Of a stretch of 64,000 bases of DNA, positions 1 through 64,000 are shown one piece after another; the first letter of the stretch is position 1; each line of letters begins with the position of its first letter. A model generated the notes under the pieces. That model was not told the DNA's origin. It saw only the letters and a list, made by a program, of their open reading frames with translations, and did no database searches. Position numbers and translations under genes: made by a program. Source of the DNA: Sinomonas notoginsengisoli (GTDB lineage: Bacteria; Actinomycetota; Actinomycetes; Actinomycetales; Micrococcaceae); contig NZ_JAIZDP010000012.1 in the NCBI RefSeq assembly GCF_021554725.1, positions 1-64,000 on the forward strand, given 5' to 3'.

Positions 1-191
1 ACCTCGGCCGACCGGAAGGGGAGGTGGCCGCACGCGGGCGTCTCGTCGAAGGAACAATTGATGGGGCACCCACGTCAGGAACTGACGGGACTGTGGATGT
101 GATCGCTGTTTGAGGTGTTTTGCAGCGCTGACAGTCACAACTCAGCGAGCAGGATATTGCCCCGGTCCGCCGACGGAGCCACGATGGGTGC

Positions 192-1643
192 GTGAGATCG
201 GTGGGAGTCGATCGTCGGGGCGTCGCCGCAGTCGGCACCGTGCTCACGGCCGCGGCGATCGCGGCCTCCTCGATTCTCGCTGGTTGGCTCGCGCTGACCG
301 CCGTCCCCGACGGGTTGTGGCCTTCGCAGCTCTCGACGAGCCCGGTCTGGCTTGGACTCGCTCCGTTGACGGTGATGGCGTGTGTGGTCCGGGCGGCACT
401 CGACAGGCGTCGCGGCGAGTCCCGCGCCGCCCGCTGGTCGACCGGCATCGCCGCCGCGATGGCCGCGGAGTCCCTGATCTCGGCGGGATCAGGCTGGCTC
501 GCCCTGCACTCCGGCGGCGGGACGTGGGTGTTCGCTGTGGTCGTCTCGCTGCCGATCGTCGGCTGGACGGTGGTGATCGCGATTGCTCAGGCTGCCGGCG
601 CTGCGTTGCTTGGCAAGGCCGATGGCCGGCGGGCGGCGCTGCCGGTTGTGGGCGCGACCGCGTCGGTGATCGTGGCCGGGGTGCTGCTGCCCAGCTCCAA
701 CACGGTGGCGCGTGTCCCGGCGATGCCCACGCTCCTGCCGGCGTCCTTCCTGACATCGCCCCAGGCTCGCCTCGTGGAGACCCTCGTGGCGTGCGTCTGG
801 CTCGTCATAGGGATCGCCGTGCCTACTGTGCTGGGGGTGCGGGCTGCACGGGCCGGCGGCGCCGAGCGGGTCAGGTTGGCGCAGGCCGCCGCCGGAATGC
901 TTCTTCCCCTCGCTGTCGTGGCAGCGTGCGGGATGCTGGCCGCGGTCGATCGCGCGGTTCCCCTGGGACGAGGGTTCAACGGCTTCGCCTTGGGTCTGTC
1001 GCTTGCCGTTGTTACCTCATCGTGGTGGACGAGTGCGCTGCTCCACGACGCCGGTCCGAGCCGCGACACCCATACACTAAAGTCCCCAGAGATCGTCCGT
1101 GCGGCGTTGTGGATTGTCTTTGCCGTCGCCACCGTCCAGCTCGCGCCGCTAGTTCTCGCGGTGCTTGCGCCGCTGCTCGTGGCACCCGGCGACGACGCGG
1201 GACCATGGGCAGGACTGATCGCCATCGCCTTCGCCGGCGTCTTGCTCCAGCCGTGGCGGTTCGTCGTCGCCCGGTGCGTTGCGGCAGTCCTGCCCTCCCC
1301 TGATGCAGCAGACGCCCGGGCCGCCGGTCCGGGGCCGAATGTCGATCCGGCACTGGCCGATGCCGACTTGCCGGAAGCATCCCTTGCCGTCCTCACCCGG
1401 CGGGAGCAGGAGGTGTTGGCACTCGCGTCCGAGGGGTTGAGCAATCAGGGCATCGCTGATCGCCTCGTGCTCTCCAAGCGCACTGTCGACGCGCACCTTC
1501 GCTCGGTGTTCCGCAAGCTCGACGTTGCCGGAGACAGCAATCCGAGGGTGCGCGCCGCCGCGTTATGGCTGGCGAACGGGCCAGGACCAGCGTACGAACC
1601 GACGTCTTCTCCTGTCATGAAGGGGCCGGAGAGGAGGACGTGA
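192..1643 (+). CDS. LuxR-type HTH regulator with multi-pass membrane N-terminus
   Basis: The first ~390 residues are strongly hydrophobic, with about eight to nine predicted membrane segments. The last ~70 residues form a LuxR/GerE helix-turn-helix (LTRREQEVLALASEG..., then GLSNQGIADRL and SKRTVDAHL). The protein (483 aa) is therefore probably a membrane-embedded sensor carrying its own DNA-binding domain, with no receiver domain visible. The start is a GTG at 192. The 3' end overlaps the convergent membrane-protein gene by about 29 bases. Neither the ligand nor the regulon can be read from the sequence. Family assignment of the HTH is firm; the sensory role is inferred. Confidence 0.85.
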   Translation: MRSVGVDRRGVAAVGTVLTAAAIAASSILAGWLALTAVPDGLWPSQLSTSPVWLGLAPLTVMACVVRAALDRRRGESRAARWSTGIAAAMAAESLISAGSGWLALHSGGGTWVFAVVVSLPIVGWTVVIAIAQAAGAALLGKADGRRAALPVVGATASVIVAGVLLPSSNTVARVPAMPTLLPASFLTSPQARLVETLVACVWLVIGIAVPTVLGVRAARAGGAERVRLAQAAAGMLLPLAVVAACGMLAAVDRAVPLGRGFNGFALGLSLAVVTSSWWTSALLHDAGPSRDTHTLKSPEIVRAALWIVFAVATVQLAPLVLAVLAPLLVAPGDDAGPWAGLIAIAFAGVLLQPWRFVVARCVAAVLPSPDAADARAAGPGPNVDPALADADLPEASLAVLTRREQEVLALASEGLSNQGIADRLVLSKRTVDAHLRSVFRKLDVAGDSNPRVRAAALWLANGPGPAYEPTSSPVMKGPERRT

Positions 1644-2286
1644 CGCGACGCGATTTGGCATGGTCCATCGCGGATGGACGGTCAGCCGTCCTCAGGGCGA
1701 CGATGAGCAGGACGATCCCGCTGATCAGCGTCAGGGGTGCCAGCCGAGCGAGGTCCGAACGGAAGATCGCTCCGAGCACCCAGAATTCGGCCAGGTTGAC
1801 GATGGCTGGCAGCATCGCGGCCCAGCCTCGGCGGTCACCGGCGCGCAGTAGGCGAATCCCGCAGACCACGCTGGCGACGAGCAGGGTCCAGGTCGCGAAG
1901 TACATTCCCAACAGCCCTGGGCCGGCCCAGGCCCAGTGGGCGGGGTCGTTCATGACCGAGGCGGGCGCTGACAGTCCGCCGTGAGCGATCACCACCACGC
2001 TCTCCCCGGTCTGCCCGACCGCAGCTGCCGCAGTGAAGGCGATGACGATCCACGCGAACACCCGCATCGTCCGCCACGCGGACGCCGCCCGCCACCGGAG
2101 CGCAAGCCAGATCCACAGCGGGAAGACGAGCAGGATGAAGATGGCGTGGAGCATGAGGTGCGGGATGATCCCGCCGGTGGGACCGCCGATGGCCGTGGCA
2201 AGGAACATCGAACCGACGATCGCGACCCAGAGCAGACCGAGACGAACCAGCGCCGACTGGACGGACGCCGAAGAGTGGAGTGTCAT
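1615..2286 (-). CDS. Hypothetical integral membrane protein
   Basis: A 223-residue protein with about six hydrophobic segments, including VAIVGSMFLATAIGG and a histidine-containing segment (HLMLHAIFILLVFPLWIW). The C-terminal tail is short and polar. I do not recognise a characterised family. It is convergent with the LuxR-type membrane regulator and overlaps its end, so the two could be linked, but nothing in the sequence shows a shared function. Codon use matches the surrounding genome. Confidence 0.7.
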   Translation of the reverse strand: MTLHSSASVQSALVRLGLLWVAIVGSMFLATAIGGPTGGIIPHLMLHAIFILLVFPLWIWLALRWRAASAWRTMRVFAWIVIAFTAAAAVGQTGESVVVIAHGGLSAPASVMNDPAHWAWAGPGLLGMYFATWTLLVASVVCGIRLLRAGDRRGWAAMLPAIVNLAEFWVLGAIFRSDLARLAPLTLISGIVLLIVALRTADRPSAMDHAKSRRVTSSSPAPS

Positions 2287-2337
2287 GACTCAACCGTGCC
2301 TCCGACGGAGGCCCGCCGCATCGGCAGATCGGCCTAA

Positions 2338-2517
2338 CTCGAGTCCTCGGAGGTCGAAAGTCCGCCGATCGCCAGAGCTCCCCAACGGCTCTACGACCGC
2401 TTCGGGGAGAACAAGGGCAAGGTGATCCGCGAGGCCGCCCCGGCGATCCTCGTCCTCGAGGCCACCACCGACGACGTCATCGAAGCTGCCGCCAGCATCC
2501 TCGTCATCGGCAGCTAA
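2338..2517 (+). pseudogene. Orphan C-terminal gene fragment in a decayed intergenic stretch
   Basis: From 2287 to about 2800 there is no intact gene. One open stretch between two stops reads LYDRFGENKGKVIREAAPAI and continues to ...EAAASILVIGS before a TAA at 2515. It has protein-like composition but no start and no recognisable domain. It looks like the tail of a lost gene. The downstream 250 bases show nothing interpretable. The parent family is unknown. Confidence 0.3.
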
Positions 2518-2799
2518 CCGCGATCAGGCGCTCACAGAACACCGCCATACAGCGATCAGATCCAAATGCGGGAGTACGGGGGAGGGGAGAAGCCCCAGAG
2601 ACCCCGAGTCCTGTCAAAGGAACCGTTGATAGGACATCGTCAAGGACTGAGCGAGCAGCGGTCCGCCGGGGACAGTCGACGACAGACATCCTCTCCTATA
2701 GCACCGTCGGTATTTGCAGGCTCGTTCACGCTCTCGCGCTAACTGGGCCGCGGTGGCCTCCTCCCCCCCGAGATTCGGTCGTGGTCCGTCACCCCTCGC

Positions 2800-3236
2800 C
2801 GGAATGTCACGGCCATCGGCGTAGGGGGGATCGTCGGCGTCGGCATCTTCTCGCTCGCCGGGCTCGTGGCGCACGGCGACTCCGCCAATCCCGGGGTGGG
2901 GCCGGCGGTCCTCATCTCGTTCCTGGTGGCGGGGCTCGCCTCGGCCGCAGCGGCGCTCTCCTACGCGGAGTTCGCCGGCATGATCCCGCGGGCCGGGTCC
3001 GAGTACACGTACGGGTACGTGGCGCTGGGTGAGATCACGGGCTGGTTCATCGGGTGGGACCTGCTGCTGGAGTACATCGCCATCGTGGCCGTCGTCGCGA
3101 TCGGCATCTCCGGATACGTGGACGCGTTGTTTGGCTCGTGATCGGGCTGGCCATCTACTTCACGTATGGCCGCCGGCACTCGCTCGTGAACCCGGACAGC
3201 CCGCGTCGGGAGCAGGAGGCGAGCCTGCAGCCTTGA
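2800..3236 (+). pseudogene. Amino-acid/polyamine (APC) permease remnant with large internal deletion
   Basis: Reading from about 2800, RNVTAIGVGGIVGVGIF and the following segments (FAGMIPRAGSEYTYGYVALG, then ITGWFIGWDLLLEY) are the first three membrane helices of an APC-superfamily permease. At 3139 the frame hits TGA. Immediately afterwards, in another frame, comes a typical APC carboxy-terminus: a last helix fragment (VIGLAIYFTYG) followed by RRHSLVNPDSP... ending at 3236. Roughly 300 central codons are missing, and no start codon with a ribosome-binding site is visible. The gene is dead. It lies just upstream of a strong hairpin at 3255-3290. Confidence 0.8.
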
Positions 3237-3254
3237 TGCGGGGTTCGCGAGGGG

Positions 3255-3290
3255 GCGCACGACGGCGGGTGGGCACGCGCCGTCGTGCGC
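3255..3290. terminator. Perfect 13-bp hairpin, member of a repeated family
   Basis: GCGCACGACGGCG at 3255-3267 pairs perfectly with CGCCGTCGTGCGC at 3278-3290 across a 10-base loop. There is no T-tract, as is common in high-GC actinobacteria. It lies between the permease remnant and the convergent DeoR gene, so it could end transcription from both sides. Near-identical arms recur at 12071-12110 and 13266-13301. Confidence 0.6.
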
Positions 3291-3388
3291 TCGGCAGTTC
3301 TCGGGGGCGCCTCATGGCCCCGGGCGCGTTGCGAACTAGATGATCGCCTGGTGCGGAACACCATACGATGGCGGAGGCCCCGCCCTTG

Positions 3389-4201
3389 TCAGCTCGCTTC
3401 TTCGACCACGAGGTCGTCCACTCGGACTGTGCGATCAGGCGGGACGGTTTGGACGTGTACGCCAGCGCGGTGGAAGAGCTCGACCTGCTGGGGGTCCGCT
3501 GCGGCGTCGGTGACCAGAGTCCAGGGCACGGGCAAGCGCACCCACGCGTGGAAGGGCCGCTGCCCGAGCTTGCTCGAGTCGGCGAGCACGTAGACGTTCG
3601 CGCCCCTGCGGGCCATGAGTTCCTTGAGCCGGGTCTGGGCCTGGTCGGCCTCGCAGATGCCATCGTCGGCGGTGACGGCGTCGGCACCGAGGAAGACTCG
3701 GTCGAAGCTCAAGCGTTCCAGCGCTGCCTCGGCCAGCGGGCCCACGAAAGTCTGGCTGACACTGCGGAGGCGGCCGCCCAGACAGTCGACCTGGATCCCC
3801 GGGGAGTCCGACAGCTCCTGGACGGTGTTCAGGGCGGGAGTGGTGACCGTGAGGTTGGTGTGGCCGCGCAGCGCGTGGGCGAGTGCTCCGACGGTGGAAC
3901 CGCCATCGAGGAGGACCGACTCGCCCGGCTGGACTTGGGCTGCGGCCCACCGGGCAATCGCCTGCTTTTCCTCGAAGGCCTCGCCGATCCGCTGGCGCAG
4001 AGATGCCTCGGGGTGCGCGCCGATCGCGAGGGCGCCCCCGTAGGTCCGGGCGAGCTTGCCCTGTTCGTTCAGGAGAGCGAGGTCTCGGCGGATCGTGGAC
4101 GCTGTGACCTGGAACCTCTGGGAGAGCTCCTCGACAGAGGTCAGACCGGCTGTGGTGGCGAGCCGGTAGATCTCTTCTCGCCTGGCCTTCGCAGTTGTCA
4201 T
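3389..4201 (-). CDS. DeoR-family sugar-metabolism regulator
   Basis: The 270-residue protein has an N-terminal DeoR winged helix-turn-helix (RREEIYRLATTAGLTSVEEL, then TASTIRRDLALL) and a C-terminal DeoR sensor domain (DGGSTVGALAHAL, ...VTTPALNTV..., FLGADAV, ADSSKLG). The sensor normally binds a phosphorylated sugar intermediate. The start chosen is ATG at 4201, preceded by GAAAGGGGCCCGG; an upstream GTG at 4231 is less likely. It closes a run of minus-strand catabolic genes and probably represses both that run and the divergent kinase-dehydrogenase/transporter genes. The operator is suggested at 8153-8200. Confidence 0.9.
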   Translation of the reverse strand: MTTAKARREEIYRLATTAGLTSVEELSQRFQVTASTIRRDLALLNEQGKLARTYGGALAIGAHPEASLRQRIGEAFEEKQAIARWAAAQVQPGESVLLDGGSTVGALAHALRGHTNLTVTTPALNTVQELSDSPGIQVDCLGGRLRSVSQTFVGPLAEAALERLSFDRVFLGADAVTADDGICEADQAQTRLKELMARRGANVYVLADSSKLGQRPFHAWVRLPVPWTLVTDAAADPQQVELFHRAGVHVQTVPPDRTVRVDDLVVEEAS

Positions 4202-4299
4202 CCGGGCCCCTTTCGGGTCGAGTTCGCCCATCGGCTCGGCCGTGGGCCGGAACCTTTCCCCATCGTAGCGACCGCTCCTCCGCGGGCGCGGGGCGCGTG

Positions 4300-4980
4300 C
4301 TATAGCGACGCTCCTGCGCAGATGAGGTGGTCCTGGCCTGTGATCGAGCGGGCGTGCGGACCGACGAGGAAGCTGACCAGTGCGGCGACGTCTTCCGGGT
4401 CCACAAGATGCCCGAGCGGCGGAGCCACAGGGGGCACGTCTGCCCGCGCAGGATCGGAGAGCATGGGAGTGTCCGTCGGGCCGGGCGAGACGAGGTTGAC
4501 CGTGATGCGGCGCGGGGCGAGCTCCTTCGCCCAGGACCTGCCCAGACCGAGGAGCGCGGCCTTGGTCGCGGCATAGTGGCTCTTGCCGGCAGCCCCGGCT
4601 GCCGTGCGGCTTCCGAGGAGGACGATCCGTCCGCCATCGTGCATGGCGGGAACGAGGGCATCCGCGAGGATGCTCGCAGCCGCGACGTGCACCGCGAACA
4701 TTGCCTGGAGGGCGGCAGGGTCCAGGGCGCCGAGGCGACCGGTGCGCTGGAGGCCTGCCGCGTGGACGACGGCGTCGGCAGGAAGGAGGCCTGCTGCTGC
4801 GCTTCCGACGGCTTCTGGGTCTGCAAGGTCAGCCTGCCGCCAGGTGAACCCTTCTCCGAGCCCGGCCTCCCTGCGGCTGAGCCCGGTGACGCGCCAGCCC
4901 TCGGAGAGCAGGCGGACGGCGATGGCCCGTCCGATGCCCGAGCTGGAGCCGGTGACGACGGCGTGCCTCGGCTCAGGCAT
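4300..4980 (-). CDS. Short-chain dehydrogenase/reductase (SDR)
   Basis: A 226-residue classical SDR. The nucleotide-binding motif TGSSSGIG is near residue 11, HAAG follows, and the catalytic Ser...Tyr-x3-Lys lies in LLGSRTAAGAAGKSHYAATK. The C-terminal SPGPTDTPM is typical of the family. The ATG at 4980 overlaps the end of the upstream sialidase-like gene by 8 bases, so the two are translationally coupled. The upstream in-frame extension to 5136 is low-complexity and lies inside the neighbour. It probably oxidises or reduces a hydroxyl of a sugar acid in this pathway; the substrate is unknown. Confidence 0.88.
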   Translation of the reverse strand: MPEPRHAVVTGSSSGIGRAIAVRLLSEGWRVTGLSRREAGLGEGFTWRQADLADPEAVGSAAAGLLPADAVVHAAGLQRTGRLGALDPAALQAMFAVHVAAASILADALVPAMHDGGRIVLLGSRTAAGAAGKSHYAATKAALLGLGRSWAKELAPRRITVNLVSPGPTDTPMLSDPARADVPPVAPPLGHLVDPEDVAALVSFLVGPHARSITGQDHLICAGASL

Positions 4981-6223
4981 CGTCTCCGCCGGGGGTGGCC
5001 GAGCCATCGTAGGCCCATTCGGGGCTGACCTTGACGTACTTGATGGCCTGTCGGAAGTAGGTGTAGGCGATGTTGAGCGCGCCGTCGGCCCCTTGGTGGA
5101 TGGAGGGGTAGGAGAACTCGTGGTTGAGCCCGTCACGGGAGTTGTTCGAGAGGCAGTACCCGTCTCCGACTTCGAGGTTCCGCCGAACGGGCCAGCTGCG
5201 GCCCGAATCCTCCGAGATGGCCAGAGTCATCGGCGCGCGTGGGGTGCCCCAGAAAGCGGCTCGCGCCCCGAGAGCAGGCGCGGCGGCGGGGGGTTTGGCC
5301 GCAGTTGAGTCGGAGGCCTGCTCGATCAGGCCGTCGTCGTCGATCTCGTCGTAGAGCGAGGGTCGCCGTTCGGTTGTCTCCTCGGCGCGCCGGTGGTTGT
5401 AGACGAGCGCGAGCCGGCCATCGGCAAGGGCTGTGAACTGGATGGAAGAGTTGTTGTTGGGCAGCTCCGTCGGTACGGGCTCGCTCCACGTGTCCCCGTC
5501 GTCTATGGAGCGGGATTCGTAGATGGAGTCGGCCCAGCGGCTGCGGTAGAGGGCCAGGAGTGAGCCGTCGGGCAGGGGCTGAATGTCCATGTGGACGCAG
5601 CCGACGCTTCCGGGCACGAGGTGCTCACGCCAGGTCTGGCCGCCGTCATCCGAAACCATGACGGCACTGTCGTCGTTGTCGCCAGCCCACTTCTCGCCAG
5701 GGGTTGTGAGGCAGCGGAAGATCGGCATGAGCCACCGGCCCGAGGGCAGGACGAGCGGCTGATGCCGGACGAAGACGCCGCCGGCCTCGTTCGCCGAGAA
5801 GAGAGTCTCCACTGGGCCCCATGTCTTCCCGCTGTCGGCCGAGATCCGCCGCCGGACTTCGGCTGTGTCCTGATTCCCGGCCTTCTGCGCGGTGTACAGG
5901 AGCCAGACCGCCTCACCGCCGGGCGCGAAGAGGATGGGGTTCTGCTCCGAGCGCGTGCTGTCGTGCGAGAGCTGCTCGGGCCGCGACCATCGGTCCGAGC
6001 CCGGTTCGAGGGCCGAGAACCAGACCGCGATGTCGCTCACGCCCTCTTGAGTGCCGCCGAACCACACGCAGCCCAAGCGCCCGTCGGGGAGGGTCTGGAG
6101 GTTCGCCGCATGTGACTGGACGGTGGCGGCGGGGAGATAGGCGAAGGTTGCCCCGTCGGCATGGCGGAGGACGCCGTCGCAGGTGATGGCGCTGTAGGCG
6201 CTGTCGATAGTGCTGCTGGTCAT
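4973..6223 (-). CDS. Sialidase-like BNR/Asp-box beta-propeller protein
   Basis: The 416-residue protein carries at least four Asp-box repeats (SADSGKTWG, SDDGGQTWR, SIDDGDTWS, SEDSGRSWP), spaced as in six-bladed sialidase propellers. It also has a PLVLPSGRWLMPIF stretch and the SIQFTALADGRLALVYN type of blade typical of the BNR_2/exo-sialidase-like group. No signal peptide is seen, so it should be cytoplasmic. That argues against a classical secreted sialidase and for a role on an imported substrate. It lies between the aldolase and the SDR in one operon (10 bases after the aldolase stop side, 8-base overlap with the SDR). Substrate unknown. Confidence 0.8.
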   Translation of the reverse strand: MTSSTIDSAYSAITCDGVLRHADGATFAYLPAATVQSHAANLQTLPDGRLGCVWFGGTQEGVSDIAVWFSALEPGSDRWSRPEQLSHDSTRSEQNPILFAPGGEAVWLLYTAQKAGNQDTAEVRRRISADSGKTWGPVETLFSANEAGGVFVRHQPLVLPSGRWLMPIFRCLTTPGEKWAGDNDDSAVMVSDDGGQTWREHLVPGSVGCVHMDIQPLPDGSLLALYRSRWADSIYESRSIDDGDTWSEPVPTELPNNNSSIQFTALADGRLALVYNHRRAEETTERRPSLYDEIDDDGLIEQASDSTAAKPPAAAPALGARAAFWGTPRAPMTLAISEDSGRSWPVRRNLEVGDGYCLSNNSRDGLNHEFSYPSIHQGADGALNIAYTYFRQAIKYVKVSPEWAYDGSATPGGDDA

Positions 6224-6232
6224 GGTGTTCCT

Positions 6233-7012
6233 TCAGTCCTGCGCAGTCGCGGCGTCGAGGTGCGCCTTGGCTGCCAGTTCAAGATGGGTGAGGTCCGAGG
6301 CGATGGTCACGAAGCTGTAGCCCTGCCGGAGCCGCTGGGCGGCGATCGGCCCGGCGGCGGTGTGGATGCCGGCGGCGATGCCCGCACTGGCGGCGGCGTC
6401 GGCGACGAGGGCGAGCGCCTCGTCGAACTCGGCTTGGATTGCCGGGTCTCCCGGGAAGCCCCCGCCGACGGCGAGGGAGAGGTCGGAGGGGCCCACATAG
6501 ATACCGTCGAGGCCGGGGACCGCGCAGATCTCCTTGACGTTCGCCAGCCCCTCCGGCGTCTCGATCATCGCGAAGACGAGGGTTGACCCATTGGCCTCTG
6601 CCGGGATCGGGCCCACGCGCAGCGCCGAACGCATGGGGCCGTAGGAGCGGCGCCCGAGGGGCGGGTAGTTGGCGGCGGCGACTGCGGCCGCCGCATCCGC
6701 GGCCGTATCGATGAGGGGCACGATGACACCGATCGCGCCCGCGTCGAGGGCCCGGCCGATCGAGGTCGCATCATTGCCGTCAACTCGGACCATTCCGACG
6801 GCGCGCTGGCTGGCATCGATGGCCATGAGCCCGGCAAGGACGCCCGAGTATCCGAGGAGTCCGTGCTGGGCGTCGAGCGCGACGTAGTCGTAGCCGAGAC
6901 GCGCGATGCGCTCCGTGGCCACAGGAGCGTCGAGCACGCTCCAATAGCCCACGACGCGTTCCCGCGCCCGGATCTTCCTCGCGAACTCGAGGACCTGGGG
7001 GGAGGAAGTCAT
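6233..7012 (-). CDS. HpcH/HpaI-family class II aldolase
   Basis: A 259-residue TIM-barrel protein with family motifs: VVGYWSVLDAP near the start, LDAQHGLLGYSG (base and metal region), MIETPEGLANVKEI and YVGPSDLSLAVG. The family cleaves 4-hydroxy-2-oxo acids to pyruvate plus an aldehyde, with a divalent metal. The start is set at ATG 7012; the in-frame extension to 7264 is antisense to the reductase gene and is rejected. It follows the aldo/keto reductase by 34 bases and precedes the sialidase-like gene by 9. A second family member lies at 16819-17580. Confidence 0.9.
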   Translation of the reverse strand: MTSSPQVLEFARKIRARERVVGYWSVLDAPVATERIARLGYDYVALDAQHGLLGYSGVLAGLMAIDASQRAVGMVRVDGNDATSIGRALDAGAIGVIVPLIDTAADAAAAVAAANYPPLGRRSYGPMRSALRVGPIPAEANGSTLVFAMIETPEGLANVKEICAVPGLDGIYVGPSDLSLAVGGGFPGDPAIQAEFDEALALVADAAASAGIAAGIHTAAGPIAAQRLRQGYSFVTIASDLTHLELAAKAHLDAATAQD

Positions 7013-7046
7013 CTTCGTTCCACTCTTCGATTCGTTGTCGGCGGGA

Positions 7047-8030
7047 TCAGCGGTTGTAGGCGGGCATTGGGCCGCGCAGAGTCGCGCCGACCTTATCGCA
7101 GGCTTCGACGACGTCGGCTGGAAGGGGGCCACTGGCAACGGCTTGGATGTTTGCCCGGAGCTGCTCGACCTTCGATCCCCCGAGGAGAACCGACCCCACG
7201 CCCTCGCGGTACGCGAGCCAACGCAGCGACAGCTCAACGAGGGCGACGCCGGCGCCGTCCGCAATAGTGGTCAGCGACTGCACAGCCTCGAACAGGCGAG
7301 GGTCCCAGTAGCGCTCGGTGTACATCGCGGCCAGCCGGGAGTCTCCGAAACGCCCCTGAGAGGGCTTCGCCTCGAACCGGTGCTTGCCGGTGAGGAGTCC
7401 TCCGCCCAGAGGGTTGTAGACCATGGTGTGCAGGCCGTGGACTGCGGCGAACTCGAGGTACTCCTCCTCGAGGCGCCGGGCGAGGAGGTTGTAGAGCTGC
7501 TGCGCGATAACAGGGCGGGGCGCGCCGGAACGCTCGGCCGCGTGGATGAGGTCGGCGATCTGCCAGGCGGCGAAGTTGGACACGCCCATGGCCTTGACCT
7601 TGCCCTCCGCGACCAGTTCCGCGACGGCGCCGAGGGTCTCCTCCAGCGGCGTCGAGCGGTCGGGCTGGTGGAGGTAGAACAGGTCGACGCTCTCCATGTC
7701 GAGGCGCTTCAGGCTGCCCTCAATCGACCGGCGGAGCCCGGGAGCCGACAGTGGCGAGTGGCTCCCATGGTCCGGGTGCGGCATTCCGGCCTTGGTTGCG
7801 AGGACAACCTCTTCCCGCCGGCCCTTGAGAAGGCGGGAGAGAATCTCCTCGCTCGCCCCGCCCGCGTACCCGTTGGCGGTGTCGACCGTTGTGATTCCGG
7901 CATCGAGGGCCTCCTCGAAGATTCGGCGTGCCGTGGCCTCGTCCGCGGTGTCGCCGAACGTCATGGTGCCGAGCACCAGCTTCGAGATGGGGGGTTTCCC
8001 CGGGTGAACAGCGTCCGCGTGGTTGCTCAT
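7047..8030 (-). CDS. Aldo/keto reductase
   Basis: A 327-residue AKR barrel. The conserved tetrad can be placed: Asp and Tyr in DTANGYAGG, Lys in LATKAG and His in FYLHQPD. C-terminal RWLAYREGVGSVLLGGSK is the usual cofactor loop region, indicating NADP(H)-dependent reduction of an aldehyde or ketone. It is the first gene of the minus-strand run and is divergent, across 226 bases, from the kinase-dehydrogenase fusion. In context it may reduce a sugar aldehyde, or work in reverse on a sugar lactone; the substrate is not evident. Confidence 0.9.
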   Translation of the reverse strand: MSNHADAVHPGKPPISKLVLGTMTFGDTADEATARRIFEEALDAGITTVDTANGYAGGASEEILSRLLKGRREEVVLATKAGMPHPDHGSHSPLSAPGLRRSIEGSLKRLDMESVDLFYLHQPDRSTPLEETLGAVAELVAEGKVKAMGVSNFAAWQIADLIHAAERSGAPRPVIAQQLYNLLARRLEEEYLEFAAVHGLHTMVYNPLGGGLLTGKHRFEAKPSQGRFGDSRLAAMYTERYWDPRLFEAVQSLTTIADGAGVALVELSLRWLAYREGVGSVLLGGSKVEQLRANIQAVASGPLPADVVEACDKVGATLRGPMPAYNR

Positions 8031-8152
8031 ATGGTCTTCCCGTCGACGACGGCGGGACGAGGCCCACCGATAGCTGCGCGTTGTGCGCGAAAGACGCAGG
8101 CAAGTACCGCTCCTTCGTGCAATCTTCCGCTTTCCATTGCCTCAACTATCCT

Positions 8153-8200
8153 ATCTCTGCGCGAATTGAGCAATAGGTATAGCGTGATTCGCGCAGATAT
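8153..8200. promoter_or_regulatory. Candidate operator in the divergent promoter region
   Basis: ATCTCTGCGCGAAT at 8153-8166 is an inverted match (13 of 14) to ATTCGCGCAGATAT at 8187-8200, with a 20-base A/T-rich spacer. It lies midway between the two divergent catabolic units (8031-8256). A DeoR gene in the same locus is the obvious candidate binder. This is inference from symmetry and position only. Confidence 0.45.
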
Positions 8201-8256
8201 GTCATGCTTGCTGGTGACGCAGCACACTCACCGCTCAGCCAGGAAGGAGGAGGGAC

Positions 8257-10590
8257 ATGGCTACAGTCCTCGTGCAGGCTGACGACTTCTCGGGTGCCGC
8301 GGAAGTCGGCCAGCAGTTCGCCGCCCAAGGATTCGCCGTCAGGATCGCTCTGCGAGCCAGTGTGCAGAGCCGCAATCCCACCGCAGAAGGCCCTGACGTC
8401 CTCGTGGTCGACACCCACTCGCGCGGCACGTCGGCTCCCGAGGCGGCGGCCGCCGTGAAGGCGGTCTTCTCCAAAGCTACCGGGATGCGCAACGCCGTCC
8501 TGTTCAAGAAGACCGACTCCCTCTGGCGGGGCAACATCCGTTCAGAGGTCTCGGCGCTGACCGAGCTGGGGTACCACGTTGTCCTGGCCGGAGCCCTGCC
8601 CGCGATGGGGCGGACGGTCATAGGCGGCAAGCCCTTCGTCGCCGGCCTGCCCCTGCGCTCCTCAGACCTCTGGCGTGCCGAGGCGGGAGCTCCTCCCGCG
8701 GACCTTGGCGAGGTGTTCGCCGGCACCACTGTGCGCTTCGCGCGGCTTGAGGATGTGAGGTCGGGCTCCTTCGCGCGGTCTCTCGCAGCTGCTCCGGCGT
8801 CTGGCCCCGTGGCCATCACCGTAGTCGACAGCGAGACGGAGGAGGACCTCGCCGCCGTCGTCGACGCCCTCGGCGAGCTCGGGTTCGCCGCGGAAGGACG
8901 TCCCATCGCGTTGGCCGGGACCGGTCAACTCGCTGGGCTCCTCGCCCGGCGCCTTGCGGCGGAAACTGCGCACAACGCGCAGCCTCGCGTAAATGTGGCA
9001 CCTCCGCTCGATCATGAATCGGGGCGCACGCCTGTCCTTGCGGTAGTCGGCTCGGCGTCCCCGTCAGCACGGCGGCAGCTGGAGCACCTCGCGGCCGAGG
9101 GCTTTGACATTGTCACAGTCGATGCTCAGATGAAGGCGCCTGAGCGGGACACCCAGGCTGTTGAACGCCTGCGTGCGGGCCTCGCCGACGGCCGCTCCGT
9201 CGCATTTGCCCTCGTCGACTCGCCCGTGGATCCGGAACAGTCGGCCGGGGTCGTGGCCCGCCTCGCGCATCTGGCCCAGCTGGGCCAGAAAGGGTTTCGG
9301 GCGGACCTCATCCTGACTGGCGGGGAAACCGCCCGAGAAGTCCTCGAAGCCCTCGGCATCGCCACCCTGACTCCCTACACGGCCGTCCAGCACGGAGCCG
9401 TCGTCAGCCTGGCCGATGACGGCCGGCTCGTGGCCACCAAGCCCGGCAGCTTCGGGGACGAACTCGTCCTCGCCCAGCTGTACCGGCAGATCGCCTCCCA
9501 CCCTTCCACCATGTCGGCCGGCGTACCGGCCCACAGCTCAACTCGAACAGCCAAAGACACGGAGACCCGCATGACGACGGAACACGACGACAGGCCCTTC
9601 ATCGCCGTCACGATGGGAGATGGAGCCGGGATCGGGCCAGAGGTCACCCTCGGCGCCTTAGTCCACCCCGGCGCCTACACCGACAGCCGCCCGGTGGTTA
9701 TCGGGGACGCGCACCGCCTGCGCCTCGCCGGGGACGCACTCGGCATCCACGCAGAGGTAATGGCGGTCAAGACCGTCGCCGAAGCGGCCTTCACCCCGGG
9801 ACGTGTGAACGTGATCGACCCCGAGATCCTGCCGCATGACCTGCCCTGGGGCGAGGAATCGGCTGAGGCTGGCAACGCCGCCTACCACTACGTCAGGATC
9901 GCGTGCGAATTGGCGATGGCGGGCCAGGTCCAGGGGATCTGCACTGCGCCCCTGAACAAGGCCGCACTGCACAAGGCCGGCCACCTCTACCCCGGCCACA
10001 CCGAGCTGCTGGCCCACTTCATGGGCGTCGACGAGGTCTCCATGATGCTCTCGACCCCCAAGGTCAAGGTCATCCACGTCACCACCCATATCGGCCTCGT
10101 CGACGCGATCCGCAGGATCGAGCCCGGACTCGTCGAGCGCACCGTGCGCCGCGGCGAGGAGGCCATGAAACGTGCAGGGGTGGCACGGCCGAAGATCGGC
10201 GTCTGCGCCATCAATCCCCATGCAGGGGAGAACGGCCTCTTCGGCTACGGCGAAGAGGAGGAGAAGATCACGCCAGCGATTGAACGACTCCAAGCAGACG
10301 GGATCGACGCCCGCGGCCCGCTCCCGGCGGACACGGCCTTCTTCCTGGCCGGGCGCGGGGACTACGACCTCATCGTGGCCATGTACCACGACCAGGGGCA
10401 CGGCCCGGTGAAGGTTCTCGGCATCGAGGCAGGGGTGAACATTACCGTCGGGCTGCCGGTCATCCGCACCTCGGTCGACCACGGCACGGCCTTCGACATC
10501 GCAGGCAAGGGCATCGCTGATGTGCGCAGCATGATCGAGGCCCTCCGTCAGGCCGCCGAGATGTCCCCTCGGCTTGTCTTCCAGCCATAG
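8257..10590 (+). CDS. Fused DUF1537 four-carbon acid sugar kinase and PdxA2-type 4-phosphate dehydrogenase
   Basis: A single 777-residue frame. Residues 1 to about 425 are a DUF1537 (OtnK/DtnK/LtnK) kinase: QADDFSGAAEVG at the start, FKKTDSLWRGNIRSE, LILTGGETAREVL and TKPGSFGDE near the end. After a Ser/Thr-rich linker, residues 445-777 are a PdxA-family dehydrogenase: MGDGAGIGPE, and the metal-ligand histidines in YPGHTELLAHF, VTTHIGLVDAI and MYHDQGHGPVKVLG. In the known D-threonate/erythronate routes the kinase makes the 4-phosphate and PdxA2 oxidatively decarboxylates it to dihydroxyacetone phosphate. The start has GGAGGAGGGAC before ATG 8257. An in-frame ATG at 9571, preceded by GGAG, could also give a free dehydrogenase. 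Confidence 0.9.
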   Translation: MATVLVQADDFSGAAEVGQQFAAQGFAVRIALRASVQSRNPTAEGPDVLVVDTHSRGTSAPEAAAAVKAVFSKATGMRNAVLFKKTDSLWRGNIRSEVSALTELGYHVVLAGALPAMGRTVIGGKPFVAGLPLRSSDLWRAEAGAPPADLGEVFAGTTVRFARLEDVRSGSFARSLAAAPASGPVAITVVDSETEEDLAAVVDALGELGFAAEGRPIALAGTGQLAGLLARRLAAETAHNAQPRVNVAPPLDHESGRTPVLAVVGSASPSARRQLEHLAAEGFDIVTVDAQMKAPERDTQAVERLRAGLADGRSVAFALVDSPVDPEQSAGVVARLAHLAQLGQKGFRADLILTGGETAREVLEALGIATLTPYTAVQHGAVVSLADDGRLVATKPGSFGDELVLAQLYRQIASHPSTMSAGVPAHSSTRTAKDTETRMTTEHDDRPFIAVTMGDGAGIGPEVTLGALVHPGAYTDSRPVVIGDAHRLRLAGDALGIHAEVMAVKTVAEAAFTPGRVNVIDPEILPHDLPWGEESAEAGNAAYHYVRIACELAMAGQVQGICTAPLNKAALHKAGHLYPGHTELLAHFMGVDEVSMMLSTPKVKVIHVTTHIGLVDAIRRIEPGLVERTVRRGEEAMKRAGVARPKIGVCAINPHAGENGLFGYGEEEEKITPAIERLQADGIDARGPLPADTAFFLAGRGDYDLIVAMYHDQGHGPVKVLGIEAGVNITVGLPVIRTSVDHGTAFDIAGKGIADVRSMIEALRQAAEMSPRLVFQP

Positions 10591-10632
10591 CCCGTCCACT
10601 TCTCACTACAACGGAGTAGAAGGAACACAAGC

Positions 10633-11985
10633 ATGTCCAACATCATGACCCCCACCCCCGAGCAGCGGGCCAAGTGGGTCCGCCGCGCCATCTTCGCCGG
10701 CGTCATCGGCACCACGATCGAGTGGTACGACTTCGTCCTGTTCGGCACGGCGTCAGCCCTGGTGTTCAACACCCTCTTCTTCCCCAAGTTCGACCCCCTG
10801 ATGGGTACGGCCGCCGCCCTCACCACCACCGCCATCGGCTACTTCTTCCGCCCGCTCGGCGGCTTCGTCTTCGGCGCCCTCGGCGACAGGATCGGACGCA
10901 AGAACGTCCTTGCCGCAACGCTGGTCCTCATGGGCGTGTCGACCGCGCTCATCGGGATGCTCCCCACCTACGCCCAGGCCGGCATCTGGGCCCCGATCCT
11001 GATGCTCCTGCTCAGGATCCTGCAGGGAATCGGGGCAGGCGCTGAATTCGGTGGCGCTCAGGTCATGGTCTCGGAGCACGCCAGCAAGAAGCGCCAGGGC
11101 CTGCTCACCAGCCTGCCCGGCGCAGGCCTGGCCCTCGGCATCATGCTCGGAACGTCCTTCTATTCCCTTCTGGACTTCATGCCCAAGGACGACTTCATGG
11201 CTTATGGCTGGCGGCTTCCGTTCCTCGCCAGCGTGATCGGCATCGGGGTTGGCCTCTTCATCCGGATGCGCGTGATGGAATCCCCCGAGTATGCCGCGGT
11301 TACCCGGGCCAAGGCGAAGCCCAAGAGCCCCATCAGGGAGGTCTTCGCGTCCTACCCGCGCAACTGGTTCGTGGCCATGTTCGCCTGCTTCGCCGAGAAC
11401 GCGACGACCAATCTCGTCAAGACCTTCGTCCTCGCGTACGCCGCAACGTTCCTCCACCTGGACAAGAGCATCGGGCTCAATGGCCTCTTCATCGCCGCCC
11501 TTGTCAGCCTCTTCACCTACCCGTTCTTCGGATGGCTCGGCGACCGCCTCGGCATCTCCCGTGTCTACATCGGCTCAGCCGTGGCCGTGGCACTGTTCAT
11601 CTTCCCGATGTTCTGGATGATCGACACGAAGGTGGTCCCGGTCGTCCTCACGGCCATCGTCATCATCTATGCGATCGCCGTCCGCGGGATGTCCGCGACG
11701 CAGGGCGCCTACCTTGCCAATCTCTTCCCGACCCATATCCGTTTCACCGGACTCGCCTCGGCCCGCGAAGTCGGAAGCGCGATCTCGGGAGGCATCGGCC
11801 CCGTCGTGGCGACGCTCCTGCTCGCAGCGACCAACTCGTACTGGCCGGTCGCCCTCTACATGATCAGCCAGGCCGCGATCACGATCGTCGCCGTATGGAT
11901 TGGTCCGAGCAAGCGCAAGCCGCTCGAGGATGCAGCAGTGGAGCAGGCGGGGGCATCCTCGGCGCAGGTCGCCCATCTGCAGTAG
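10633..11985 (+). CDS. MFS transporter of the metabolite:H+ symporter (MHS) family
   Basis: 450 residues with twelve expected membrane segments. MHS hallmarks are GTTIEWYDFVLFG in helix 1, FRPLGGFVFGALGDRIGRK between helices 2 and 3, and LRILQGIGAGAEFGGA in helix 4. These proton symporters import organic acids. It begins 42 bases after the kinase-dehydrogenase fusion, behind AGGAACACAAGC and ATG, so it is probably co-transcribed and imports the sugar acid used by this locus. Two strong hairpins follow its stop. Confidence 0.9.
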   Translation: MSNIMTPTPEQRAKWVRRAIFAGVIGTTIEWYDFVLFGTASALVFNTLFFPKFDPLMGTAAALTTTAIGYFFRPLGGFVFGALGDRIGRKNVLAATLVLMGVSTALIGMLPTYAQAGIWAPILMLLLRILQGIGAGAEFGGAQVMVSEHASKKRQGLLTSLPGAGLALGIMLGTSFYSLLDFMPKDDFMAYGWRLPFLASVIGIGVGLFIRMRVMESPEYAAVTRAKAKPKSPIREVFASYPRNWFVAMFACFAENATTNLVKTFVLAYAATFLHLDKSIGLNGLFIAALVSLFTYPFFGWLGDRLGISRVYIGSAVAVALFIFPMFWMIDTKVVPVVLTAIVIIYAIAVRGMSATQGAYLANLFPTHIRFTGLASAREVGSAISGGIGPVVATLLLAATNSYWPVALYMISQAAITIVAVWIGPSKRKPLEDAAVEQAGASSAQVAHLQ

Positions 11986-12009
11986 GCAGTCCCTTTCCCT
12001 CACATAGCT

Positions 12010-12046
12010 CATCCCGCGGACAGGCCGAGGACCTGTCCGCGGGATG
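12010..12046 (+). terminator. 15-bp hairpin after the MHS transporter gene
   Basis: CATCCCGCGGACAGG at 12010-12024 pairs perfectly with its complement at 12032-12046 across a 7-base loop, 25 bases after the transporter stop. There is no T-tract. It is probably the intrinsic terminator of the plus-strand sugar-acid unit. Confidence 0.6.
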
Positions 12047-12070
12047 CCTGCGTCCTCAGACGGTGCAGGT

Positions 12071-12110
12071 GAGCGCACGACGGCGCGTGGTCGCTCGCCG
12101 TCGTGCGCTC
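12071..12110. terminator. 15-bp hairpin of the GCGCACGACGGCG family
   Basis: GAGCGCACGACGGCG at 12071-12085 pairs perfectly with 12096-12110 across a 10-base loop. The arms match those at 3255-3290. It lies 25 bases after the preceding hairpin and may back it up, or it may be a dispersed repeat. Confidence 0.55.
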
Positions 12111-12256
12111 GGCCCCAGTGCGGGCTACTGCCGAGTCACTTTGTAGCGATCCCTCTATCGCCCACCCATGCGCATGGTGGATTCACCACAAAACGGCGGC
12201 GGCCGGCGCTGCATAGCCTTCTGTCCAGAACGACTGCAAGACCATCTGGAGGAACC

Positions 12257-12898
12257 ATGAGCCACCCGACAACGCCGACCCCCGCACCCGACCGCCCGGC
12301 CGAGCCTGGCGCCAGGCCGTCGCGCCGCACGTGGGACTCCCGGTCGCTGGCCCTGGTCTCCGTTTTTGCGGCCTTCATCGCAGCCTCGGCGATCGTCCCC
12401 GGCATCCCGGTGGGCAGCTTCGGGGTTCCGATCACGCTCCAGACCTTCGCGATCATCCTCACCGGCCTGGTGCTCGGCGGCTCCCGCGCCGCCGCAGCCG
12501 TGGGCCTCTACCTGGTCCTTGCGTTCGCCGGCCTGCCGATCTTCTCCGGCGGCCGGGCCGGGCTGCAGGTCATGGCCGGCGGATCGGCCGGGTACATCGT
12601 GGGGTTTGTCCTCGCTGCCTTCCTCGTCGGTGTCGCCGCCGAGCAGATCATCAAGCGCCTCCCGGCCAAGCGGAGGGGCCTGTGGTTCTTCCTCGCCGCG
12701 GCCGTGGTCACGGTGGTCGCCTCGCACCTGCCGGGCGTGCTCGGCATGATGCTCAACCTCAAGCTCTCCTGGCAGGCGGCCTTCGCCGCGGACCTCGTCT
12801 TCTATCCGGGCGACCTCCTCAAGGACGCTGTGGCAGCCGTCGCCGCCGTGGCCGTGCACCGGGCGTTCCCGGACGTCCTCGTGCGCCGCGTGAAGTGA
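12257..12898 (+). CDS. bioY: BioY, biotin ECF transporter substrate-binding component
   Basis: A 213-residue membrane protein with about six helices and the BioY signatures IPVGSFGVPITLQTF, GLPIFSGGRAGLQVMAGGSAGYI and AFAADLVFYPGDLLKD. It binds biotin in the membrane and normally works with the EcfA1/A2-T module; no EcfT or ATPase genes are adjacent. The ATG at 12257 has GGAGG five bases upstream; the longer in-frame extension overlaps a terminator and is rejected. A broken duplicate of the 3' third of this gene lies at 17745-17941. Confidence 0.93.
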   Translation: MSHPTTPTPAPDRPAEPGARPSRRTWDSRSLALVSVFAAFIAASAIVPGIPVGSFGVPITLQTFAIILTGLVLGGSRAAAAVGLYLVLAFAGLPIFSGGRAGLQVMAGGSAGYIVGFVLAAFLVGVAAEQIIKRLPAKRRGLWFFLAAAVVTVVASHLPGVLGMMLNLKLSWQAAFAADLVFYPGDLLKDAVAAVAAVAVHRAFPDVLVRRVK

Positions 12899-12908
12899 GG
12901 CGGGTGCG

Positions 12909-13244
12909 GTGAGCGGGGGAGCGCGGACCTCAAGGGTCTTCGGCAGCACTGTGGACGATCAGACTCGGTGCGTCCACTACCGCACGGAGGCCGACGTCGT
13001 CGCCATGAAGTTCGGCTGCTGTCTGCGGTACTACCCCTGCCATCTCTGCCATGCGGAGCACGCGGACCACGAGGCCCAGACGTGGCCGCGGGAGCAGTGG
13101 GGCGAGCCGGCGGTGCTGTGCGGGGTGTGCAAGGGGGAGATGGCCATCGAGGCCTACCTGGCGGTCACCTCTTGCCCGAGCTGCGGCGCCCGGTTCAACG
13201 AGCGGTGCGCGGCGCACAGGCACCTGTACTTCGAGGTGGGCTGA
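12909..13244 (+). CDS. CHY zinc-finger protein
   Basis: A 111-residue protein rich in Cys and His. It starts (GTG 12909) with RCVHYRTEADVVAMKFGCC, then YPCHLCHAEHADHEAQ, CGVCKGEM and CPSCGARFNERCAAHRHLYF. This spacing matches the CHY zinc-finger domain, which binds about three zinc ions. In bacteria these small proteins have no assigned activity. It lies 10 bases after bioY and is probably co-transcribed with it. A perfect palindrome follows at 13266. Confidence 0.85.
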   Translation: MSGGARTSRVFGSTVDDQTRCVHYRTEADVVAMKFGCCLRYYPCHLCHAEHADHEAQTWPREQWGEPAVLCGVCKGEMAIEAYLAVTSCPSCGARFNERCAAHRHLYFEVG

Positions 13245-13265
13245 CGGCGGGCGGGTGAGGAGGGA

Positions 13266-13301
13266 GCGGACGACGGCGGGTGCGCACCCGCCGTCGTCCG
13301 C
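13266..13301. terminator. Perfect 36-base palindrome between convergent genes
   Basis: GCGGACGACGGCGGGTGC followed directly by its reverse complement forms an uninterrupted 36-base palindrome. It lies between the CHY protein stop (13244) and the convergent transporter stop (13318), the ideal place for a bidirectional terminator. The arms share the GACGACGGCGGGT core of the hairpins at 3255 and 12071. Confidence 0.6.
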
Positions 13302-13317
13302 GCGCCTCGGGAGGGGC

Positions 13318-14673
13318 TTAGGCGGCGGCCGGTGCCGTCTCGAGCTCGCCCTCTGGCTTCTCAGCGCCGGCGCCCCTGACGAGCAGCGTCGCTGCGCCCG
13401 CCACGACGAGCGGGACCGCCAGGGCCGCGAAGTACCCGGACGGACCGAGCCCGGTCAGCAGCACCCCGCCGAGTGCCGAGCCGACGATTGAGCCGAGCCG
13501 GCCGATCCCGATGCCCCAGCCGGTCGCCGTCGCCCGCAGCTGGGTGGGGTAGGCGTTGGCGATGAGGTAGTTCAGGGCGAGCTGCTGGCCGCCGATCCCG
13601 AAGCCGGCGAGGCCGATGAGCGTGAACACGAGCCCGAAGTTCGTTCCGGCGGCGCCGAGTCCGAGGGCGATGAGGATGCCTGCGCCGAACATGCCCAGCA
13701 GGAGGGTGCGGGCGTTGACACGCGGGAGGACGGCGGAGAGCGGGATGGCGAACAGGATGAAGGCGCCGTTGACGGTGACGGTGCCGAGGGCGGCGCTGCC
13801 GGCGTCGAGGCCCAGGGCCTTGAGCGCCGTCGGCATCCAGAGGAGCAGCAGGTACCAGGCGATCCAGTTGAACAGGTAGGTTGCCCACACAGCAACGGTC
13901 ACGGTGCGGTAGGCGGGGGAGAGGAGGGCGGCGACTGAACCGCGCTTCTGGCCGGCATCCTCGACCGTGAGCACGGTGGCGTCCGGGACGGACAGGCCCG
14001 TGGTGCGGGCAATGAGCGCCCGGGCGCGCCGGTCCGCCTCGGGAGTGCCTCTCGCGACGAGGAAGGCAGGGGACTCGGGCAGGAGCTTGACTGCGGCAGC
14101 CAGGAGCGCCACGGGGAGGGCGCCGCCGATGAGGAAGATGCCGCGCCAGCCGACGGCCGGGAGCCAGGCCGCCGCGACGAGGCCGCCGATCATCGCCCCG
14201 CCGGGGAGGCCGAGGAGCACGAGGGTCATGAGGAAGCCGCGCCGCCTGCGCGGGCTGAACTCTGCGGTGAGCGCGAGCAGGGCCGGGGTGGCTCCGCCCA
14301 TGCCGAGGCCGATGAGGAAGCGAAGCGCCACTACTTGCCACGCGGTGCTGGCAAAGGCGCCAGCCAGTGAGAACGCGCCGAAAAGGGCCAGCGCCACGAG
14401 GATGGTGCGCTTGCGGCCGATCCGGTCGCCGAACGTGCCGAGGGTCATCGCGCCAACCGCCATGCCGATCGTGCTCGCGGTGATGACCCACGTCATGTCC
14501 GTTGCGGAGAGCCTGAACTCGTCGGCGATGGCCGTGCCGATGAAGGCGATCGACTGCGTGTCGAATCCGTCCAGCAGCGCGACCACGAAGCACAGCGCCA
14601 CGGCGGCCCAGCGCCACAGCCCCATGCGGGAATGGTCCATCGCGTCCTGGACGCTCAGGGTCTCTCTGGTCAT
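13318..14673 (-). CDS. MFS transporter, aromatic acid:H+ symporter (AAHS/PcaK-like) type
   Basis: A 451-residue, twelve-helix transporter. Family markers are LLDGFDTQSIAFIG in helix 1, FGDRIGRKRTI in loop 2-3 and GLGMGGATPALLALTAEF in helix 4. PcaK/BenK relatives import hydroxybenzoate and similar acids, but some act on other carboxylates. The ATG at 14673 is preceded by GTGAGGAGCCAACG. No aromatic degradation genes are nearby, so the substrate is open. The C-terminus is short and acidic. The 210 bases upstream contain only promoter-sized sequence. Confidence 0.88.
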   Translation of the reverse strand: MTRETLSVQDAMDHSRMGLWRWAAVALCFVVALLDGFDTQSIAFIGTAIADEFRLSATDMTWVITASTIGMAVGAMTLGTFGDRIGRKRTILVALALFGAFSLAGAFASTAWQVVALRFLIGLGMGGATPALLALTAEFSPRRRRGFLMTLVLLGLPGGAMIGGLVAAAWLPAVGWRGIFLIGGALPVALLAAAVKLLPESPAFLVARGTPEADRRARALIARTTGLSVPDATVLTVEDAGQKRGSVAALLSPAYRTVTVAVWATYLFNWIAWYLLLLWMPTALKALGLDAGSAALGTVTVNGAFILFAIPLSAVLPRVNARTLLLGMFGAGILIALGLGAAGTNFGLVFTLIGLAGFGIGGQQLALNYLIANAYPTQLRATATGWGIGIGRLGSIVGSALGGVLLTGLGPSGYFAALAVPLVVAGAATLLVRGAGAEKPEGELETAPAAA

Positions 14674-14883
14674 CGTTGGCTCCTCACAGCGGGGTTGCGG
14701 GGAGGACGACGGCGTCCCCCCGGTTTGGCCTGCTGTGCGAGGCTATGCGGGGATTGGGACAGAGAGAAATACCTGTTTCGCCGGGATTGATATCGGGAGG
14801 CGATGGGTGCGCGTCGGCCACGAAAAGCCTATGCACCGTGCGTAAGCGCCGGAGCGTCGAGGTCGTAGCAGCGCTCTGGATCC

Positions 14884-15291
14884 CTACCGGACCGCATTCG
14901 GGGCTGCGTTTGTCCTTCCGAAGCCGCGGAAAAGCCAGTGAACACCCGCTCCGAGCGCAACCAAAGCGGTGAGAATAATGCCGAGTTCCTCGGCGATCCA
15001 CACGTGGCCCAGGACCTGCCAGCCGATCAGGATCGGAAGATCGATCATGAGGACGAGCCCAACGAGAAACACAAGTACGGCGAGTATTCTCCACCGCGCC
15101 TTGGTGCTGGGTACCAAGAACCACACTCTGACACTGCCCGCCATCGCGATGCAGACGATCCCAATCTCGAAGAGCAGGCCGACTACGCCGCTACTGCCCT
15201 CGGTTCCGCCATTCGCCCACATCATCGCGGTCTTGAGAACCCACGCAAAGCCGCCGAGGGCGGCAAGTACGCCCGGGATGCGCAATGACAT
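14884..15291 (-). CDS. Small hypothetical membrane protein
   Basis: 135 residues with four hydrophobic segments (GVLAALGGFAWVLKTAMMW, a segment around LLFEIGIVCIAMAGSVRVWF, ILAVLVFLVGLVLMIDLPIL, and LGIILTALVALGAGVHWLF). G+C is a little lower than in its neighbours. No recognised family. The 250 bases upstream (15292-15542) have no gene or repeat that I can see. Confidence 0.6.
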   Translation of the reverse strand: MSLRIPGVLAALGGFAWVLKTAMMWANGGTEGSSGVVGLLFEIGIVCIAMAGSVRVWFLVPSTKARWRILAVLVFLVGLVLMIDLPILIGWQVLGHVWIAEELGIILTALVALGAGVHWLFRGFGRTNAAPNAVR

Positions 15292-15542
15292 GGCGTTCAG
15301 TCCGACTCGGTCAGTGACTGCCTGTCATCCAGTCTCTGCAGCATTGGAAGCCCCCCGAAGATCAACGCGCAACGTGACGCGGTCAGTGTATGCCTGGGGT
15401 GAAAGCCAAGCCAGCGTCCGCAGGGCAGCACTCCGCCTCGTTCGCTCGGGACGGCCTACGCAGCTGTCGACGCCTTGAGCAGTCCCGAGAGCGTGGCCGT
15501 GGAGGCCTTCAGGGCGTGCCGGGCGGTAAGGGTTAGACGCGC

Positions 15543-16079
15543 TTAGCCGGTCTGGGTGCCGAGGGACTTCTTGAGTTCGGCGACTTCGGCGCTGAGCTCT
15601 CCCACCTGCTGCCTGACCCGGGCGAACTCGGCCTCACGACGCCGTGCGACGAAGAAGCCCACCACGAGCGAGAGGATGCACAGGGGTACCGCAAGGGCGA
15701 AGGCCCAGCCGGCCGAGGCAAAGAAGCCCGTCGCCGCGGGGAGCGCGGCCTGGGCGTCGTTGAACTGGTTCACCCCGTTCGCGAGCCCGCTGAGGAGCCC
15801 GTCCAACGGTCTCAGGTACTGGCCGACCACAGGGGTTCCACCCAGCGTGGGAGCAGTGAGCCGCCCATGGGCGTCGCCGCCCCAGCGGGGGTCGCTGAGG
15901 TGGAGCAGGACGTAGATGCCGGCTCCGGTGTTGGCCACGGCGAAGACGAGCACCGCGCCCAGGACGGCCAGATCCGGACGGCGGAGCCGCCAGAGGCCCA
16001 GCAGCAGCCCGGCGGCGACCGCCACGATCCATGTCAGGTTCTTCAGCCACTCGGCATTGACGCCGCTCAGAATGTCCAC
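15543..16079 (-). CDS. Hypothetical membrane protein with C-terminal coiled coil
   Basis: About 178 residues. Three hydrophobic helices (LTWIVAVAAGLLLGLW, LAVLGAVLVFAVANTGAGIYVLL, and FALAVPLCILSLVVGFFVARR) are followed by a charged heptad-patterned tail (FARVRQQVGELSAEVAELKK). The GTG at 16079 is favoured because GGGGAAGGGAC lies eight bases upstream; an upstream GTG at 16112 is the alternative. The function is unknown. Confidence 0.65.
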   Translation of the reverse strand: MDILSGVNAEWLKNLTWIVAVAAGLLLGLWRLRRPDLAVLGAVLVFAVANTGAGIYVLLHLSDPRWGGDAHGRLTAPTLGGTPVVGQYLRPLDGLLSGLANGVNQFNDAQAALPAATGFFASAGWAFALAVPLCILSLVVGFFVARRREAEFARVRQQVGELSAEVAELKKSLGTQTG

Positions 16080-16113
16080 ATGAAGTCCCTTCCCCGAAAG
16101 TGCCTGTGACACG

Positions 16114-16365
16114 CTACCGGATTCGGTGGTTGGACGCCGATGACATCGCGACGGCGGCCCCCACCGCGACGCCGAGGACGGTATCCACTACGCGGTCGGT
16201 AAGCAGTGTCAGGGGTGAAGTGGGGGTGGCGAGCTCGGTCAGGGCCATGATGAGCGGCGTGAAGAAGCCGAGGGCCACCCCGTAACGGTGGGACATGAAG
16301 AGTTCGGTGGGGAAGAGGAAGCCGACCGCCACGAGGGCGAGCCACACCGGGCTCGGGTCGGCGGC
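16114..16365 (-). pseudogene. Truncated FUSC-like / aromatic acid exporter membrane protein
   Basis: Only the carboxy end remains: PVWLALVAVGFLFPTELFMS, then HRYGVALGFFTPLIMALTEL and RVVDTVLGVAVGAAVAM, the closing helices of a FUSC-family (YccC/ArAE) permease. The N-terminal several hundred residues are missing. The coding resemblance stops abruptly near 16365, where a different truncated gene begins on the opposite strand. It is a deletion or rearrangement scar. Confidence 0.65.
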
Positions 16366-16830
16366 TGGGCGAGGTCCTGGACATCCTCGAGGGCATCGAG
16401 GCCCACCACGCAATCATGTCCTGCGGCCACCTCGACGCCGACCAGACGGAGCGGCTCATCGAGCAGGCCTCGTCCATGGGGATCAAGCGCATCCTCGTGA
16501 ACCACCCGAACTTCGTGATCGGCGCCGAGCCTGAGCGGGTGCGCCGCTGGGTGGGCCTCGGGGCGCGGATCGAGCACTCGATCTGCCAGTACAACGACCG
16601 CACCTCGTTCTACCAGTGGGGCCTCGACACCCTGCTGGGCTTCGTGAAGGCCGCCGGCGTGGAGAGCACGCTCCTGGGCTCCGACTTGGGGCAGGCGAAC
16701 AATCCGTTGCCGGTGGACGCCTACGCGCGCATGGTGCGCGGCCTGCTGGACGCGGGCGTGTCCAAGGAGGACGTGCGCCGGCTCACCGCGGACAACCCCG
16801 CCGACCTGCTGGGATCTGATGTCCCTGCCT
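16366..16830 (+). pseudogene. 5'-truncated amidohydrolase-like gene (DUF6282 type)
   Basis: The frame opens at the junction without a start codon: EVLDILEGIEAHHAIMSCGH, ...IKRILVNHPNFVIGA, LLGSDLGQANNPLPVDAY and the ending ...RLTADNPADLLG. This is the C-terminal half of a TIM-barrel metal hydrolase, resembling the DUF6282 group from memory. The frame runs on without a natural stop into the aldolase gene, so the 3' end may also be damaged. The intact family usually sits directly before an HpaI-type aldolase, as this remnant does. Confidence 0.55.
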
Positions 16831-17580
16831 ACGTCCCTGCGCGGGCTCATGGCCGAGCGCCCCGTCCTCGGCACGTTCCTGAAGATCCCGCGGTTCGAGA
16901 TCGTGGACATCCTGGCTCTCTCCGGGTTCGACTTCGTGGTCTGCGACTACGAGCACTCGCAGATGTCGGTGGGGGAGGCGTGCGACGTCGTGCGGGCCGG
17001 CCGGGCGCGCGGGCTTCCGGTCCTGGTCCGGGTCCCCGTTCTAGACCGGGGCGACATCAACCGCCTGCTCGAGGCCGGCGCCGCCGGGATCCAGCTCGCC
17101 CGCGGCTCCGGAGCCGCGGCGGTGGAGCTGCGGAACCTGGTCTCGTACCCGCCGCTGGGCACCCGGTCGGTGTCGCTGGCGCAGCCGGCGGCGGACTACG
17201 GCATGGGCGTGACCCTGGCCGGGCACTTCGAGCGGTCCAACTCGACCGTGCTGGCGGTGGGGCAGTTCGAGACCGCCGACTACGCCGAGGGGATCGACGC
17301 CGCGATGGCCGCCCTGGACGTGGCGTTCATCGGGCCGGTGGACCTCTCCGTGGACCTCGGCACGCCGGGGGAGCTCGACTCCGGGCCGATGCGGGCCGCG
17401 GCCGAGGCCGTTGAGGCGGCCGCCGCTGCCCGGGGGGTGCCGATGGGCATCTTCGCCGGCTCGGCGGAGGCCGCGGCCGACGCCGTGGCGCACGGCTACC
17501 GCTACATCGTCGCCGGCTCGGACCTGACCATGCTCGCCGGCGGGGCGAGGCAGCTCAGCGGGCTGCTGGCGCGGGTGTAG
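16819..17580 (+). CDS. HpcH/HpaI-family aldolase (second copy of the family)
   Basis: A 253-residue barrel with VCDYEHSQMSVGEA (metal/base region), LEAGAAGIQLARGSG, VGQFETADYAEGI and FIGPVDLSVDLG near the end. It appears intact although its upstream partner is truncated. The start is ATG 16819. It differs from the 6233-7012 aldolase throughout (for example VGPSDLS versus IGPVDLS), so it is a paralogue, not a recent copy. It would cleave a 2-oxo-4-hydroxy acid. With the neighbouring gene broken, its pathway may no longer work. Confidence 0.85.
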   Translation: MSLPTSLRGLMAERPVLGTFLKIPRFEIVDILALSGFDFVVCDYEHSQMSVGEACDVVRAGRARGLPVLVRVPVLDRGDINRLLEAGAAGIQLARGSGAAAVELRNLVSYPPLGTRSVSLAQPAADYGMGVTLAGHFERSNSTVLAVGQFETADYAEGIDAAMAALDVAFIGPVDLSVDLGTPGELDSGPMRAAAEAVEAAAAARGVPMGIFAGSAEAAADAVAHGYRYIVAGSDLTMLAGGARQLSGLLARV

Positions 17581-19918
17581 GCAATGCACGATGTCGAGCA
17601 GGCGCCCGGTGTGGTCCGTTCGCCCTTCCGTATGATGCTGCCACGTCGTGACCGTAAGGGGCGCTCACGCCGGCTGAAGTGCCTGTCGCTGGAGCTATAT
17701 GGCATCCTCTGGCAGACCCGCGGTCCTGCCGGCCAGCGCCCGCCCTTTTGGTTCTTCCTCTCAGCGCCGTGGTGACCATGGTGGTCTCGCACATGCCCGG
17801 TGTGCTCGGCGGGATGGTGAAGACCCCAAGCTCTCCTGGCAGGAGGCCTTCGCTGCCGACCTCGTCCTCTACCCGGGCGGCCTCCTCAAGGACGCCGTCC
17901 TGGTCGTGGCCGTGCGGACGTGCTCGTGCGCCATGAAGTGAAGGAGGGCGGGCAGGCGTGCCGCGAGTCGTGAAATCCAAGAGATCGGATTGGCACAGAC
18001 CGCTTGCAGGATCGACGGTCCGCTTGTACCCGTTGTAGTCCTGCTCGAGTTGTGTCCAAGTCTTCTCTGCGTTCATGAAGTTGCGCTCAGACAAGTACAC
18101 GATTATGTCGCGGGCTGCGAGGCCGTGAACCTTGATTCGCCCGAGCTTCGCTGTGTCGACCGCAGCGTGTCCCAGCTCTTGGAGCCACTTCACTTCCCCA
18201 CCGCCATGAACGCGCCCGAGCTTGTCCAACGCCCGTCGCGCTTCTTTCACGCTACCCGTATCAAGGTGCCTTTGAGCTTCCTCCCAGATGGGGCGGATCT
18301 GACCCATGAGTAGCCCGTCAAGAACTATCAAGAAAAGGGCTTCGGTACTTGTGAAGAGGAACCTTGCTTCGGCAACTGATCTCAAGTCTCTCGCTCCACG
18401 GAGCGTCAAGATTTGTGCAGAAGCTTTGTTCAAGTCGTCGGCTAGCAGACGGCTCAGAACCATTTCGTCGTGTTGCCCTTCGACCAGAACGAAGACCCGT
18501 GTGAGCTGAAGGATGTCCCCAGGGGTGAGTCCGAGTTGCTCGCAGATTCGGGATAGCGTCCCCTTGACGGCAGAGTCGATGACCGTGACCAAGGTGGGTT
18601 GGCCTAGCAGGCGGGTTGTTCTCAGGATCTCTGAGTTGGAACGCAAGTCAAGGAAAGCTGGGGCATGTGATGCCGTAAGCACCACGAGGCTCGGGTCTTG
18701 CGCGCACAGCTTGTTTAGAGCCGCCGGCAAGTCCTTCTCCCTGAGCCTGTGAAGACCTCGCTCCGGTTCGTCGATCAACAGCATTCTCGGCCTGCTGCCC
18801 TCATCGACGCCAGCCAGCGCCCATTGAACAGCCGCAACCGCCCACCTTTGTTCTGCAGTCGAAAGACCCGTTAATGCAAAAAGCTCTTCTACGTCGTTAG
18901 AGACAGGAACGAGCACCTTCCATTCCGGTGTCGCCCCGACAAACCATTCCTTCGGCGTCTTCAGGTCAATCTCAAGGCGATAGTGCTGATAGCCCATTAG
19001 AGAGAAAAACTGGTTGGCCCGGCATTCGATAGCTCTTACCCGCTTTCGAAAGGCGCTGTTGAATTCAACTTCTTCATCAATAACATTGATGAAGCCTTTT
19101 GTGGGGGAGGCTATGCTGACCAGCTTCTGGCTGGTCGCCCCCCGGATCCGCGGTGCCGACACGCCGTCCGTGATCGCGACCATTGGGCAGATCGATAGGC
19201 GCCCAAGCCAGAGCTGAGGGACCGGCCAGTTCCTAGGCCAAAAGTTCAGCTGGTCGGCCTCCCCTCGTGGCGCAACCAGTGGGAGCTCCTGCCACATCGG
19301 GCTGTCTTCGAGGAGCGGCAGTCCGGCGGGCTCAGAGAGTTCCTCAAGCCAGCCATCGGGAAGTCCTTGTCGCCCACCCCTCATGTGGCGTAATGCCCAG
19401 TCATGAATCATCATTTGCCGGTTTGCGGATTTGTGTACCCGAGACCACTCATCATCGCTCAGCGGCCATCCGTAGAAGCTTTCCCACTTCGGCTCATCCT
19501 CAGTCCCCACCGCTGCGAGAGAAACGAAAACGCTGTCCTCGACTGCCGGTACTTCAACCTCAGCCTTCTCGGAGATAGCCGAAACTGCTGCACGCCAGAG
19601 CGCCTGGCGGGTTCGACCGTAGATCTCCCTGGAATCAATATTAAGGCCTTGCCAGAGAGAGCGTTCGAAATGGCTCATCTCCTCAGGGTCATTCTCCGGC
19701 AGATCCGTGAGCCGGACATGTAGATAGGCGTGCGATCTTGACCCTCGTCGTCCTCCAAGGACGTTCAATAAGCCGTCGAGAATCGATGACTTGCCTGCGC
19801 CGTTGGGTCCAAAGAAGGTAAAGAGCCCGGCGTCTATTGGAAGGTGCACCTGCTCCAGGGGTGGCGGACCTATGAGGCTGACCCCAACGACCTCATAGCC
19901 ATTTGACCCCACGGCCAT
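17555..19918 (-). CDS. OLD-like ATPase with TOPRIM-like region, C-terminally truncated
   Basis: The N-terminal ATPase has Walker A FFGPNGAGKSS (about residue 37) and Walker B MLLIDEPERG (Asp383-Glu384), then LTASHAPAF. A TOPRIM-like region follows: FVLVEGQHDE (Glu480) and LFLIVLDGLL (Asp534). This is the layout of OLD-family nucleases, many of which act in phage defence. The usual second TOPRIM acidic residue appears to be Leu (DGL rather than DGD). Genuine sequence ends around residue 650 (near 17950). Beyond that the frame runs antisense through the bioY remnant to a chance stop at 17555, so the 787-aa product is a truncated gene with a nonsense tail. G+C is visibly lower than in its neighbours, suggesting transfer. 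Confidence 0.7.
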   Translation of the reverse strand: MAVGSNGYEVVGVSLIGPPPLEQVHLPIDAGLFTFFGPNGAGKSSILDGLLNVLGGRRGSRSHAYLHVRLTDLPENDPEEMSHFERSLWQGLNIDSREIYGRTRQALWRAAVSAISEKAEVEVPAVEDSVFVSLAAVGTEDEPKWESFYGWPLSDDEWSRVHKSANRQMMIHDWALRHMRGGRQGLPDGWLEELSEPAGLPLLEDSPMWQELPLVAPRGEADQLNFWPRNWPVPQLWLGRLSICPMVAITDGVSAPRIRGATSQKLVSIASPTKGFINVIDEEVEFNSAFRKRVRAIECRANQFFSLMGYQHYRLEIDLKTPKEWFVGATPEWKVLVPVSNDVEELFALTGLSTAEQRWAVAAVQWALAGVDEGSRPRMLLIDEPERGLHRLREKDLPAALNKLCAQDPSLVVLTASHAPAFLDLRSNSEILRTTRLLGQPTLVTVIDSAVKGTLSRICEQLGLTPGDILQLTRVFVLVEGQHDEMVLSRLLADDLNKASAQILTLRGARDLRSVAEARFLFTSTEALFLIVLDGLLMGQIRPIWEEAQRHLDTGSVKEARRALDKLGRVHGGGEVKWLQELGHAAVDTAKLGRIKVHGLAARDIIVYLSERNFMNAEKTWTQLEQDYNGYKRTVDPASGLCQSDLLDFTTRGTPARPPSLHGARARPHGHDQDGVLEEAARVEDEVGSEGLLPGELGVFTIPPSTPGMCETTMVTTALRGRTKRAGAGRQDRGSARGCHIAPATGTSAGVSAPYGHDVAASYGRANGPHRAPARHRALPTPAPAAR
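17745..17941 (+). pseudogene. Decayed duplicate of the bioY 3' end
   Basis: Pieces in three frames match intact BioY: FWFFL, then VVTMVVSHMPGVLGGMV, then KLSWQEAFAADLVLYPGGLLKDAV, and finally a degraded tail ending MK-stop. The intact gene reads VVTVVASHLPGVLGMM, ...LSWQAAFAADLVFYPGDLLKDAV and ...RRVK. Small indels shift the frame at least twice, and the 5' two thirds are missing. The stretch 17581-17745 before it has no gene. Its end marks the left edge of the lower-GC island. Confidence 0.8.
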
Positions 19919-20234
19919 GTTATCCTCCTAAGCAAAATTTGTGCGAATTCGAACTACTGCCGGCTTCTGAAGCCAAGTTCCCCTCAAGATGGGCGCAAAT
20001 TATTCGATTTGACATGGTATCCAACGCGTGTTTACGGGCCACGAGAAGCGACGTGCCGCGTTCACTTTCGCACGGCTCCCTGGTGTCACCCGCCCGCGAG
20101 CGGAGCCCGCGCCCGGGCACCTGCGATATGGTTTAACGCTGCCCTGCGTAACCGACGGTCGAGATCGAACTTTCCACGGCGGACACAGCCGCCCTATCAA
20201 AACTGCACTCACAAACTGACCAGTGGCGCAGAAC
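19919..20234. other. Intergenic stretch between OLD-like gene and IS element
   Basis: This 316-base stretch contains no convincing gene on either strand. It should hold the promoter of the OLD-like ATPase gene (TAGGAGGATAACATGG carries its ribosome-binding site). No repeat or tRNA is seen. Confidence 0.5.
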
Positions 20235-20262
20235 TGAAGCGCACTGGGTCTGATGGAGACTC
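20235..20262 (+). repeat. Left terminal inverted repeat of the IS
   Basis: 28 bases, perfect inverse of 21557-21584. It lies 3 bases beyond the orfB stop at 20266. GAAC precedes it. Confidence 0.92.
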
Positions 20263-20265
20263 GCG

Positions 20266-21111
20266 CTATTTGATTACCGCCAGCTGGTTGCGGTCCGCTT
20301 GGCCAGCATAGAACGCCTGCTCGAACTCGGCGGGCGGGATGTCGCCGAGGTAGCCGTGGAGGCGCTCGGTGTTGTGCCAGTGGACCCAGCCGAGGGTCGC
20401 GAGCTCGAGGTCCTCGACTGTCTTCCATGGTCCCGGGCGGGCTGGGCCGCGGACGAGTTCGGTCTTGTAGTAGCCGTTCACCGTCTCGGCCAGGGCGTTG
20501 TCGTAGCTGTCGCCGACGGTCCCGATCGACGGCGTGGCGCCGATCTGGGCGAGTCGCTCGCTGTAGCGGATCGAGGTGAACTGGCTGCCAGCATCGCTGT
20601 GGCACCGCAGGTCCTCGTGGTGGCGGCCTCGTGACCAGCGGGCCATCTCGATCGCGTCCAGGACCATCTCGGTGCGCATATGGGACGCGCAGCGCCAGCC
20701 GACGATCATCCTGCTGAATACGTCGATGATGAAGCAGACATAGGCCACACCCGCCCACGTGGGCACGAACGTCAGGTCCGTCATCCAAAGCCGGTTGGGT
20801 GCCGCCGCGGTGAACTCCCGCTTCACGAGGTCCGGATGCCGAGCAGCCGCAGGATCAGCCCTGGTCCTCTTGACCCGTTTGGCCCGAGTCGCGCCCTCGA
20901 TGCCAGCGGCGCGCATCAGCCGGCCGGTCTGATCGCGGCCGATGTCGATCCCGGACCGGCGGGCCGCCTTCCAGAGTTTGCGGACTCCGTAGACGCAGTA
21001 GTTCTCCTTCCACAGCGCCACCAGCTTGGGAATGAGGGCTGCGTCGCTCATCGCACGTGCCGAGGGGGCGCGGTCCTTCGCGGCGTAGTAGGTGCTCGGA
21101 GCTACCTGCAA
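20266..21111 (-). CDS. IS3-family transposase OrfB (DDE integrase core)
   Basis: 281 residues. An N-terminal helical region (VAPSTYYAAKDRAPSARA, YGVRKLWK) is followed by the catalytic core: first Asp in RLWMTDLTFVPT, second in CHSDAGSQFTSIRY and Glu in NALAETVNGYYKTEL. The C-terminal HNTERLHGYLGDIPPAEFE is standard. The frame is open upstream to beyond the orfA stop in the -1 register (PTPEVVAFIDANKNDIVEG), so the active OrfAB is probably made by ribosomal frameshifting and ATG 21111 may not be the real start. Confidence 0.9.
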   Translation of the reverse strand: MQVAPSTYYAAKDRAPSARAMSDAALIPKLVALWKENYCVYGVRKLWKAARRSGIDIGRDQTGRLMRAAGIEGATRAKRVKRTRADPAAARHPDLVKREFTAAAPNRLWMTDLTFVPTWAGVAYVCFIIDVFSRMIVGWRCASHMRTEMVLDAIEMARWSRGRHHEDLRCHSDAGSQFTSIRYSERLAQIGATPSIGTVGDSYDNALAETVNGYYKTELVRGPARPGPWKTVEDLELATLGWVHWHNTERLHGYLGDIPPAEFEQAFYAGQADRNQLAVIK

Positions 21112-21185
21112 CAGGCTGCAGATGGGCTCGACTCCGAGCGGGCGGCCTTCTACGATGTCGTTCTTGTTCGCATCGATGAACGCGA

Positions 21186-21530
21186 CTACTTCCGGTGTTG
21201 GCGGTCGAGCTCCGCCCCGAAGAAACTGGCGGCCCGCTTGAGGATCTCGTTCGCCCGGCGCAGCTCGCGGTTCTCCTGTTCCAACTCCCTGATCCGCCGG
21301 GCCTCGGCGGTGCTCACACCCGGCGCCGCGCCGTCGTCGATATCGGCCTGCCGCACCCAGGCCCGCACCGATTCGGGGCCATAGCCCAGCTGGGCCGCGA
21401 CCCGCTGCACTGTCCCGTGCTCGGTCCCCAGCTCCGCGCGCAGCGTCCGTACCATCCGCACCGCGGCAGCCTTCTCCTCCGGCGAATACCGACGTGCCGT
21501 CGGCTTCCCAGATCCATGACTCGTTGCCAT
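21186..21530 (-). CDS. IS3-family transposase OrfA (HTH)
   Basis: 114 residues from ATG 21530; an upstream ATG at 21566 lies within the terminal repeat and is less likely. It contains the transposase_8 helix-turn-helix (RRYSPEEKAAAVRMVRTLR, then VQRVAAQLGYGPESVRAWVR) and a leucine-zipper-like tail (ARRIRELEQENRELRRANEI). It overlaps the OrfB frame, which lies one base back. Confidence 0.9.
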   Translation of the reverse strand: MATSHGSGKPTARRYSPEEKAAAVRMVRTLRAELGTEHGTVQRVAAQLGYGPESVRAWVRQADIDDGAAPGVSTAEARRIRELEQENRELRRANEILKRAASFFGAELDRQHRK

Positions 21531-21556
21531 GACTCCATCCTCGTTTCCAAGGTCAG

Positions 21557-21584
21557 GAGTCTCCATCAGACCCAGTGCGCTTCA
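21557..21584 (-). repeat. Right terminal inverted repeat of the IS
   Basis: 28 bases, perfect inverse of 20235-20262. GAAC follows at 21585-21588. The further 262 bases to 21850 contain no recognisable gene. Confidence 0.92.
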
Positions 21585-21850
21585 GAACCGAGTTCGACGA
21601 CGGTCGCGTTTGCACCAAAGGAGGTGGCTGTCTCGGCTGAGATCGTCGACCGATCTCGCTTCCCGCCAGTCGGCCTCAGACGACACAGGCACCCTACGCT
21701 CGAGAATCTCCTCAACAAGGTAACCCAGCTCGGCGGTGTCCTCGCACAGCAATCATGAGATCTGAGGCCGTGCCTAGCTCGAGCAGCTCTGCAACGGGCA
21801 GCCCTGTCGGGCCGGGGCGGACCACCTATTTCCGCGCGCCTGGCGACTGT

Positions 21851-24800
21851 TCATCTTGCTGCGCCCAGCTCGGGGAGACCCAACCTTATGGCGTCCCGGT
21901 AGGCCTGAGTCATGCGGACTAGACGGGGTGCCTCTCCTGCCAAGCTGACGAAGGCCTCTCCCATGCCTAGGGTGCGGATCTGCTGCGCTAGGCGAGCGTT
22001 GTCTGGCTGGAGCTTTCGTGCGGCCATGGTGGCGACAGTCGCGTCGGGCAGCCCAAAGCAGATCTTGGTCTGCGCGTTCGCGGCCACCACATCGGGCAGA
22101 TCCAGAGGTCCTTGTGTGGCGAGAACTACTGCCAACCCCTTGGATCGACCTTCGCGGATCATGGTCTGGATGGCGCGGAATGGTGAGACCCGGTGTGCCT
22201 CGTCGACGACCATGACGTATCGGATGGTGTTTGGCACGGGCGGCAGATTCTGCACCCGTAGAAGGAGCGAGGAGAGGATGAATCCGGCTGCGAGCACAGT
22301 GGTCTGCCCATTTCCGGGGATCTTCGACAGCCCGAACACCACATTGGAGTCAATGACGTTCCCGAGTGGCTCTCCCGACTTGAAGAGGTCATTATGGGTC
22401 AGATCGCCGATCACGCCCGACAAGTCAGCATCAAGATGGTCATCGAGAGTGCGAAGGGTAGGCCACCGACGTTCGGCATGGCGGACGGCGTAGGCGTCTT
22501 TGAGCGCCTGCTCAAGTTTGGCACGCTGCCGGACGCCAAGCCGCGCACTTACTGACTTCACCGCTTCATCGACCGTGTCGCGCAGCTCGATTACCGCGCT
22601 TTGAATGGCACGGTCAGATTCGTCGTCGAGCGCGAGCGGGTTGTACGGCGCCCCCTCGTTCCATAGATCGACGAACTCGGCGCCTGCGAACGGGGGGAAG
22701 CCTGTCTCGTCGCTGTAGTCGTTCTTGAAATCGGCGACACCGAACCTGCTGCCGCTGAACTTGGAGAGCTGCCCAAGCAGGCTCATAGCGAACTGTGTCT
22801 TCCCCATCCCTGAGGATCCCCAGATCTCGGTATGGCCGTTCTGGAGGCTCGATTGGCCTGGGCCAGCGGGATGCCACCGCACCTCCTCTCCTGTGACGGC
22901 GTCCCACCCTAAGAGCGGGGCCACGAAATCTGGGCGTGCAGCAGGGGTGATCACGGAACCAGCTCCGGGGTATTGCGTTTCAGCGGTGGTTCCATGTTCC
23001 GCCGTCGACGGAGTGGTGGTGTCGGCCGCCGCTTCGGAAACCTGTTCCTTCTGTTCCGTGCTTGCATCCCGAGGTCCGCTAGAAGCGCCGGTGTCTGGTT
23101 CGAGCTCTCGTGGAGTTCCGCCATTGGTCTCGGGACGTCGACGAGTTCGGGTGCTTTGGAGTGGCGGACGGTCACTCTCCACCGTGCGCAGCGTCGTGAG
23201 ACTGGTCGAGGTCGCGGTACGAAGGAGTTCCTCGGTGAGCGGAATACTGTGAAGAACGACTGGCACGATGTCGTTCGCGACGTCAGTGCGGTAGGTGCGG
23301 TGCATGGGTTCGACGTTGGGGCCGAACACAAGTCCCACGCCAGCCCATTCCAGGGTGCCTTTGCCAAGGCGGAATGCTTCGAGCGCAGCCATCTCGGAAG
23401 AATCCAGCCTAAACCGGGACTCTCGAGCGACGGCGTAGGCAGCTTCCGCGATGCGGTTCAGCCACAGGCGGCTGTGAACGCTGCCTGCCTCTGGGTAGGC
23501 GGCCCATTTGGTTGCCGCCAGGCTTTGGTTTAGCTGGTCGAGAGCGCCGGCGGCGGCGTCGTTCTCGTCGCTGCGTCGGGCCTTCACCTCGATTGTAGCG
23601 ATGTGTACGCCCTGGTCCTGCGGGTCAAGGGCGATCGCGAGCAGATCGGCTCTCTTCTTAGGGAACCAGTGGCGGTACTCGTCGAGGCTGACGAGAAGGA
23701 CGCGGCATCCCGGGGGCAGAGGCCACGGCGTCGTCGTGGTTGCGAGCAGACTGAAGGCAACCACGTGTCCGACAAGCTCATTTATGCCGGCCCCGCTAGT
23801 CGCTGCCTGCAGCGCGAGGATACCATACCCTTGGGATGCAACCTGCCGAAGCTGCGTGCCGATGGAGAGCGCGACATCAGATTCGTTAATGATGCCAGCG
23901 CTGCGGAGGCTTCGACCGATTGCCCGGTCAGCAGGGCCGCCGGACTTCTGGCTCAGTACCAGAGACAGCGGACTGTCGCCGCCAAGGCGACGTTCTTGAT
24001 GGAGGATGGCGACATTGTCAGCGCCGAGTGCGTGTTCGAGACTATCCCGAGTCGCGTATCTATCCAGCGTGGCGACCCACAGAGCGAGGTCATGAATCTC
24101 CCGCAGCTTGGGCGCGAGGTCGAGGGCGCCTGTGCGCACTTCGGGAACCTGGAGAGGCTGCCCTTCTTCAGGCCAGGATTCATCGACAGCGTTCTGGAGA
24201 CGCAGCCAAGCTTGGCCGGCGGCCGAGGCTGCGGGGGGCATGAGAAGGGTGCGGCGGTCTTGCCTTGCCCGCTGCCATACCCGAGGGGCGAACAGGACTT
24301 CGTCGTCGACGGCGGGGGGCGAAACTTCGCGGTTCTCGATCTGCAGCGCATTCGGGCTGTTCGTCAGCCCGGTGACTAGGGCAAGGTGCACGGCGGGCGC
24401 CTCACCGCCGGGACGCAAAAGTTCTTGCGCGCGTGCGAGGTCGTTGATATAGCGTAGCTCGAGGACATCGCGCTCGTTGCGCAGCCGATCATCGGCCATT
24501 GCGAGGGTCTCAGGCAGCGGCCTGTCATCCTCGCTTGTCCCGACGCAGAAGATCTCGATCTTCCGGATTGTGGCCAGTCCCGCGCGGCGCCCAATTAGCT
24601 TCACTGCCTCACCGACCAAGAGGTCGGCAGCGCCGCCACCCCAGGCAAGGCAACGCAAGTGTCCGGCAGCTTCGGGCTGGAGGGTCAGCAGTTGCATGAT
24701 TACCGAGCTGAGCGCGTCGCCAGCGTATCCGCTTTCGTCCCGCGCCGACCTTCCACCATACAGGCTCCAGAGGCGTCCTTCGCTGGTGGGGAGTAAGGCG

Positions 24801-26746
24801 CGGTCTTGGGTGGACAGACGCAGGTGTGCTGGGTGGTGGGTTGCAGTTGCGTGGGCGATGCCGTTCGATGTCGCAACTGCATCGCCTGGGTCAAAGTCGG
24901 TCTTGGGTTCTTCTGCCCGGTTAACGAGCTTCCAGAGCGCTTCGAGGTACTGCGCCAGCCATTCTGCCTTCATTGGGGCGAAGGCGGTCAGTGCGACCGC
25001 ACGTTCGCTACGAACTGCTCCCGCGAGAGCTAGGGATTCTGCTGTCCCGGAATCGTCGGTGGCCTCCCGCTCCTTGCAGGTCGCCGTCCAGGCGTCCACC
25101 CAGGATCTGAGCGTGACCGGGTCGAGGCCCCTGTCGAGCGATGTGCGGGCCAACTGCCTCAGGGCTGTTGCGAGAGGGAGCAGGGGACGGGGGACGACCT
25201 CGGTCGCACTGGGGCTCGTGGGCCCACAGAAAGCGTGGAGGCTTGGCTCGTCGGGAAGTCCGAGGGTCAGAACGGGAGCCTCAGCGAAAAGGATGGCTGA
25301 ACGGAGGGTCGCAGCATCGTCAAGGTCGGGCCTCCAGTCGACCTGAACTGTGCTTCCGTCTTGGGCATGAAGTCGCAGCTGGAGTACCGGCAGTTGTCCC
25401 CCTGAAGCGAGCCCCGCATCACCGAAAGCCGCCAGCACATCGCCGAGATCGCCATCGTCCGCGGCACGCAGGAGCAGGCCGTCGACGTCGCCGCCAGAGT
25501 GGTCCCACGTCCGCATGAGCGCCCCGAGCCTCAGGCGTGCGCAGGCAAGCGTGAGGATGCGGCCCGCGCCGGTACGATTGGACGCTGCAGTCGCACTTGT
25601 TGGGGGATGGGGAAAAAGTACCTGGACGCGTTCGACCATGCCGCCCAGCTGCTGCGCCGCCCGGACGATCGCAGCTTCTGGACATGAGGGGCTGCTGCCG
25701 CTGACTGCCTTGTCGCGCAGCAGCCGTTCGAGCTTGCGCCGGGTGATGCGTTGGAAGATCTGTCTCTGCTGAGCATCGTCGAGGTCGCAGAGCTCCTGGG
25801 CCGCATTGCGCTGGCCGCTGCCCCTGCGCAGTTCTTCCGCGCGGAGTTCGTAAGTATGCCACGGTAAACTCGCTGCCTGGCTCATGATGTCGAGGCCGGT
25901 GCGGAAGAGAGCTATTTCTTGCAGAACAATGTCCGCCAGATTTTGTGGGCGTTGCTCGAAGATTTCACGGGCCTCGTCGAACCGGAGCGTTCTGAGCAGG
26001 TCCGTGCTTCCGGCCTGGAGCTGGGCCATTACGGCGTCCGCGGCTGCAGCTGCTCCCTTCGGACCGACCCCGGGGCGCCGGCCAAGAACCGACTCGGCGC
26101 GCTTTCTCAGATCACTGTATGCAGTTGGTTTTAGGAGGTCGTCGCTGGTCCGGCGGGCAGCTAGAGCGAGGTTGTCCCCGATCCGCTCAGAATCCACCCT
26201 CGCGCCTGAAGATACTCTGTCGGCGAAGGCTCCCAGAGTGGGGAGTGAGTCGAGGACATCGTCTCCTGCCGCGAGCCGGTCCAGATATGCCGCGACCGCG
26301 TGGGCACTCGGTCTTGCTGCCACGGGAGCCTGAATAATCGCCTCGCGTACCGCGCGGGACATGCCATCTAGGCCCACCGCTGGACGCTGCTGAGAAAGGA
26401 TGCCCATGCCTTCCGCAGTCTCCAGCAGGACGCTGGGCGAGACGGAGTCGAACAAGTTCAGTGACTGCCGATCAGCCACTTGTTCGCCGTCGCAGAGCAC
26501 AAGGACCACGCCTCCGCTGCTCTGGTTCCGCAGCTGGGTTCCCGACACGTCGTGCATCGCATGCGATCCGAAGCGAGCTGGTGAGGACGAGACGATGGCC
26601 AGCTGGGGAAGGCGATTGTCCCAGGCAGCGCTCATGCCCTCAGCGACCGACGTTGGCACACCTTCGACGAGGACGAAGCTCCGCTCTCCGATTGTCAGAT
26701 GGCGACGTAGGTGCTCCGCCAGAGCACGTCCAAGGCGGGCGCTCAA
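21851..26746 (-). CDS. DptH-like protein: PD-(D/E)XK-type motif plus C-terminal HerA/FtsK-like ATPase
   Basis: A 1,631-residue protein and the last gene of a four-gene overlapping operon. The last ~330 residues form a HerA/FtsK-like ATPase: Walker A WGSSGMGKTQ (Lys1316), FGVADFKNDY, Walker B YVMVVDEAHR (Asp1515-Glu1516) and LATQGPLDLP. In the middle, KKRADLLAIAL (Asp1034) and IATIEVKARR (Glu1053-Val-Lys1055) fit a PD-(D/E)XK nuclease core. The first ~1,000 residues match nothing I know. Length, C-terminal ATPase and position after DptF- and DptG-sized genes match DptH, the motor-effector of phosphorothioation-dependent restriction. The start is TTG 26746, overlapping the upstream stop (TTGA). 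The motor and motif are seen; the DptH label is inferred. Confidence 0.7.
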   Translation of the reverse strand: MSARLGRALAEHLRRHLTIGERSFVLVEGVPTSVAEGMSAAWDNRLPQLAIVSSSPARFGSHAMHDVSGTQLRNQSSGGVVLVLCDGEQVADRQSLNLFDSVSPSVLLETAEGMGILSQQRPAVGLDGMSRAVREAIIQAPVAARPSAHAVAAYLDRLAAGDDVLDSLPTLGAFADRVSSGARVDSERIGDNLALAARRTSDDLLKPTAYSDLRKRAESVLGRRPGVGPKGAAAAADAVMAQLQAGSTDLLRTLRFDEAREIFEQRPQNLADIVLQEIALFRTGLDIMSQAASLPWHTYELRAEELRRGSGQRNAAQELCDLDDAQQRQIFQRITRRKLERLLRDKAVSGSSPSCPEAAIVRAAQQLGGMVERVQVLFPHPPTSATAASNRTGAGRILTLACARLRLGALMRTWDHSGGDVDGLLLRAADDGDLGDVLAAFGDAGLASGGQLPVLQLRLHAQDGSTVQVDWRPDLDDAATLRSAILFAEAPVLTLGLPDEPSLHAFCGPTSPSATEVVPRPLLPLATALRQLARTSLDRGLDPVTLRSWVDAWTATCKEREATDDSGTAESLALAGAVRSERAVALTAFAPMKAEWLAQYLEALWKLVNRAEEPKTDFDPGDAVATSNGIAHATATHHPAHLRLSTQDRALLPTSEGRLWSLYGGRSARDESGYAGDALSSVIMQLLTLQPEAAGHLRCLAWGGGAADLLVGEAVKLIGRRAGLATIRKIEIFCVGTSEDDRPLPETLAMADDRLRNERDVLELRYINDLARAQELLRPGGEAPAVHLALVTGLTNSPNALQIENREVSPPAVDDEVLFAPRVWQRARQDRRTLLMPPAASAAGQAWLRLQNAVDESWPEEGQPLQVPEVRTGALDLAPKLREIHDLALWVATLDRYATRDSLEHALGADNVAILHQERRLGGDSPLSLVLSQKSGGPADRAIGRSLRSAGIINESDVALSIGTQLRQVASQGYGILALQAATSGAGINELVGHVVAFSLLATTTTPWPLPPGCRVLLVSLDEYRHWFPKKRADLLAIALDPQDQGVHIATIEVKARRSDENDAAAGALDQLNQSLAATKWAAYPEAGSVHSRLWLNRIAEAAYAVARESRFRLDSSEMAALEAFRLGKGTLEWAGVGLVFGPNVEPMHRTYRTDVANDIVPVVLHSIPLTEELLRTATSTSLTTLRTVESDRPPLQSTRTRRRPETNGGTPRELEPDTGASSGPRDASTEQKEQVSEAAADTTTPSTAEHGTTAETQYPGAGSVITPAARPDFVAPLLGWDAVTGEEVRWHPAGPGQSSLQNGHTEIWGSSGMGKTQFAMSLLGQLSKFSGSRFGVADFKNDYSDETGFPPFAGAEFVDLWNEGAPYNPLALDDESDRAIQSAVIELRDTVDEAVKSVSARLGVRQRAKLEQALKDAYAVRHAERRWPTLRTLDDHLDADLSGVIGDLTHNDLFKSGEPLGNVIDSNVVFGLSKIPGNGQTTVLAAGFILSSLLLRVQNLPPVPNTIRYVMVVDEAHRVSPFRAIQTMIREGRSKGLAVVLATQGPLDLPDVVAANAQTKICFGLPDATVATMAARKLQPDNARLAQQIRTLGMGEAFVSLAGEAPRLVRMTQAYRDAIRLGLPELGAAR

Positions 26747-28308
26747 CGGTGGCTCCTGGATGCGCGCTCCCCGACCATCGTGGTGCGGTCCGATAGCCCC
26801 ACCGCGAGACCTGCGTCGCTCATCAGCCGCTCCGCGGCGCGGGCGTTCTGAGCGAGCCGTGCGCCGTCTAGCTGGGCTGCCAAAGCAGTTTCTGCGGCTG
26901 ACTCTTGGTTAATCACGAGATCCCACTCTTCTCGGGCTGCCGCAATGAAGTCACGGCTGGACATCGGCATTCGGTTCGACAAGGCACCTACCATCGCGCC
27001 AAGGAGATCCGGGGTCGCCGTTAGGTATCGGTACGAGCCCGTCCCCACCAGCATGCCCACTGATTCCAATAGCACCCGGAAGCCGTCCTCGGATCCTCGG
27101 CTGTAGTTCGCCGTTTCCACTGCCAACCGTGCCAATCGGAGGTACTCCTCGTGTCCGGCGGGCAGGGGAAGGCGGGTGAGTTGATTGGTGACGCTGTCAT
27201 GGCTTCTCGCGTCAGCTAAGGTCCGGTCCCGGAACTCGCCGGAAAAGGCGGTCACCTTATCCTCTTCTTTAAGCTCGCGCATGAGCTTGGCGAGCGTTCG
27301 AACGGTGGCCTCGCTTAGTCGGATGCGGGCGCGCCGGTACGATTCTTCTGACCGCTGCCGGACCGGGTCCTGCGCACGTGGGGAACCCCCGAAACTCAAC
27401 AGCAGGAACCGGTCCTCGGACGGCGTGTCGGTCGCGTCCCACGCGGTGCGCAGGACGTGAAGAGCCAAGTCGAGGCCGAGCATGCAGCGCAACTGCCAGA
27501 GCTTCGCGGGCCCGCTGGCATTGCCCTGGAGCATGATTCCCTCGGCGTGGCGGCACAGACTTCGGGCGAGGCCCGCCAGTCGGGGGTCGGCGCCACGTCT
27601 CCATGCTGATTCCTCATCTTCCTCAAGGTCGATGCGCCGGTCGGTCCAGGTCTCGTTCGACGGCAGCGCGCTCTCCAGGATCGAGCCGATGTCGGCCAGC
27701 GGACTGGCAGCATTCAGTTCTTCTCGGATCCGCCCGACCGCCACCTTTCCGAGGGCGGCGTCGGAGGAATCAGCTGGATCGGCCAGAAGCCGCGCGAGGG
27801 TGATCCCGCTTCCTCGCATGTAGACCTTGCGGACCGTGTACTCGCTGCTGCGAGGGCTCGGCTTACGCGCGTCGTACCACAGTAGCGACTCGTGGAATGG
27901 GCGGAGCAGCCAAGCCCCCTTCTGACCTCGTTGTGTCTCTGGATCGATGAGGCCTTGCAGGGTGAGCTGGGCGAGCTGAAGATTGGCAGAACCACGAACT
28001 TGGTCCCCCGATGCTAGTCGATCACCGTACTCCTCTGGCGAAGTGTCCGGATCCCCAACTCGACCCTTGGAGCGGCCACCGAGAAAGTTCTCCCCTAGGG
28101 CCAGACTGCGCACAGCAAAGAGCTGCCGCTTGGGGGACTGGAGGTCATCAATAGAGTCCGGGGCGCAGTAGTCATTCTGGCGCAGAGTTAACAGTGTTTC
28201 TGCGCACAGTTGGGGCGCACGCTCGTCGCGGTCTGGTGCCAGGCAGAATAGGTCTTCCGCGACGGCCCCAGGGCTCAGCCGGTAAAGGTTCTTGCGTTGC
28301 GATGCCAT
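26743..28308 (-). CDS. DptG-like component of the restriction operon
   Basis: A 521-residue soluble protein without a motif I can name. Helical and charged segments dominate; RFLLLSFGGSPRAQDPVRQR and EESYRRARIRLSEATVRTL stand out in the middle. Its start (ATG 28308) shares one base with the stop of the DptF-like gene (TGATG), and its stop overlaps the TTG start of the DptH-like gene, so the three are made in fixed ratio. The DptG label rests only on size and on being the middle gene between DptF-like and DptH-like proteins. It is likely a scaffold or adaptor. Confidence in a real gene is high; in the family it is modest. Confidence 0.55.
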   Translation of the reverse strand: MASQRKNLYRLSPGAVAEDLFCLAPDRDERAPQLCAETLLTLRQNDYCAPDSIDDLQSPKRQLFAVRSLALGENFLGGRSKGRVGDPDTSPEEYGDRLASGDQVRGSANLQLAQLTLQGLIDPETQRGQKGAWLLRPFHESLLWYDARKPSPRSSEYTVRKVYMRGSGITLARLLADPADSSDAALGKVAVGRIREELNAASPLADIGSILESALPSNETWTDRRIDLEEDEESAWRRGADPRLAGLARSLCRHAEGIMLQGNASGPAKLWQLRCMLGLDLALHVLRTAWDATDTPSEDRFLLLSFGGSPRAQDPVRQRSEESYRRARIRLSEATVRTLAKLMRELKEEDKVTAFSGEFRDRTLADARSHDSVTNQLTRLPLPAGHEEYLRLARLAVETANYSRGSEDGFRVLLESVGMLVGTGSYRYLTATPDLLGAMVGALSNRMPMSSRDFIAAAREEWDLVINQESAAETALAAQLDGARLAQNARAAERLMSDAGLAVGLSDRTTMVGERASRSHR

Positions 28309-30182
28309 CAGTCGCCTCGTTTTGTGAAGTGCGGGAGGGAGATCGTGACCAGGGCAGGCGGGGTGGAGTCCGGGTCGGCAACTCGCAGTGAACGATCGGT
28401 GGGCAGATATGCCGCCAGACGCCCATAGAAGCCACGCAGGTCATTCATTTCAGCCACACCTTGGCCAACGGGCCCCTGGAACGCAGCAGCCTCCCGGATC
28501 GCCTCATACATGCGAGGCGTGATGCGCAGGGCGAGGTCGTGGTCGTGAGCCACGACCAGCTCCACGTCCACATGGTCAACATCGAGTAGCTCCTCGACTA
28601 GACCGGAATCGGGCACTCTGAGTGCCAGCTCTTCCAGCTGAAGTTGCCCGTGCACCAGGGACGGACGTGCGGGCCTGAACGAGCCGGGATCACGTGCGAA
28701 CAGGCATGCGGGATCGGGCACGATCAAGCCCTCGTTCGGGCTTGAGAACCCGGTCACGAGGAAGTTCAGGCCACGGACAATCTCATTCAATTCGATCACC
28801 GTGTCTCCGCCGCCGGCCACCCTCCGGGCAAGTGCAACCAGGGCGACGATATGGCGGTAGTCCAAGAGGCGCCGCGCGGATTCGGCAGGCCCTCCGAGGA
28901 CGCTTGGGGCTTCGAAGAAGATGCGTTGCCTCCAGAGACGTTCTGCCGGTGCGTTTGTGACGCCGTCACCCCGGACCAGGGAATCCAATCCATCTTCGAC
29001 GCGGATCGGGTCCTCGTCAGTGCTGACCATCTCCCCCAACGCATAAAAGGTCATCTCGCCCTGAGCCGTGCGAATTCTGTCGAGGGGCGACACCGAGCCG
29101 GCCAGCCCTGAAAGATGACCGCGCTCGGCGACCTCGGCGCGCGTGATGTGGGGGTCGCCAGCGATGCGCCGCACATCTTCGGGGGCCCCGCTTGCGTCGC
29201 GTAGCCACCCGTCCACCTCGAGATCGCTAAGCGCGCCCAAGCCTGAGTGCCTCATCCCTGTCAGCAGTGGCGACCGCTCGGCGGTATCGGCCGGGAGACC
29301 TCCGCCCAGGACGCGCGCGAAGTAACCGTCCGTGGCGGTGAAGGCGCTGTTGCCACGGTCGCGGTTGTCATCTTTCACCTGTTTGCAGCTGTGGGGCCCA
29401 ACGACCGCCCACGACAGGATCGCCAGGACTTCTCGCAACGTGGGGACTGCCTCGCCGGTAGCCAGGCGCACTAGAGTGCGTAGCTGCTCCCGAACGTCAG
29501 ATCGGCGCAGGTGAGCAGCATTGCTGCGCATCGGACAGCCGCCGCTACTGAAGGGACAATCCGCACACCCGCTCCAGATCTCTTCACGCGTTACATAGTC
29601 CACCAGCTGGTTCCACAGACGGTCCCCGGTGGGCCGTTGCCGGTTCACGTTAACGATGATGAGGCCGTCGGTCTTGGCCGCGCCGTGCCTAAGAGCACGA
29701 TCTAGAACCTCAGCTTCGTTATGCGCTCCGATGTCTTCGAGGGCATCACGAAGGACCCCTTCGTTGGCGCACAATAGCGTCTTAAAGTCACTGGCGTCGA
29801 GAGCGGAGCGCATGGTCAAGGCACGAGCCGGAGCGTCGGGCAGGCCGGAAAGATCTTTGACCACTTGCTGCCCGGGCGCGACCTCAACAAGGACGTCCTC
29901 GGTGGGCAGACTCGCCCCAGCGGCGCGGCAAAAAGCCTCTGCGACGGCAGTCTTCCCGGTACCTGCATTGCCCGTGAGCACCACGACTCCCGGCGCGCCC
30001 TCGGTTGCCCAGTGAGCGACGAACCGGCCAAGCTTGGTCTCCACGTCGTCGCTAAGAGAGTCGGCGAGCTGGGCGAAATGCTCCCGGTAGGCTCCAGCCT
30101 GGTCCGCGCTGAAGACTGAGAGAAGTCTCAACGCCCTGACCGCGGGAAGTTCTTCTGGTGGGGGCATAGCTATGTTGTTCAC
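28308..30182 (-). CDS. DptF-like ATPase of the restriction operon
   Basis: A 624-residue P-loop protein. Walker A is VVLTGNAGTGKTA (residues 67-79). LLCANEGVLRDAL (136-148) and LIIVNVNRQRP follow, and a cysteine cluster CADCPFSSGGCP (Cys206, 209, 216) probably binds zinc. A P-loop, an Asn-Glu-Gly segment and a C-x2-C-x6-C cluster is the arrangement I recall for DptF, the ATPase of the Dnd restriction complex; BrxC-like ATPases are the alternative. The GTG start at 30182 overlaps the methyltransferase stop by four bases (GTGA); an ATG at 30167 is possible. The context says a restriction NTPase coupled to a cytosine methyltransferase. Confidence 0.65.
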   Translation of the reverse strand: MNNIAMPPPEELPAVRALRLLSVFSADQAGAYREHFAQLADSLSDDVETKLGRFVAHWATEGAPGVVVLTGNAGTGKTAVAEAFCRAAGASLPTEDVLVEVAPGQQVVKDLSGLPDAPARALTMRSALDASDFKTLLCANEGVLRDALEDIGAHNEAEVLDRALRHGAAKTDGLIIVNVNRQRPTGDRLWNQLVDYVTREEIWSGCADCPFSSGGCPMRSNAAHLRRSDVREQLRTLVRLATGEAVPTLREVLAILSWAVVGPHSCKQVKDDNRDRGNSAFTATDGYFARVLGGGLPADTAERSPLLTGMRHSGLGALSDLEVDGWLRDASGAPEDVRRIAGDPHITRAEVAERGHLSGLAGSVSPLDRIRTAQGEMTFYALGEMVSTDEDPIRVEDGLDSLVRGDGVTNAPAERLWRQRIFFEAPSVLGGPAESARRLLDYRHIVALVALARRVAGGGDTVIELNEIVRGLNFLVTGFSSPNEGLIVPDPACLFARDPGSFRPARPSLVHGQLQLEELALRVPDSGLVEELLDVDHVDVELVVAHDHDLALRITPRMYEAIREAAAFQGPVGQGVAEMNDLRGFYGRLAAYLPTDRSLRVADPDSTPPALVTISLPHFTKRGD

Positions 30183-31369
30183 TGGCCTACCGCAGCCCTT
30201 TCCTCACTGGAGGCGGCTCCTAGTACCGGCCTCGGCACACTGACGAGTTGGCGCTGTCCACGGCGGCCAGCAAGAAGTTCGGCCCCGCTTCGGGCGGGAG
30301 CCCCTGCCGTCTCCAAGACCTGGGCCAGCGCCCCAACGATGAGCTCGGCCGCCGGGGGCGGGACGGCGTTGCCGATCTGCCTCCTGACCCGTGGGTACGC
30401 CGACCTCGCGTCCCGAAGATCCTTACCGAACTCGAAGACAAAGTCATCGGGAAAGCCTTGTAGGCGTGCTTTCTCGCGATTGGAGAGGCGCCGTGGCTCG
30501 ATGTGGTGGTATCCATGAGTCCCCCCGCCTCCGCCCGCGATAATCGTGTACGAGGGCTTGTCTGGATCAACCCGGCGGTACACGTGGCTTATCAGCCCCT
30601 TCACGGCCAAAGGGTGGTCGGCGGGGATCACCTCGAAATTCGAACCCGGTGGGATCAGCTTGAGCCGCTCGACAACGTCCCGGCTATCCTGGCCGCGCTC
30701 GTGGTTAGGGGCATCATCAGGAAGAGGATGTCGATCCAGAGCATCCCGCACAGTGCGGGGTGAGCCTTGAAATGGTGTGGGGATGATCGGTGGCCGGACC
30801 CCCAAGTCCCGACGAACGCCGAGGACGATAAGGCGCTCTCGGTTCTGCGGCACACCAAGATCCGCCATATCCACCACCTGAGCGCTGATGTCGTAGTGGA
30901 CTCCACGGCCATAGGGACGATTCATCGGCGCCCCGTCAACGAAGCTGCTCGGCGACTTCAAAGCGTGCCGGACAAGGGTCCAAGCGACACCACGGTTTGC
31001 CGAAAGCAATCCGGGGACATTTTCAAGCAAAAAAGCTGCTGGCTGGAGTGCGTCCAGATATCGCGCGACCTGGCGGAAAAGGTTGCCACGGGCGGTCATC
31101 AAGCCATCATGGTTCCACAGTGTGGAATAGTCTTGACAGGGCGGGCCGGCGAGAAGGATGTCGCACGGTACATCGGGAACAGGCGTCTCAGTGATGTCGC
31201 CTTCGACGATGTGTTTGCCGATATTGCGACGGTACGTTTCCACTGCCCAGTGCTCATTGTCGATGGCCCACACGACACGGGCGCGTCCGGATTGCTCGGC
31301 GCCAAGGTCCATGCCACCGCAGCCTGAGAACAACGAGACAGCGGCGTAACGCTTCGGGCGAGGCGCCAT
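30179..31369 (-). CDS. DNA (cytosine-5) methyltransferase
   Basis: A complete 396-residue C5 methyltransferase with motifs in canonical order: motif I SLFSGCGGMDLG (12-23), motif IV AGPPCQDYS with the catalytic Cys78, motif VI FLLENVPG (116-118 = ENV), motif VIII PQNRERLIVLG (175-185), motif IX RLSNREKARLQGFP (294-307) and motif X GNAVPPPAAE (333 onward). The target-recognition region is about residues 190-290; the recognised sequence cannot be predicted. It is first in the operon, overlapping the DptF-like gene by four bases, so it probably protects host DNA from that machinery. No Vsr repair gene is beside it. Confidence 0.92.
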   Translation of the reverse strand: MAPRPKRYAAVSLFSGCGGMDLGAEQSGRARVVWAIDNEHWAVETYRRNIGKHIVEGDITETPVPDVPCDILLAGPPCQDYSTLWNHDGLMTARGNLFRQVARYLDALQPAAFLLENVPGLLSANRGVAWTLVRHALKSPSSFVDGAPMNRPYGRGVHYDISAQVVDMADLGVPQNRERLIVLGVRRDLGVRPPIIPTPFQGSPRTVRDALDRHPLPDDAPNHERGQDSRDVVERLKLIPPGSNFEVIPADHPLAVKGLISHVYRRVDPDKPSYTIIAGGGGGTHGYHHIEPRRLSNREKARLQGFPDDFVFEFGKDLRDARSAYPRVRRQIGNAVPPPAAELIVGALAQVLETAGAPARSGAELLAGRRGQRQLVSVPRPVLGAASSEERAAVGQ

Positions 31370-32105
31370 TAGATTGACCCCCGCACAGGAGTGACCAATC
31401 CGGCGTCGTGGTGATTCAGGGTTGGAGCGCCAGGCCCACGGCTAGTCGCATGTAGCCGCTGACGCTCGCCCTCTACTGTCGCGGTGGCCGTCGGCGTTCC
31501 CAAGCGCCCAAGGCGCTCGACCTGGGCGGCGCCTGCGCCTTTGCACACAGCTCGGAGGCGAGCCGAGACCGCACTGGCTTGGCCGTCGGCATGTGCGTCG
31601 GGGGCGGTTGTCCTTCTCATGCAAGCCACGCTATACGGCTCATCCGACATTCTTGCCGAACGGCACGGTGCCCCGATCCGTTGAGTCAAGCGGTCGTGAC
31701 CGTAGAGCGGGTCCCTGCTCCTCTCAGCCCCGGGGTATCGCCGGTGGCGCTGCTGTTCAGACCACCAGCTGGGTTGCAGGTGAGAGGCACATTTCTTGTC
31801 GCGTGAGTGCCCCGATCTGCGTCGGGGAGGCGTTGGGAGTCACGGACGGATGGTGAGGCTTCCTCGGCAGGAACGTGATGAGTCCCATAGGTTCCGCTGC
31901 TGCCTCCCCAGGAGGTGTTGTCTGGGCCTGCCCACTCCCTGATGGCGACCAGCGCGACAACCGTCGCCAGCTCGCTAGGCGACGAGAGGGACGACGCAGG
32001 TTTCGCGCAGGAACTCCCTGAAGCTGGATCCACGATGAGCACGCGCGAGCACAATGGACTTGGCCAAATCATTCGACCCGGGAACCACTTACGCCGTACC
32101 TGCAC
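31370..32105. other. Long gene-poor stretch upstream of the methyltransferase
   Basis: About 730 bases without a convincing gene. It must contain the promoter of the defence operon. One minus-strand frame, from ATG 31650 to a TAA at 31369-31371, ends in TAATG with the methyltransferase start. That is the arrangement of a coupled upstream gene (about 93 residues, SAVSARLRAVCKGAGAAQVE), but its composition is not clearly protein-like. No regulator or tRNA is visible. Confidence 0.4.
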
Positions 32106-33010
32106 CACCCGCGCCGCACCACCGCCAACCGCCCGCTCGCCCCCTCCGCCTTCCTGGCCGCCTCCGTCGCCGTGGCGGGCCTCGCGACGGCGACGGCCGC
32201 GGCCGCCCAGGCGGCCGGCGTCGTCCCTCAGACCACGACGACCATCACCTACACCGCACCGAACCCGGAACCGGCCTACGGCACCGAGGCCGCGGCCCTC
32301 CTCGAGACGATCCCGGTCAAGGGCCGCGCGCTGAACACGGGCTACGACCGCTCCCAGTTCGGCCCGGCCTGGCTCGACGCGGACGAGAATGGCTGCGACA
32401 CCGCAACGACATGCTCAACCGCGACCTGACGGACATCACCTACGTCACGTCCGTCCCCTGCACCGTCGCCTCCGGCACCCTCGCCCACCCCTACACCACC
32501 ACGACCATCGCGTTCCTGCGCGGGGTGGGTACGAGCGACGCGGTGCAGATCGACCACGTCGTCGCCCTCTCCGACGCCTGGCAGAAGGGCGCCCAGCAGC
32601 TCACCTACTCCCAGCGCGTGGCCCGCGCCAACGACCCGCTCAACCTCCAGTCCACCGACGGGCCCACCAATGAGCAGAAGGGCGACGGCGACGCCGCCAC
32701 CTGGCTGCCGCCGAACACCGCCTTCCGCTGCGCGTACGTCGCCCGCCGGGTCTCGGTGAAGGCCACCTACAGCCTCTGGGTCACGCAGGCCGAGCACGAT
32801 GCCATCGCCGGCATCCTCGCCCAGTGCCCGGGCCAGCTGGCCCCGACGGACCAGCCCGACCCGGCCGCGCCGCCCGCCCCCCGCCCCGGCGCCCGCGCTC
32901 CCGACCGTCACCCCGGGCGCGTACTGCAGCACAGCCGTCGCCCAGGGCGTGAGCTCCATGGGAGCTCTCGACACGTGCAAGACCTCGGCCACGGACACGC
33001 GGCTGCGCTG
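32106..33010 (+). pseudogene. Secreted HNH (DUF1524/GmrSD-like) nuclease, frameshifted
   Basis: A hydrophobic leader (PLAPSAFLAASVAVAGLATA) precedes LLETIPVKGRALNTGYDRSQ and FGPAWLDADENGCDT. The frame then slips by one base near 32400 (a C seems missing) and resumes as RNDMLNRDLTDITYV. The HNH core QIDHVVALSDAWQKGA and the NDPLNLQ motif follow. Near 32880, in a C-rich run, the frame slips back (+1) to PTVTPGAYCSTAVAQG and ...DTRLRW. The two shifts compensate, so this may be a recent pseudogene or sequencing error in homopolymers. No start codon is seen before the leader. The intact family consists of extracellular nucleases. Confidence 0.75.
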
Positions 33011-33054
33011 GGCGACAGTAGACTGCGCATTCCGCCCATCTGCCTCCGGAAACA

Positions 33055-33087
33055 GAGGAGGGCCCGATCAAAGACCGGGCCCTCCTC
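33055..33087. terminator. 12-bp hairpin downstream of the MHS transporter
   Basis: GAGGAGGGCCCG at 33055-33066 pairs perfectly with 33076-33087 across ATCAAAGAC. It lies 10 bases past the stop of the minus-strand transporter and just after the HNH nuclease remnant, so it can serve as a terminator for both. Confidence 0.7.
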
Positions 33088-33096
33088 GGCGCTTCC

Positions 33097-34467
33097 CTAT
33101 GCCTGGACAGCCTCCTTGGCTCCTTTGGGTGCGGTGGTATCGGCCGCCGTCAGGCTCCGACCCTTGGACTCCCGCGTCAGCAGCGTGGCGACAATGCTGA
33201 CCGCGCAGATTGCGGCAGTGAAAAGCGCCACCATGCCGTAGTTGTTCCCGTTGCCGGTGGCCAGAATGGACACTGCGATCAGCGGCGCAAAGCCCGAGCC
33301 GAGCGTTGACCCGAGCTGGTATCCGAGCGATGCTCCCGAGTACCGGGCGCCCGTCCCGAACATTTCCGAGATGAAGGACGCGAGGGGTCCGAAGATGGCC
33401 GAATGCACGAGCGCGTTGCCGATCAGCAGTGCCACGAGGCACAGCCACCCGTTCCCGGTGCTGAACGCATAGAGCATCGGGTAGGCGAAGACGAGACCCA
33501 CCGCGGACCCTCCGATGATCACCGGCCGGCGGCCGATTCGGTCGGAGAGCGAGCCGAAGAACGGCATCGACACGACGTGGACCACGGCGGCAACCGCCTG
33601 AATGGCGAGGGCGTCCGCAACAGAGACGCCGTTCTGCGTCATCATCGTCAGGGCGAACGTGCCCATGAGTGCGAGGTAGACGAAAGCACCCACCGAGCTG
33701 AGGGCCGAGAGCACGACTGCCCTCGGGTACTTGGTGAGGACGGTCCAGAGCGGGGCGCGAACCTTGCCGGCCTTATTCGCCTCGGCCGTTTCGATCATCT
33801 GCTTGAACAGCGGCGATTCCTGGACGGACATCCGGATCCACAGGCCGACGGCGACGAGGACAGCGCTGAAGAGGAACGGGATGCGCCAGCCCCAGGCGAA
33901 GAACTCGGCGTCGGTCATGAAGAGCCGCACGATGAACACAAGACCCGTCGAGAGCAAAGTCCCCGTGGCCGCCCCGACGTTCGCGATGCTCGAGGCGAAG
34001 CCCCGGCGGCCGGTGGGAGCGTGCTCGAGCGCGAGCAGCGCTGCGCCGCCCCACTCGCCGCCCACCGCGATCCCCTGCACGATGCGCAGCACCACCAAGA
34101 GGATCGGCGCGAGGACGCCGATCGACGCTGCTGGGGGGATGAGCCCGATGAGAACGCTCACGCCGCCCATGAGCGACATGGTGATGACCAGCATCGACTT
34201 GCGGCCAACCTTGTCGCCGAAGTGACCGAAGATCATCCCACCGATCGGCCGTGCGACGTAGCCCACTGCGAGGGTGGCGAAGGACGCGAGAAGACCGCCG
34301 AGTTCCCCGGTGCCCGCGAAGAAGACCTTCGAGAAGATGCCAAGGCTTGCGATGACTCCGTAGAGCAGGAAGTCGTAGTACTCGATGGAGCTGCCCAGAT
34401 ACCCGGACAGGATGACCCTCTTGAGCCGGGGTGAGAGTTTGCGGCTCTCCTTGGTGCTGGTGACCAC
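33097..34467 (-). CDS. MFS transporter, metabolite:H+ symporter (MHS) family
   Basis: About 456 residues. It has SGYLGSSIEYYDFLLYG in helix 1, YVARPIGGMIFGHFGDKVGRK between helices 2 and 3, and RIVQGIAVGGEWGGAALLALEH in helix 4, the MHS pattern (shikimate/proline-betaine/KgtP relatives). The GTG at 34467 is favoured because AGGAG lies ten bases upstream; ATG 34503 adds 12 residues. It is a monocistronic unit with its own terminator. The substrate is not deducible. It is distinct from the MHS gene at 10633. Confidence 0.88.
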   Translation of the reverse strand: MVTSTKESRKLSPRLKRVILSGYLGSSIEYYDFLLYGVIASLGIFSKVFFAGTGELGGLLASFATLAVGYVARPIGGMIFGHFGDKVGRKSMLVITMSLMGGVSVLIGLIPPAASIGVLAPILLVVLRIVQGIAVGGEWGGAALLALEHAPTGRRGFASSIANVGAATGTLLSTGLVFIVRLFMTDAEFFAWGWRIPFLFSAVLVAVGLWIRMSVQESPLFKQMIETAEANKAGKVRAPLWTVLTKYPRAVVLSALSSVGAFVYLALMGTFALTMMTQNGVSVADALAIQAVAAVVHVVSMPFFGSLSDRIGRRPVIIGGSAVGLVFAYPMLYAFSTGNGWLCLVALLIGNALVHSAIFGPLASFISEMFGTGARYSGASLGYQLGSTLGSGFAPLIAVSILATGNGNNYGMVALFTAAICAVSIVATLLTRESKGRSLTAADTTAPKGAKEAVQA

Positions 34468-34600
34468 GATGTCAGAACTCCTCAGGGATGCGGTATGACC
34501 CATCGAGCCTATGGACTGCGCTTATCCATGAGAAGTACTCATTTTGGCTTCATTGAGACTAGTTGGATATCAAATAGGCGGGCGGTCGACGGCGGCGCCG

Positions 34601-35653
34601 TCACCAGCCGCTGCGCGTCGGCGTGTGCCCCTCCCGCACGTCCTCGGGCATGGCCATCTCCGCCCGCAGGCCGAGGAGCCGGATCGGCCGGCCGGGCTCG
34701 ATCTCGCCGGCGAGGTTTAGCGCGCGGGCGAGGACCTTCTCCCGGTCGGAGGTCTCGGGGACCTTGCGCGCGTGCGTCTTGGTGGTGAATGGCGCGTACC
34801 GGACCTTCAGCGTCAGACCCACCACGGGCCGCCCCTCGGCCGCCACGTCCTCCAGGACACGCGCCGCCAGCTCTCGCACGGCCTCGTCCACCTCGCGGGG
34901 CTCGGTCAGGTCGCGCTGGAAGGTGGTCTCCCGGCTGTGCCCGCGCGCGGTCCACGGGGTGTCGTCGACCACGCTGCTGCCCTCCCCGCGGCCGAGCTGC
35001 GCGTACCAGGGGCCCATCCTCGGGCCGAACTCCGGGACCAGGTCCTGCGGGTCGGCCGCGGCCAGCTCCGCGACCGTGCGGATACCGAGCTTCGCGAGCC
35101 GGGCCGAGACCTTCGCCCCGACACCACAGCTCCCGCGTGGGGCGCGGGCCTATGACGTCGAGCCAGTTCCCAGCGGTGAGGCGGAAGACGCCGGCCGGCT
35201 TGCCGAAGGACGAGGGTGTCGCCGATCCCCACGCTGCAGCGCAGCCGCGTCCGCTCCAGGATGGCGGCCTGCAGCCGCCGCGCGTACGCCTCCGGGTCCT
35301 CGGTCTCGACGCCCACGAAGGCCTCGTCCCAGCCGAGCACCTGCACGGTCGCGACGGGCTGGGGCGCGCAGGGTGGCCATGACCGTCTCGGAGGCCGCGA
35401 GGTAGGCCTCGTGGTCCACCGGCAGGATCACCGCGTCCGGGACCTTCCGAGCCGCCATCCGCAGCGGCATCCCGGATCCCACGCCGAAGGCGCGGGCCTC
35501 GTAGGACGCTGTGGAGACCACCGCCCGCTCCGTCGGGTCGCCCCGGCCGTCGACGATGACCGGCCGGCCCGCGAGCTCGGGCCGCCGCAGCACCTCGACG
35601 GCGGCGATGAACTGGTCGAGGTCCACGTGCAGCACCCACAGGCTTCCGCCCAC
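34601..35653 (-). pseudogene. Decayed second DNA polymerase IV (dinB-like) gene
   Basis: Its pieces match the intact polymerase at 53173-54246 almost residue for residue: LWVLHVDLDQFIAAVEVLRR and FGVGSGMPLRMAARKVPDAV at the start, VLGWDEAFVGVETEDPEAYA in another frame, and MGPWYAQLGRGEGSSVVDDT to TPTRSGW at the end. At least three frame breaks occur, near 35355, near 35210 (a short deletion removing the VRAKVATGFGKP region) and near 35128. It cannot make a polymerase. Both copies read on the minus strand. Confidence 0.88.
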
Positions 35654-35733
35654 GGCACCAGTGTGGCGATGCGTCTCTGGCAGCGCTAAGCCCCTTGGCT
35701 GAATCCGGCGGGCGAGACATCGCGGTCGATCAG

Positions 35734-36738
35734 TCAGTCCTGATTGCTGAAGGCGGCGTCGAAGGAGGCCGTACTGGGGGCGAAGTCGAACTTCTTCAGG
35801 GCTGCCAGGGCTTCGGGGGCGCCCGTGAGGCGGTCCATGCCGGCGTCCTCCCATTCGACACTGATGGGGCCGTCGTAGCCGATGGCGGTGAGCGCGCGGA
35901 AGCAGTCCTCCCAGGGGACGTCGCCACGGCCGGCGGAGACGAAGTCCCAGCCGCGGTGCGGGTCGCCCCAGGGCAGGTGGGAGGAGAGGATTCCGGCGCG
36001 GCCGTTGCCCATGCGCATCCGGGTGTCCTTGCAGTCCACGTGGTAGATCCGGTCGGCGAAGTCGGTGACGAATGCCACCGGGTCGAGGCCCTGCCAGAGC
36101 ATGTGGGAGGGGTCCCAGTTCAGCCCGAACGCCTCGCGGTGCCCGATGGCCTCCAGGCTCTTCTGGGTGGACCAGTAGTCGTAGGCGATCTCGGAGGGGT
36201 GGACTTCGTGGGCGAACCGGACGCCGCACTCGTCGAAGACGTCCAGGATCGGGTTCCACCGCCTTGCGAAATCCTCGTAGCCAGCGTCGATGACCTCGGC
36301 TGGGACGGGCGGGAACATCGCGACGTACTGCCAGATCTTCGATCCGGTGAATCCGACGACCGTCCGGACACCGAGGGCCTTGGCGAGGCGGGCGGTGTCC
36401 TTCAGGTCCTCGGCGGCGCGGGTGCGCACGCCTTCCGGGTCGCCGTCGCCCCAGACTTTGGACCCCACGATGGCCTGATGGCGGAAGTCGATCGGGTCAT
36501 CGCACACCGCCTGGCCCTTGAGGTGGTTCGAGATCGCCCAGAGCTTCAGCCCGTGCTTCTCCAGGATCCCGAGCCGCTCGGCAATGTACGCCTGGTCGTC
36601 CCACCTGGCGGCGTCGAGGTGCTCCCCGGAGACGGCGATCTCGAGCCCGTCGTAGCCCCACTCGGCGGCGTACCGGGCCACCTCCTCTAGGGTCAGGTCG
36701 GCCCACTGGCCGGTGAACAGGGTGAACGGGCGGGGCAT
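35734..36738 (-). CDS. Sugar phosphate isomerase/epimerase-like TIM-barrel enzyme
   Basis: 334 residues of the xylose-isomerase-like (AP endonuclease 2) fold: YAAEWGYDGLEIAVSGEHL, HGLKLWAISNHLKGQA, VRFAHEVHPSEIAYDYW (metal ligand Glu/His), GLNWDPSHMLWQGLD, YHVDCKDTRM and ISVEWEDAGM. The start is ATG 36738, behind AAGGAGGAGCA. It is the last gene of the sugar operon. In the levoglucosan and 3-keto-glucoside pathways enzymes of this fold eliminate or add water at 3-keto-sugars, and this protein could do the same. The role is inferred from context; the fold assignment is firm. Confidence 0.85.
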   Translation of the reverse strand: MPRPFTLFTGQWADLTLEEVARYAAEWGYDGLEIAVSGEHLDAARWDDQAYIAERLGILEKHGLKLWAISNHLKGQAVCDDPIDFRHQAIVGSKVWGDGDPEGVRTRAAEDLKDTARLAKALGVRTVVGFTGSKIWQYVAMFPPVPAEVIDAGYEDFARRWNPILDVFDECGVRFAHEVHPSEIAYDYWSTQKSLEAIGHREAFGLNWDPSHMLWQGLDPVAFVTDFADRIYHVDCKDTRMRMGNGRAGILSSHLPWGDPHRGWDFVSAGRGDVPWEDCFRALTAIGYDGPISVEWEDAGMDRLTGAPEALAALKKFDFAPSTASFDAAFSNQD

Positions 36739-36764
36739 TGCTCCTCCTTGGCTGGGCGGGGTTC

Positions 36765-37094
36765 TCAATTCACGGGGGTGATCGCGGTGACGGTGAACGG
36801 ACCGGCGAGCAGGTCCAACGAGATGCGCACGAATCCTTGGACGTGGGCCTGCTCGTTGTGGCCGTCGAGGTCGGCTTGGCTGTCCCAGCCCTCAATGAGG
36901 ACGAATCGCTCGTCACACGCGTACACGCTGTATTCGAGGCAGCCTTGGTCCTGGCGGCTCGTCTGCTGGAGGTCCTGGAGAGCGGCCCGGAGCTCGGCGG
37001 TGCGGCCGGGTTTTGGCGTGAAGACCGGCATCAACCAAACTTCGCGCGCCCCCGATGTCTGCTGGTTTGGCGCCTGTGGGGAACGAGGTGTCAT
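36765..37094 (-). CDS. Antibiotic-biosynthesis-monooxygenase (ABM) fold protein
   Basis: A 109-residue ABM-domain protein (dimeric alpha-beta barrel): VWLMPVFTPKPGRTAELRA, DLQQTSRQDQGCLEYSVY, ERFVLIEGWDSQADLDGHN and the closing LLAGPFTVTAITPVN. The start is ATG 37094, preceded by AGGAGGAAAC. Family members include YgiN-type quinol monooxygenases and many small proteins of unknown role in sugar operons. It lies between a dehydrogenase and an isomerase-like gene of the operon, spaced 72 and 26 bases. Confidence 0.85.
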   Translation of the reverse strand: MTPRSPQAPNQQTSGAREVWLMPVFTPKPGRTAELRAALQDLQQTSRQDQGCLEYSVYACDERFVLIEGWDSQADLDGHNEQAHVQGFVRISLDLLAGPFTVTAITPVN

Positions 37095-37166
37095 GTTTCC
37101 TCCTGATGGGGGAAGGGGTGAGGAGCGGCGGTGCGCCCCGCCCCTCACCCCCTGCGCCGTTTCCTG

Positions 37167-38348
37167 CTAGCCCGCGAGTTCGGCCACGCGTGGTACGTCG
37201 ATCCATTCGCCCTTCGCCGACGAGGCCACAATGGCCTCGTCAATGAGCGAAGTCTGGTACCCGTCGGCGAAGTTTGGGCTCACGCTGCCTTCTTCGGAGA
37301 TGGCCTTGAAGAAGTCATGCGCCTCGATGATCTTCGTCTCGCCGTACCCGATGCCCAGGGCCGGGATGGGCCAGAGGCCCTCGCCGTACGGGTGTGCGGG
37401 GCCTGTGTAGACGGTCCGGAAGCCGCGGCGGTCGCCGCCGTCGGACGCGAAGCAGACCTGGAGCTCGTCCCGGCGCTCGTAGTTGAAGACGATGCTGCCC
37501 TCGGTGCCGTGGATCTCGAAGGTGATGAAGTTGTTCCGGCCCCAGCCGTTGCGCGTGGCCTCGATCGAGCCCACGGCCCCGTCGGCGAAGCGGATCATCG
37601 TCATGACCTCGTCGTCGACATCGACCTCGCCGCGCGGGCCCTCGCCGCCGCGGACGTTCCCGAGCGCGTCGGCACCGCCGGTCTGCAGCGGCCGGTCCGG
37701 GATCCAGGTCGAGAGCAGCGAGCTGACCGAGGCGAACTCGCCCACGAGGTAGCGGGCCATGTCCACCACATGGGTGGCGATGTCGCCGAGGGCGCCGGAG
37801 CCGGCGATCGACTTCTGGAAGCGCCACGAGAGCGGCGAGTCCGGGGAGGCGCTCCAGTCCTGGAGGTAGGTGCCCCGGAAGTTCAGGATCCGCCCGATCG
37901 CGCCCTCCTCGATGTACTTCTTGGCGAGGGCGACGGCGGGGGTGCGGCGGTAGTTGAACGCCACCATGTGCACGATCCCGGCATCCTTGACCGCCTCGTA
38001 CATCGCCTTGGACTCCTCAGTGGTGCGGGCGAGCGGCTTCTCGCAGATGATGTGCTTGCCCGCCTGGGCGGCGGCGATCGCGATCTCGGCGTGGAGGTGG
38101 TTCGGGGTGGCGATGTCGACGACGTCGATCGCCGGGTCGTCCACGATGCTGCGCCAGTCCGACGTCGACTGCTCGAAGCCGAAGCGGCGCCCGGCCTCGG
38201 CGGCGAGCTGCTCGTTGGCCTCGGCGATCGTGTGGCGGACGGGGATGGCCGGCGCCGGCCAGAAGAACATGGGCATGGCGGAGTAGGCGAGGGAGTGGGC
38301 CTTGCCCATGAAGCCGCCTCCGATGAGGCCGACGTTGAGGTTCTTCAC
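37167..38348 (-). CDS. Gfo/Idh/MocA dehydrogenase, levoglucosan-dehydrogenase-like
   Basis: 393 residues. The N-terminal Rossmann motif is VGLIGGGFMGKAHSLAYSAM, then DIATPNHLHAEIAIAAAQAG, and IICEKPLAR with the conserved Glu-Lys-Pro. The substrate domain carries WRFQKSIAGSGALGDIATHV and IEATRNGWGRNNFITFEI. The start MKNLNVGLIGGGFMGKAH, with PMFFWPAPAIPVR, closely resembles what I remember of the NAD-dependent levoglucosan dehydrogenase of Pseudarthrobacter, which oxidises C3 of 1,6-anhydroglucose. The family is firm; the substrate is inferred from remembered similarity and the matching operon composition. Confidence 0.85.
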   Translation of the reverse strand: MKNLNVGLIGGGFMGKAHSLAYSAMPMFFWPAPAIPVRHTIAEANEQLAAEAGRRFGFEQSTSDWRSIVDDPAIDVVDIATPNHLHAEIAIAAAQAGKHIICEKPLARTTEESKAMYEAVKDAGIVHMVAFNYRRTPAVALAKKYIEEGAIGRILNFRGTYLQDWSASPDSPLSWRFQKSIAGSGALGDIATHVVDMARYLVGEFASVSSLLSTWIPDRPLQTGGADALGNVRGGEGPRGEVDVDDEVMTMIRFADGAVGSIEATRNGWGRNNFITFEIHGTEGSIVFNYERRDELQVCFASDGGDRRGFRTVYTGPAHPYGEGLWPIPALGIGYGETKIIEAHDFFKAISEEGSVSPNFADGYQTSLIDEAIVASSAKGEWIDVPRVAELAG

Positions 38349-38403
38349 GGTGATCAGTTCCTTCTCGGTGGTCAGGGTTGGGGTCAGAGTCGGGGCGGCG
38401 AGG

Positions 38404-39222
38404 TTACGGGAGGAGCTCTTCGAGGTACCTGCGGCTGGCCTCGGCGGCAGCGCGCGGGTCGCCGTCGTACTCGTCCAGCTCGACCATGAGCCAGCTGTCG
38501 TAGCCGCTCTCCTTGATCGCCTGGACGATGTCCGGGAAGTCCAGCTCGCCCTGCCCGAGGGGCAGGAACGCGAACGGGTCCCGCCGGAAGTCCTTGAGGT
38601 GGACGTGGCGGATCCGCTCCGAGTACCTGCGGATGACGGCGGCCGGGTCGGCGCCCCCCGCGGCGAGGTGCGCGGTGTCCGGGCAGAAGCCGATCCGGGT
38701 TAGGCCCATGAGCCGCTCCAGCTCGTCGGGGCTCTCCACGATCGTGGTCAGGTGCGGGTGGTAGCTCGCCGAGAGGCCGAACTCCTCCGCGATGTCCGTG
38801 ACCCGGTCCAAGGCCTCGCCGAGCCGGCGGTACTCCTCGTCCGTGGTCCCGGCCGCCCGCCGCGCGCCGCCGCCGACGACGAGGCGCTCGGCCCCGAACT
38901 GGGCTGCGAGCTCGGCGGCGCGCCGGATGCGGTGCAGCTCGTCGGGGAGGATGTCCGCGTAGATGAAGTTCGCTCCGGTGTAGACGCTCACGAGCTGCAC
39001 GCCGGCCCGGTCCAGGATCCCGCGGAGTTCCTCGGGCCTCTCGGCGTAGTCGGCGAGGTTCCCGTCGAACATCTCGACGCCGGCGTACCCGGCGGCGGCG
39101 ATGTCCGCCACGGCCCGGTCCATGGGCCCGTGGGTGAGGTAGAAGAGGTCCTTGACGCTCGTCACCCCGACGGGATGGCCAACGACGCCGCCCCACGTAA
39201 TGGTGCAGTATCCGAGTTTCAT
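38404..39222 (-). CDS. Sugar isomerase/epimerase-like TIM-barrel enzyme (second)
   Basis: 272 residues: GYCTITWGGVVGHPVGVTSV, AAAGYAGVEMFDGNLADYAE, LVSVYTGANFIYADILPDEL, LSASYHPHLTTIVES, IGFCPDTAHLAAGGADP, IRHVHLKDFRRDPF and DSWLMVELDEYDGDPR. Metal ligands of the xylose-isomerase-like fold are visible (Glu, Asp, His, Glu). The start is ATG 39222; the in-frame extension upstream lies inside the neighbouring dehydrogenase gene. It sits between two Gfo/Idh/MocA genes. A pair of such enzymes flanked by two dehydrogenases matches the reported lgdA-B1-B2-C arrangement for levoglucosan. Confidence 0.85.
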   Translation of the reverse strand: MKLGYCTITWGGVVGHPVGVTSVKDLFYLTHGPMDRAVADIAAAGYAGVEMFDGNLADYAERPEELRGILDRAGVQLVSVYTGANFIYADILPDELHRIRRAAELAAQFGAERLVVGGGARRAAGTTDEEYRRLGEALDRVTDIAEEFGLSASYHPHLTTIVESPDELERLMGLTRIGFCPDTAHLAAGGADPAAVIRRYSERIRHVHLKDFRRDPFAFLPLGQGELDFPDIVQAIKESGYDSWLMVELDEYDGDPRAAAEASRRYLEELLP

Positions 39223-39233
39223 GATGAGGCCTT

Positions 39234-40385
39234 TCAGACGCTGGGAGAAAGAGGGGAAGGGTGAGAGGGCACGTGGTGCGCGGGAACGTCGGTCCAGGAG
39301 CCGCCCCGCGTCGACGCCACGAGGGCCTCGGTGAGCTGGGCGGCCCGGAGCCCGTCCCGGAAGGTCGGCAGCCCCTCCGGGGTGTCCCCGCGGACCGCGG
39401 CGTAGACGTCCGTGACGAAGGCGGTGAAGCTGTCCCGATACCCGAGGGGGTGCCCGGCGGGGAGCCGCGCGTAGCGCCGCCCGCCGTCGGTGGTCAGGGT
39501 GTCCGGCCCGACGGCGACCCGCGTGGCGCCTCCCGTGCGGCCCACCCAGAGGGTGTCCGGCTGCTCCTGGTCGAAGCTCAGGGACGCCTCGGTGCCGTCG
39601 AACGAGAACCAGAGCCGGTTCTTGCGCCCGGGGCTTACCTGGCTGAGGACTACGGAGCCGATGGCGCCGTGGTCTGTCTCGAAGAGGACCGTCGCGCCGT
39701 CCTCCGTCGCGACGGGCGCGGGGCCGACCGGTGTGGGCCGCTCCTCGAATGCCCGCGAAGTCGAGGCGACCAGGCGGACGATCCGCTGCCGGGTGACGAA
39801 CTCCATCAGATCGCACCAGTGGACGCCGATGTCCGCGAAGGCGCGGGAGGCGCCCCCGGCACGCGGGTCCACGCGCCAGTTCGTCGCGTCGGGGCTCGCG
39901 AGCCAGTCTTGCAGGTAGGAGCCGTGCAGGAGCCAGGGCCGGCCGGCCTCGCCCCGGTCCACGAGGCCGCGCGCCTCGCGCACCGCCGGGTAGAACCGGT
40001 ACACGAACGGCACCGCCGCGACGATCCCCGCATGCTCCGCCCGCTCGGCGAGCTCTGCGGCGTCATGCGCGGAGGTCGCCAGTGGCTTCTCGCACACGAC
40101 CGCCTTGCCGGCGTCGATCGCCGTCCTCGCAAGCTGTGCGTGGGTCGCGTTCGGGGTGCAGATGTGCACGACGTCGACGTCATCCCTCGCGATGAGCTCT
40201 TCCGCAGAGGCAGCCGCCGACGAGGCCCCCAGCACGGTCGCCGCCCGCTCGGCGCTGGCCGGGCTGCTCCCGGCGACGGCGCTCACGAGTCCCCCCGATG
40301 CCCGCACCGCGTGTGCGTGGACGGAACCCATGAACCCCGTGCCGATGATGCCGGACCGCAGGCCCGTGGAGGGGAGCGCGTCCAC
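39234..40385 (-). CDS. Gfo/Idh/MocA family oxidoreductase (second)
   Basis: 383 residues. The Rossmann motif is SGIIGTGFMGSVHAHAVRA, then HICTPNATHAQLARTAIDAG and VVCEKPLATS. The substrate domain carries WRVDPRAGGASRAFADIGVH and RKNRLWFSFDGTEASLSFD. It could reduce the 3-keto-sugar formed by the upstream steps, or oxidise another position. The stop lies 11 bases before the next gene and the start three bases after the permease, so it is tightly coupled in the operon. Cofactor NAD(P) is typical. Confidence 0.87.
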   Translation of the reverse strand: MDALPSTGLRSGIIGTGFMGSVHAHAVRASGGLVSAVAGSSPASAERAATVLGASSAAASAEELIARDDVDVVHICTPNATHAQLARTAIDAGKAVVCEKPLATSAHDAAELAERAEHAGIVAAVPFVYRFYPAVREARGLVDRGEAGRPWLLHGSYLQDWLASPDATNWRVDPRAGGASRAFADIGVHWCDLMEFVTRQRIVRLVASTSRAFEERPTPVGPAPVATEDGATVLFETDHGAIGSVVLSQVSPGRKNRLWFSFDGTEASLSFDQEQPDTLWVGRTGGATRVAVGPDTLTTDGGRRYARLPAGHPLGYRDSFTAFVTDVYAAVRGDTPEGLPTFRDGLRAAQLTEALVASTRGGSWTDVPAHHVPSHPSPLSPSV

Positions 40386-40387
40386 GG

Positions 40388-41377
40388 CTACTTCTTCCGG
40401 GCCAACGCGACGGCGAGGATGATGATCGCGCCTCGGACCACCTGCTGCTGGCTGCTGTCAAGGCCGGCGAGGATCAGCCCGTTGTTGATCAGGCCGATCA
40501 GCAGGGCCCCGAAGAGGGTGCCGATGACGGACCCGGCGCCGCCGAAGAGGCTCGTCCCGCCGAGGATGACGGCGGCGATGGCCGAGAGCTCATCGCCCGT
40601 GCCCCACTGGAAGCGCCCGGACTGGAGCCGGCCCGCGTAGAGCATGCCCGCGACGCTCGCCACGGCGCCCGAGATGAGCAGCACCTGGAACTTGATGCGC
40701 TTGGTGTTGATGCCGGTGAACTCAGCCGCAGTGCGGTTGCCGCCCGTGGCCAGGACCTGTCGGCCGAACCTGGTGCGGTTCAGCACCACGGCGCCGATAG
40801 CCACGAAGACCGCGCTCCAGATGATCAGCCCGGGGACGGGACCGAAGTTGCCGGCGCCGAACAGGGTGTTGAACGTGTCGTTGAGGATCGGCTGCGGGGC
40901 CGAGGCGGTGATCCACTGGGCAGCGCCGACAGCGATGCCGAGCATGCCGAGCGTCACCAGGAAGGACGGGATGCCCAGGAGGCTCACGAGTGCGCCGTTG
41001 ATGGACCCGACCACGAGACCGACGGCGAGCCCGGCCAGGATGCCCGGGATGAGTCCCCACTGGGACAGGGCCATGGCCGTGCAGACGCTCGAGAGGCCGG
41101 CGACGGAGCCGACGCTCAGGTCGATCTCGGCGCATGAGATGACGTAGGTCATCCCCACGGCGATGACCGTGATGGTCGCTGTCTGCCGGAAGATGTTCAG
41201 CAGGTTCTGCGGCGACAGGAAGCCCTGGTCGCGCAGCAGGATGGCGAAGAAGAGGAAGACGACGACGAAGCCGATGTAGATGACGTAGCGGCGCCAGTCG
41301 AGTTCCTTCAACACGGAACCGAAGCTGCGGGACGTGCGGGAGGTGTCGCTGGGGGTGATGGTGCTTGCCTTGCTCAC
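40388..41377 (-). CDS. Sugar ABC transporter permease (RbsC-like)
   Basis: 329 residues with eight to ten helices of the BPD_transp_2 family. Motifs are GMTYVISCAEIDLSVGSVAG, LGIPSFLVTLGMLGIAVGAA, ATGGNRTAAEFTGINTKRI (the cytoplasmic EAA-like loop) and SAIAAVILGGTSLFGGAGSV. It forms a homodimeric channel for the binding protein and ATPase encoded just upstream; spacing to both neighbours is three bases. Confidence 0.92.
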   Translation of the reverse strand: MSKASTITPSDTSRTSRSFGSVLKELDWRRYVIYIGFVVVFLFFAILLRDQGFLSPQNLLNIFRQTATITVIAVGMTYVISCAEIDLSVGSVAGLSSVCTAMALSQWGLIPGILAGLAVGLVVGSINGALVSLLGIPSFLVTLGMLGIAVGAAQWITASAPQPILNDTFNTLFGAGNFGPVPGLIIWSAVFVAIGAVVLNRTRFGRQVLATGGNRTAAEFTGINTKRIKFQVLLISGAVASVAGMLYAGRLQSGRFQWGTGDELSAIAAVILGGTSLFGGAGSVIGTLFGALLIGLINNGLILAGLDSSQQQVVRGAIIILAVALARKK

Positions 41378-41380
41378 TGG

Positions 41381-42889
41381 TCAGACTCCCTGGACTGCGA
41401 GTTGGAGATATTCCTCGTCAGCGATCTCGCTGCGGGGGATGTCACGGATGACGGAGCCGTCCTTGAGGACGAGGACGCGGTCACTGACCGCGAGGAGCTC
41501 GGGATATTCGGAGGAGATGACAACGATCCCCTTCCCCGCGCTGGCGAGGTCCCGGATCATGTCCAGGATTTCGCTCTTTGTGCCGATGTCGACGCCGGCC
41601 GTGGGCTCGTCGAGGATGAGGATGTCCGGGTCGGTGCCCAGCCACTTCGCAATCACGACCTTCTGCTGGTTGCCTCCCGAGAGGAGGCGGACCGGACGCT
41701 GCGGGTGCGCGGCCTTGACCGCGAACTTTCCGATCAGCGTGCTGGAGAGGTCCTTCCCGGCGCCCTGGTTCAAAAATGGTCCCCGCTGGATCTGGCCCAG
41801 CAGCGGCAGCAGCAGGTTCTCCCGGACGGAGTGGTCCAGGACGAGCCCCTGCGCGCGGCGGTCCTCCGGGACGAGGGCGACGCCGGCGTCGATGGCCTGC
41901 TGCGGGGATCTCAGGCTGACCTTCTTCCCGCGGATCCGGACTTCGCCGCTGTCCACACGGTCTATCCCGAACAGCGCCCGCGCCAGCTCGGTGCGCCCGC
42001 TGCCCATCAGGCCGGCGAGGCCGAGGATCTCTCCGGGACGGAGCGTGAAGGACACGTCCCGCACCCGGCGGCCCGCGGTGAGGCCGCGCACCTCGAGGAG
42101 GGGCGCGCCGTCGTGCGCCGCGTGGTCCCGCTGCCGGTAGGCGAGCTGGCCCTCGATCTTCTTCCCCACGATGCCCTCGACGATCTGCTCGGGGGTGACG
42201 CTGGTCAGGGGCTCGGTCAGGAGCCGGCGCCCGTCGCGGAGGATCGTGATCCGGTCCGCGAGACGGTACACCTCGTCCATTCGGTGCGAAATGTAGATGA
42301 TCGAGATGCCTCGCGCCTTGAGCCGGTCGATGAGCTCGAAGAGGGCCTCGGACTCGTGGCGGGCCAGGCTGGCGGTCGGCTCATCCATGATGAGCACCTG
42401 GGCGTTCTGGGAGAGCGCCTTGGCGATCTCGGTCAGCTGCCAGTACGCGGTGCCGAGGCGCGAGACCCCGGCACGGGGGTCGACGTTGACCTCCATCTCG
42501 GCGAAGAGCTCCCTGGCCCTGCGGACAGCGGTGCGGTCGTCAATGAGGCGGGCGCGGTCCAACGGCTCGGCCGCGAGGAAGATGTTCTGTGCGACGGTCA
42601 GGCTCGGCACGAGGCTGAATTCCTGGAAGACCATGCCGATCCCTGCGGCCTTCGCGTCCTGGATCGAGGTGATCCGAACCGGCTTCCCGCTGATGAGGAT
42701 CTCCCCGGCGTCGGCCTGGTAGACGCCCTGAAGGATCTTCATGAGGGTCGACTTCCCGGCCCCATTCCCGCCCGCCAAGGCATGGACCTCGCCTCGTCGG
42801 ACGTCGAAGCCGACGTCCTTGAGGACCGGCACGCCGTTGAAGCCTTTGGAAACGGAGCGCATCTCGACGACGTTGTCTGCGGTGTTCAT
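41381..42889 (-). CDS. Sugar ABC transporter ATPase (RbsA-like, two ABC domains)
   Basis: 502 residues with two nucleotide-binding domains. The first has Walker A AGGNGAGKSTLMK and MDEPTASLARHE; its signature region is degenerate (TAYWQLTEIAKAL). The second has LMGSGRTELARALFG, signature LLSGGNQQKVVIAKWL and LDEPTAGVDIGTK. This is the fused RbsA/MglA/XylG architecture. The ATG at 42889 is chosen; the extension to 42925 lacks a ribosome-binding site. It powers import by the adjacent RbsC-like permease. Confidence 0.92.
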   Translation of the reverse strand: MNTADNVVEMRSVSKGFNGVPVLKDVGFDVRRGEVHALAGGNGAGKSTLMKILQGVYQADAGEILISGKPVRITSIQDAKAAGIGMVFQEFSLVPSLTVAQNIFLAAEPLDRARLIDDRTAVRRARELFAEMEVNVDPRAGVSRLGTAYWQLTEIAKALSQNAQVLIMDEPTASLARHESEALFELIDRLKARGISIIYISHRMDEVYRLADRITILRDGRRLLTEPLTSVTPEQIVEGIVGKKIEGQLAYRQRDHAAHDGAPLLEVRGLTAGRRVRDVSFTLRPGEILGLAGLMGSGRTELARALFGIDRVDSGEVRIRGKKVSLRSPQQAIDAGVALVPEDRRAQGLVLDHSVRENLLLPLLGQIQRGPFLNQGAGKDLSSTLIGKFAVKAAHPQRPVRLLSGGNQQKVVIAKWLGTDPDILILDEPTAGVDIGTKSEILDMIRDLASAGKGIVVISSEYPELLAVSDRVLVLKDGSVIRDIPRSEIADEEYLQLAVQGV

Positions 42890-42941
42890 GGTTGCCTTTC
42901 GGTGGGTGCGGGGGCTTAGGCCCACGCACCTACGGCTCGTG

Positions 42942-44102
42942 CTACTTCTTGAAAGAATCCTGGAGATCCTTGGGGGCGTCCTCGTGGTAGACCTTCTTCC
43001 ACGCCTCGAGGACGTTCGAGTGGTCGACCGGCAGGGCGCTGAGGGCTACATAGGCGGGGGCCTGCTTGCCGATGAGCGAACCTGCCGCGAGGCGGGCCTC
43101 CGCGCCGCCCTGGTCGAACGGCACCTGTGCGCCGAGGCCGACGACGAGCTCGTTCTTGGCCAGACCGATGGCGACGTTCTTGCCGAGGTCCTCGGTGGCG
43201 ATCTTCAAGTCCTGCCGGCCCGAGGCGCGGGCGGCGGCTATGACACCCTCCGCCGGCACGTCCCAGACGGCCCAGATGCCGGAGAGGTCCGCGTACTTGC
43301 TCAGCATTGCGTTGGCCGCAGCCTGCGCGTCGCCTGCGAAGTCGGGACCGGCGATGCCCTTCTCCTCGACGATCTTGATGTCCGGGTACTCCTTCTGGAT
43401 GGTCTCCTTGAAGCCCTGGTAGCGCTGCTTCGTCACGAAGAAGTCGGCCTGGTGGAAGACGACGCCGATCTTGCCCTTGCCGCCGAGGGCCTTGGCCATC
43501 TCGTGGGCTGAGACGACGCCGTTGCCGTAGTTGTCCGCCGAGACCGCCGAGACGTAGTCCTTGCCGGCGGTGAGTCCCTGCGGGACGTTGTCCATGAAGA
43601 CGAGCTTGGCGCCGGCTGCCGAGGCCTTCTTGTATGCGGAGGCGGTGGCGACCGGGTCCGTGGGGATGGAGACGATGATGTTCGGCTTCTGCGTCAGGAC
43701 GGTCTCGAGGTCGGAGACCTGCTTGTCCGGCTTGAAGTTCGCGTCGGTCGTGGCGACGACCTTGATGCCGAGCTTCTCGAACTCCGCCTTGAGGCCGTTC
43801 ACCTGGGCGGTAGCCCAGTCATTGCCGCCGTAGTGCATCACGATGGCGGCGGTGGCCCCCAAGGCCTTGACCTTGGCGACCTCGTCAGGGGTCAGGTCCG
43901 CGGCGGAGACAGGGGAGGGGGTCTCCCCATTGGGGCCCTTGCTGACAACCTTGCCGGTGATCTCCTTCAGGGCGGCCTCGGCTTTCTGGGAGACGCCGGA
44001 ATCGGCGGTGCCGGCGCTGTTCGACGATGAGCTGCATCCGGTGGCGGTGAGGGCGAGCGCGAGGCCCGCCGCCGCTGCGAGGAGGGGTGTCCTGCGGATC
44101 AT
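42942..44102 (-). CDS. Sugar ABC transporter substrate-binding lipoprotein
   Basis: 386 residues. The signal peptide ends in the lipobox LTATGC|S, so the mature protein is lipid-anchored outside the membrane. The periplasmic-binding-protein type 1 domain includes GATAAIVMHYGGNDWATAQV, NIIVSIPTDPVATASAYKKA and LSGIWAVWDVPAEGVIAAAR. It captures the sugar for the RbsC/RbsA-like importer. Substrate preference cannot be read directly; the enzyme set suggests an anhydro- or modified glucose. It is separated from the ATPase by 52 bases. Confidence 0.92.
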   Translation of the reverse strand: MIRRTPLLAAAAGLALALTATGCSSSSNSAGTADSGVSQKAEAALKEITGKVVSKGPNGETPSPVSAADLTPDEVAKVKALGATAAIVMHYGGNDWATAQVNGLKAEFEKLGIKVVATTDANFKPDKQVSDLETVLTQKPNIIVSIPTDPVATASAYKKASAAGAKLVFMDNVPQGLTAGKDYVSAVSADNYGNGVVSAHEMAKALGGKGKIGVVFHQADFFVTKQRYQGFKETIQKEYPDIKIVEEKGIAGPDFAGDAQAAANAMLSKYADLSGIWAVWDVPAEGVIAAARASGRQDLKIATEDLGKNVAIGLAKNELVVGLGAQVPFDQGGAEARLAAGSLIGKQAPAYVALSALPVDHSNVLEAWKKVYHEDAPKDLQDSFKK

Positions 44103-44202
44103 GGTATTTCTCCTGATGGGGGATGGGTGGAGTATTGCGGGGAGTCAGGCAGCTACCGACGTTCGGCGAGGAAAATCGCTGCCGTGGGGAGGAACGGGGG
44201 GG

Positions 44203-44694
44203 TCAGGCGAGCGCTATCGCGAGAGCAGGGGGGGTCGGCGAGAGGACGAGCGCGCCGTCGGTTGCGGCTGCGCGCACTGCGGCAGCCTTGTCGGGGGAGG
44301 CGAGGAACGCCTCCGCGTAGGGCTTGTCGAAGAAGAGTCCGAGTGAGCACGGCCCTAGCCTGCGGCGGACCCATGCCACGACATCGGACGACACCGTCGC
44401 CATGTCGCCGTGCAGGTTCACCTGGGCCGGGTCCGCGGTCGTCACCGCCGCGAGGACCTTCGCGGGGTCCACGGTGACCACGAGGCTCGCCCAGAGCGCT
44501 CCCTTGTGGAAGACGCCGACCACCGCCGAGGAGCCTGGGCGGACGAAGGCGTCGATCGCCCGGGAGAAGTCCGCGCCCAGCGCCGAGCTGCCGTCGAGGA
44601 GCCGCTGAGCGTGGGACCATTGGCCGCCATCGATGTTCAGGACCTCGACGTCAGGGTGGAGCGCCAGAACCTCGGCAATCTCGCCGTCGTGCAT
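44203..44694 (-). CDS. Hypothetical protein, first gene of the sugar operon
   Basis: 163 residues from ATG 44694 (GGAGAGGAGGACACC upstream). Features are EVLALHPDVEVLNIDGGQWS, DAFVRPGSSAVVGVFHKGAL, TADPAQVNLHGDMATVSSDV and CSLGLFFDKPYAEAFL. No recognised domain, signal peptide or membrane helix. It stands directly behind the twin operators and 100 bases ahead of the binding-protein gene, so it is under the same control; its role is unknown. Confidence 0.7.
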   Translation of the reverse strand: MHDGEIAEVLALHPDVEVLNIDGGQWSHAQRLLDGSSALGADFSRAIDAFVRPGSSAVVGVFHKGALWASLVVTVDPAKVLAAVTTADPAQVNLHGDMATVSSDVVAWVRRRLGPCSLGLFFDKPYAEAFLASPDKAAAVRAAATDGALVLSPTPPALAIALA

Positions 44695-44730
44695 GGTGTC
44701 CTCCTCTCCCTCGAGGTCATAGCACCTTCT

Positions 44731-44766
44731 GTGAACGTTCACGGTCCTATCATCGTGAACGTTCAC
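44731..44766. promoter_or_regulatory. Twin LacI-family operators
   Basis: The perfect palindrome GTGAACGTTCAC occurs twice, at 44731-44742 and 44755-44766, with centres 24 bases apart. They lie between the LacI-type regulator stop (44819 side) and the first operon gene (44694). The central CG and the dyad are typical of LacI/GalR operators. Two sites roughly two helical turns apart suggest cooperative binding over the operon promoter. Confidence 0.88.
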
Positions 44767-44818
44767 GGCTGTTGGTGTCAAGCATCACAGGAAAGTGAGG
44801 TCTAGATCTCGCTTCGGC

Positions 44819-45850
44819 TCAGTCCTCGGCGCGCAGCCGGGCTGGCATGGTGCTCTCTCGGACTACGAGGGTAGGGACGCTCGGTGTCCGGTCTGCCTCG
44901 CGGCCCTCGATCGCGCCGATGAGCACGTCGATGCTGGCCTGGGCCAAAGCGCGGAAGTCCTGCCGCACCGTCGTGAGGGGCGGGAGGAAGTAGTCCGAGC
45001 CCTCGACGTCGTCGAAACCCACAATGCTGACATCGTGGGGAACGCGGATGCCATGCTCGGCGAAGGCACGGATGAGTCCGAGGGCCGTGTGGTCGCTCAC
45101 CGCGAAGATGGCCTGCGGCACTCGTCCCTCGTCGACGAGGCGGAGGCCGGTCTCATAGGCCCACCGGGGGCTCCAGTCGCCCTCGAGGCAGAGGCCCGGC
45201 GTGAGGCCTGCGTCGCGAAGGGCGGCCTCCCACCCGCGCTTGCGCACGCGTCCGTCGAACCACTCCATCGAGCCGGCGATGTGCGCGATGTCGGTGTGGC
45301 CCAAGTCGATCAGGTGCTGGGTGGCCATGCGTGCGCCCAACTCCTGGTTCTCGGAGTAGGTGAACACGTTGGGGGTCGATGACGCGCCCGCGGCGATCAT
45401 CTCGAGCGGGACCCGCCGCGGTGTATTCCAGACCGCCGCTGCCAGAGGAACGCGTGGGGCGATTGCGATGACGCCCGCGACCCCGACATCCTCGAGCGAG
45501 TCGAGGGCCTTGGGGACTGAGTCCTCATACGGTTCTTCGACGGTCACCACTGTGGTGCCGTACCCCTTCTGGCGCGCCACGTTCTCAAGGGCGATGAGGG
45601 TGCCCACGGGACCGAATCTGGGGGAGCCGTCCGTGAGGATCCCAATCACCATCGAGCGGTTCGTGACGAGCGCCGTCGCCGTCCGGTTACGGCGGTAGCC
45701 GACCTCCTTGATGACCGCTAGGACCCGTTCGCGCGTTGTGGGGCTGACGTCTGGGGCGCTGTTGATGACCCGCGAGACGGTCTGGTAGGAGACACCGGCG
45801 ATCCTGGCCACGTCCGTGATGCTCGGCTTCCGCCGCAACGTCTGTGCCAC
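44819..45850 (-). CDS. LacI-family transcriptional regulator
   Basis: 343 residues. The N-terminal LacI helix-turn-helix and hinge are SITDVARIAGVSYQTVSRVI and PTTRERVLAVIKEVGYRRNR. The C-terminal sugar-binding domain includes HIAGSMEWFDGRVRKRGW, AIFAVSDHTALGLIRAF and VSIVGFDDVEGSDYFLPPLT. It is encoded just upstream of, and in the same direction as, the sugar operon and almost certainly binds the GTGAACGTTCAC pair at 44731-44766. The inducer is probably the operon's sugar or a keto-derivative. Confidence 0.92.
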   Translation of the reverse strand: MAQTLRRKPSITDVARIAGVSYQTVSRVINSAPDVSPTTRERVLAVIKEVGYRRNRTATALVTNRSMVIGILTDGSPRFGPVGTLIALENVARQKGYGTTVVTVEEPYEDSVPKALDSLEDVGVAGVIAIAPRVPLAAAVWNTPRRVPLEMIAAGASSTPNVFTYSENQELGARMATQHLIDLGHTDIAHIAGSMEWFDGRVRKRGWEAALRDAGLTPGLCLEGDWSPRWAYETGLRLVDEGRVPQAIFAVSDHTALGLIRAFAEHGIRVPHDVSIVGFDDVEGSDYFLPPLTTVRQDFRALAQASIDVLIGAIEGREADRTPSVPTLVVRESTMPARLRAED

Positions 45851-45899
45851 AGGCCACTCCCCTCATGCTCCGTTGGCACAACATTACGGCCGGGTGCCG

Positions 45900-46013
45900 C
45901 TCTGCGGGAAACCCATGCGCCGCGACGCGGGCATCGGGGACGTCCGCCAGAGGCGCGCCCTTCAGCAGCTCAGCCCCGGCCTTGAGGACCAGCGACGCCT
46001 CCAGCTCATTCAC
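45900..46013 (-). pseudogene. Fragment of a small gene like the one at 49557-49793
   Basis: The first ~20 codons, from GTG 46013 (MNELEASLVLKAGAELLKG), match the intact protein at 49557-49793 (MNEYEASLVLRAGAELLQ). Resemblance then disappears, so this is an N-terminal stub or a strongly diverged relative. It follows the addA-tail remnant. The rest of 45851-46186 holds nothing else that I recognise. Confidence 0.6.
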
Positions 46014-46084
46014 TCATTTCCTGCCTCCTTCGGCGATCACGAGCATGCCCCGAGAGCATTGCCGACGCGGCCGTCGCGTCGGGA

Positions 46085-46185
46085 CTCGGCTACCTCGAAC
46101 ACCCGTCCCAGCGTCGGCAGGTCCATGAGCACCCGCAGGACGCGCTTGCCGGTCGCCGCCTCAATGGCCTGCCGGTAGGCGTGTG
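46085..46185 (-). pseudogene. Remnant of the addA-like helicase-nuclease 3' end
   Basis: Reads YRQAIEAATGKRVLRVLMDL then PTLGRVFEV, against YREAVEAATGKPVLRILMHL and PALGRVFEV at the C-terminus of the intact gene (54923-58210). About 95 bases align at roughly 85% identity by eye. The rest of the gene is absent. It is a duplicated or recombined scrap. Confidence 0.75.
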
Positions 46186-46186
46186 C

Positions 46187-46435
46187 CTACCTCCGGCGTC
46201 CAGTTCCCTGTGAGGGGCCACGGCGCGTGCGGCGCCAGTCGGAATCGTCCTCGAGGTCCTGATGGAACGCTTCCGGGAACAGCGTCCAGTAGTTGCGGTT
46301 CTCGCGTTCCTTGAAGTCGGCGCGGCTTTCGCGGCTGTCGCCGGCTTTAGCTGGAGGCCGCCCCGCCTTTTTCCGTGCGGTCACTTTCTCCTTATTCCGC
46401 GCCTGGCTGCGGCCGACCGCACCGGTTTCGGACAT
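46187..46435 (-). CDS. Small basic hypothetical protein
   Basis: 82 residues from ATG 46435. The N-terminal half is very basic (ARNKEKVTARKKAGRPPAKA); the rest has FKERENRNYWTLFPEAFHQD and an Arg-rich end. No known domain. It starts five bases after the stop of the short zinc-ribbon gene and so probably belongs to the thermonuclease transcription unit. The basic composition could mean nucleic-acid binding, which is speculation. Confidence 0.5.
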   Translation of the reverse strand: MSETGAVGRSQARNKEKVTARKKAGRPPAKAGDSRESRADFKERENRNYWTLFPEAFHQDLEDDSDWRRTRRGPSQGTGRRR

Positions 46436-46440
46436 GACGG

Positions 46441-46563
46441 TCAGCTCGCCGACGCCTTTGCAGAGAGATTCCCATCCCGTCCGGCGTGGCGGGTGACCCG
46501 TCCGCCAGGCGGGTTGGTGGGGATTTTGCCACACGCTGGGCACTTTTCCTGGACCATAGCCAT
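46441..46563 (-). CDS. Very small zinc-ribbon-like protein
   Basis: A 40-residue frame (ATG 46563, with AGGAAG upstream; alternative ATG 46557). It contains EKCPACGKIPTNPPGG then RVTRHAGRDG, that is a CxxC knuckle followed by basic residues. It fits exactly in the gap between the thermonuclease stop (46569) and the next small gene (46435). Tight spacing on both sides and the metal-binding pair make it more than a chance frame, but this is unverified. Confidence 0.5.
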   Translation of the reverse strand: MAMVQEKCPACGKIPTNPPGGRVTRHAGRDGNLSAKASAS

Positions 46564-46568
46564 CCCGG

Positions 46569-47720
46569 CTACTTCCTGGCCTTCTCGGGACATGGTGTCC
46601 ATGATTTCCCGCCGGGGGCATAGCAGCGCGGGCCAACGTACCCCGGATACGGATTGCTCTGGGTCGGAGCCTCACCGTAGCCGGGGGCCTTCTCCGGGCA
46701 CGGGGTCCATGTCTGGCCCCCCGGTGCGTAGCAGCGCGGCCCGTAGTACCCCGGATAGGGGTTCTGCTGTGAAGGTGCAGGCTGGGCGCGGTTCCGGGCC
46801 GCGTCGGCCTGCGCCCTCGCGGCTGCTTCGGCTTCTGCTGCCGCCTTGGCTCGTGCTTCCTCGGCGGCCTTAGCAGCGGCCTCTTCCGCTTTGCGTTGCT
46901 CCTCGGCGGCCCGTGCTTCGGCTGCTTTGCGTTCTTCCTCAGCCTTGACCGACGCCGCCCGTTCCGTGAGCGCCTTGTGGCGGCCGTCCGCCCTCGCTAG
47001 CGCTTCAGTGACCCTGCTCGTGGCCGCGCTGAGCCTAGTGCTGCCGATTGCACTGATCAGCACAGCGTTCTGCGCACCGTTCAGGATGTCTGTGCCGGCA
47101 CGGGCGCCGGAGATCGTTGTGAGGAGGGCGGCTGCGGAGGCTGAAATGTCTGCCGATGACGCATTCGCGGCTGGATCGGTGATGGCAGTGAGCGCCGTGA
47201 CCTGGTCCTGTGCCACGGTCTCCGGACTGCAGGCGAGGGTGTCCTGGAAGAGTCCGGCCTTCTTGGCCTGGGCCTCTTCTTGGGCTGCCTTCACCTCGCT
47301 GAAGTACTTGGTGTTGGGCGAGATCGACATTGCGATCCCGAGTCCCGCGCGGGCAATTGACGCGTTGACCAGTTCGTCCCCGACGAACGTCGCTGCGAGC
47401 GCGCGGTCGTACTTGTCCGTCTTCTCCTCATCGAACCGGAGGGTGACCGTCTTCCCGGTCGGCAGCTTGCCTTCGAGGAACCGTGTCGCCTCCGGCCCAA
47501 GGCACTGGACGATCTTGTTCGGATGCTTCGTTTCGGGAGTGTCGACGTTCAGGAGGCGGACCGTCTTCTTCTGGCCGCTGTACTCGGCCTCAAACGTATC
47601 GCCGTCCACAACCCGGACGATCTTCGCCTGCACAGAGCCGTCTGAAGAGCAGGAAGTAAGTCCCCCAGGAACGGTGATGCCGAGAACGGCAAGCAGCAGA
47701 AAGGCGCGACGACGCGCCAT
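46569..47720 (-). CDS. Secreted thermonuclease-like lipoprotein with C-terminal repeats
   Basis: 383 residues from ATG 47720. The leader LLLAVLGITVPGGLTSC|S carries a lipobox. The SNase (thermonuclease) domain follows at about 30-160: VVDGDTFEAEYSGQKKTVRL, LNVDTPETKHPN and KYDRALAATF, with the Asp, Arg and Glu catalytic pattern. Then come a helical region and a long Ala/Glu-rich coiled coil (EEERKAAEARAAEEQRKAEE...). The C-terminus has two copies of a 30-residue module, NPYPGYYGPRCYAPGGQTW and NPYPGYVGPRCYAPGGKSW, each closing with TPCPEKA. The modules may be a wall-binding or disulfide-bonded tail. TTG 47732 and GTG 47753 are alternative starts, since AGGGGA lies farther upstream. Confidence 0.85.
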   Translation of the reverse strand: MARRRAFLLLAVLGITVPGGLTSCSSDGSVQAKIVRVVDGDTFEAEYSGQKKTVRLLNVDTPETKHPNKIVQCLGPEATRFLEGKLPTGKTVTLRFDEEKTDKYDRALAATFVGDELVNASIARAGLGIAMSISPNTKYFSEVKAAQEEAQAKKAGLFQDTLACSPETVAQDQVTALTAITDPAANASSADISASAAALLTTISGARAGTDILNGAQNAVLISAIGSTRLSAATSRVTEALARADGRHKALTERAASVKAEEERKAAEARAAEEQRKAEEAAAKAAEEARAKAAAEAEAAARAQADAARNRAQPAPSQQNPYPGYYGPRCYAPGGQTWTPCPEKAPGYGEAPTQSNPYPGYVGPRCYAPGGKSWTPCPEKARK

Positions 47721-47986
47721 TGTATGTATCAAAGTGAATCCCCTAATTAACACTTCGAGGGCCGCGGGGTGCGAAGCGCGGACCGTTGTAGACGTTCATT
47801 GTACGTTCAATCGGCAGCCCCGGCGCCACCCGATAACGTGCCCAGCGACTCTGTCGTGAGTGGTGCGGCATCGCCCTCGCTGCGCAGATCGCCCGCTCGA
47901 CCGCCTGATTTTGATGGGTGACGGCTTCATGCGGTGCCAACGTTTATCATGTCGAGCCCGAATTGCACGGCAGGTAGATTCGAGAC

Positions 47987-49381
47987 ATGCCCGACTCCGA
48001 CCACGCCACCGTGTCCACCCTCAAAGCCCGCCTCCCGGAGGGTCGGGTCCTGACCGCGGAGGCGTCCTTCGCAGGCTATCTCCACGACGAAGGCGAGTGG
48101 GCCGTCTATGGCACCCCACGCGCCGTCGTGCGTCCGGAGACGACTGAGGAGGTGGCCGCGGTGGTGCGCTGGTGCGTGGAGACGGGCACGCCGCTCGTGC
48201 CGCGCGGGGCGGGGACTGGGCTCTCGGGTGGGGCCAACGCGATCGAGGGCTGCGTCGTCGTCTCGTTCGAGCGGATGAACGCGGTGGTCGAGGTCAACGA
48301 GGCCGAGCGCTGGGCCCGCGTCCAGCCCGGCGTGGTCAACGACCACCTGCGGGCCCACGTGGCCGAGCATGGTCTCTGGTACCCGCCGGACCCGGCCTCG
48401 TCACCGTGGTCCACGATCGGCGGCAACGTCGCGACCAACGCCGGCGGCATCTGCTGCGTCAAGTACGGCGTGACCCGCGACTACGTGCTCGAGCTCGAGG
48501 TGGTCACCGGCACGGGGGAGATCACGCGGCTGGGCACCAGGACGGCGAAGGGCGTGGCGGGCTACAACCTCGTGGGCCTCATCGTGGGCTCGGAGGGCAC
48601 GCTCGCCGTCGTGACCGAGGTGGTGCTGCGGCTGCGGCCCCTGCCGCCGGCGCCGATCACGGTGGCCGGCATGTTCGACTCGCTAGTGGACGCCGGCCGG
48701 GCCGTCGCGCTCGTGGCCGAGTCCGGGATCAGCCCCTCGGTGCTCGAGCTCGTGGACCGCCACTGCCTCAAGGCCGTGGACGAGTGGAAGCACATGGGCC
48801 TGTCCACGGACGCGAACGCGGTGCTGATCGGCCGCTCGGATGCGCGCGGCGAGCAGGGCGAGTTCGAGGCCGCCGAGCTCGCGCGCTGCTTCGAGGAGGC
48901 CGGGGCGAGCTTCGCCGCGGTCTCGGCCGACGAGCAGGAGTCCGAGGCCCTCTACGCCGCCCGCCGCCTCGCCTACCCGGCGCTCGAGCGGCTCGGCCCG
49001 GTCCTCACCGAGGACGTGTGCGTGCCCAAGGCCAAGGTTCCCGAGGTGCTCGCGCGGATTGAGCAGATCGCCGCGGCCCACGACGTGTTGATCGCCAACA
49101 TCGCCCACGCCGGCGACGGCAACCTCCACCCGCTCATCATCACCCAGCCCGGGGACGACGCCGCGAAGGCCCGCGCGCACGCCGCCTTCAGCGAGATCAT
49201 CGACGCCGCCCTCGCCGCTGGCGGCACCGTGAGCGGCGAGCACGGCGTCGGGACCCTCAAGCTCGACGGGCTGGCCAAGGAGCTCCCGCCGGCGAGCCTG
49301 GCCCTGCACCATGCGGTCAAGCGCGCCATGGACCCGCACGGCATCCTCAACCCCGGCCGCGCGATCCCGCCGCTGGCGTGA
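47987..49381 (+). CDS. FAD-linked oxidase, GlcD / D-lactate dehydrogenase type
   Basis: 464 residues. The PCMH FAD domain has TPLVPRGAGTGLSGGANAIE and STIGGNVATNAGGICCVKYG; the cap and C-terminal part have LIANIAHAGDGNLHPLII and GGTVSGEHGVGTLKL, with the flavin-cap His and Glu. Relatives oxidise D-lactate, glycolate or D-2-hydroxyglutarate and pass electrons to quinone or cytochrome. The start is ATG 47987. No iron-sulfur GlcF partner is adjacent, which favours a single-subunit D-lactate dehydrogenase. The upstream 233 bases carry the promoter, with no other feature seen. Confidence 0.92.
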   Translation: MPDSDHATVSTLKARLPEGRVLTAEASFAGYLHDEGEWAVYGTPRAVVRPETTEEVAAVVRWCVETGTPLVPRGAGTGLSGGANAIEGCVVVSFERMNAVVEVNEAERWARVQPGVVNDHLRAHVAEHGLWYPPDPASSPWSTIGGNVATNAGGICCVKYGVTRDYVLELEVVTGTGEITRLGTRTAKGVAGYNLVGLIVGSEGTLAVVTEVVLRLRPLPPAPITVAGMFDSLVDAGRAVALVAESGISPSVLELVDRHCLKAVDEWKHMGLSTDANAVLIGRSDARGEQGEFEAAELARCFEEAGASFAAVSADEQESEALYAARRLAYPALERLGPVLTEDVCVPKAKVPEVLARIEQIAAAHDVLIANIAHAGDGNLHPLIITQPGDDAAKARAHAAFSEIIDAALAAGGTVSGEHGVGTLKLDGLAKELPPASLALHHAVKRAMDPHGILNPGRAIPPLA

Positions 49382-49556
49382 TGCGCTCCGATCTGGCGAG
49401 TAAAGGCGGTTCAGCGTAGACGGCTTCACCTTCCCGTGAGTACCGGCGCGGGGAGGAACAACGCCCAAAAGAAGCGATAGGTGTGGTGCGCGCGCAAGGC
49501 CGCCCGCGCCGTCGTCCGCATCCACGGAGCGAACGCGCTAAGGCCAGGGCCGGCCG

Positions 49557-49793
49557 TCACTGCTCGGCGACGTCGTCCGCCACCCGGCGGAGGTCCTGGC
49601 ACCAGCCCATCGACCGGTTCCGGTGAAGCGAGGCGCCCTCGAAGTTCTGCAGGGCGTCGGCGAGGGAGTTCAGCGCCGCCGAGACGTTCGCCCTCACCGC
49701 CTCGTAGCCCTCGTCAGAGCGGGGATCCCCGGAGGCGGTCTGCAGCAGCTCCGCACCCGCGCGGAGCACCAGCGATGCCTCGTACTCATTCAT
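49557..49793 (-). CDS. Small hypothetical protein
   Basis: 78 residues: NEYEASLVLRAGAELLQTAS, VRANVSAALNSLADALQNFE and SMGWCQDLRRVADDVAEQ. It is helical and acidic, with no known domain. The start (ATG 49793) overlaps the stop of the upstream gene by four bases. An N-terminal stub of a relative lies at 45900-46013, suggesting a small family in this genome. Confidence 0.65.
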   Translation of the reverse strand: MNEYEASLVLRAGAELLQTASGDPRSDEGYEAVRANVSAALNSLADALQNFEGASLHRNRSMGWCQDLRRVADDVAEQ

Positions 49794-50200
49794 GCTTCGT
49801 CTGCTCCGCGCTCTTTCTCAGTTACCAGATACGCCGCGGCGATCCCAGGCGCGGCGGCTTGGAACACGGTGCCGCCGCCGGGGAGGACCATGCACCCCAG
49901 GAACTCCTGGTCGAAGGTGACGATTCCGGAATCAACCGCCTCGAGCTTGGCCCGCAGGAGCAGGGCGAGCTGTCGCCAGCGGTGGCGCGCGGCTTCCTGC
50001 GCCGAGCCGTGGTCGTGGGCTCGGCCGCTGGCGCGGGCGGCGATCCGGAACCGGCGGCCCCCGTGGGAGAAGGCCACGGAGGCGCCGTTGCCCGGACCGA
50101 GGAGGATGTCCTGGGCCGCGGCCTCGGCGAGCATCGCCTGGATGTCGGCCTGCAGGGCGGCGCAGCTGAGCGAGGCGCCCCGTACGTAGTTGGTCCTCAC
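49790..50200 (-). CDS. Hypothetical protein coupled to the small gene downstream
   Basis: 136 residues: ALQADIQAMLAEAAAQDILL, GASVAFSHGGRRFRIAARAS and GGGTVFQAAAPGIAAAYLVT. Soluble, with no recognised motif. It overlaps the 78-residue gene (ATGA), so the two probably act together. No further context. Confidence 0.6.
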   Translation of the reverse strand: MRTNYVRGASLSCAALQADIQAMLAEAAAQDILLGPGNGASVAFSHGGRRFRIAARASGRAHDHGSAQEAARHRWRQLALLLRAKLEAVDSGIVTFDQEFLGCMVLPGGGTVFQAAAPGIAAAYLVTEKERGADEA

Positions 50201-50288
50201 GCCCCCGCCCCCGTCCGGGCGCGCGGCTCGGCCCCGCGCTGTGATGCGGTCAACTCGAGATGCGCCCTTCCGGGGCGGGGTGAGGCCA

Positions 50289-51443
50289 CTACCGGCGCCC
50301 GAACTGGGCGGCGACGGGGCACTCGAACGGGTCGCGGGCCGCCAGGCCCACCCGGTTGAGGTAGCGGATGACGATCCCGTAGGAGCGCCACAGGCTCGTT
50401 TCGGTGTAGGGCACCGCGAGACGGGTGCACTGCTCGCGGACCAGCCGCCGCGCCTTGGCCAGATGCGGGCGCGGCATGGAAGGGAACAGGTGGTGCTCCA
50501 CCTGGTAGTTCAGGCCGCCCATGAGCCACGTGGCCCACCAGCCGCCCGCGACGTTCCGGGACGTCCGGACCTGCTTGGAGAAGAAGTCCAGCTTCGCCTC
50601 CGGCGCGATCACGGGCATGCCCTTGTGGTTCGGCGCGAACGTAGCCCCCATGTACACGCCGAACACGGCCAGCTGCACGCCGAGGAACGCGAACGCCATC
50701 CCCACCGGCAGGAGCCAGAACAGCGGCGCCAGGAGCAGCACGAAGCGCAGCACGAGAAGCCCGATCTCCGACCACCGCCCCTTGACCTGACCGGCGGAGA
50801 ACAGGTGCCGCACGCTGAGGAGGTGCAGGTTGAGGCCCTCGAGGGTCAGCAGCGGGAAGAACAGCCACCCCTGCCGGCGGGTGATGAAGGCCCGCAGGCC
50901 ACGGGCCTTCGCGGCGTCCTCGGCGACGAAGGAGATGGTGTCCACCTCGATGTCCGGATCGCGGCCCACCTTGTTCGGGTTCGCGTGGTGGCGGGAGTGC
51001 TTGGAGTCCCACCACGAGTAGCTGATGCCCACGACGGCGGCGAGGAACCTCGCGAGCCTGTCATTCCCGGGGCCTGCGGAGAGGATCTGCCGGTGTGCGG
51101 CCTCATGGGCGAGGAACGCGACCTGGGTGAACAGGACGCCCAGACCGCCGGCGATCAGCAGCTGGAACCAGCTCTCACCGAGAAGGACGGATCCCGTGGC
51201 GCAGGCGGCGAGCCCGATCGCGAGGGCGGCGCCCACGAGGAGGTAGAACCAGGGGGTGCGCTTGAGCAGGCCGCGTTCGCGGACGCTCTTGGAGACCTCG
51301 AGGTAGGCCTGGGCGATCGGCGGGAAGTCGCCGGTGCCAGCGTACTGCTGGAGGCCCGGGATGCTGCCGGAGGCGCGGCCTGTGAGTGAGGGGCGGAGGG
51401 CGGGGCTCGATACGGTGGCGATCAGAGCACCCCTTTCAGGCAA
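50289..51443 (-). CDS. Membrane fatty-acid desaturase
   Basis: 384 residues with three histidine boxes of the acyl-lipid/delta-6 type: HEAAH (113-117), HSRHH (149-153) and the QVEHHLFP box near residue 315. Hydrophobic stretches between them give about four helices. It introduces a double bond into fatty acyl chains using O2 and ferredoxin electrons. The start is uncertain: TTG 51443 opens the frame, but AGGGGTG lies inside it just before CTG/ATC codons. It sits next to a cold-shock gene on the same strand, separated by a strong hairpin, which fits a role in membrane fluidity at low temperature. Confidence 0.92.
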   Translation of the reverse strand: MPERGALIATVSSPALRPSLTGRASGSIPGLQQYAGTGDFPPIAQAYLEVSKSVRERGLLKRTPWFYLLVGAALAIGLAACATGSVLLGESWFQLLIAGGLGVLFTQVAFLAHEAAHRQILSAGPGNDRLARFLAAVVGISYSWWDSKHSRHHANPNKVGRDPDIEVDTISFVAEDAAKARGLRAFITRRQGWLFFPLLTLEGLNLHLLSVRHLFSAGQVKGRWSEIGLLVLRFVLLLAPLFWLLPVGMAFAFLGVQLAVFGVYMGATFAPNHKGMPVIAPEAKLDFFSKQVRTSRNVAGGWWATWLMGGLNYQVEHHLFPSMPRPHLAKARRLVREQCTRLAVPYTETSLWRSYGIVIRYLNRVGLAARDPFECPVAAQFGRR

Positions 51444-51509
51444 GCGCGCGTGCGCGGCGGGGCTGCTTCAGCAGTGATTCGATTGTCAGCAGGGATTCGA
51501 TGGGGTGCT

Positions 51510-51550
51510 GCCGTGCCGGCGGACCGCAGTCCACGGTCCGCCGGCACGGC
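51510..51550 (-). terminator. 17-bp hairpin downstream of the cold-shock gene
   Basis: GCCGTGCCGGCGGACCG at 51510-51526 pairs perfectly with 51534-51550 across CAGTCCA. It lies 25 bases past the stop of the cold-shock gene, as expected of its terminator, and separates it from the desaturase gene. Confidence 0.75.
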
Positions 51551-51574
51551 GGGTGCCGCTAGAGAGCTCAGAGC

Positions 51575-51778
51575 TCAGAGCGGGCGGATGTTCGCAGCCT
51601 GCGGGCCCTTGGGGCCACGCTCGGAGTCGAACTCGACCTTCTGGCCCTCTTCGAGGGAGCGGTAGCCGCTGGTCGCGATCGCGCTGTAGTGCGCGAACAC
51701 GTCCGGCGTGCCGTCCTCGGGGGCGATGAAGCCGAAGCCCTTTTCGGAGTTGAACCATTTCACGGTGCCAGTGGCCAT
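51575..51778 (-). CDS. Cold-shock protein (CspA family)
   Basis: 67 residues, the usual length. [20 protein letters not shown] contains RNP1 (KGFGFI); DVFAHYSAI gives RNP2 and [20 protein letters not shown] the C-terminal strand. It binds single-stranded RNA and DNA. The ATG at 51778 is preceded by AAAAGGAAAAAACAC; the in-frame extension to 51856 is untranslated leader. Confidence 0.95.
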
Positions 51779-52218
51779 GTGTTTTTTCCTTTTTTCTTTG
51801 AGATAGGCCGACACGTCGGCCTGTGTTCCGCGCGGGCAATGTGCCAGAGCGGACAACTGTGGTGATGAGAAGAGAATGGGGGAATGCCGGATGTGAACGG
51901 CCTGAAGGCCGTTGGGGTCTTCCTCTACGGGTCCATCAACTGCGCGCTGTCGCCGGGCAGATGAATCAGAGTACGTGCGATGGATACTTTCGGTAGAGGG
52001 AACGGGACGCGAACCGGTCTGAAAATCACGACCTGAAGTGTCCGCGTCTGTAACAGTCTACACTGCCGGGCCTCAATCCCTTGCACGCGTAGTCCCGGGG
52101 TGGCGCCACCGCACCCAGCCGCCGTCCGCGAGCCGGTTCACCGCGACCGGGACGAGGCCTCCTCGCACTGACCGCCGGCCCGCACAGGGGAGCGCGCGCC
52201 GTCGTGCGAAGAGCCCGC
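51779..52218. other. Cold-shock leader/promoter region without other genes
   Basis: A 440-base gap. The part next to the cold-shock gene should contain its long 5' leader; a small dyad AACGGCCTGAAGGCCGTT lies near 51897. The remainder to the hydrolase stop at 52219 shows no gene. Confidence 0.5.
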
Positions 52219-53133
52219 CTACGCCTCCTGCCGGAGGAACCGCCGGAAGAGGTTGACGATCATCCCGGACGGGTGCTGCAGGGCGCCGTGGCTGGACCGC
52301 GGCACAATCACGCTGGTGCTGCTCGCGAGCGACGCCGCGAGGCTGGCCGCGATGGTGTGGAAGTAGTCCGGGCTGTCGGCGCCGGCCAGGAGCAGGACCG
52401 GGACGGCGATGCCGGCGTATCGGGTGGAAGCCGGATGACTGCTGTCCAGAAGGGCGATCTCCTGCGCCAGGGCAGGTACCATCTCCTTCCACGCACGGCC
52501 GTCCTTGGTCATCCGGGAGATGGCCCACAGGACCAGCCGGACGGCCTGGTCGGGGAGCACCGTCTTCTGAACGCGCGGATCGATCTCCCGGGAGAAGGCC
52601 TGGACGGCCCGGACATAGTCCCCCTTGGCCGCTGCCTCGATAAGCTCGGGCAGCATCCGCGTGGGGAGGCATCCTGCGATGTTGACGGCGGGATCGTAGA
52701 CGGCCACGCGGCTCACCGGCAGGCAGAGCGCGGCCTCGAGGGCTATGCCGCCGCCATAGCTGTGGCCGAGGACCACCGAGCTGCCCGTCGCGTCCAGGAC
52801 GGCCTTGAGGTCGTCCAGCTCTGCGTCCATGGAGTAGTCGGCCGGCAGGGGGCTCGACTTGCCCCGGCCCCGCCTGTCGTACACGTGCACCGGGATGGTC
52901 GCCGAGAGGCTGCTGGCGAAGGTGCTGTACAGGATGGTCCGGGTCAGGCTGCCCGCGGCGAGGACGGCACCAGGCCCGGTGCCGTAGCTGTAGACGCTCA
53001 GGACGCCCCCATCCGGGGTCCTGACTGACTGGAGCTGCGGCGCGACCACTGCGGACTTCTTCCTCGAGCGGCTGCGCACCCAGCCGCGACGGCGTGTGTG
53101 GAGAGATGATAGCGCCGTCTCGGGGACGGGCAT
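52219..53133 (-). CDS. Alpha/beta hydrolase
   Basis: 304 residues. After a basic N-terminus (RRRGWVRSRSRKKSA), the core reads VYDRRGRGKSSPLPADYSMD, nucleophile elbow VVLGHSYGGGIALEA, VPVLLLAGADSPDYF (acid) and SSHGALQHPSGM (His). It belongs to the non-specific MhpC/PldB-like group. The basic leader may be an over-extended start. It is 39 bases downstream of the DNA polymerase IV gene on the same strand, so co-transcription is possible. Substrate unknown. Confidence 0.85.
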   Translation of the reverse strand: MPVPETALSSLHTRRRGWVRSRSRKKSAVVAPQLQSVRTPDGGVLSVYSYGTGPGAVLAAGSLTRTILYSTFASSLSATIPVHVYDRRGRGKSSPLPADYSMDAELDDLKAVLDATGSSVVLGHSYGGGIALEAALCLPVSRVAVYDPAVNIAGCLPTRMLPELIEAAAKGDYVRAVQAFSREIDPRVQKTVLPDQAVRLVLWAISRMTKDGRAWKEMVPALAQEIALLDSSHPASTRYAGIAVPVLLLAGADSPDYFHTIAASLAASLASSTSVIVPRSSHGALQHPSGMIVNLFRRFLRQEA

Positions 53134-53172
53134 AGGCTTCGGTGGATCCTCGCCGTGGAGGGGCCAGCGCCG

Positions 53173-54246
53173 TCACCACCCGCTGCGCGTCGGCGTGTGC
53201 CCCTCCCGGGCATCCTCTGGCATGGCCATCTCGGCGCGCAGGCCGAGGAGCCGGATCGGGCGGGCGGGCTCGATCTCTGCGGCGAGCTCGAGGGCGCGGG
53301 CGAGGATCTCGTCCCGGTCCGAGGTCTCGGGGATCTTCCGCGCGTGGGTCTTGGTGGTGAACGGTGCGTACCGGACCTTGAGGGTCAGCCCGACCACGGG
53401 GCGTCCCTCCTTGGCGACGTCCTGCAGGACGCGGGCCATCAGCTCCCGCACGGCCTCATCCACCTGGGCCGGTTCGGTCAGGTCGCGCTGGAAGGTGGTC
53501 TCCCGGCTGTGCCCGCGGGCCACCCACGGGGTGCTGTCCACGACGCTGCTGCCGTCCCCCCGTCCGAGCTGCGCGTACCACGGGCCCATCCTCGGGCCGA
53601 ACTCCGGAACGAGGTCCTCGGGGTCGGCCGCGGCGAGCTGGGCGACCGTGATAATGCCGAGCTTGGCCAGCCGGCCCGACACCTTGGCTCCGACGCCCCA
53701 TAAGTCCTTGGTGGGCCGGGCGCCCATCACCTCAAGCCAGTTCGCGGCGGTGAGGCGGTAGACGCCGGCGGGCTTACCGAAACCGGTGGCGACCTTGGCC
53801 CGGACCAAGGTGTCGCCGATGCCCACGCTGCAGTGCAGCCGCGTCCGCTCGAGGACGGCGGCCTGCAGCGCGCGGGCGTAGGCCTCCGGAGCTTCTGATT
53901 CGACGCCCACGAAGGCCTCGTCCCAGCCGAGCACCTGCACGACGGCGCCGGGCTGGGCGCGCACGGCGGCCATCACCGCGTCGGAAGCCTCAAGGTAGGC
54001 CTCCCGGTCCACGGGCAGGATGACGGCGTCCGGGACCTTCCGGGCCGCGATCCGCAGGGGCATCCCGGAGCGCACCCCGAACGCCCTGGCCTCGTAGGAG
54101 GCGGTCGAGACCACGGCCCGCTCCGTCGGATCCCCGCGCCCGCCCACGATGACCGGCTTCCCCGCGAGCTCCGGGCGCCGGAGCACCTCGACCGCAGCGA
54201 GGAACTGATCGAGGTCAACGTGCAGCACCCAGGGGATTCCGCTCAC
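53173..54246 (-). CDS. dinB: DNA polymerase IV (Y-family)
   Basis: 357 residues from GTG 54246, with GGTGGGG upstream. The catalytic palm motif is VLHVDLDQFLAAVEVL (Asp); then STASYEARAFGVRSGMPLRI, VLGWDEAFVGVE (where most family members have S-x-DEAF/Y), VGIGDTLVRAKVATGFGKPA, the helix-hairpin-helix region and the little-finger domain (RETTFQRDL). It is an error-prone lesion-bypass polymerase. WDEAF in place of the common SIDEA keeps both acidic residues. The frameshifted copy at 34601-35653 is a clear paralogue. Confidence 0.92.
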   Translation of the reverse strand: MSGIPWVLHVDLDQFLAAVEVLRRPELAGKPVIVGGRGDPTERAVVSTASYEARAFGVRSGMPLRIAARKVPDAVILPVDREAYLEASDAVMAAVRAQPGAVVQVLGWDEAFVGVESEAPEAYARALQAAVLERTRLHCSVGIGDTLVRAKVATGFGKPAGVYRLTAANWLEVMGARPTKDLWGVGAKVSGRLAKLGIITVAQLAAADPEDLVPEFGPRMGPWYAQLGRGDGSSVVDSTPWVARGHSRETTFQRDLTEPAQVDEAVRELMARVLQDVAKEGRPVVGLTLKVRYAPFTTKTHARKIPETSDRDEILARALELAAEIEPARPIRLLGLRAEMAMPEDAREGHTPTRSGW

Positions 54247-54383
54247 CCCACCAGTTTGTCCTAGACCACCTTGGCCAGCCGAGATCCCGCCCTCGCCGCA
54301 TCGTCCTGCAGGTCCAGCCGCACCTCGGAAGTGCACCCGCCGCGGGCTGGCCGGACGGGCGCAACCCGGGCATAGTTCTGACC

Positions 54384-54941
54384 ATGCGCACGCTCATTGC
54401 CTGGGTATTCCTGTACTCGCTCGACGGCCTCCTAGCAGACGAGGGCACCGACTTCTGGCGATACGCCTTCGGGATGCCCCTCGACCCCGCGCACCTCGCC
54501 GAGCAGGTGGACCTCTACGGGAGCGCGGACGCGCACATCATGGGCCGGACCGCCTACGAGGGCATGTCCGCTAACCTCCCGGGCTCTGACCACCCGTTCT
54601 CGGACATCATGGACGCCGGGCGGAAGGTCGTCTTCTCCCGCACCATGACGCGGGCGGACTGGGCCAACACGACCATCGTCTCCGGGAACACGTCGGAGGA
54701 GGTCGACAGGCTCAGGCAGGGCGGCGACGGGCACATCGTGGTGTGGGGCGGCGTGGGCCTCTGGCGGTCGCTCATGCTGCTCGACCTGATCGACGAGATC
54801 CACGTGGACCTGCACCCCTACGTGGCGGGGGAGGGAACCAGGCTGTTCGACGGGGAGCCCAAGTCGTACCAGCTCGACCTCGTCAACAACACCGCCTATC
54901 CCAATGGGATCGTCAACCTGCACTATCGGCGGCACCGGTAG
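54384..54941 (+). CDS. Dihydrofolate-reductase-fold (RibD C-terminal-like) protein
   Basis: 185 residues: VFLYSLDGLLADEGTDFWRY, ADAHIMGRTAYEGMS, KVVFSRTMTRADWANTTIVS, HIVVWGGVGLWRSLMLLDLI and EIHVDLHPYVAGEGTRLFDG. This is the YyaP/YwjB-type DHFR-like family of NADPH-linked reductases with no defined substrate. It is divergent from the DNA polymerase IV gene across 137 bases, and its 3' end overlaps the convergent helicase gene by 19 bases. Confidence 0.9.
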   Translation: MRTLIAWVFLYSLDGLLADEGTDFWRYAFGMPLDPAHLAEQVDLYGSADAHIMGRTAYEGMSANLPGSDHPFSDIMDAGRKVVFSRTMTRADWANTTIVSGNTSEEVDRLRQGGDGHIVVWGGVGLWRSLMLLDLIDEIHVDLHPYVAGEGTRLFDGEPKSYQLDLVNNTAYPNGIVNLHYRRHR

Positions 54942-57900
54942 CCGCGCGCCGGCTCGGTTCCCACCTCGAACACGCGTCCCAGCGCGGGCAGGTGCATGAG
55001 GATCCGCAGCACGGGCTTGCCGGTCGCCGCCTCGACCGCCTCGCGGTACGTGGCCATCTGGCCCAGATAGTGGCTGCGGATGTGCTCGACCGGGTCGGAG
55101 CCCGGATAGGTCTTGTGGTCGACGACGACGAACCCCTCCGGCCCCTCGAGCAACAGGTCGATCCACCCCTCCATCGTCTGGCCGTCCGGGCGCCAGCCGA
55201 TCGCGGCCTCGCGATGCCGCGCCCACCCGGGGAACTCCGCGTCGAGCCAGGCCTCGAACCGCTCGCCGGCCGTGGTGAGGAGCATTGGCTCGACGGTCCG
55301 GGCAACGCCCCAACGGCTCACGAGGCGCTCCGCGAGGCGTCCCCGGCCGGCCGCGTCCAGCATCCGGAACTCCGTGCCGAGGTAGGCGTGCACCGCGCTG
55401 CCCACCGCACCCCAGTCCTCCGAACCGTGCGACGCGAGCGGCGTGCCGAGGACGCCCGCCTCCCGCACCTCCGCCTCGAGCCCCTCCGAGACGACCGAGC
55501 TGGCGGTGAGCCGAGCGGGCAGACGCACGACGGCGGGCCCCGACTCGGGCGCGTCGACCCACCGGGGTTCCCACACGCCGTCGGGCGCAGAAGCCTCCGC
55601 GGGCACCAAGGAGGTAAGCCGTGCCGGGATCTCCGTCTCCCGGCACACGGCCACAACCCCGTCCGCGAAGCCCTCGGCGGGGGCCTTCCATCCCACGAGC
55701 GAGTCGACGCCGAGGTCGTTGAGCATGCTCGGCGAGCCGTTCTTCGCCGTTAGCACCGTGGTGTGGGCGGCGCGGGTCATGCCCACGTACAGGAGCCTGG
55801 CTTGGTTGCGCTGCTCGCGCCCAAGGAACTGCGCGGCGGCCTCGCTGGCCTGCGCGCGAACGTCCAGTGGGGACCCGCCGTACGGGAACGGGCTCGGCCA
55901 CAGCCGGATCCAGCGCCCCGCGAGCGGGTCGGCGAGGTCAAGCGTCCGGGTCGACTCGACCCCCGCCCCGAACGGCCGCGCCTTCGTCTCCTTGTCCAGA
56001 CTCTCCATGACCACCACGGGCCACTCGAGCCCCTTCGCCTCGTGGTAGGTGAGGACATTCACCACGTCCGGCCCGGCACTCTCGGCCGACGCGTGCTCGC
56101 CCGAGGCGAAGTAGTCGAGGAAACCCCGCAGGGTAGCCGGCTCCCGCAGCGCCCGGCACCTCTCGTAGTACAGCTCCACCGCTCCGCGGAACGCGTCCAG
56201 ATTCCGCAACCGCCGCTCCGGCGCGGACCACCCGGCAATGAGCCGGGGAAGCCCCAGCACCCCGGTGACGGCCTCGAGGACCTCCGTCGGCGTCGCCGCC
56301 ACGGCCTGCGCGCGCAGCGCGTCCAGCGAGGCGACCACGGGTGCGGCCCGCCACGCCTCGTGCACGAGGCGCGGTCCCGCGACGAGGATCCCCTCGGCGT
56401 CGTGCGTCTGGTCGCGAGGCACGACGGCGCCCAGCAGCTCCCGTTGCCATGTCGCGTGCGAGGGGTGGTCGGGATGCAGGGCTACGAGCTCCGCGAGGGC
56501 CACGGTGTCGAAACGGTCAGCGACATAGGCCATGCCCGCGCGGGTCAGCTGAACTTCACGGGAGCCGCCCAGCGCGCGGGTGTCGAGGCTCGCCCGGAGC
56601 CCCAGTTCGTCGAGGGCCGTGGCGATGACGCCCACTTCGGCGTTGGTCCGGGTCAGGATGGCGACGTCGCACGGGCGCAGCGGCTCCCCTCTGACCAGGA
56701 GCCCTCGCCCGAGCAGCTCCTTGACGCCGGCCGCGGTCGCGCGCAGGCGGTCCTGGGCCCTGCCCTGGCAGCGGGACCACGCCTCGACGCTCCCGGCGTC
56801 GTCACCGTACTCGGCTGCCTTCACGGCGGGCAGCTCGAGGTGCACCGACTCGCGTGTCATGCGGTGCCCGTCCGCGTCCCGCGTGAAGACCCGCTCGAAC
56901 ACGGCATTCGAGAGGTCAACAACTGCCTGCTGCGACCGGTACGTCTCCGAGAGCTGCTCGCGCCGCTCTGCTGGGATCTGGGCCATGACGGCCTCCATGA
57001 GCTCCGGGTCGGTGCCGCGGAACTCGTAGATGGCCTGCTTCGGATCGCCCACCCAGACGGCCCGCTCGGCGAGCGCGCCCAGCTCGAGGAAGAGGGCCAG
57101 TTGGAGCGGGCTCGTGTCTTGGAACTCGTCGACGACCAGCAATTGGATCCGCCCACGGAACGCGATGCGGAATGCCTCGTTGTGCCGGGCCAGCTCCAGG
57201 ACCTTGGCCTCCTGGTCCACGAAGTCCATGAGCGCATTGGCCCGCTTGAACTCCTCGTAGGCGTCGATGCAGTCCGCCGCGCAGGAGAACACACCGCGGA
57301 TGTAGCCCTCGAGGTCCTGGTGGAACGCGGTGTTGGACAGCAGTTCGCCGTGGATCCGCCCCTTGAGGTCCCCGAAGATGGACTTGAGCGACTTGGGCGC
57401 ACCGGAGCCGAGGAATCCTCGCCACACCTCCCACGGCGTCGTCCCGACGTCCTGCGCCTTGGCGACCTTGTCCAGGATCTTGGGATAGTTCTCCTGGAAG
57501 CCCTTGGCGGCGGTGTCCACTGTCTTGCCGTCGAGCCCCTCGCCGGTGGCGGCCACCCGCTCGGCCACTGCGCGGAGGGCGTGCAGCTCACGGAACCACT
57601 CTCCCCGGTTGTCCTCTGTCGGGTCATCCAGCAGGACGCGGAACCCCGCCCACGACGCGTCCGCGCACCTGCGCACCGCACTCGCAGAGAGCATGTTGGC
57701 CCGTGCGAGCGCCACAATCCGGTGAACCGTGGACCCCCACGTCTCGGTCTGGTACTCCCCGGCGTTGTCCGGGTGCGTACCCATGCGCCAGGCGATCGGG
57801 CCGAGCACCTCGGCATGGTCAGCACGGATCTCGTCCGTGGCGAAGGCGAACATCGCCTCGAGCTGATCCTCGCCGATCACCTCGAGCGCAGGGGAGAGCC

Positions 57901-58210
57901 CGGCGTCGACGGCGTACTCGGTCAGCAGCTGCCCGCACACGCTGTTCACCGTGCCGATGAGGCTCGCACCGAGCTGCTGGGATGCGAGCGCCTCGCCCGA
58001 TTCGAGCAGCTTGGCCGCAATCCGCTCGCGCAGCTCCCCGGCGGCCTTCTTCGTGAAGGTTGTGGCCATGACCTTCTCCGCCGGGGTCCCTCCGCTGATC
58101 GCCTCGACGATCTTCTCCGTCAGCGTGTATGTCTTGCCCGTTCCTGCACTGGCCGAGACCATCGTGACGTTGTCCACGAAGCCGCCGCCGCTCACGGGGT
58201 CGAGCCTCAT
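54923..58210 (-). CDS. AddA-like UvrD-type helicase-nuclease
   Basis: 1,095 residues. The SF1 helicase has MVSASAGTGKTYTL (Walker A), ATTFTKKAAGELRER (Ia), LLVVDEFQDTSPLQLAL (II), VWVGDPKQAIYEFRGTD (III), ETYRSQQAVVDL (IV), LTYHEAKGLEWPVVVM (V) and LLYVGMTRAAHT (VI). A RecB-type nuclease ends the protein: GSAVHAYLG, GWIDLLLEGPEGFVVVDHKT and LGQMATYREAVE. The ATG at 58210 overlaps the upstream nuclease gene (ATGA). Together they form an AddAB/RexAB-like complex for processing double-strand ends, in repair or against phage DNA. A stray copy of its 3' end lies at 46085-46185. Confidence 0.88.
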   Translation of the reverse strand: MRLDPVSGGGFVDNVTMVSASAGTGKTYTLTEKIVEAISGGTPAEKVMATTFTKKAAGELRERIAAKLLESGEALASQQLGASLIGTVNSVCGQLLTEYAVDAGLSPALEVIGEDQLEAMFAFATDEIRADHAEVLGPIAWRMGTHPDNAGEYQTETWGSTVHRIVALARANMLSASAVRRCADASWAGFRVLLDDPTEDNRGEWFRELHALRAVAERVAATGEGLDGKTVDTAAKGFQENYPKILDKVAKAQDVGTTPWEVWRGFLGSGAPKSLKSIFGDLKGRIHGELLSNTAFHQDLEGYIRGVFSCAADCIDAYEEFKRANALMDFVDQEAKVLELARHNEAFRIAFRGRIQLLVVDEFQDTSPLQLALFLELGALAERAVWVGDPKQAIYEFRGTDPELMEAVMAQIPAERREQLSETYRSQQAVVDLSNAVFERVFTRDADGHRMTRESVHLELPAVKAAEYGDDAGSVEAWSRCQGRAQDRLRATAAGVKELLGRGLLVRGEPLRPCDVAILTRTNAEVGVIATALDELGLRASLDTRALGGSREVQLTRAGMAYVADRFDTVALAELVALHPDHPSHATWQRELLGAVVPRDQTHDAEGILVAGPRLVHEAWRAAPVVASLDALRAQAVAATPTEVLEAVTGVLGLPRLIAGWSAPERRLRNLDAFRGAVELYYERCRALREPATLRGFLDYFASGEHASAESAGPDVVNVLTYHEAKGLEWPVVVMESLDKETKARPFGAGVESTRTLDLADPLAGRWIRLWPSPFPYGGSPLDVRAQASEAAAQFLGREQRNQARLLYVGMTRAAHTTVLTAKNGSPSMLNDLGVDSLVGWKAPAEGFADGVVAVCRETEIPARLTSLVPAEASAPDGVWEPRWVDAPESGPAVVRLPARLTASSVVSEGLEAEVREAGVLGTPLASHGSEDWGAVGSAVHAYLGTEFRMLDAAGRGRLAERLVSRWGVARTVEPMLLTTAGERFEAWLDAEFPGWARHREAAIGWRPDGQTMEGWIDLLLEGPEGFVVVDHKTYPGSDPVEHIRSHYLGQMATYREAVEAATGKPVLRILMHLPALGRVFEVGTEPARGYRCRR

Positions 58211-60909
58211 GAATAGTCCCCCCTCAGCCCGCACAGCGCGCCGAAGTGGCAGAACCTGCATCCCGGTTGGACGTAGAGGCGGCCGGAGGCGGTCTCGAGC
58301 TCCTCGATGGTCGCGGGCTCCCCGCCGGAGGCCTCCGCCGCCGCGGCGAACGCGTCCTCGACCGGCTTCGTGGCCGTGACCCGCCCGGCGAGCACCTGGT
58401 CGACCGTGAACTCGGCCGAGCGGATGGCCCGCCCCCACAGCTCTTCCGGCCCCTCGCGGCGTGGGATCTTCATTCCGAAGTGCTCGTGGGCAGAGGCGAA
58501 GGCGTGCTGCTTGAGCAGGAAGTACGCGGTCGGCTCGTCCGGCGGGATCTCATCCTCGTGCAGCGCCCACTGGTACAGGGCGAGCTGGAGGGCCGTGCCG
58601 TCCTTGATCTTTTCCCGCACATACTTGGCCGAGTTGTACCACTTGAGGTCCACCACAACGGTGCGGCCCTGTTCGTCGATGCCCACGGCGTCCGCGCTGC
58701 CCCGCACCGGCACGGTCAGGACCCCGTCGCCCACCACGAGCTGCAGATCCTTCACAATCGGCTTCTCGACCTCCTGCAGCGCCACACCGGCCTTCTCGAG
58801 CCCCCGGAAGAACACCCGCGCGGCCTCCGTGATCGCGTGCACCACGGTGAGCCGCCTCGCCTTCTGCCCCGGCAGGAGGAGCTCGGAGGCGAACTGCGGG
58901 AGGAGGTCCTCGATCACGGCCGTGATCTCCTCGTCCTTGGGCACGGCCCGGTACTCGGCCCGGAGCGTGCCGTGCAGCGCCTCGATGACACGGTGCGCGA
59001 ACGTGCCGATCATCCGGCCGCCAGTCGGGATATCGGCGGCATCCGGAACCCGCAGGCCGCCCTTGCGCTCGAGCGCCCACCGCATCGAGCAGCCCAGCAG
59101 CACCTCCAGCTGGGAGTACGAGAGGCTCTCCGGCGCGAGCGCCGTGTTCGCTCCGACCTCCTGAACGGCGTCCGGGGCCTCGGGCCGCCGGGCCTCGGCG
59201 CGGTTCAGCCTGGCGGTGCGCCCGGCAAGCCGCCACACGCCGCTGCCATCGGTGAGGGACGACGGCGCGCGGGTCGCCGCCGCGATCCGCTCGCCCAGAT
59301 TCGTGTCCGGCTGACCGGGCACGCCCCCGTACCGCTCGACGAGCGCCTCCAGGAGCGGGTTCGAGTCCACTCGCTCGCCGTTGCGCTGGCCGATCTGCAC
59401 GACGACGAGCCGCTTGCAGCGTCCCGCTGCGGCGAGGGTTTCGCGGACGGCCAGGGCGGTGAGCTCGTGCGGCGTCGGAAGATCGACGCCTACCTGTGCG
59501 AGTGCTGCGGCATCGTGCGCGTCCCAGCGGCGGGCCGAGGGCGTGGCGGCGGACTGGAAGCCCCACCAGATTGCGTCGTCGACATCCTCGCCGAGCTCCA
59601 CGAGGTGGTTCAGCCGCAACCACGGCGCCGCCTCGGCGGGGACTAGCGGCTCGGCGGCCGGGGTCACGACCGAGGAGACGATCCGCCGCAGGTCGCGCCG
59701 GGACACGCGCGCCCGTGGTGCGACGAGCGTGAGGACGCGCTTGAGCTGCGCGGCCGTCGGCGCCAGCCGGGGCACGACGGCGGCGCGGGCGTTGAGTGCC
59801 GCAGCGAACCACGCGCTCGCCTCCACGAGCTGCCTCCCGCTCGGCCGGCGGTGCTCGAGGTCGCAGAGCAGCCGCGTGCTGAACGTCTGGTCGAGGACCG
59901 CGGCCAGCTCCGGACCGAGGCCCTCGTCCTCGCCGATGGCGGCGATTGCGGCGTCCCACGCAAGTCCCCGCGTGCCGGGCTCCTGCGCCAGGGCTCGGAG
60001 CAGATGCCGCGCGGCCCTGCGCCTCACGGGCGAGTCGGGCACCGTGAGGAACTCGGCGAGCAGGTGCACGTTGACGGGCTCCCACAGGAGCTCGAAGAAC
60101 AGTGGGATGAGCTGGTCCTGGGCCCGCCACGGCGACCGCGCGCCCACGCCCAGATGGGGCAGTCGGTGCATGGTGAGGTACTGGTCCAGCACTGAAGTGG
60201 GGTCGGAGCACACGACGGCGGTGCTCGTGTTCGCGCCTGCAGCCAGCCACCGGGCCACCTGCTCGGCGGCCTCCCACTCGGTCTCAGCCGCCAGGACCGT
60301 GAGCTCGGGCCGTCCTGCCGGCTCGGGAGCCTCGCTGACCTGCACGCCCCGGTCGCGCAGCTCGGCAATGAGACGCCGCCAGACCGCCGGGAACGTCGGC
60401 TCGGGATGCTGGAGGACGAGTTCGTCGATGCCCAAGGGAAGGGGAGAGGAGCGGAGCTCGTCGAGGAGCTCCACCACGTCGTCCGCGAGCGACGGCGCGA
60501 GCTCCCCGCCCGCGATCTCCCGGCTGGCGCGCTCCGCTGCGGCGAGCGTCCTGAGCAGAGGCGAGGGGGCGGCGTCGTGCGCGGGGCCGGAAACGGTGGT
60601 GGGAAGCGTGCCGTCCCAGCCGTTGGCCACGGCGTCGTCGCGGGCGGCGAGGAGCTCGTGGGCGGTGGACCAAGGGTCCGCCTCCAGTGACCGATGGAAC
60701 CACGCGTCCGGTGAATCGAGGTGCTCGAGGAGTCCCAGGTACTGGCTCACGCGCTCCGCATTCGGCGTCTCTGGGCACGTAAGGCCCAGGCGCGTCTGCA
60801 GGAGGCCGATGAGGTTCTTCCGCCCCACCCGCACATGGTTGAGCCCAGGGCGCGCGTAGGCCCACGGAGCGCGGTCCAGGAACCACCCGAACTCGACGAT
60901 CATCGTCAT
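58207..60909 (-). CDS. AddB-like PD-(D/E)XK nuclease with Fe-S cluster cysteines
   Basis: 900 residues. The N-terminal two thirds resemble a degenerate helicase scaffold without a Walker A, as in AddB. The C-terminal nuclease has GTFAHRVIEALHG, RGSADAVGIDEQGRTVVVDL followed by KWYNSAKYVREK (Asp...Asp-Leu-Lys) and LQLALYQWAL. One cysteine before it (LLGCSMRWAL) and three after it (PGCRFCHFGALCG) give the AddB/AdnA iron-sulfur staple. It is the first gene of the two-gene unit and is divergent from the hydrolase at 61073 across a 160-base gap. Confidence 0.85.
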   Translation of the reverse strand: MTMIVEFGWFLDRAPWAYARPGLNHVRVGRKNLIGLLQTRLGLTCPETPNAERVSQYLGLLEHLDSPDAWFHRSLEADPWSTAHELLAARDDAVANGWDGTLPTTVSGPAHDAAPSPLLRTLAAAERASREIAGGELAPSLADDVVELLDELRSSPLPLGIDELVLQHPEPTFPAVWRRLIAELRDRGVQVSEAPEPAGRPELTVLAAETEWEAAEQVARWLAAGANTSTAVVCSDPTSVLDQYLTMHRLPHLGVGARSPWRAQDQLIPLFFELLWEPVNVHLLAEFLTVPDSPVRRRAARHLLRALAQEPGTRGLAWDAAIAAIGEDEGLGPELAAVLDQTFSTRLLCDLEHRRPSGRQLVEASAWFAAALNARAAVVPRLAPTAAQLKRVLTLVAPRARVSRRDLRRIVSSVVTPAAEPLVPAEAAPWLRLNHLVELGEDVDDAIWWGFQSAATPSARRWDAHDAAALAQVGVDLPTPHELTALAVRETLAAAGRCKRLVVVQIGQRNGERVDSNPLLEALVERYGGVPGQPDTNLGERIAAATRAPSSLTDGSGVWRLAGRTARLNRAEARRPEAPDAVQEVGANTALAPESLSYSQLEVLLGCSMRWALERKGGLRVPDAADIPTGGRMIGTFAHRVIEALHGTLRAEYRAVPKDEEITAVIEDLLPQFASELLLPGQKARRLTVVHAITEAARVFFRGLEKAGVALQEVEKPIVKDLQLVVGDGVLTVPVRGSADAVGIDEQGRTVVVDLKWYNSAKYVREKIKDGTALQLALYQWALHEDEIPPDEPTAYFLLKQHAFASAHEHFGMKIPRREGPEELWGRAIRSAEFTVDQVLAGRVTATKPVEDAFAAAAEASGGEPATIEELETASGRLYVQPGCRFCHFGALCGLRGDYS

Positions 60910-61072
60910 CCCCCTGCCCAGTACGCCAGCGGCTCGATCACCGGCATACCACTCACACTAGCCAACCCCGCCGACATTTCTCGGTGCGCCTCATGCATCG
61001 ACATCGCGTGCGAGCGGCTGTCCGCGGAGCTGGTCCTGCTTGCGGAGCCGGCCGCGGGGTAGCGTGGGACCC

Positions 61073-61861
61073 ATGGAACGTGTCACCTCAGCTGACGGAA
61101 CCACCATCGCCTACGACCGCCTCGGCACCGGCGCCCCGCTCATCCTCGTCTCCGGCGCCACCGCAGACCGCCGCGCAGATGCCCAGCTCGCGGCTGCGCT
61201 CGCCGAGACGTACACGGTGTACAACTACGACCGCCGCGGCCGCGGCGACAGCACCGACACGCTCCCGTTCGCGGTGGAGCGCGAGATCGAGGACATTTCT
61301 GCACTGCTGGATGCGGCGGCGCACGACGGCGGGGGAGCGGCCGCCGTCGTGGGCCTCTCCTCGGGCGCAGCGCTCGCCGGGCGGGCCGCCGCTGTGCTCC
61401 CTCTGCGGGGCCTTGTGATGTGGGAGCCGCCCTTCATGACGGACGACGCCGGTCTCGCCCGCGCTAGGGAGTACACCACGAACCTGAACGCCCGGCTCGA
61501 GGCCGGGGACCTCGATGGCGCCCTCACCACGTTCCTGCGCTACGTGGGCCTCCCAGAGGAGGCCATCGACGGGTCGCGCCAAGAGTCCTTCTGGGAGGCC
61601 GGAGTGCGCGTGGCCCCGACCCTCGCCTATGACAACGCGGCGATGGGCGGAGACTCCGTGGTCCCCGCCGACGTGTTCGGCCGGATCACGGCCCCGACCC
61701 TGGTCCTGGCCGGCGGCGTGAGCCCGGACTTCCTGCCCGCCGCCGCACGCGCCGTGGCCCACGCGGTCCCCGACGCGAGGATGAACATTCTCGAGGGCCA
61801 GACGCACAACGTGGACCCGTCCGCGTTCGCCGAGGCCGTGCGGGGATTCCTCGGGGCGTAG
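61073..61861 (+). CDS. Alpha/beta hydrolase
   Basis: 262 residues: GTTIAYDRLGTGAPLILVSG, YNYDRRGRGDSTDTLP, nucleophile VVGLSSGAALAGR, LVLAGGVSPDF and EGQTHNVDPSAF (His). It is a small hydrolase of the common soil-actinobacterial type, often found with mycothiol-dependent enzymes; the next gene is one. The start is ATG 61073; the ORF extension to 61040 lacks support. Substrate unknown. Confidence 0.88.
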   Translation: MERVTSADGTTIAYDRLGTGAPLILVSGATADRRADAQLAAALAETYTVYNYDRRGRGDSTDTLPFAVEREIEDISALLDAAAHDGGGAAAVVGLSSGAALAGRAAAVLPLRGLVMWEPPFMTDDAGLARAREYTTNLNARLEAGDLDGALTTFLRYVGLPEEAIDGSRQESFWEAGVRVAPTLAYDNAAMGGDSVVPADVFGRITAPTLVLAGGVSPDFLPAAARAVAHAVPDARMNILEGQTHNVDPSAFAEAVRGFLGA

Positions 61862-61901
61862 CCCCGGAGATGGGCGGGGCCCGAGCCGCTACGCTCGAGG
61901 T

Positions 61902-62657
61902 GTGCCGGAGAATCCGAACCCCACATCCCCTGCGGACTTCGCCGCGGCCCTCGACCGGCTCGCGGCCCTCACCCGCTCCTTCACGGAGACGGTGCAGTGG
62001 GCCGACGGCGGCGATCAGCTCACCCGGCCGGTCCTGACCTGCCCGGGATGGTCCGTCTCCGACCTCGTCGACCACCTCGCGGGCATCCACCGTTGGGCGG
62101 CGGCCGCCCTCGGCGCCGAGCACGCCCCCGCACCGGTCCCGCGCCCGCAGTCCGAGCCGCTGGTCGCGTGGTACCGGTCCAGCGCCGCACACCTCCTCGA
62201 CGGGCTGCGGGCCGCCGGTCCCGCCGCGCCCGCCTGGACCCTCTGGGGCGACCGAGTCGCGGCCTTCTGGGCGCGCCGCCAGATCCACGAGACAGCCGTC
62301 CACACGTTCGACCTCCTCGGCGCGCTCGGCCGGGCCGAGGAGTGGCGCGTGCCCGAGGACGAGGCCCTCGACGGAATCCGCGAGGTCCTCTTCGGCTTCT
62401 ACCCGCGCCAGGTGAGGCTCGGTCGCTCGAGTGGACTGCCCGGCGTCGTGCGCTTTGAGGTGACGCACGACGGCGGCGCCCCGTCCACCGGACTCGTCTC
62501 GCCTTCCGTCGGGGACGGCCCCGAAGCGGCAGCGCAGCTTGGGACGGTGAGGGGTCCGGCCGCGGCAATCTACTTGGGGCTGTGGAAACGGCGTGCGCTT
62601 CCGGGTGCGCATTCGCCGGTCACCGACATGATCCGCGCAGCGCGCCTCACGCCGTGA
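61902..62657 (+). CDS. Maleylpyruvate-isomerase-family, mycothiol-dependent-type enzyme
   Basis: 251 residues of the DinB_2/MDMPI fold: an N-terminal four-helix bundle with LTCPGWSVSDLVDHLAGIHR and RRQIHETAVHTFDLLGAL (metal-binding His, Glu and His), and a C-terminal MDMPI domain ending GPAAAIYLGLWKRRAL. Family members use mycothiol, the actinobacterial thiol, or have lost catalysis. The start is GTG 61902, 40 bases after the hydrolase. It converges with the channel gene three bases away. Confidence 0.88.
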   Translation: MPENPNPTSPADFAAALDRLAALTRSFTETVQWADGGDQLTRPVLTCPGWSVSDLVDHLAGIHRWAAAALGAEHAPAPVPRPQSEPLVAWYRSSAAHLLDGLRAAGPAAPAWTLWGDRVAAFWARRQIHETAVHTFDLLGALGRAEEWRVPEDEALDGIREVLFGFYPRQVRLGRSSGLPGVVRFEVTHDGGAPSTGLVSPSVGDGPEAAAQLGTVRGPAAAIYLGLWKRRALPGAHSPVTDMIRAARLTP

Positions 62658-62660
62658 CGT

Positions 62661-63464
62661 TCAGCTCCCCGCCGGAGGGTTCGAGTGCGCCCGCGTATCG
62701 GCACGCCGGGCCTCGAGCGCGGCCGTGAGCCGGGCAACCTCTTCCGTGAGCGCCTGGATCTTTGCCTCGACGCTCTCGTCGAGGGCCTCGACCTCCGCCT
62801 CGACCTCCTGGACCTCCGCCTCGACCTCCTGCACGTCCGCCTCGACCTCGGCGGCAGTCTGCGCACTCACGCTCTCCACGAGCCACGCCGCGATCGAGGC
62901 GGTCACGACACCGAGCACGGCGATGCCCGAGATCATGAGCGCTGCCGCGACCAACCGCCCGATCGCGGTCACCGGGTAGTGGTCGCCGTAGCCGACCGTC
63001 GTGATCGTCTCGAGGGCCCACCAGATCGCGTCCCCGAAGTTTCGGATGTTCGCGCCGGGCATGTTCTGTTCCACGTCCTCGACCGTGAGGGCGCCACAGT
63101 AGGCCAGCGTCGAGGCGGCCGCGATCACGTACATGACGAGCCGGCCACGCAGGGCGGTTCCGGCCCTGTTGTGCACAATCCTCAGGAACGTGACGAGCCG
63201 GAGGGGACGGAGCGCGGGCAGCGCGAGGATCGCGAGCTCGTGGAGGTTGTGCACGAACCACTGTCCCCGGCGTGGCGCCAGCCACAGTTGCCCCACGTAG
63301 TCCACGACGAAGACGGCCCATGCGGCCCACAGGAAGTCCTCGGCCCAGATGCCCTCCTCCGGCGGGAGGTTGCCGATCACCTGGACCGAGTAGGCCGCGA
63401 GGAACACGATCGCGGCGACGAGCGTGGGCCGCTCCGTGAGACTGCGCCACCGGTCCTGGGTCAT
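62661..63464 (-). CDS. Potassium channel (voltage-gated-channel-like) with coiled-coil tail
   Basis: 267 residues. Membrane segments S1-S4-like (S4 LRPLRLVTFLRIVHNR with regularly spaced Arg) precede the pore, which carries the selectivity filter TTVGYGDHYPVTAIGR. After the last helix (LMISGIAVLGVVTASIAAWL) comes a cytoplasmic coiled coil with near-perfect heptads (EVEAEVQ repeated) that probably holds the tetramer together. The S4-like arginines suggest KvAP-style gating. The start is ATG 63464. Confidence 0.92.
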   Translation of the reverse strand: MTQDRWRSLTERPTLVAAIVFLAAYSVQVIGNLPPEEGIWAEDFLWAAWAVFVVDYVGQLWLAPRRGQWFVHNLHELAILALPALRPLRLVTFLRIVHNRAGTALRGRLVMYVIAAASTLAYCGALTVEDVEQNMPGANIRNFGDAIWWALETITTVGYGDHYPVTAIGRLVAAALMISGIAVLGVVTASIAAWLVESVSAQTAAEVEADVQEVEAEVQEVEAEVEALDESVEAKIQALTEEVARLTAALEARRADTRAHSNPPAGS

Positions 63465-63483
63465 GGTGGAAGGGTACCGCCGG

Positions 63484-63774
63484 CTATGCCCCGCCGCGGT
63501 GCTGTCTCAGGACATCGAGCCTGGACCTGTACTCGGCCTCGTCGATTTCACCCCGCGCGAACCTCTCGGCGAGGACGTCTTCGGGCCTCGGGGCGGCCGG
63601 GGTCCCGGGCTGCAGTGCAGCCTGGGACCCCGGCCCCTGCGCGTGCGCGGAGCCGCGCCCGAGTGCCCGCGCGAGGAGCACGATCCCGGTGATGACCGCA
63701 CCCCAGAACAGGACGAAGCTCAGGCCCATGAAGATCCAGCCCCACAGCCCCATGGTGCCGTTCCCGTACATCAT
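63484..63774 (-). CDS. SHOCT-domain membrane protein
   Basis: 96 residues from ATG 63774 (63771 possible). One membrane helix pair (MGLWGWIFMGLSFVLFWGAV, then ITGIVLLARALG), a Gly/Pro/Gln linker, and a C-terminal SHOCT domain (DVLAERFARGEIDEAEYRSR). SHOCT is a short oligomerisation module without known catalysis. It lies 19 bases upstream of the channel gene on the same strand, so the two may be co-expressed. The linker DNA contains a near-perfect palindrome around 63598-63632. Confidence 0.85.
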   Translation of the reverse strand: MMYGNGTMGLWGWIFMGLSFVLFWGAVITGIVLLARALGRGSAHAQGPGSQAALQPGTPAAPRPEDVLAERFARGEIDEAEYRSRLDVLRQHRGGA

Positions 63775-63887
63775 CGCGAGCCTCTTCTCATCGCGCGGTC
63801 GCGGGTGGAGCCCGCTTACCTGCATTGTCGCCCGGTTAGCGGGCGGCGGCCCAGAGTCTTCCTCACCGGTTGCGGGGTCCCCGACGA

Positions 63888-64000
63888 TCAGCCGAACTTC
63901 TCCGCCGTCGCGTAGCCCTTGCCGTTGTACTTCTGCACGAGCACCTTCGCGATCGCCGGCTGCCCGTCCACCGTGGTGTTGACGTCCGTGCCCTTGAGCA
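63888..64000 (-). CDS. 3' end of a gene cut by the window edge
   Basis: The last ~37 codons of a minus-strand gene end at TGA 63888-63890: DVNTTVDGQPAIAKVLVQKY then NGKGYATAEKFG. The composition resembles an extracytoplasmic binding protein, but too little is present to name it. Most of the gene lies beyond 64000. Confidence 0.55.
   Translation of the reverse strand, partial: LKGTDVNTTVDGQPAIAKVLVQKYNGKGYATAEKFG

Follow-up and report, generated by a model that had tools for sequence, protein, structure and literature searches.

What spares a cell's own DNA when a phosphorothioate-type restriction module is encoded with a cytosine methyltransferase? This question is raised by four genes, here called M, F, G and H, in a 64,000-nucleotide stretch of Sinomonas notoginsengisoli (GCF_021554725.1, contig NZ_JAIZDP010000012.1, positions 1-64,000; hereafter the window). 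In the ORF listing they form a run of minus-strand ORFs over 21851-31369, with overlaps of 4, 1 and 4 bases between adjoining genes (Table 1), as an earlier note on this DNA had described. The same order recurs in six other genomes, where the corresponding proteins are 61-88% identical, so the arrangement is not due to chance. Clearly, the four-gene operon is real.

Table 1. Features of the M-F-G-H operon and of the adjacent insertion sequence in the window.
Feature	Position	Strand	Description
M	30179..31369	-	396 aa C5-cytosine DNA methyltransferase; proposed self-marking enzyme
F	28308..30182	-	624 aa SspF-like P-loop protein
Walker A of F, residues 70-78	29949..29975	-	T70, G71, A73, G74, G76, K77 and T78 invariant (6 F proteins, alignment A1)
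C-x2-C-x6-C cluster of F, residues 206-216	29535..29567	-	C206, C209 and C216 invariant (6 F proteins, alignment A1)
G	26743..28308	-	521 aa SspG-like protein
H	21851..26746	-	1631 aa SspH-like protein, nuclease + DNA motor
PD-(D/E)XK nuclease core of H, residues 990-1071	23534..23779	-	invariant residues in 16 H proteins
HerA/FtsK ATPase of H, residues about 1278-1615	21902..22915	-	HerA_C 3.6e-07
IS3-type insertion sequence	20234..21585	-	perfect 29-base terminal inverted repeats 20234-20262 / 21557-21585
IS transposase ORF	21186-21566		PF01527
IS transposase ORF	20266-21111		rve

The earlier note had assigned the last three proteins to DptF, DptG and DptH, and this assignment had to be corrected. 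F, G and H matched the PADLOC profiles of SspF (PDLC02795, 3.2e-25), SspG (PDLC02799, 8.2e-12, residues 260-512) and SspH (2.2e-20, residues 823-1251), which in the SspABCD-SspFGH phosphorothioate system form the restriction module, whereas the DndF, DndG and BrxC profiles in PADLOC gave no match to any of the three at E<=1. Matches of DndH profiles to H were confined to its HerA part (9.2e-19, residues 1247-1545). Because the Ssp profiles match and those of DndF and DndG do not, we rejected DptFGH/DndFGH as the family name in favour of SspFGH; a clear match to some other known system, which would have spoken against the earlier note, was thus half borne out. Profile-profile alignment with hhalign gave 96.5% (E 8.6e-10) for G against SspG and 98.8% (E 8.3e-17) for residues 586-1160 of H against SspH, and F could be aligned with four plasmid F proteins adjoining SspBD-type genes. 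How the two modules relate is described differently in the literature: according to the available text of PMC8092258, SspFGH and DndFGH share no sequence homology, in contrast to PMC12707154, where they are termed homologs.

F has the SspF-type P-loop with intact Walker A expected of an SspFGH module, and its cysteine cluster, judged from conservation, is likely a zinc site. H has the nuclease and motor parts expected of the same module: E990, D1022, D1034, E1053, K1055 and Q1071 of the PD-(D/E)XK domain, and K1316, D1515, E1516, R1534 and Q1545 of the HerA/FtsK motor, the latter with sensor Q and arginine finger, are invariant in the alignment of 16 H proteins. The motor also matched the solved DptH fragment 7es4 (3.5e-11). 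These features uphold the earlier descriptions of F as a P-loop protein with a C-x2-C-x6-C cluster and of H as a protein with a PD-(D/E)XK-like motif and a C-terminal HerA/FtsK motor. G is a probable DNA-binding subunit; DndG is a triple winged-helix protein according to the available text of PMC10853773. Against solved structures, F and G gave weak matches (E 0.067 and above). The predicted structure of G had a pLDDT of 37.6, and the model of H 1-1195, of which the profile alignment covers only 586-1160, had a pLDDT of 41 and no fold match at E<=0.001; shallow alignments of four rows each are probably responsible for both poor models. For DndH, the N-terminal part has been described as containing an inactive helicase, a beta-sandwich, a TRD and dead methyltransferase domains.

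M is a complete C5-cytosine methyltransferase, as previously claimed: its residues 10-348 align with positions 3-322 of the 324 in PF00145 (E 3.7e-58), and its closest solved relative is M.HaeIII (7.4e-28). Among its best 25 of 61 PADLOC matches were MTase_II (3.5e-89) and the DruM (1.4e-53) and DrmMII models; M matches the latter two as well, so its sequence marks it as a C5 methyltransferase of general type. By its PF00145 domain M qualifies as the methyltransferase of a Type II restriction-modification system; the next gene in all seven loci of the subfamily (window included) is F. When M of the window was used as the query in 397 genomes of one order, with four candidates scored per genome, three genomes had a match at E<=1e-30, and they were the same three in which the F profile had located the subfamily. 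Upstream of the operon, where annotation covered part of the genes, there are GmrSD-type nuclease domains in the window (PF07510) and in locus L022 (PF03235).

The order M-F-G-H is kept in 7/7 subfamily loci. Next after H, five of them carry a gene for the mismatch endonuclease Vsr, the usual repair partner of 5-methylcytosine (5mC); it overlaps H or lies within 8 bases of it in four loci and follows about 110 bases after H in L024, the locus of Cellulomonas sp. Leaf395 with 81-88% identity, while no Vsr gene stands beside H in the window and L050. A second, more distant lineage (L060 and L061) has SspFGH, a C5 methyltransferase and Vsr in both members, and its H proteins matched SspH (2.4e-93 and 3.8e-93) more strongly than H of the window did. 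Between these two loci the methyltransferases are 34% identical and F, G and H 62-66%; on this comparison FGH was probably retained while M was replaced. Neither the Vsr genes of the relatives nor this exchange had been recognized in the earlier note. In the tree of F, a branch with support of 83/61 separates all nine M-linked proteins from the others, but branches were long, so that the two lineages may or may not share an origin.

A neighbourhood survey, as the earlier note had proposed, showed the methyltransferase to be a constant neighbour in one class of loci and absent from another. Short-F actinobacterial loci had a C5 methyltransferase beside FGH in 9/9 cases and Vsr in 7/9. Loci with a long F (1268-1411 aa, ending in the F core) had neither within 15-20 kb (0/14; tblastn using four methyltransferases and one Vsr as queries, and 10 flanking proteins scanned with Pfam), so some FGH modules apparently work without a C5 methyltransferase. 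The one long F scanned for domains, that of L025, contains NERD and kinase domains. A plasmid search returned 12 matches, and the four examined as loci (H1, H2, H3 and H10) had no C5 methyltransferase by tblastn; in two of them (L003 and L004) a gene is annotated "DNA phosphorothioation-associated putative methyltransferase". No relatives were found in viral contigs in two scans, and phages gave no match. The survey was small and covered mostly one bacterial class, other phyla being reached through a contig scan and through searches of plasmids, phages and viral contigs; the contig scan used two short N-terminal patterns as query and therefore reaches near relatives only.

In the window, the place taken by Vsr in the relatives is occupied by an IS3-type insertion sequence, which has two further matches in the same genome (91% and 87%). 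No Vsr remnant was detected in the window (best tblastn E 0.051). The only Vsr-family gene of the genome is on a different contig (C27), and among the longest ORFs near it, checked in a simple way for motifs, no C5 methyltransferase was seen.

A phosphorothioate system elsewhere in the genome was also looked for, and none of the DndC/SspD type was found. Using PF01507, which we take to cover DndC as well, we obtained 18 PAPS-reductase-family matches in the nine M-linked genomes, all of them CysD (9) or CysH (9); thus no gene of the DndC/SspD type was found in 9/9, and the same search detected SspD in a control plasmid. SspB (DUF4007) had no match in any of the seven of these genomes tested, with 1.9e-55 for the control plasmid. 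The DndC profile TIGR03183 found nothing in the window's genome, a result to be read with its weak control (0/14 control genomes above the cut-off). A dndABCDE cluster elsewhere, which would have spoken against the earlier note, was accordingly not found as far as the DndC type is concerned.

Judged from these sequences, M-F-G-H is likely to be an SspFGH-type anti-phage restriction complex gated by 5mC. Since the complex is encoded with an enzyme that makes 5mC, it probably spares its own DNA by a mark other than sulfur. M would methylate host DNA at a sequence motif; F, G and H would assemble on incoming DNA, with G and parts of H contacting it; F, binding nucleotide, may control the complex; and the HerA/FtsK motor of H would pump DNA while its PD-(D/E)XK domain cuts or nicks it unless the 5mC mark is met. 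Methylation would in this way protect host DNA from FGH, and phage would be restricted. Vsr, where encoded after H, would repair the T:G mismatches arising from deamination of 5mC. The core of the earlier proposal, restriction retained with sulfur replaced by 5mC, is strengthened by the constant presence of M, the frequent presence of Vsr and the negative search for DndC/SspD-like genes in the nine genomes, though the family is SspFGH and not DptFGH.

FGH might instead act as a standalone counter-invader complex, as suggested for DndFGH (PMC10853773), with M and Vsr as a separate pair guarding against other nucleases. The 14 long-F loci lacking a C5 methyltransferase are in line with such a role, but the invariable linkage to M at the short-F loci, the overlaps of 1-4 bases throughout the window's operon, Vsr after H in 5/7 loci and the similar degrees of divergence of M, F, G and H within the subfamily (61-88%) make it unlikely. 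In the available text of PMC8092258, moreover, SspFGH without its phosphorothioate mark injures E. coli and damages DNA; an FGH kept without phosphorothioate genes therefore needs other protection or behaves differently. That report also bears on the idea of a modification-dependent complex, which would attack 5mC-containing DNA or act on invading DNA marked by M, like the phosphorothioate-stimulated SspE: it describes SspE, the other Ssp effector, as phosphorothioate-sensing, but SspFGH as damaging non-phosphorothioate DNA and not phosphorothioate DNA. An FGH that stays largely constant while M is swapped would fit recognition of 5mC chemistry better than recognition of a motif; however, any cell with M would then expose its own methylated genome to the complex, and Vsr suggests long-term methylation of the chromosome, so that we regard this idea as improbable. 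Very improbable is chance proximity, in which M and Vsr would be the remnant of an ordinary type II system that lost its nuclease. A C5 methyltransferase plus Vsr is indeed a common type II set, and GmrSD-type nuclease domains lie upstream in two loci, yet M adjoins F in 7/7 subfamily loci, FGH lies between M and Vsr in five, and the 34%-identical methyltransferases of the second lineage each occur with Vsr beside FGH.

Compared with SspABCD-SspFGH (PMC8092258), the system proposed here has F, G and H by profile, as a three-gene module in the same order with an FtsK/HerA motor at the end of H, but a C5 methyltransferase (with Vsr in most relatives) replaces SspB, SspC and SspD. DndABCDE-DndFGH (DptFGH) shares a similar F/G/H plan and the HerA part of H, and differs in the DndF and DndG profiles, which gave no match here, in DndC, which was not found, and in the modification enzyme. 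In the CxC ABC-ATPase/DndE systems, according to the available text of PMC10853773, a cytosine methylase likewise replaces the phosphorothioate enzymes in a Dnd-related setting, but they are centred on an ABC-ATPase/DndE pair with other nucleases; that text contains no description of a methylase with FGH and no occurrence of Vsr or SspFGH. Type II restriction-modification systems with a C5 methyltransferase and Vsr share this pair and have a simple endonuclease where the present locus has a three-protein complex with a DNA motor. The methylation-associated defence system (MADS) resembles it in the motor of H (mad8, 2.5e-18, PADLOC), but in the motor alone: F, G and the nuclease part of H match Ssp models. 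In the same mad1-mad8 check, which covered five window proteins (for M, its best 25 of 61 matches), the gene at 17555-19918 matched mad3 (3.4e-11) and mad8 (2.3e-05).

The earlier note named no described system of this composition, and we found no description of M with FGH in the literature searched; the supplements of PMC10853773 lay outside this literature and may list such loci. In the available texts, FGH either goes with phosphorothioate or is described as standalone, without a modification module. If gating by 5mC is true, the C5 methyltransferase and Vsr built into this lineage would show that the self-mark is exchangeable, and M offers a one-gene handle on how FGH discriminates self from non-self. 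Sequencing can map 5mC in any strain, whereas phosphorothioate marks host DNA partially and heterogeneously; how unmarked host sites escape, a puzzle of phosphorothioate systems, could therefore be studied in a cleaner setting.

Several observations are counterpoints to gating by 5mC: Vsr is missing beside H in the window and L050, the 14 long-F loci show no C5 methyltransferase, M is of a general type by sequence, and in the second lineage M was probably swapped although F, G and H are 62-66% alike. Were H to read a motif matched to M, the change observed in H would be small for such a swap, unless both methyltransferases share a motif. A tentative and rather doubtful extension is that FGH is a modification-agnostic engine, gated by phosphorothioate or 5mC according to the gene plugged in; M could then be swapped and FGH hardly remodelled, since what the complex senses would be the mark or the methyltransferase and not a fixed motif. 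A swapped recognition region in H was looked for between L060 and L061: H is less conserved at about 121-300 (42-53% identity), 511-570 and 1201-1290. The latter two stretches are also low in the window's subfamily, where the milder dip at about 121-300 is absent or less marked.

The earlier note had described four overlapping minus-strand genes headed by a complete C5-cytosine methyltransferase, and this was borne out by the ORF coordinates and the PF00145 match: the genes for the methyltransferase (M) and the three following proteins (F, G and H) overlap successively by 4, 1 and 4 bases. The closest solved relative of M is M.HaeIII (7.4e-28); general C5 models in PADLOC, including DruM and DrmMII, also match it. 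The DptFGH-like naming held only in part. F, G and H match SspF, SspG and SspH in PADLOC, whereas likeness of H to DndH/DptH is limited to its HerA/FtsK end, matched by the DndH models and the solved DptH fragment 7es4 (3.5e-11). In profile-profile comparisons with alignments made from plasmid and second-lineage proteins, G matched SspG at 96.5% (columns 113-510) and residues 586-1160 of H matched SspH at 98.8%; the first 585 residues of H lie outside this profile support.

Coordinates of the operon genes and other features (window positions unless a locus or contig is named)
Feature	Position	Strand	Description
M	30179-31369	minus	396 aa; complete C5-cytosine methyltransferase, PF00145 3.7e-58
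F	28308-30182	minus	624 aa; PADLOC SspF 3.2e-25
G	26743-28308	minus	521 aa; PADLOC SspG 8.2e-12
H	21851-26746	minus	1631 aa; PADLOC SspH 2.2e-20 over 823-1251
Insertion sequence, IS3-type	20234-21585		just 3' of H, at the relatives' Vsr position; perfect 29-base inverted repeats
ATPase gene	17555-19918		AAA_21/SMC-like; weak matches to mad3, AriA and OLD-family models; next gene past the insertion sequence
ORF with GmrSD C-terminal nuclease domain	32054-33241	+	PF07510 1.9e-17; runs divergently to the operon
Vsr-family gene elsewhere in the window's genome	G000 C27:54336-54533		loci L037, L038
Vsr-like fragment	L024:6608-6715		degenerate; upstream of the operon
Integrase	L024:19141-20370		tyrosine-type (PF00589)
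FGH operon, second lineage	L060:4590-15052		
FGH operon, second lineage	L061:7020-17491		

The catalytic residues of H were invariant in all 16 aligned proteins (7 of the window subfamily, 2 second-lineage, 4 plasmid and 3 of the long-F type), both in the PD-(D/E)XK nuclease (E990, D1022, D1034, E1053, K1055 and Q1071) and in the HerA/FtsK ATPase (K1316, D1515, E1516, R1534 and Q1545). PMC10853773 gives an arginine finger and a sensor Q as hallmarks of the DndH motor. F retained Walker A and C206-x2-C209-x6-C216 in 6/6 proteins of an alignment that includes four plasmid F proteins.

A pattern scan of genome contigs (86 stretches matched a pattern) yielded three relatives, in Mycobacterium paraense (L022, on the same contig as the G096 match), Actinomycetospora chiangmaiensis (L023) and Cellulomonas sp. 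Leaf395 (L024). Genome searches added L050 (2/396 genomes of the window's order matched, its own included) and L058 (genome G1186) and L059 (genome G1441) (397 genomes searched), and a phylum search matched G096 (2/396, again with the window's own), giving a subfamily of seven loci with the window counted. The neighbourhood survey for C5 methyltransferases proposed in the earlier note found M directly 5' of F in all seven (identity to the window M 76-88% in the relatives) and a C5 methyltransferase at both loci of a second lineage. In the order to which G096 belongs (397 genomes, with four candidates scored in each), the window M matched three genomes at E<=1e-30, the same three that carry a subfamily F (G096, G1186 and G1441). 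Judged from these sequences, M is tied to FGH. A Vsr-family gene (PF03852, E 6.2e-19 to 3.3e-16) is the next gene 3' of H at 5/7 loci; it overlaps H or begins <=8 bases away in L022, L023, L058 and L059, its first in-frame start codon in L024 lies about 110 bases after H, and none was found within the stretch of L050. In L024 a tyrosine-type integrase gene lies shortly after Vsr, so a mobile island may carry the operon there; this locus also has a degenerate Vsr-like fragment.

FGH also occurs with other partners. A profile of the six-protein F alignment matched 14/394 genomes of the class (12 have a long F, 2 belong to the window subfamily), and the search of 397 genomes matched 7 (3 subfamily, 2 second-lineage and 2 long-F). 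Long F proteins (1268-1411 aa) carry the F core at their end, preceded by NERD and kinase domains in the one scanned (L025). By tblastn, 0/14 long-F loci had a C5 methyltransferase or Vsr; neighbours included UvrD-like helicases (L025, L033, L036), SNF2-type helicases (L028, L029) and AIPR proteins (L031, L032). At the four plasmid loci examined, of 12 plasmid matches, SspBCD lay beside FGH (a DUF4007 gene and a PAPS-reductase-family gene flanking a large gene) and no C5 methyltransferase was found; two also had a gene whose annotation reads phosphorothioation-associated putative methyltransferase. Support in the F tree was high for the long-F group (100/99) and the plasmid group (100/100), and the nine M-linked proteins grouped together at only 83/61.

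A dndABCDE cluster elsewhere in the genome, which according to the earlier note would refute its reading, was not found as far as the DndC type is concerned: the 3.59-Mb genome of the window, 99.97% complete, gave no TIGR03183 match, nor did any control genome pass the cut-off of this model. PF01507 gave two matches in each of the nine M-linked genomes (8 in 4 genomes and 10 in 5), all named CysD (9) or CysH (9) by NCBIfam and none of SspD/DndC type; the SspD of the control plasmid was detected (9.4e-13). DUF4007 had no match in 7/7 genomes tested and was found on the control plasmid (1.9e-55). This negative covers the DndC/SspD type and DUF4007.

According to PMC8092258, SspFGH without the phosphorothioate mark impaired growth of E. 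coli, with filamentation and TUNEL-positive DNA damage, and SspBCD restored growth. Since FGH keeps its catalytic residues, the phosphorothioate enzymes were not found and unmarked SspFGH is harmful, another mark probably protects these genomes, and the co-encoded M would be its obvious source. The likeliest mechanism has M placing the mark on self DNA and FGH moving along DNA that lacks the mark and breaking it. The sequence gives the parts, from which we infer protection by the mark; 5-methylcytosine quite probably serves this FGH as its self-mark. The T:G mismatches left by deamination of 5-methylcytosine are the substrate of Vsr, and the position of the Vsr gene after H suggests long-term methylation of the chromosome.

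The system reads best as a variant of known SspFGH restriction to which a C5 methyltransferase, usually with Vsr, is coupled. In PMC10853773, cytosine methylases replace phosphorothioate enzymes around CxC-ABC-ATPase/DndE; DndFGH is described there as standalone, with no inbuilt modification module. Neither Vsr nor SspFGH occurs in its text. PMC12839542 likewise reports cytosine methylases in some Dnd systems, and PMC12707154 gives dndFGH/sspFGH as phosphorothioate restriction branches. A literature search without supplements and most subscription papers found no published account in which FGH is paired with both a C5 methyltransferase and Vsr.

The second lineage has F proteins of 615 aa (L060, genome G1362) and 604 aa (L061, genome G1256), distant matches to the window F (27.5% over 309 residues for L060); at both loci the SspF and SspH matches exceed those of the window (SspH 2.4e-93 and 3.8e-93). 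Both have a C5 methyltransferase (PF00145 4.3e-50 and 2.8e-46) and a Vsr gene (9.2e-19 and 7.5e-20); M and Vsr are divergent from FGH in L060, and in L061 M lies ahead of FGH and Vsr faces it. Between the two loci F, G and H are 64%, 62% and 66% identical and M only 34%; therefore M was probably exchanged under a retained FGH, the new M again being a C5 methyltransferase. Residues about 241-320 of M are more alike (35-50%) than 21-240 (18-32%), and the replacing enzyme may have a related target. Identity in H drops at residues about 121-300 (42-53%), 511-570 and 1201-1290. These stretches give no clear sign of a matching change of recognition region, though one is possible, because the latter two are also low within the window subfamily.

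At the place after H in the window no trace of Vsr was found; the IS3-type element there has further matches in the genome, on contigs C3 (91%) and C6 (partial, 87%). For the single Vsr-family gene elsewhere in this genome, a simple motif check of about 20 kb showed no C5 methyltransferase. The ORF on the other side of the operon encodes a GmrSD C-terminal nuclease domain, and the ATPase gene past the insertion sequence is perhaps a further defence gene.
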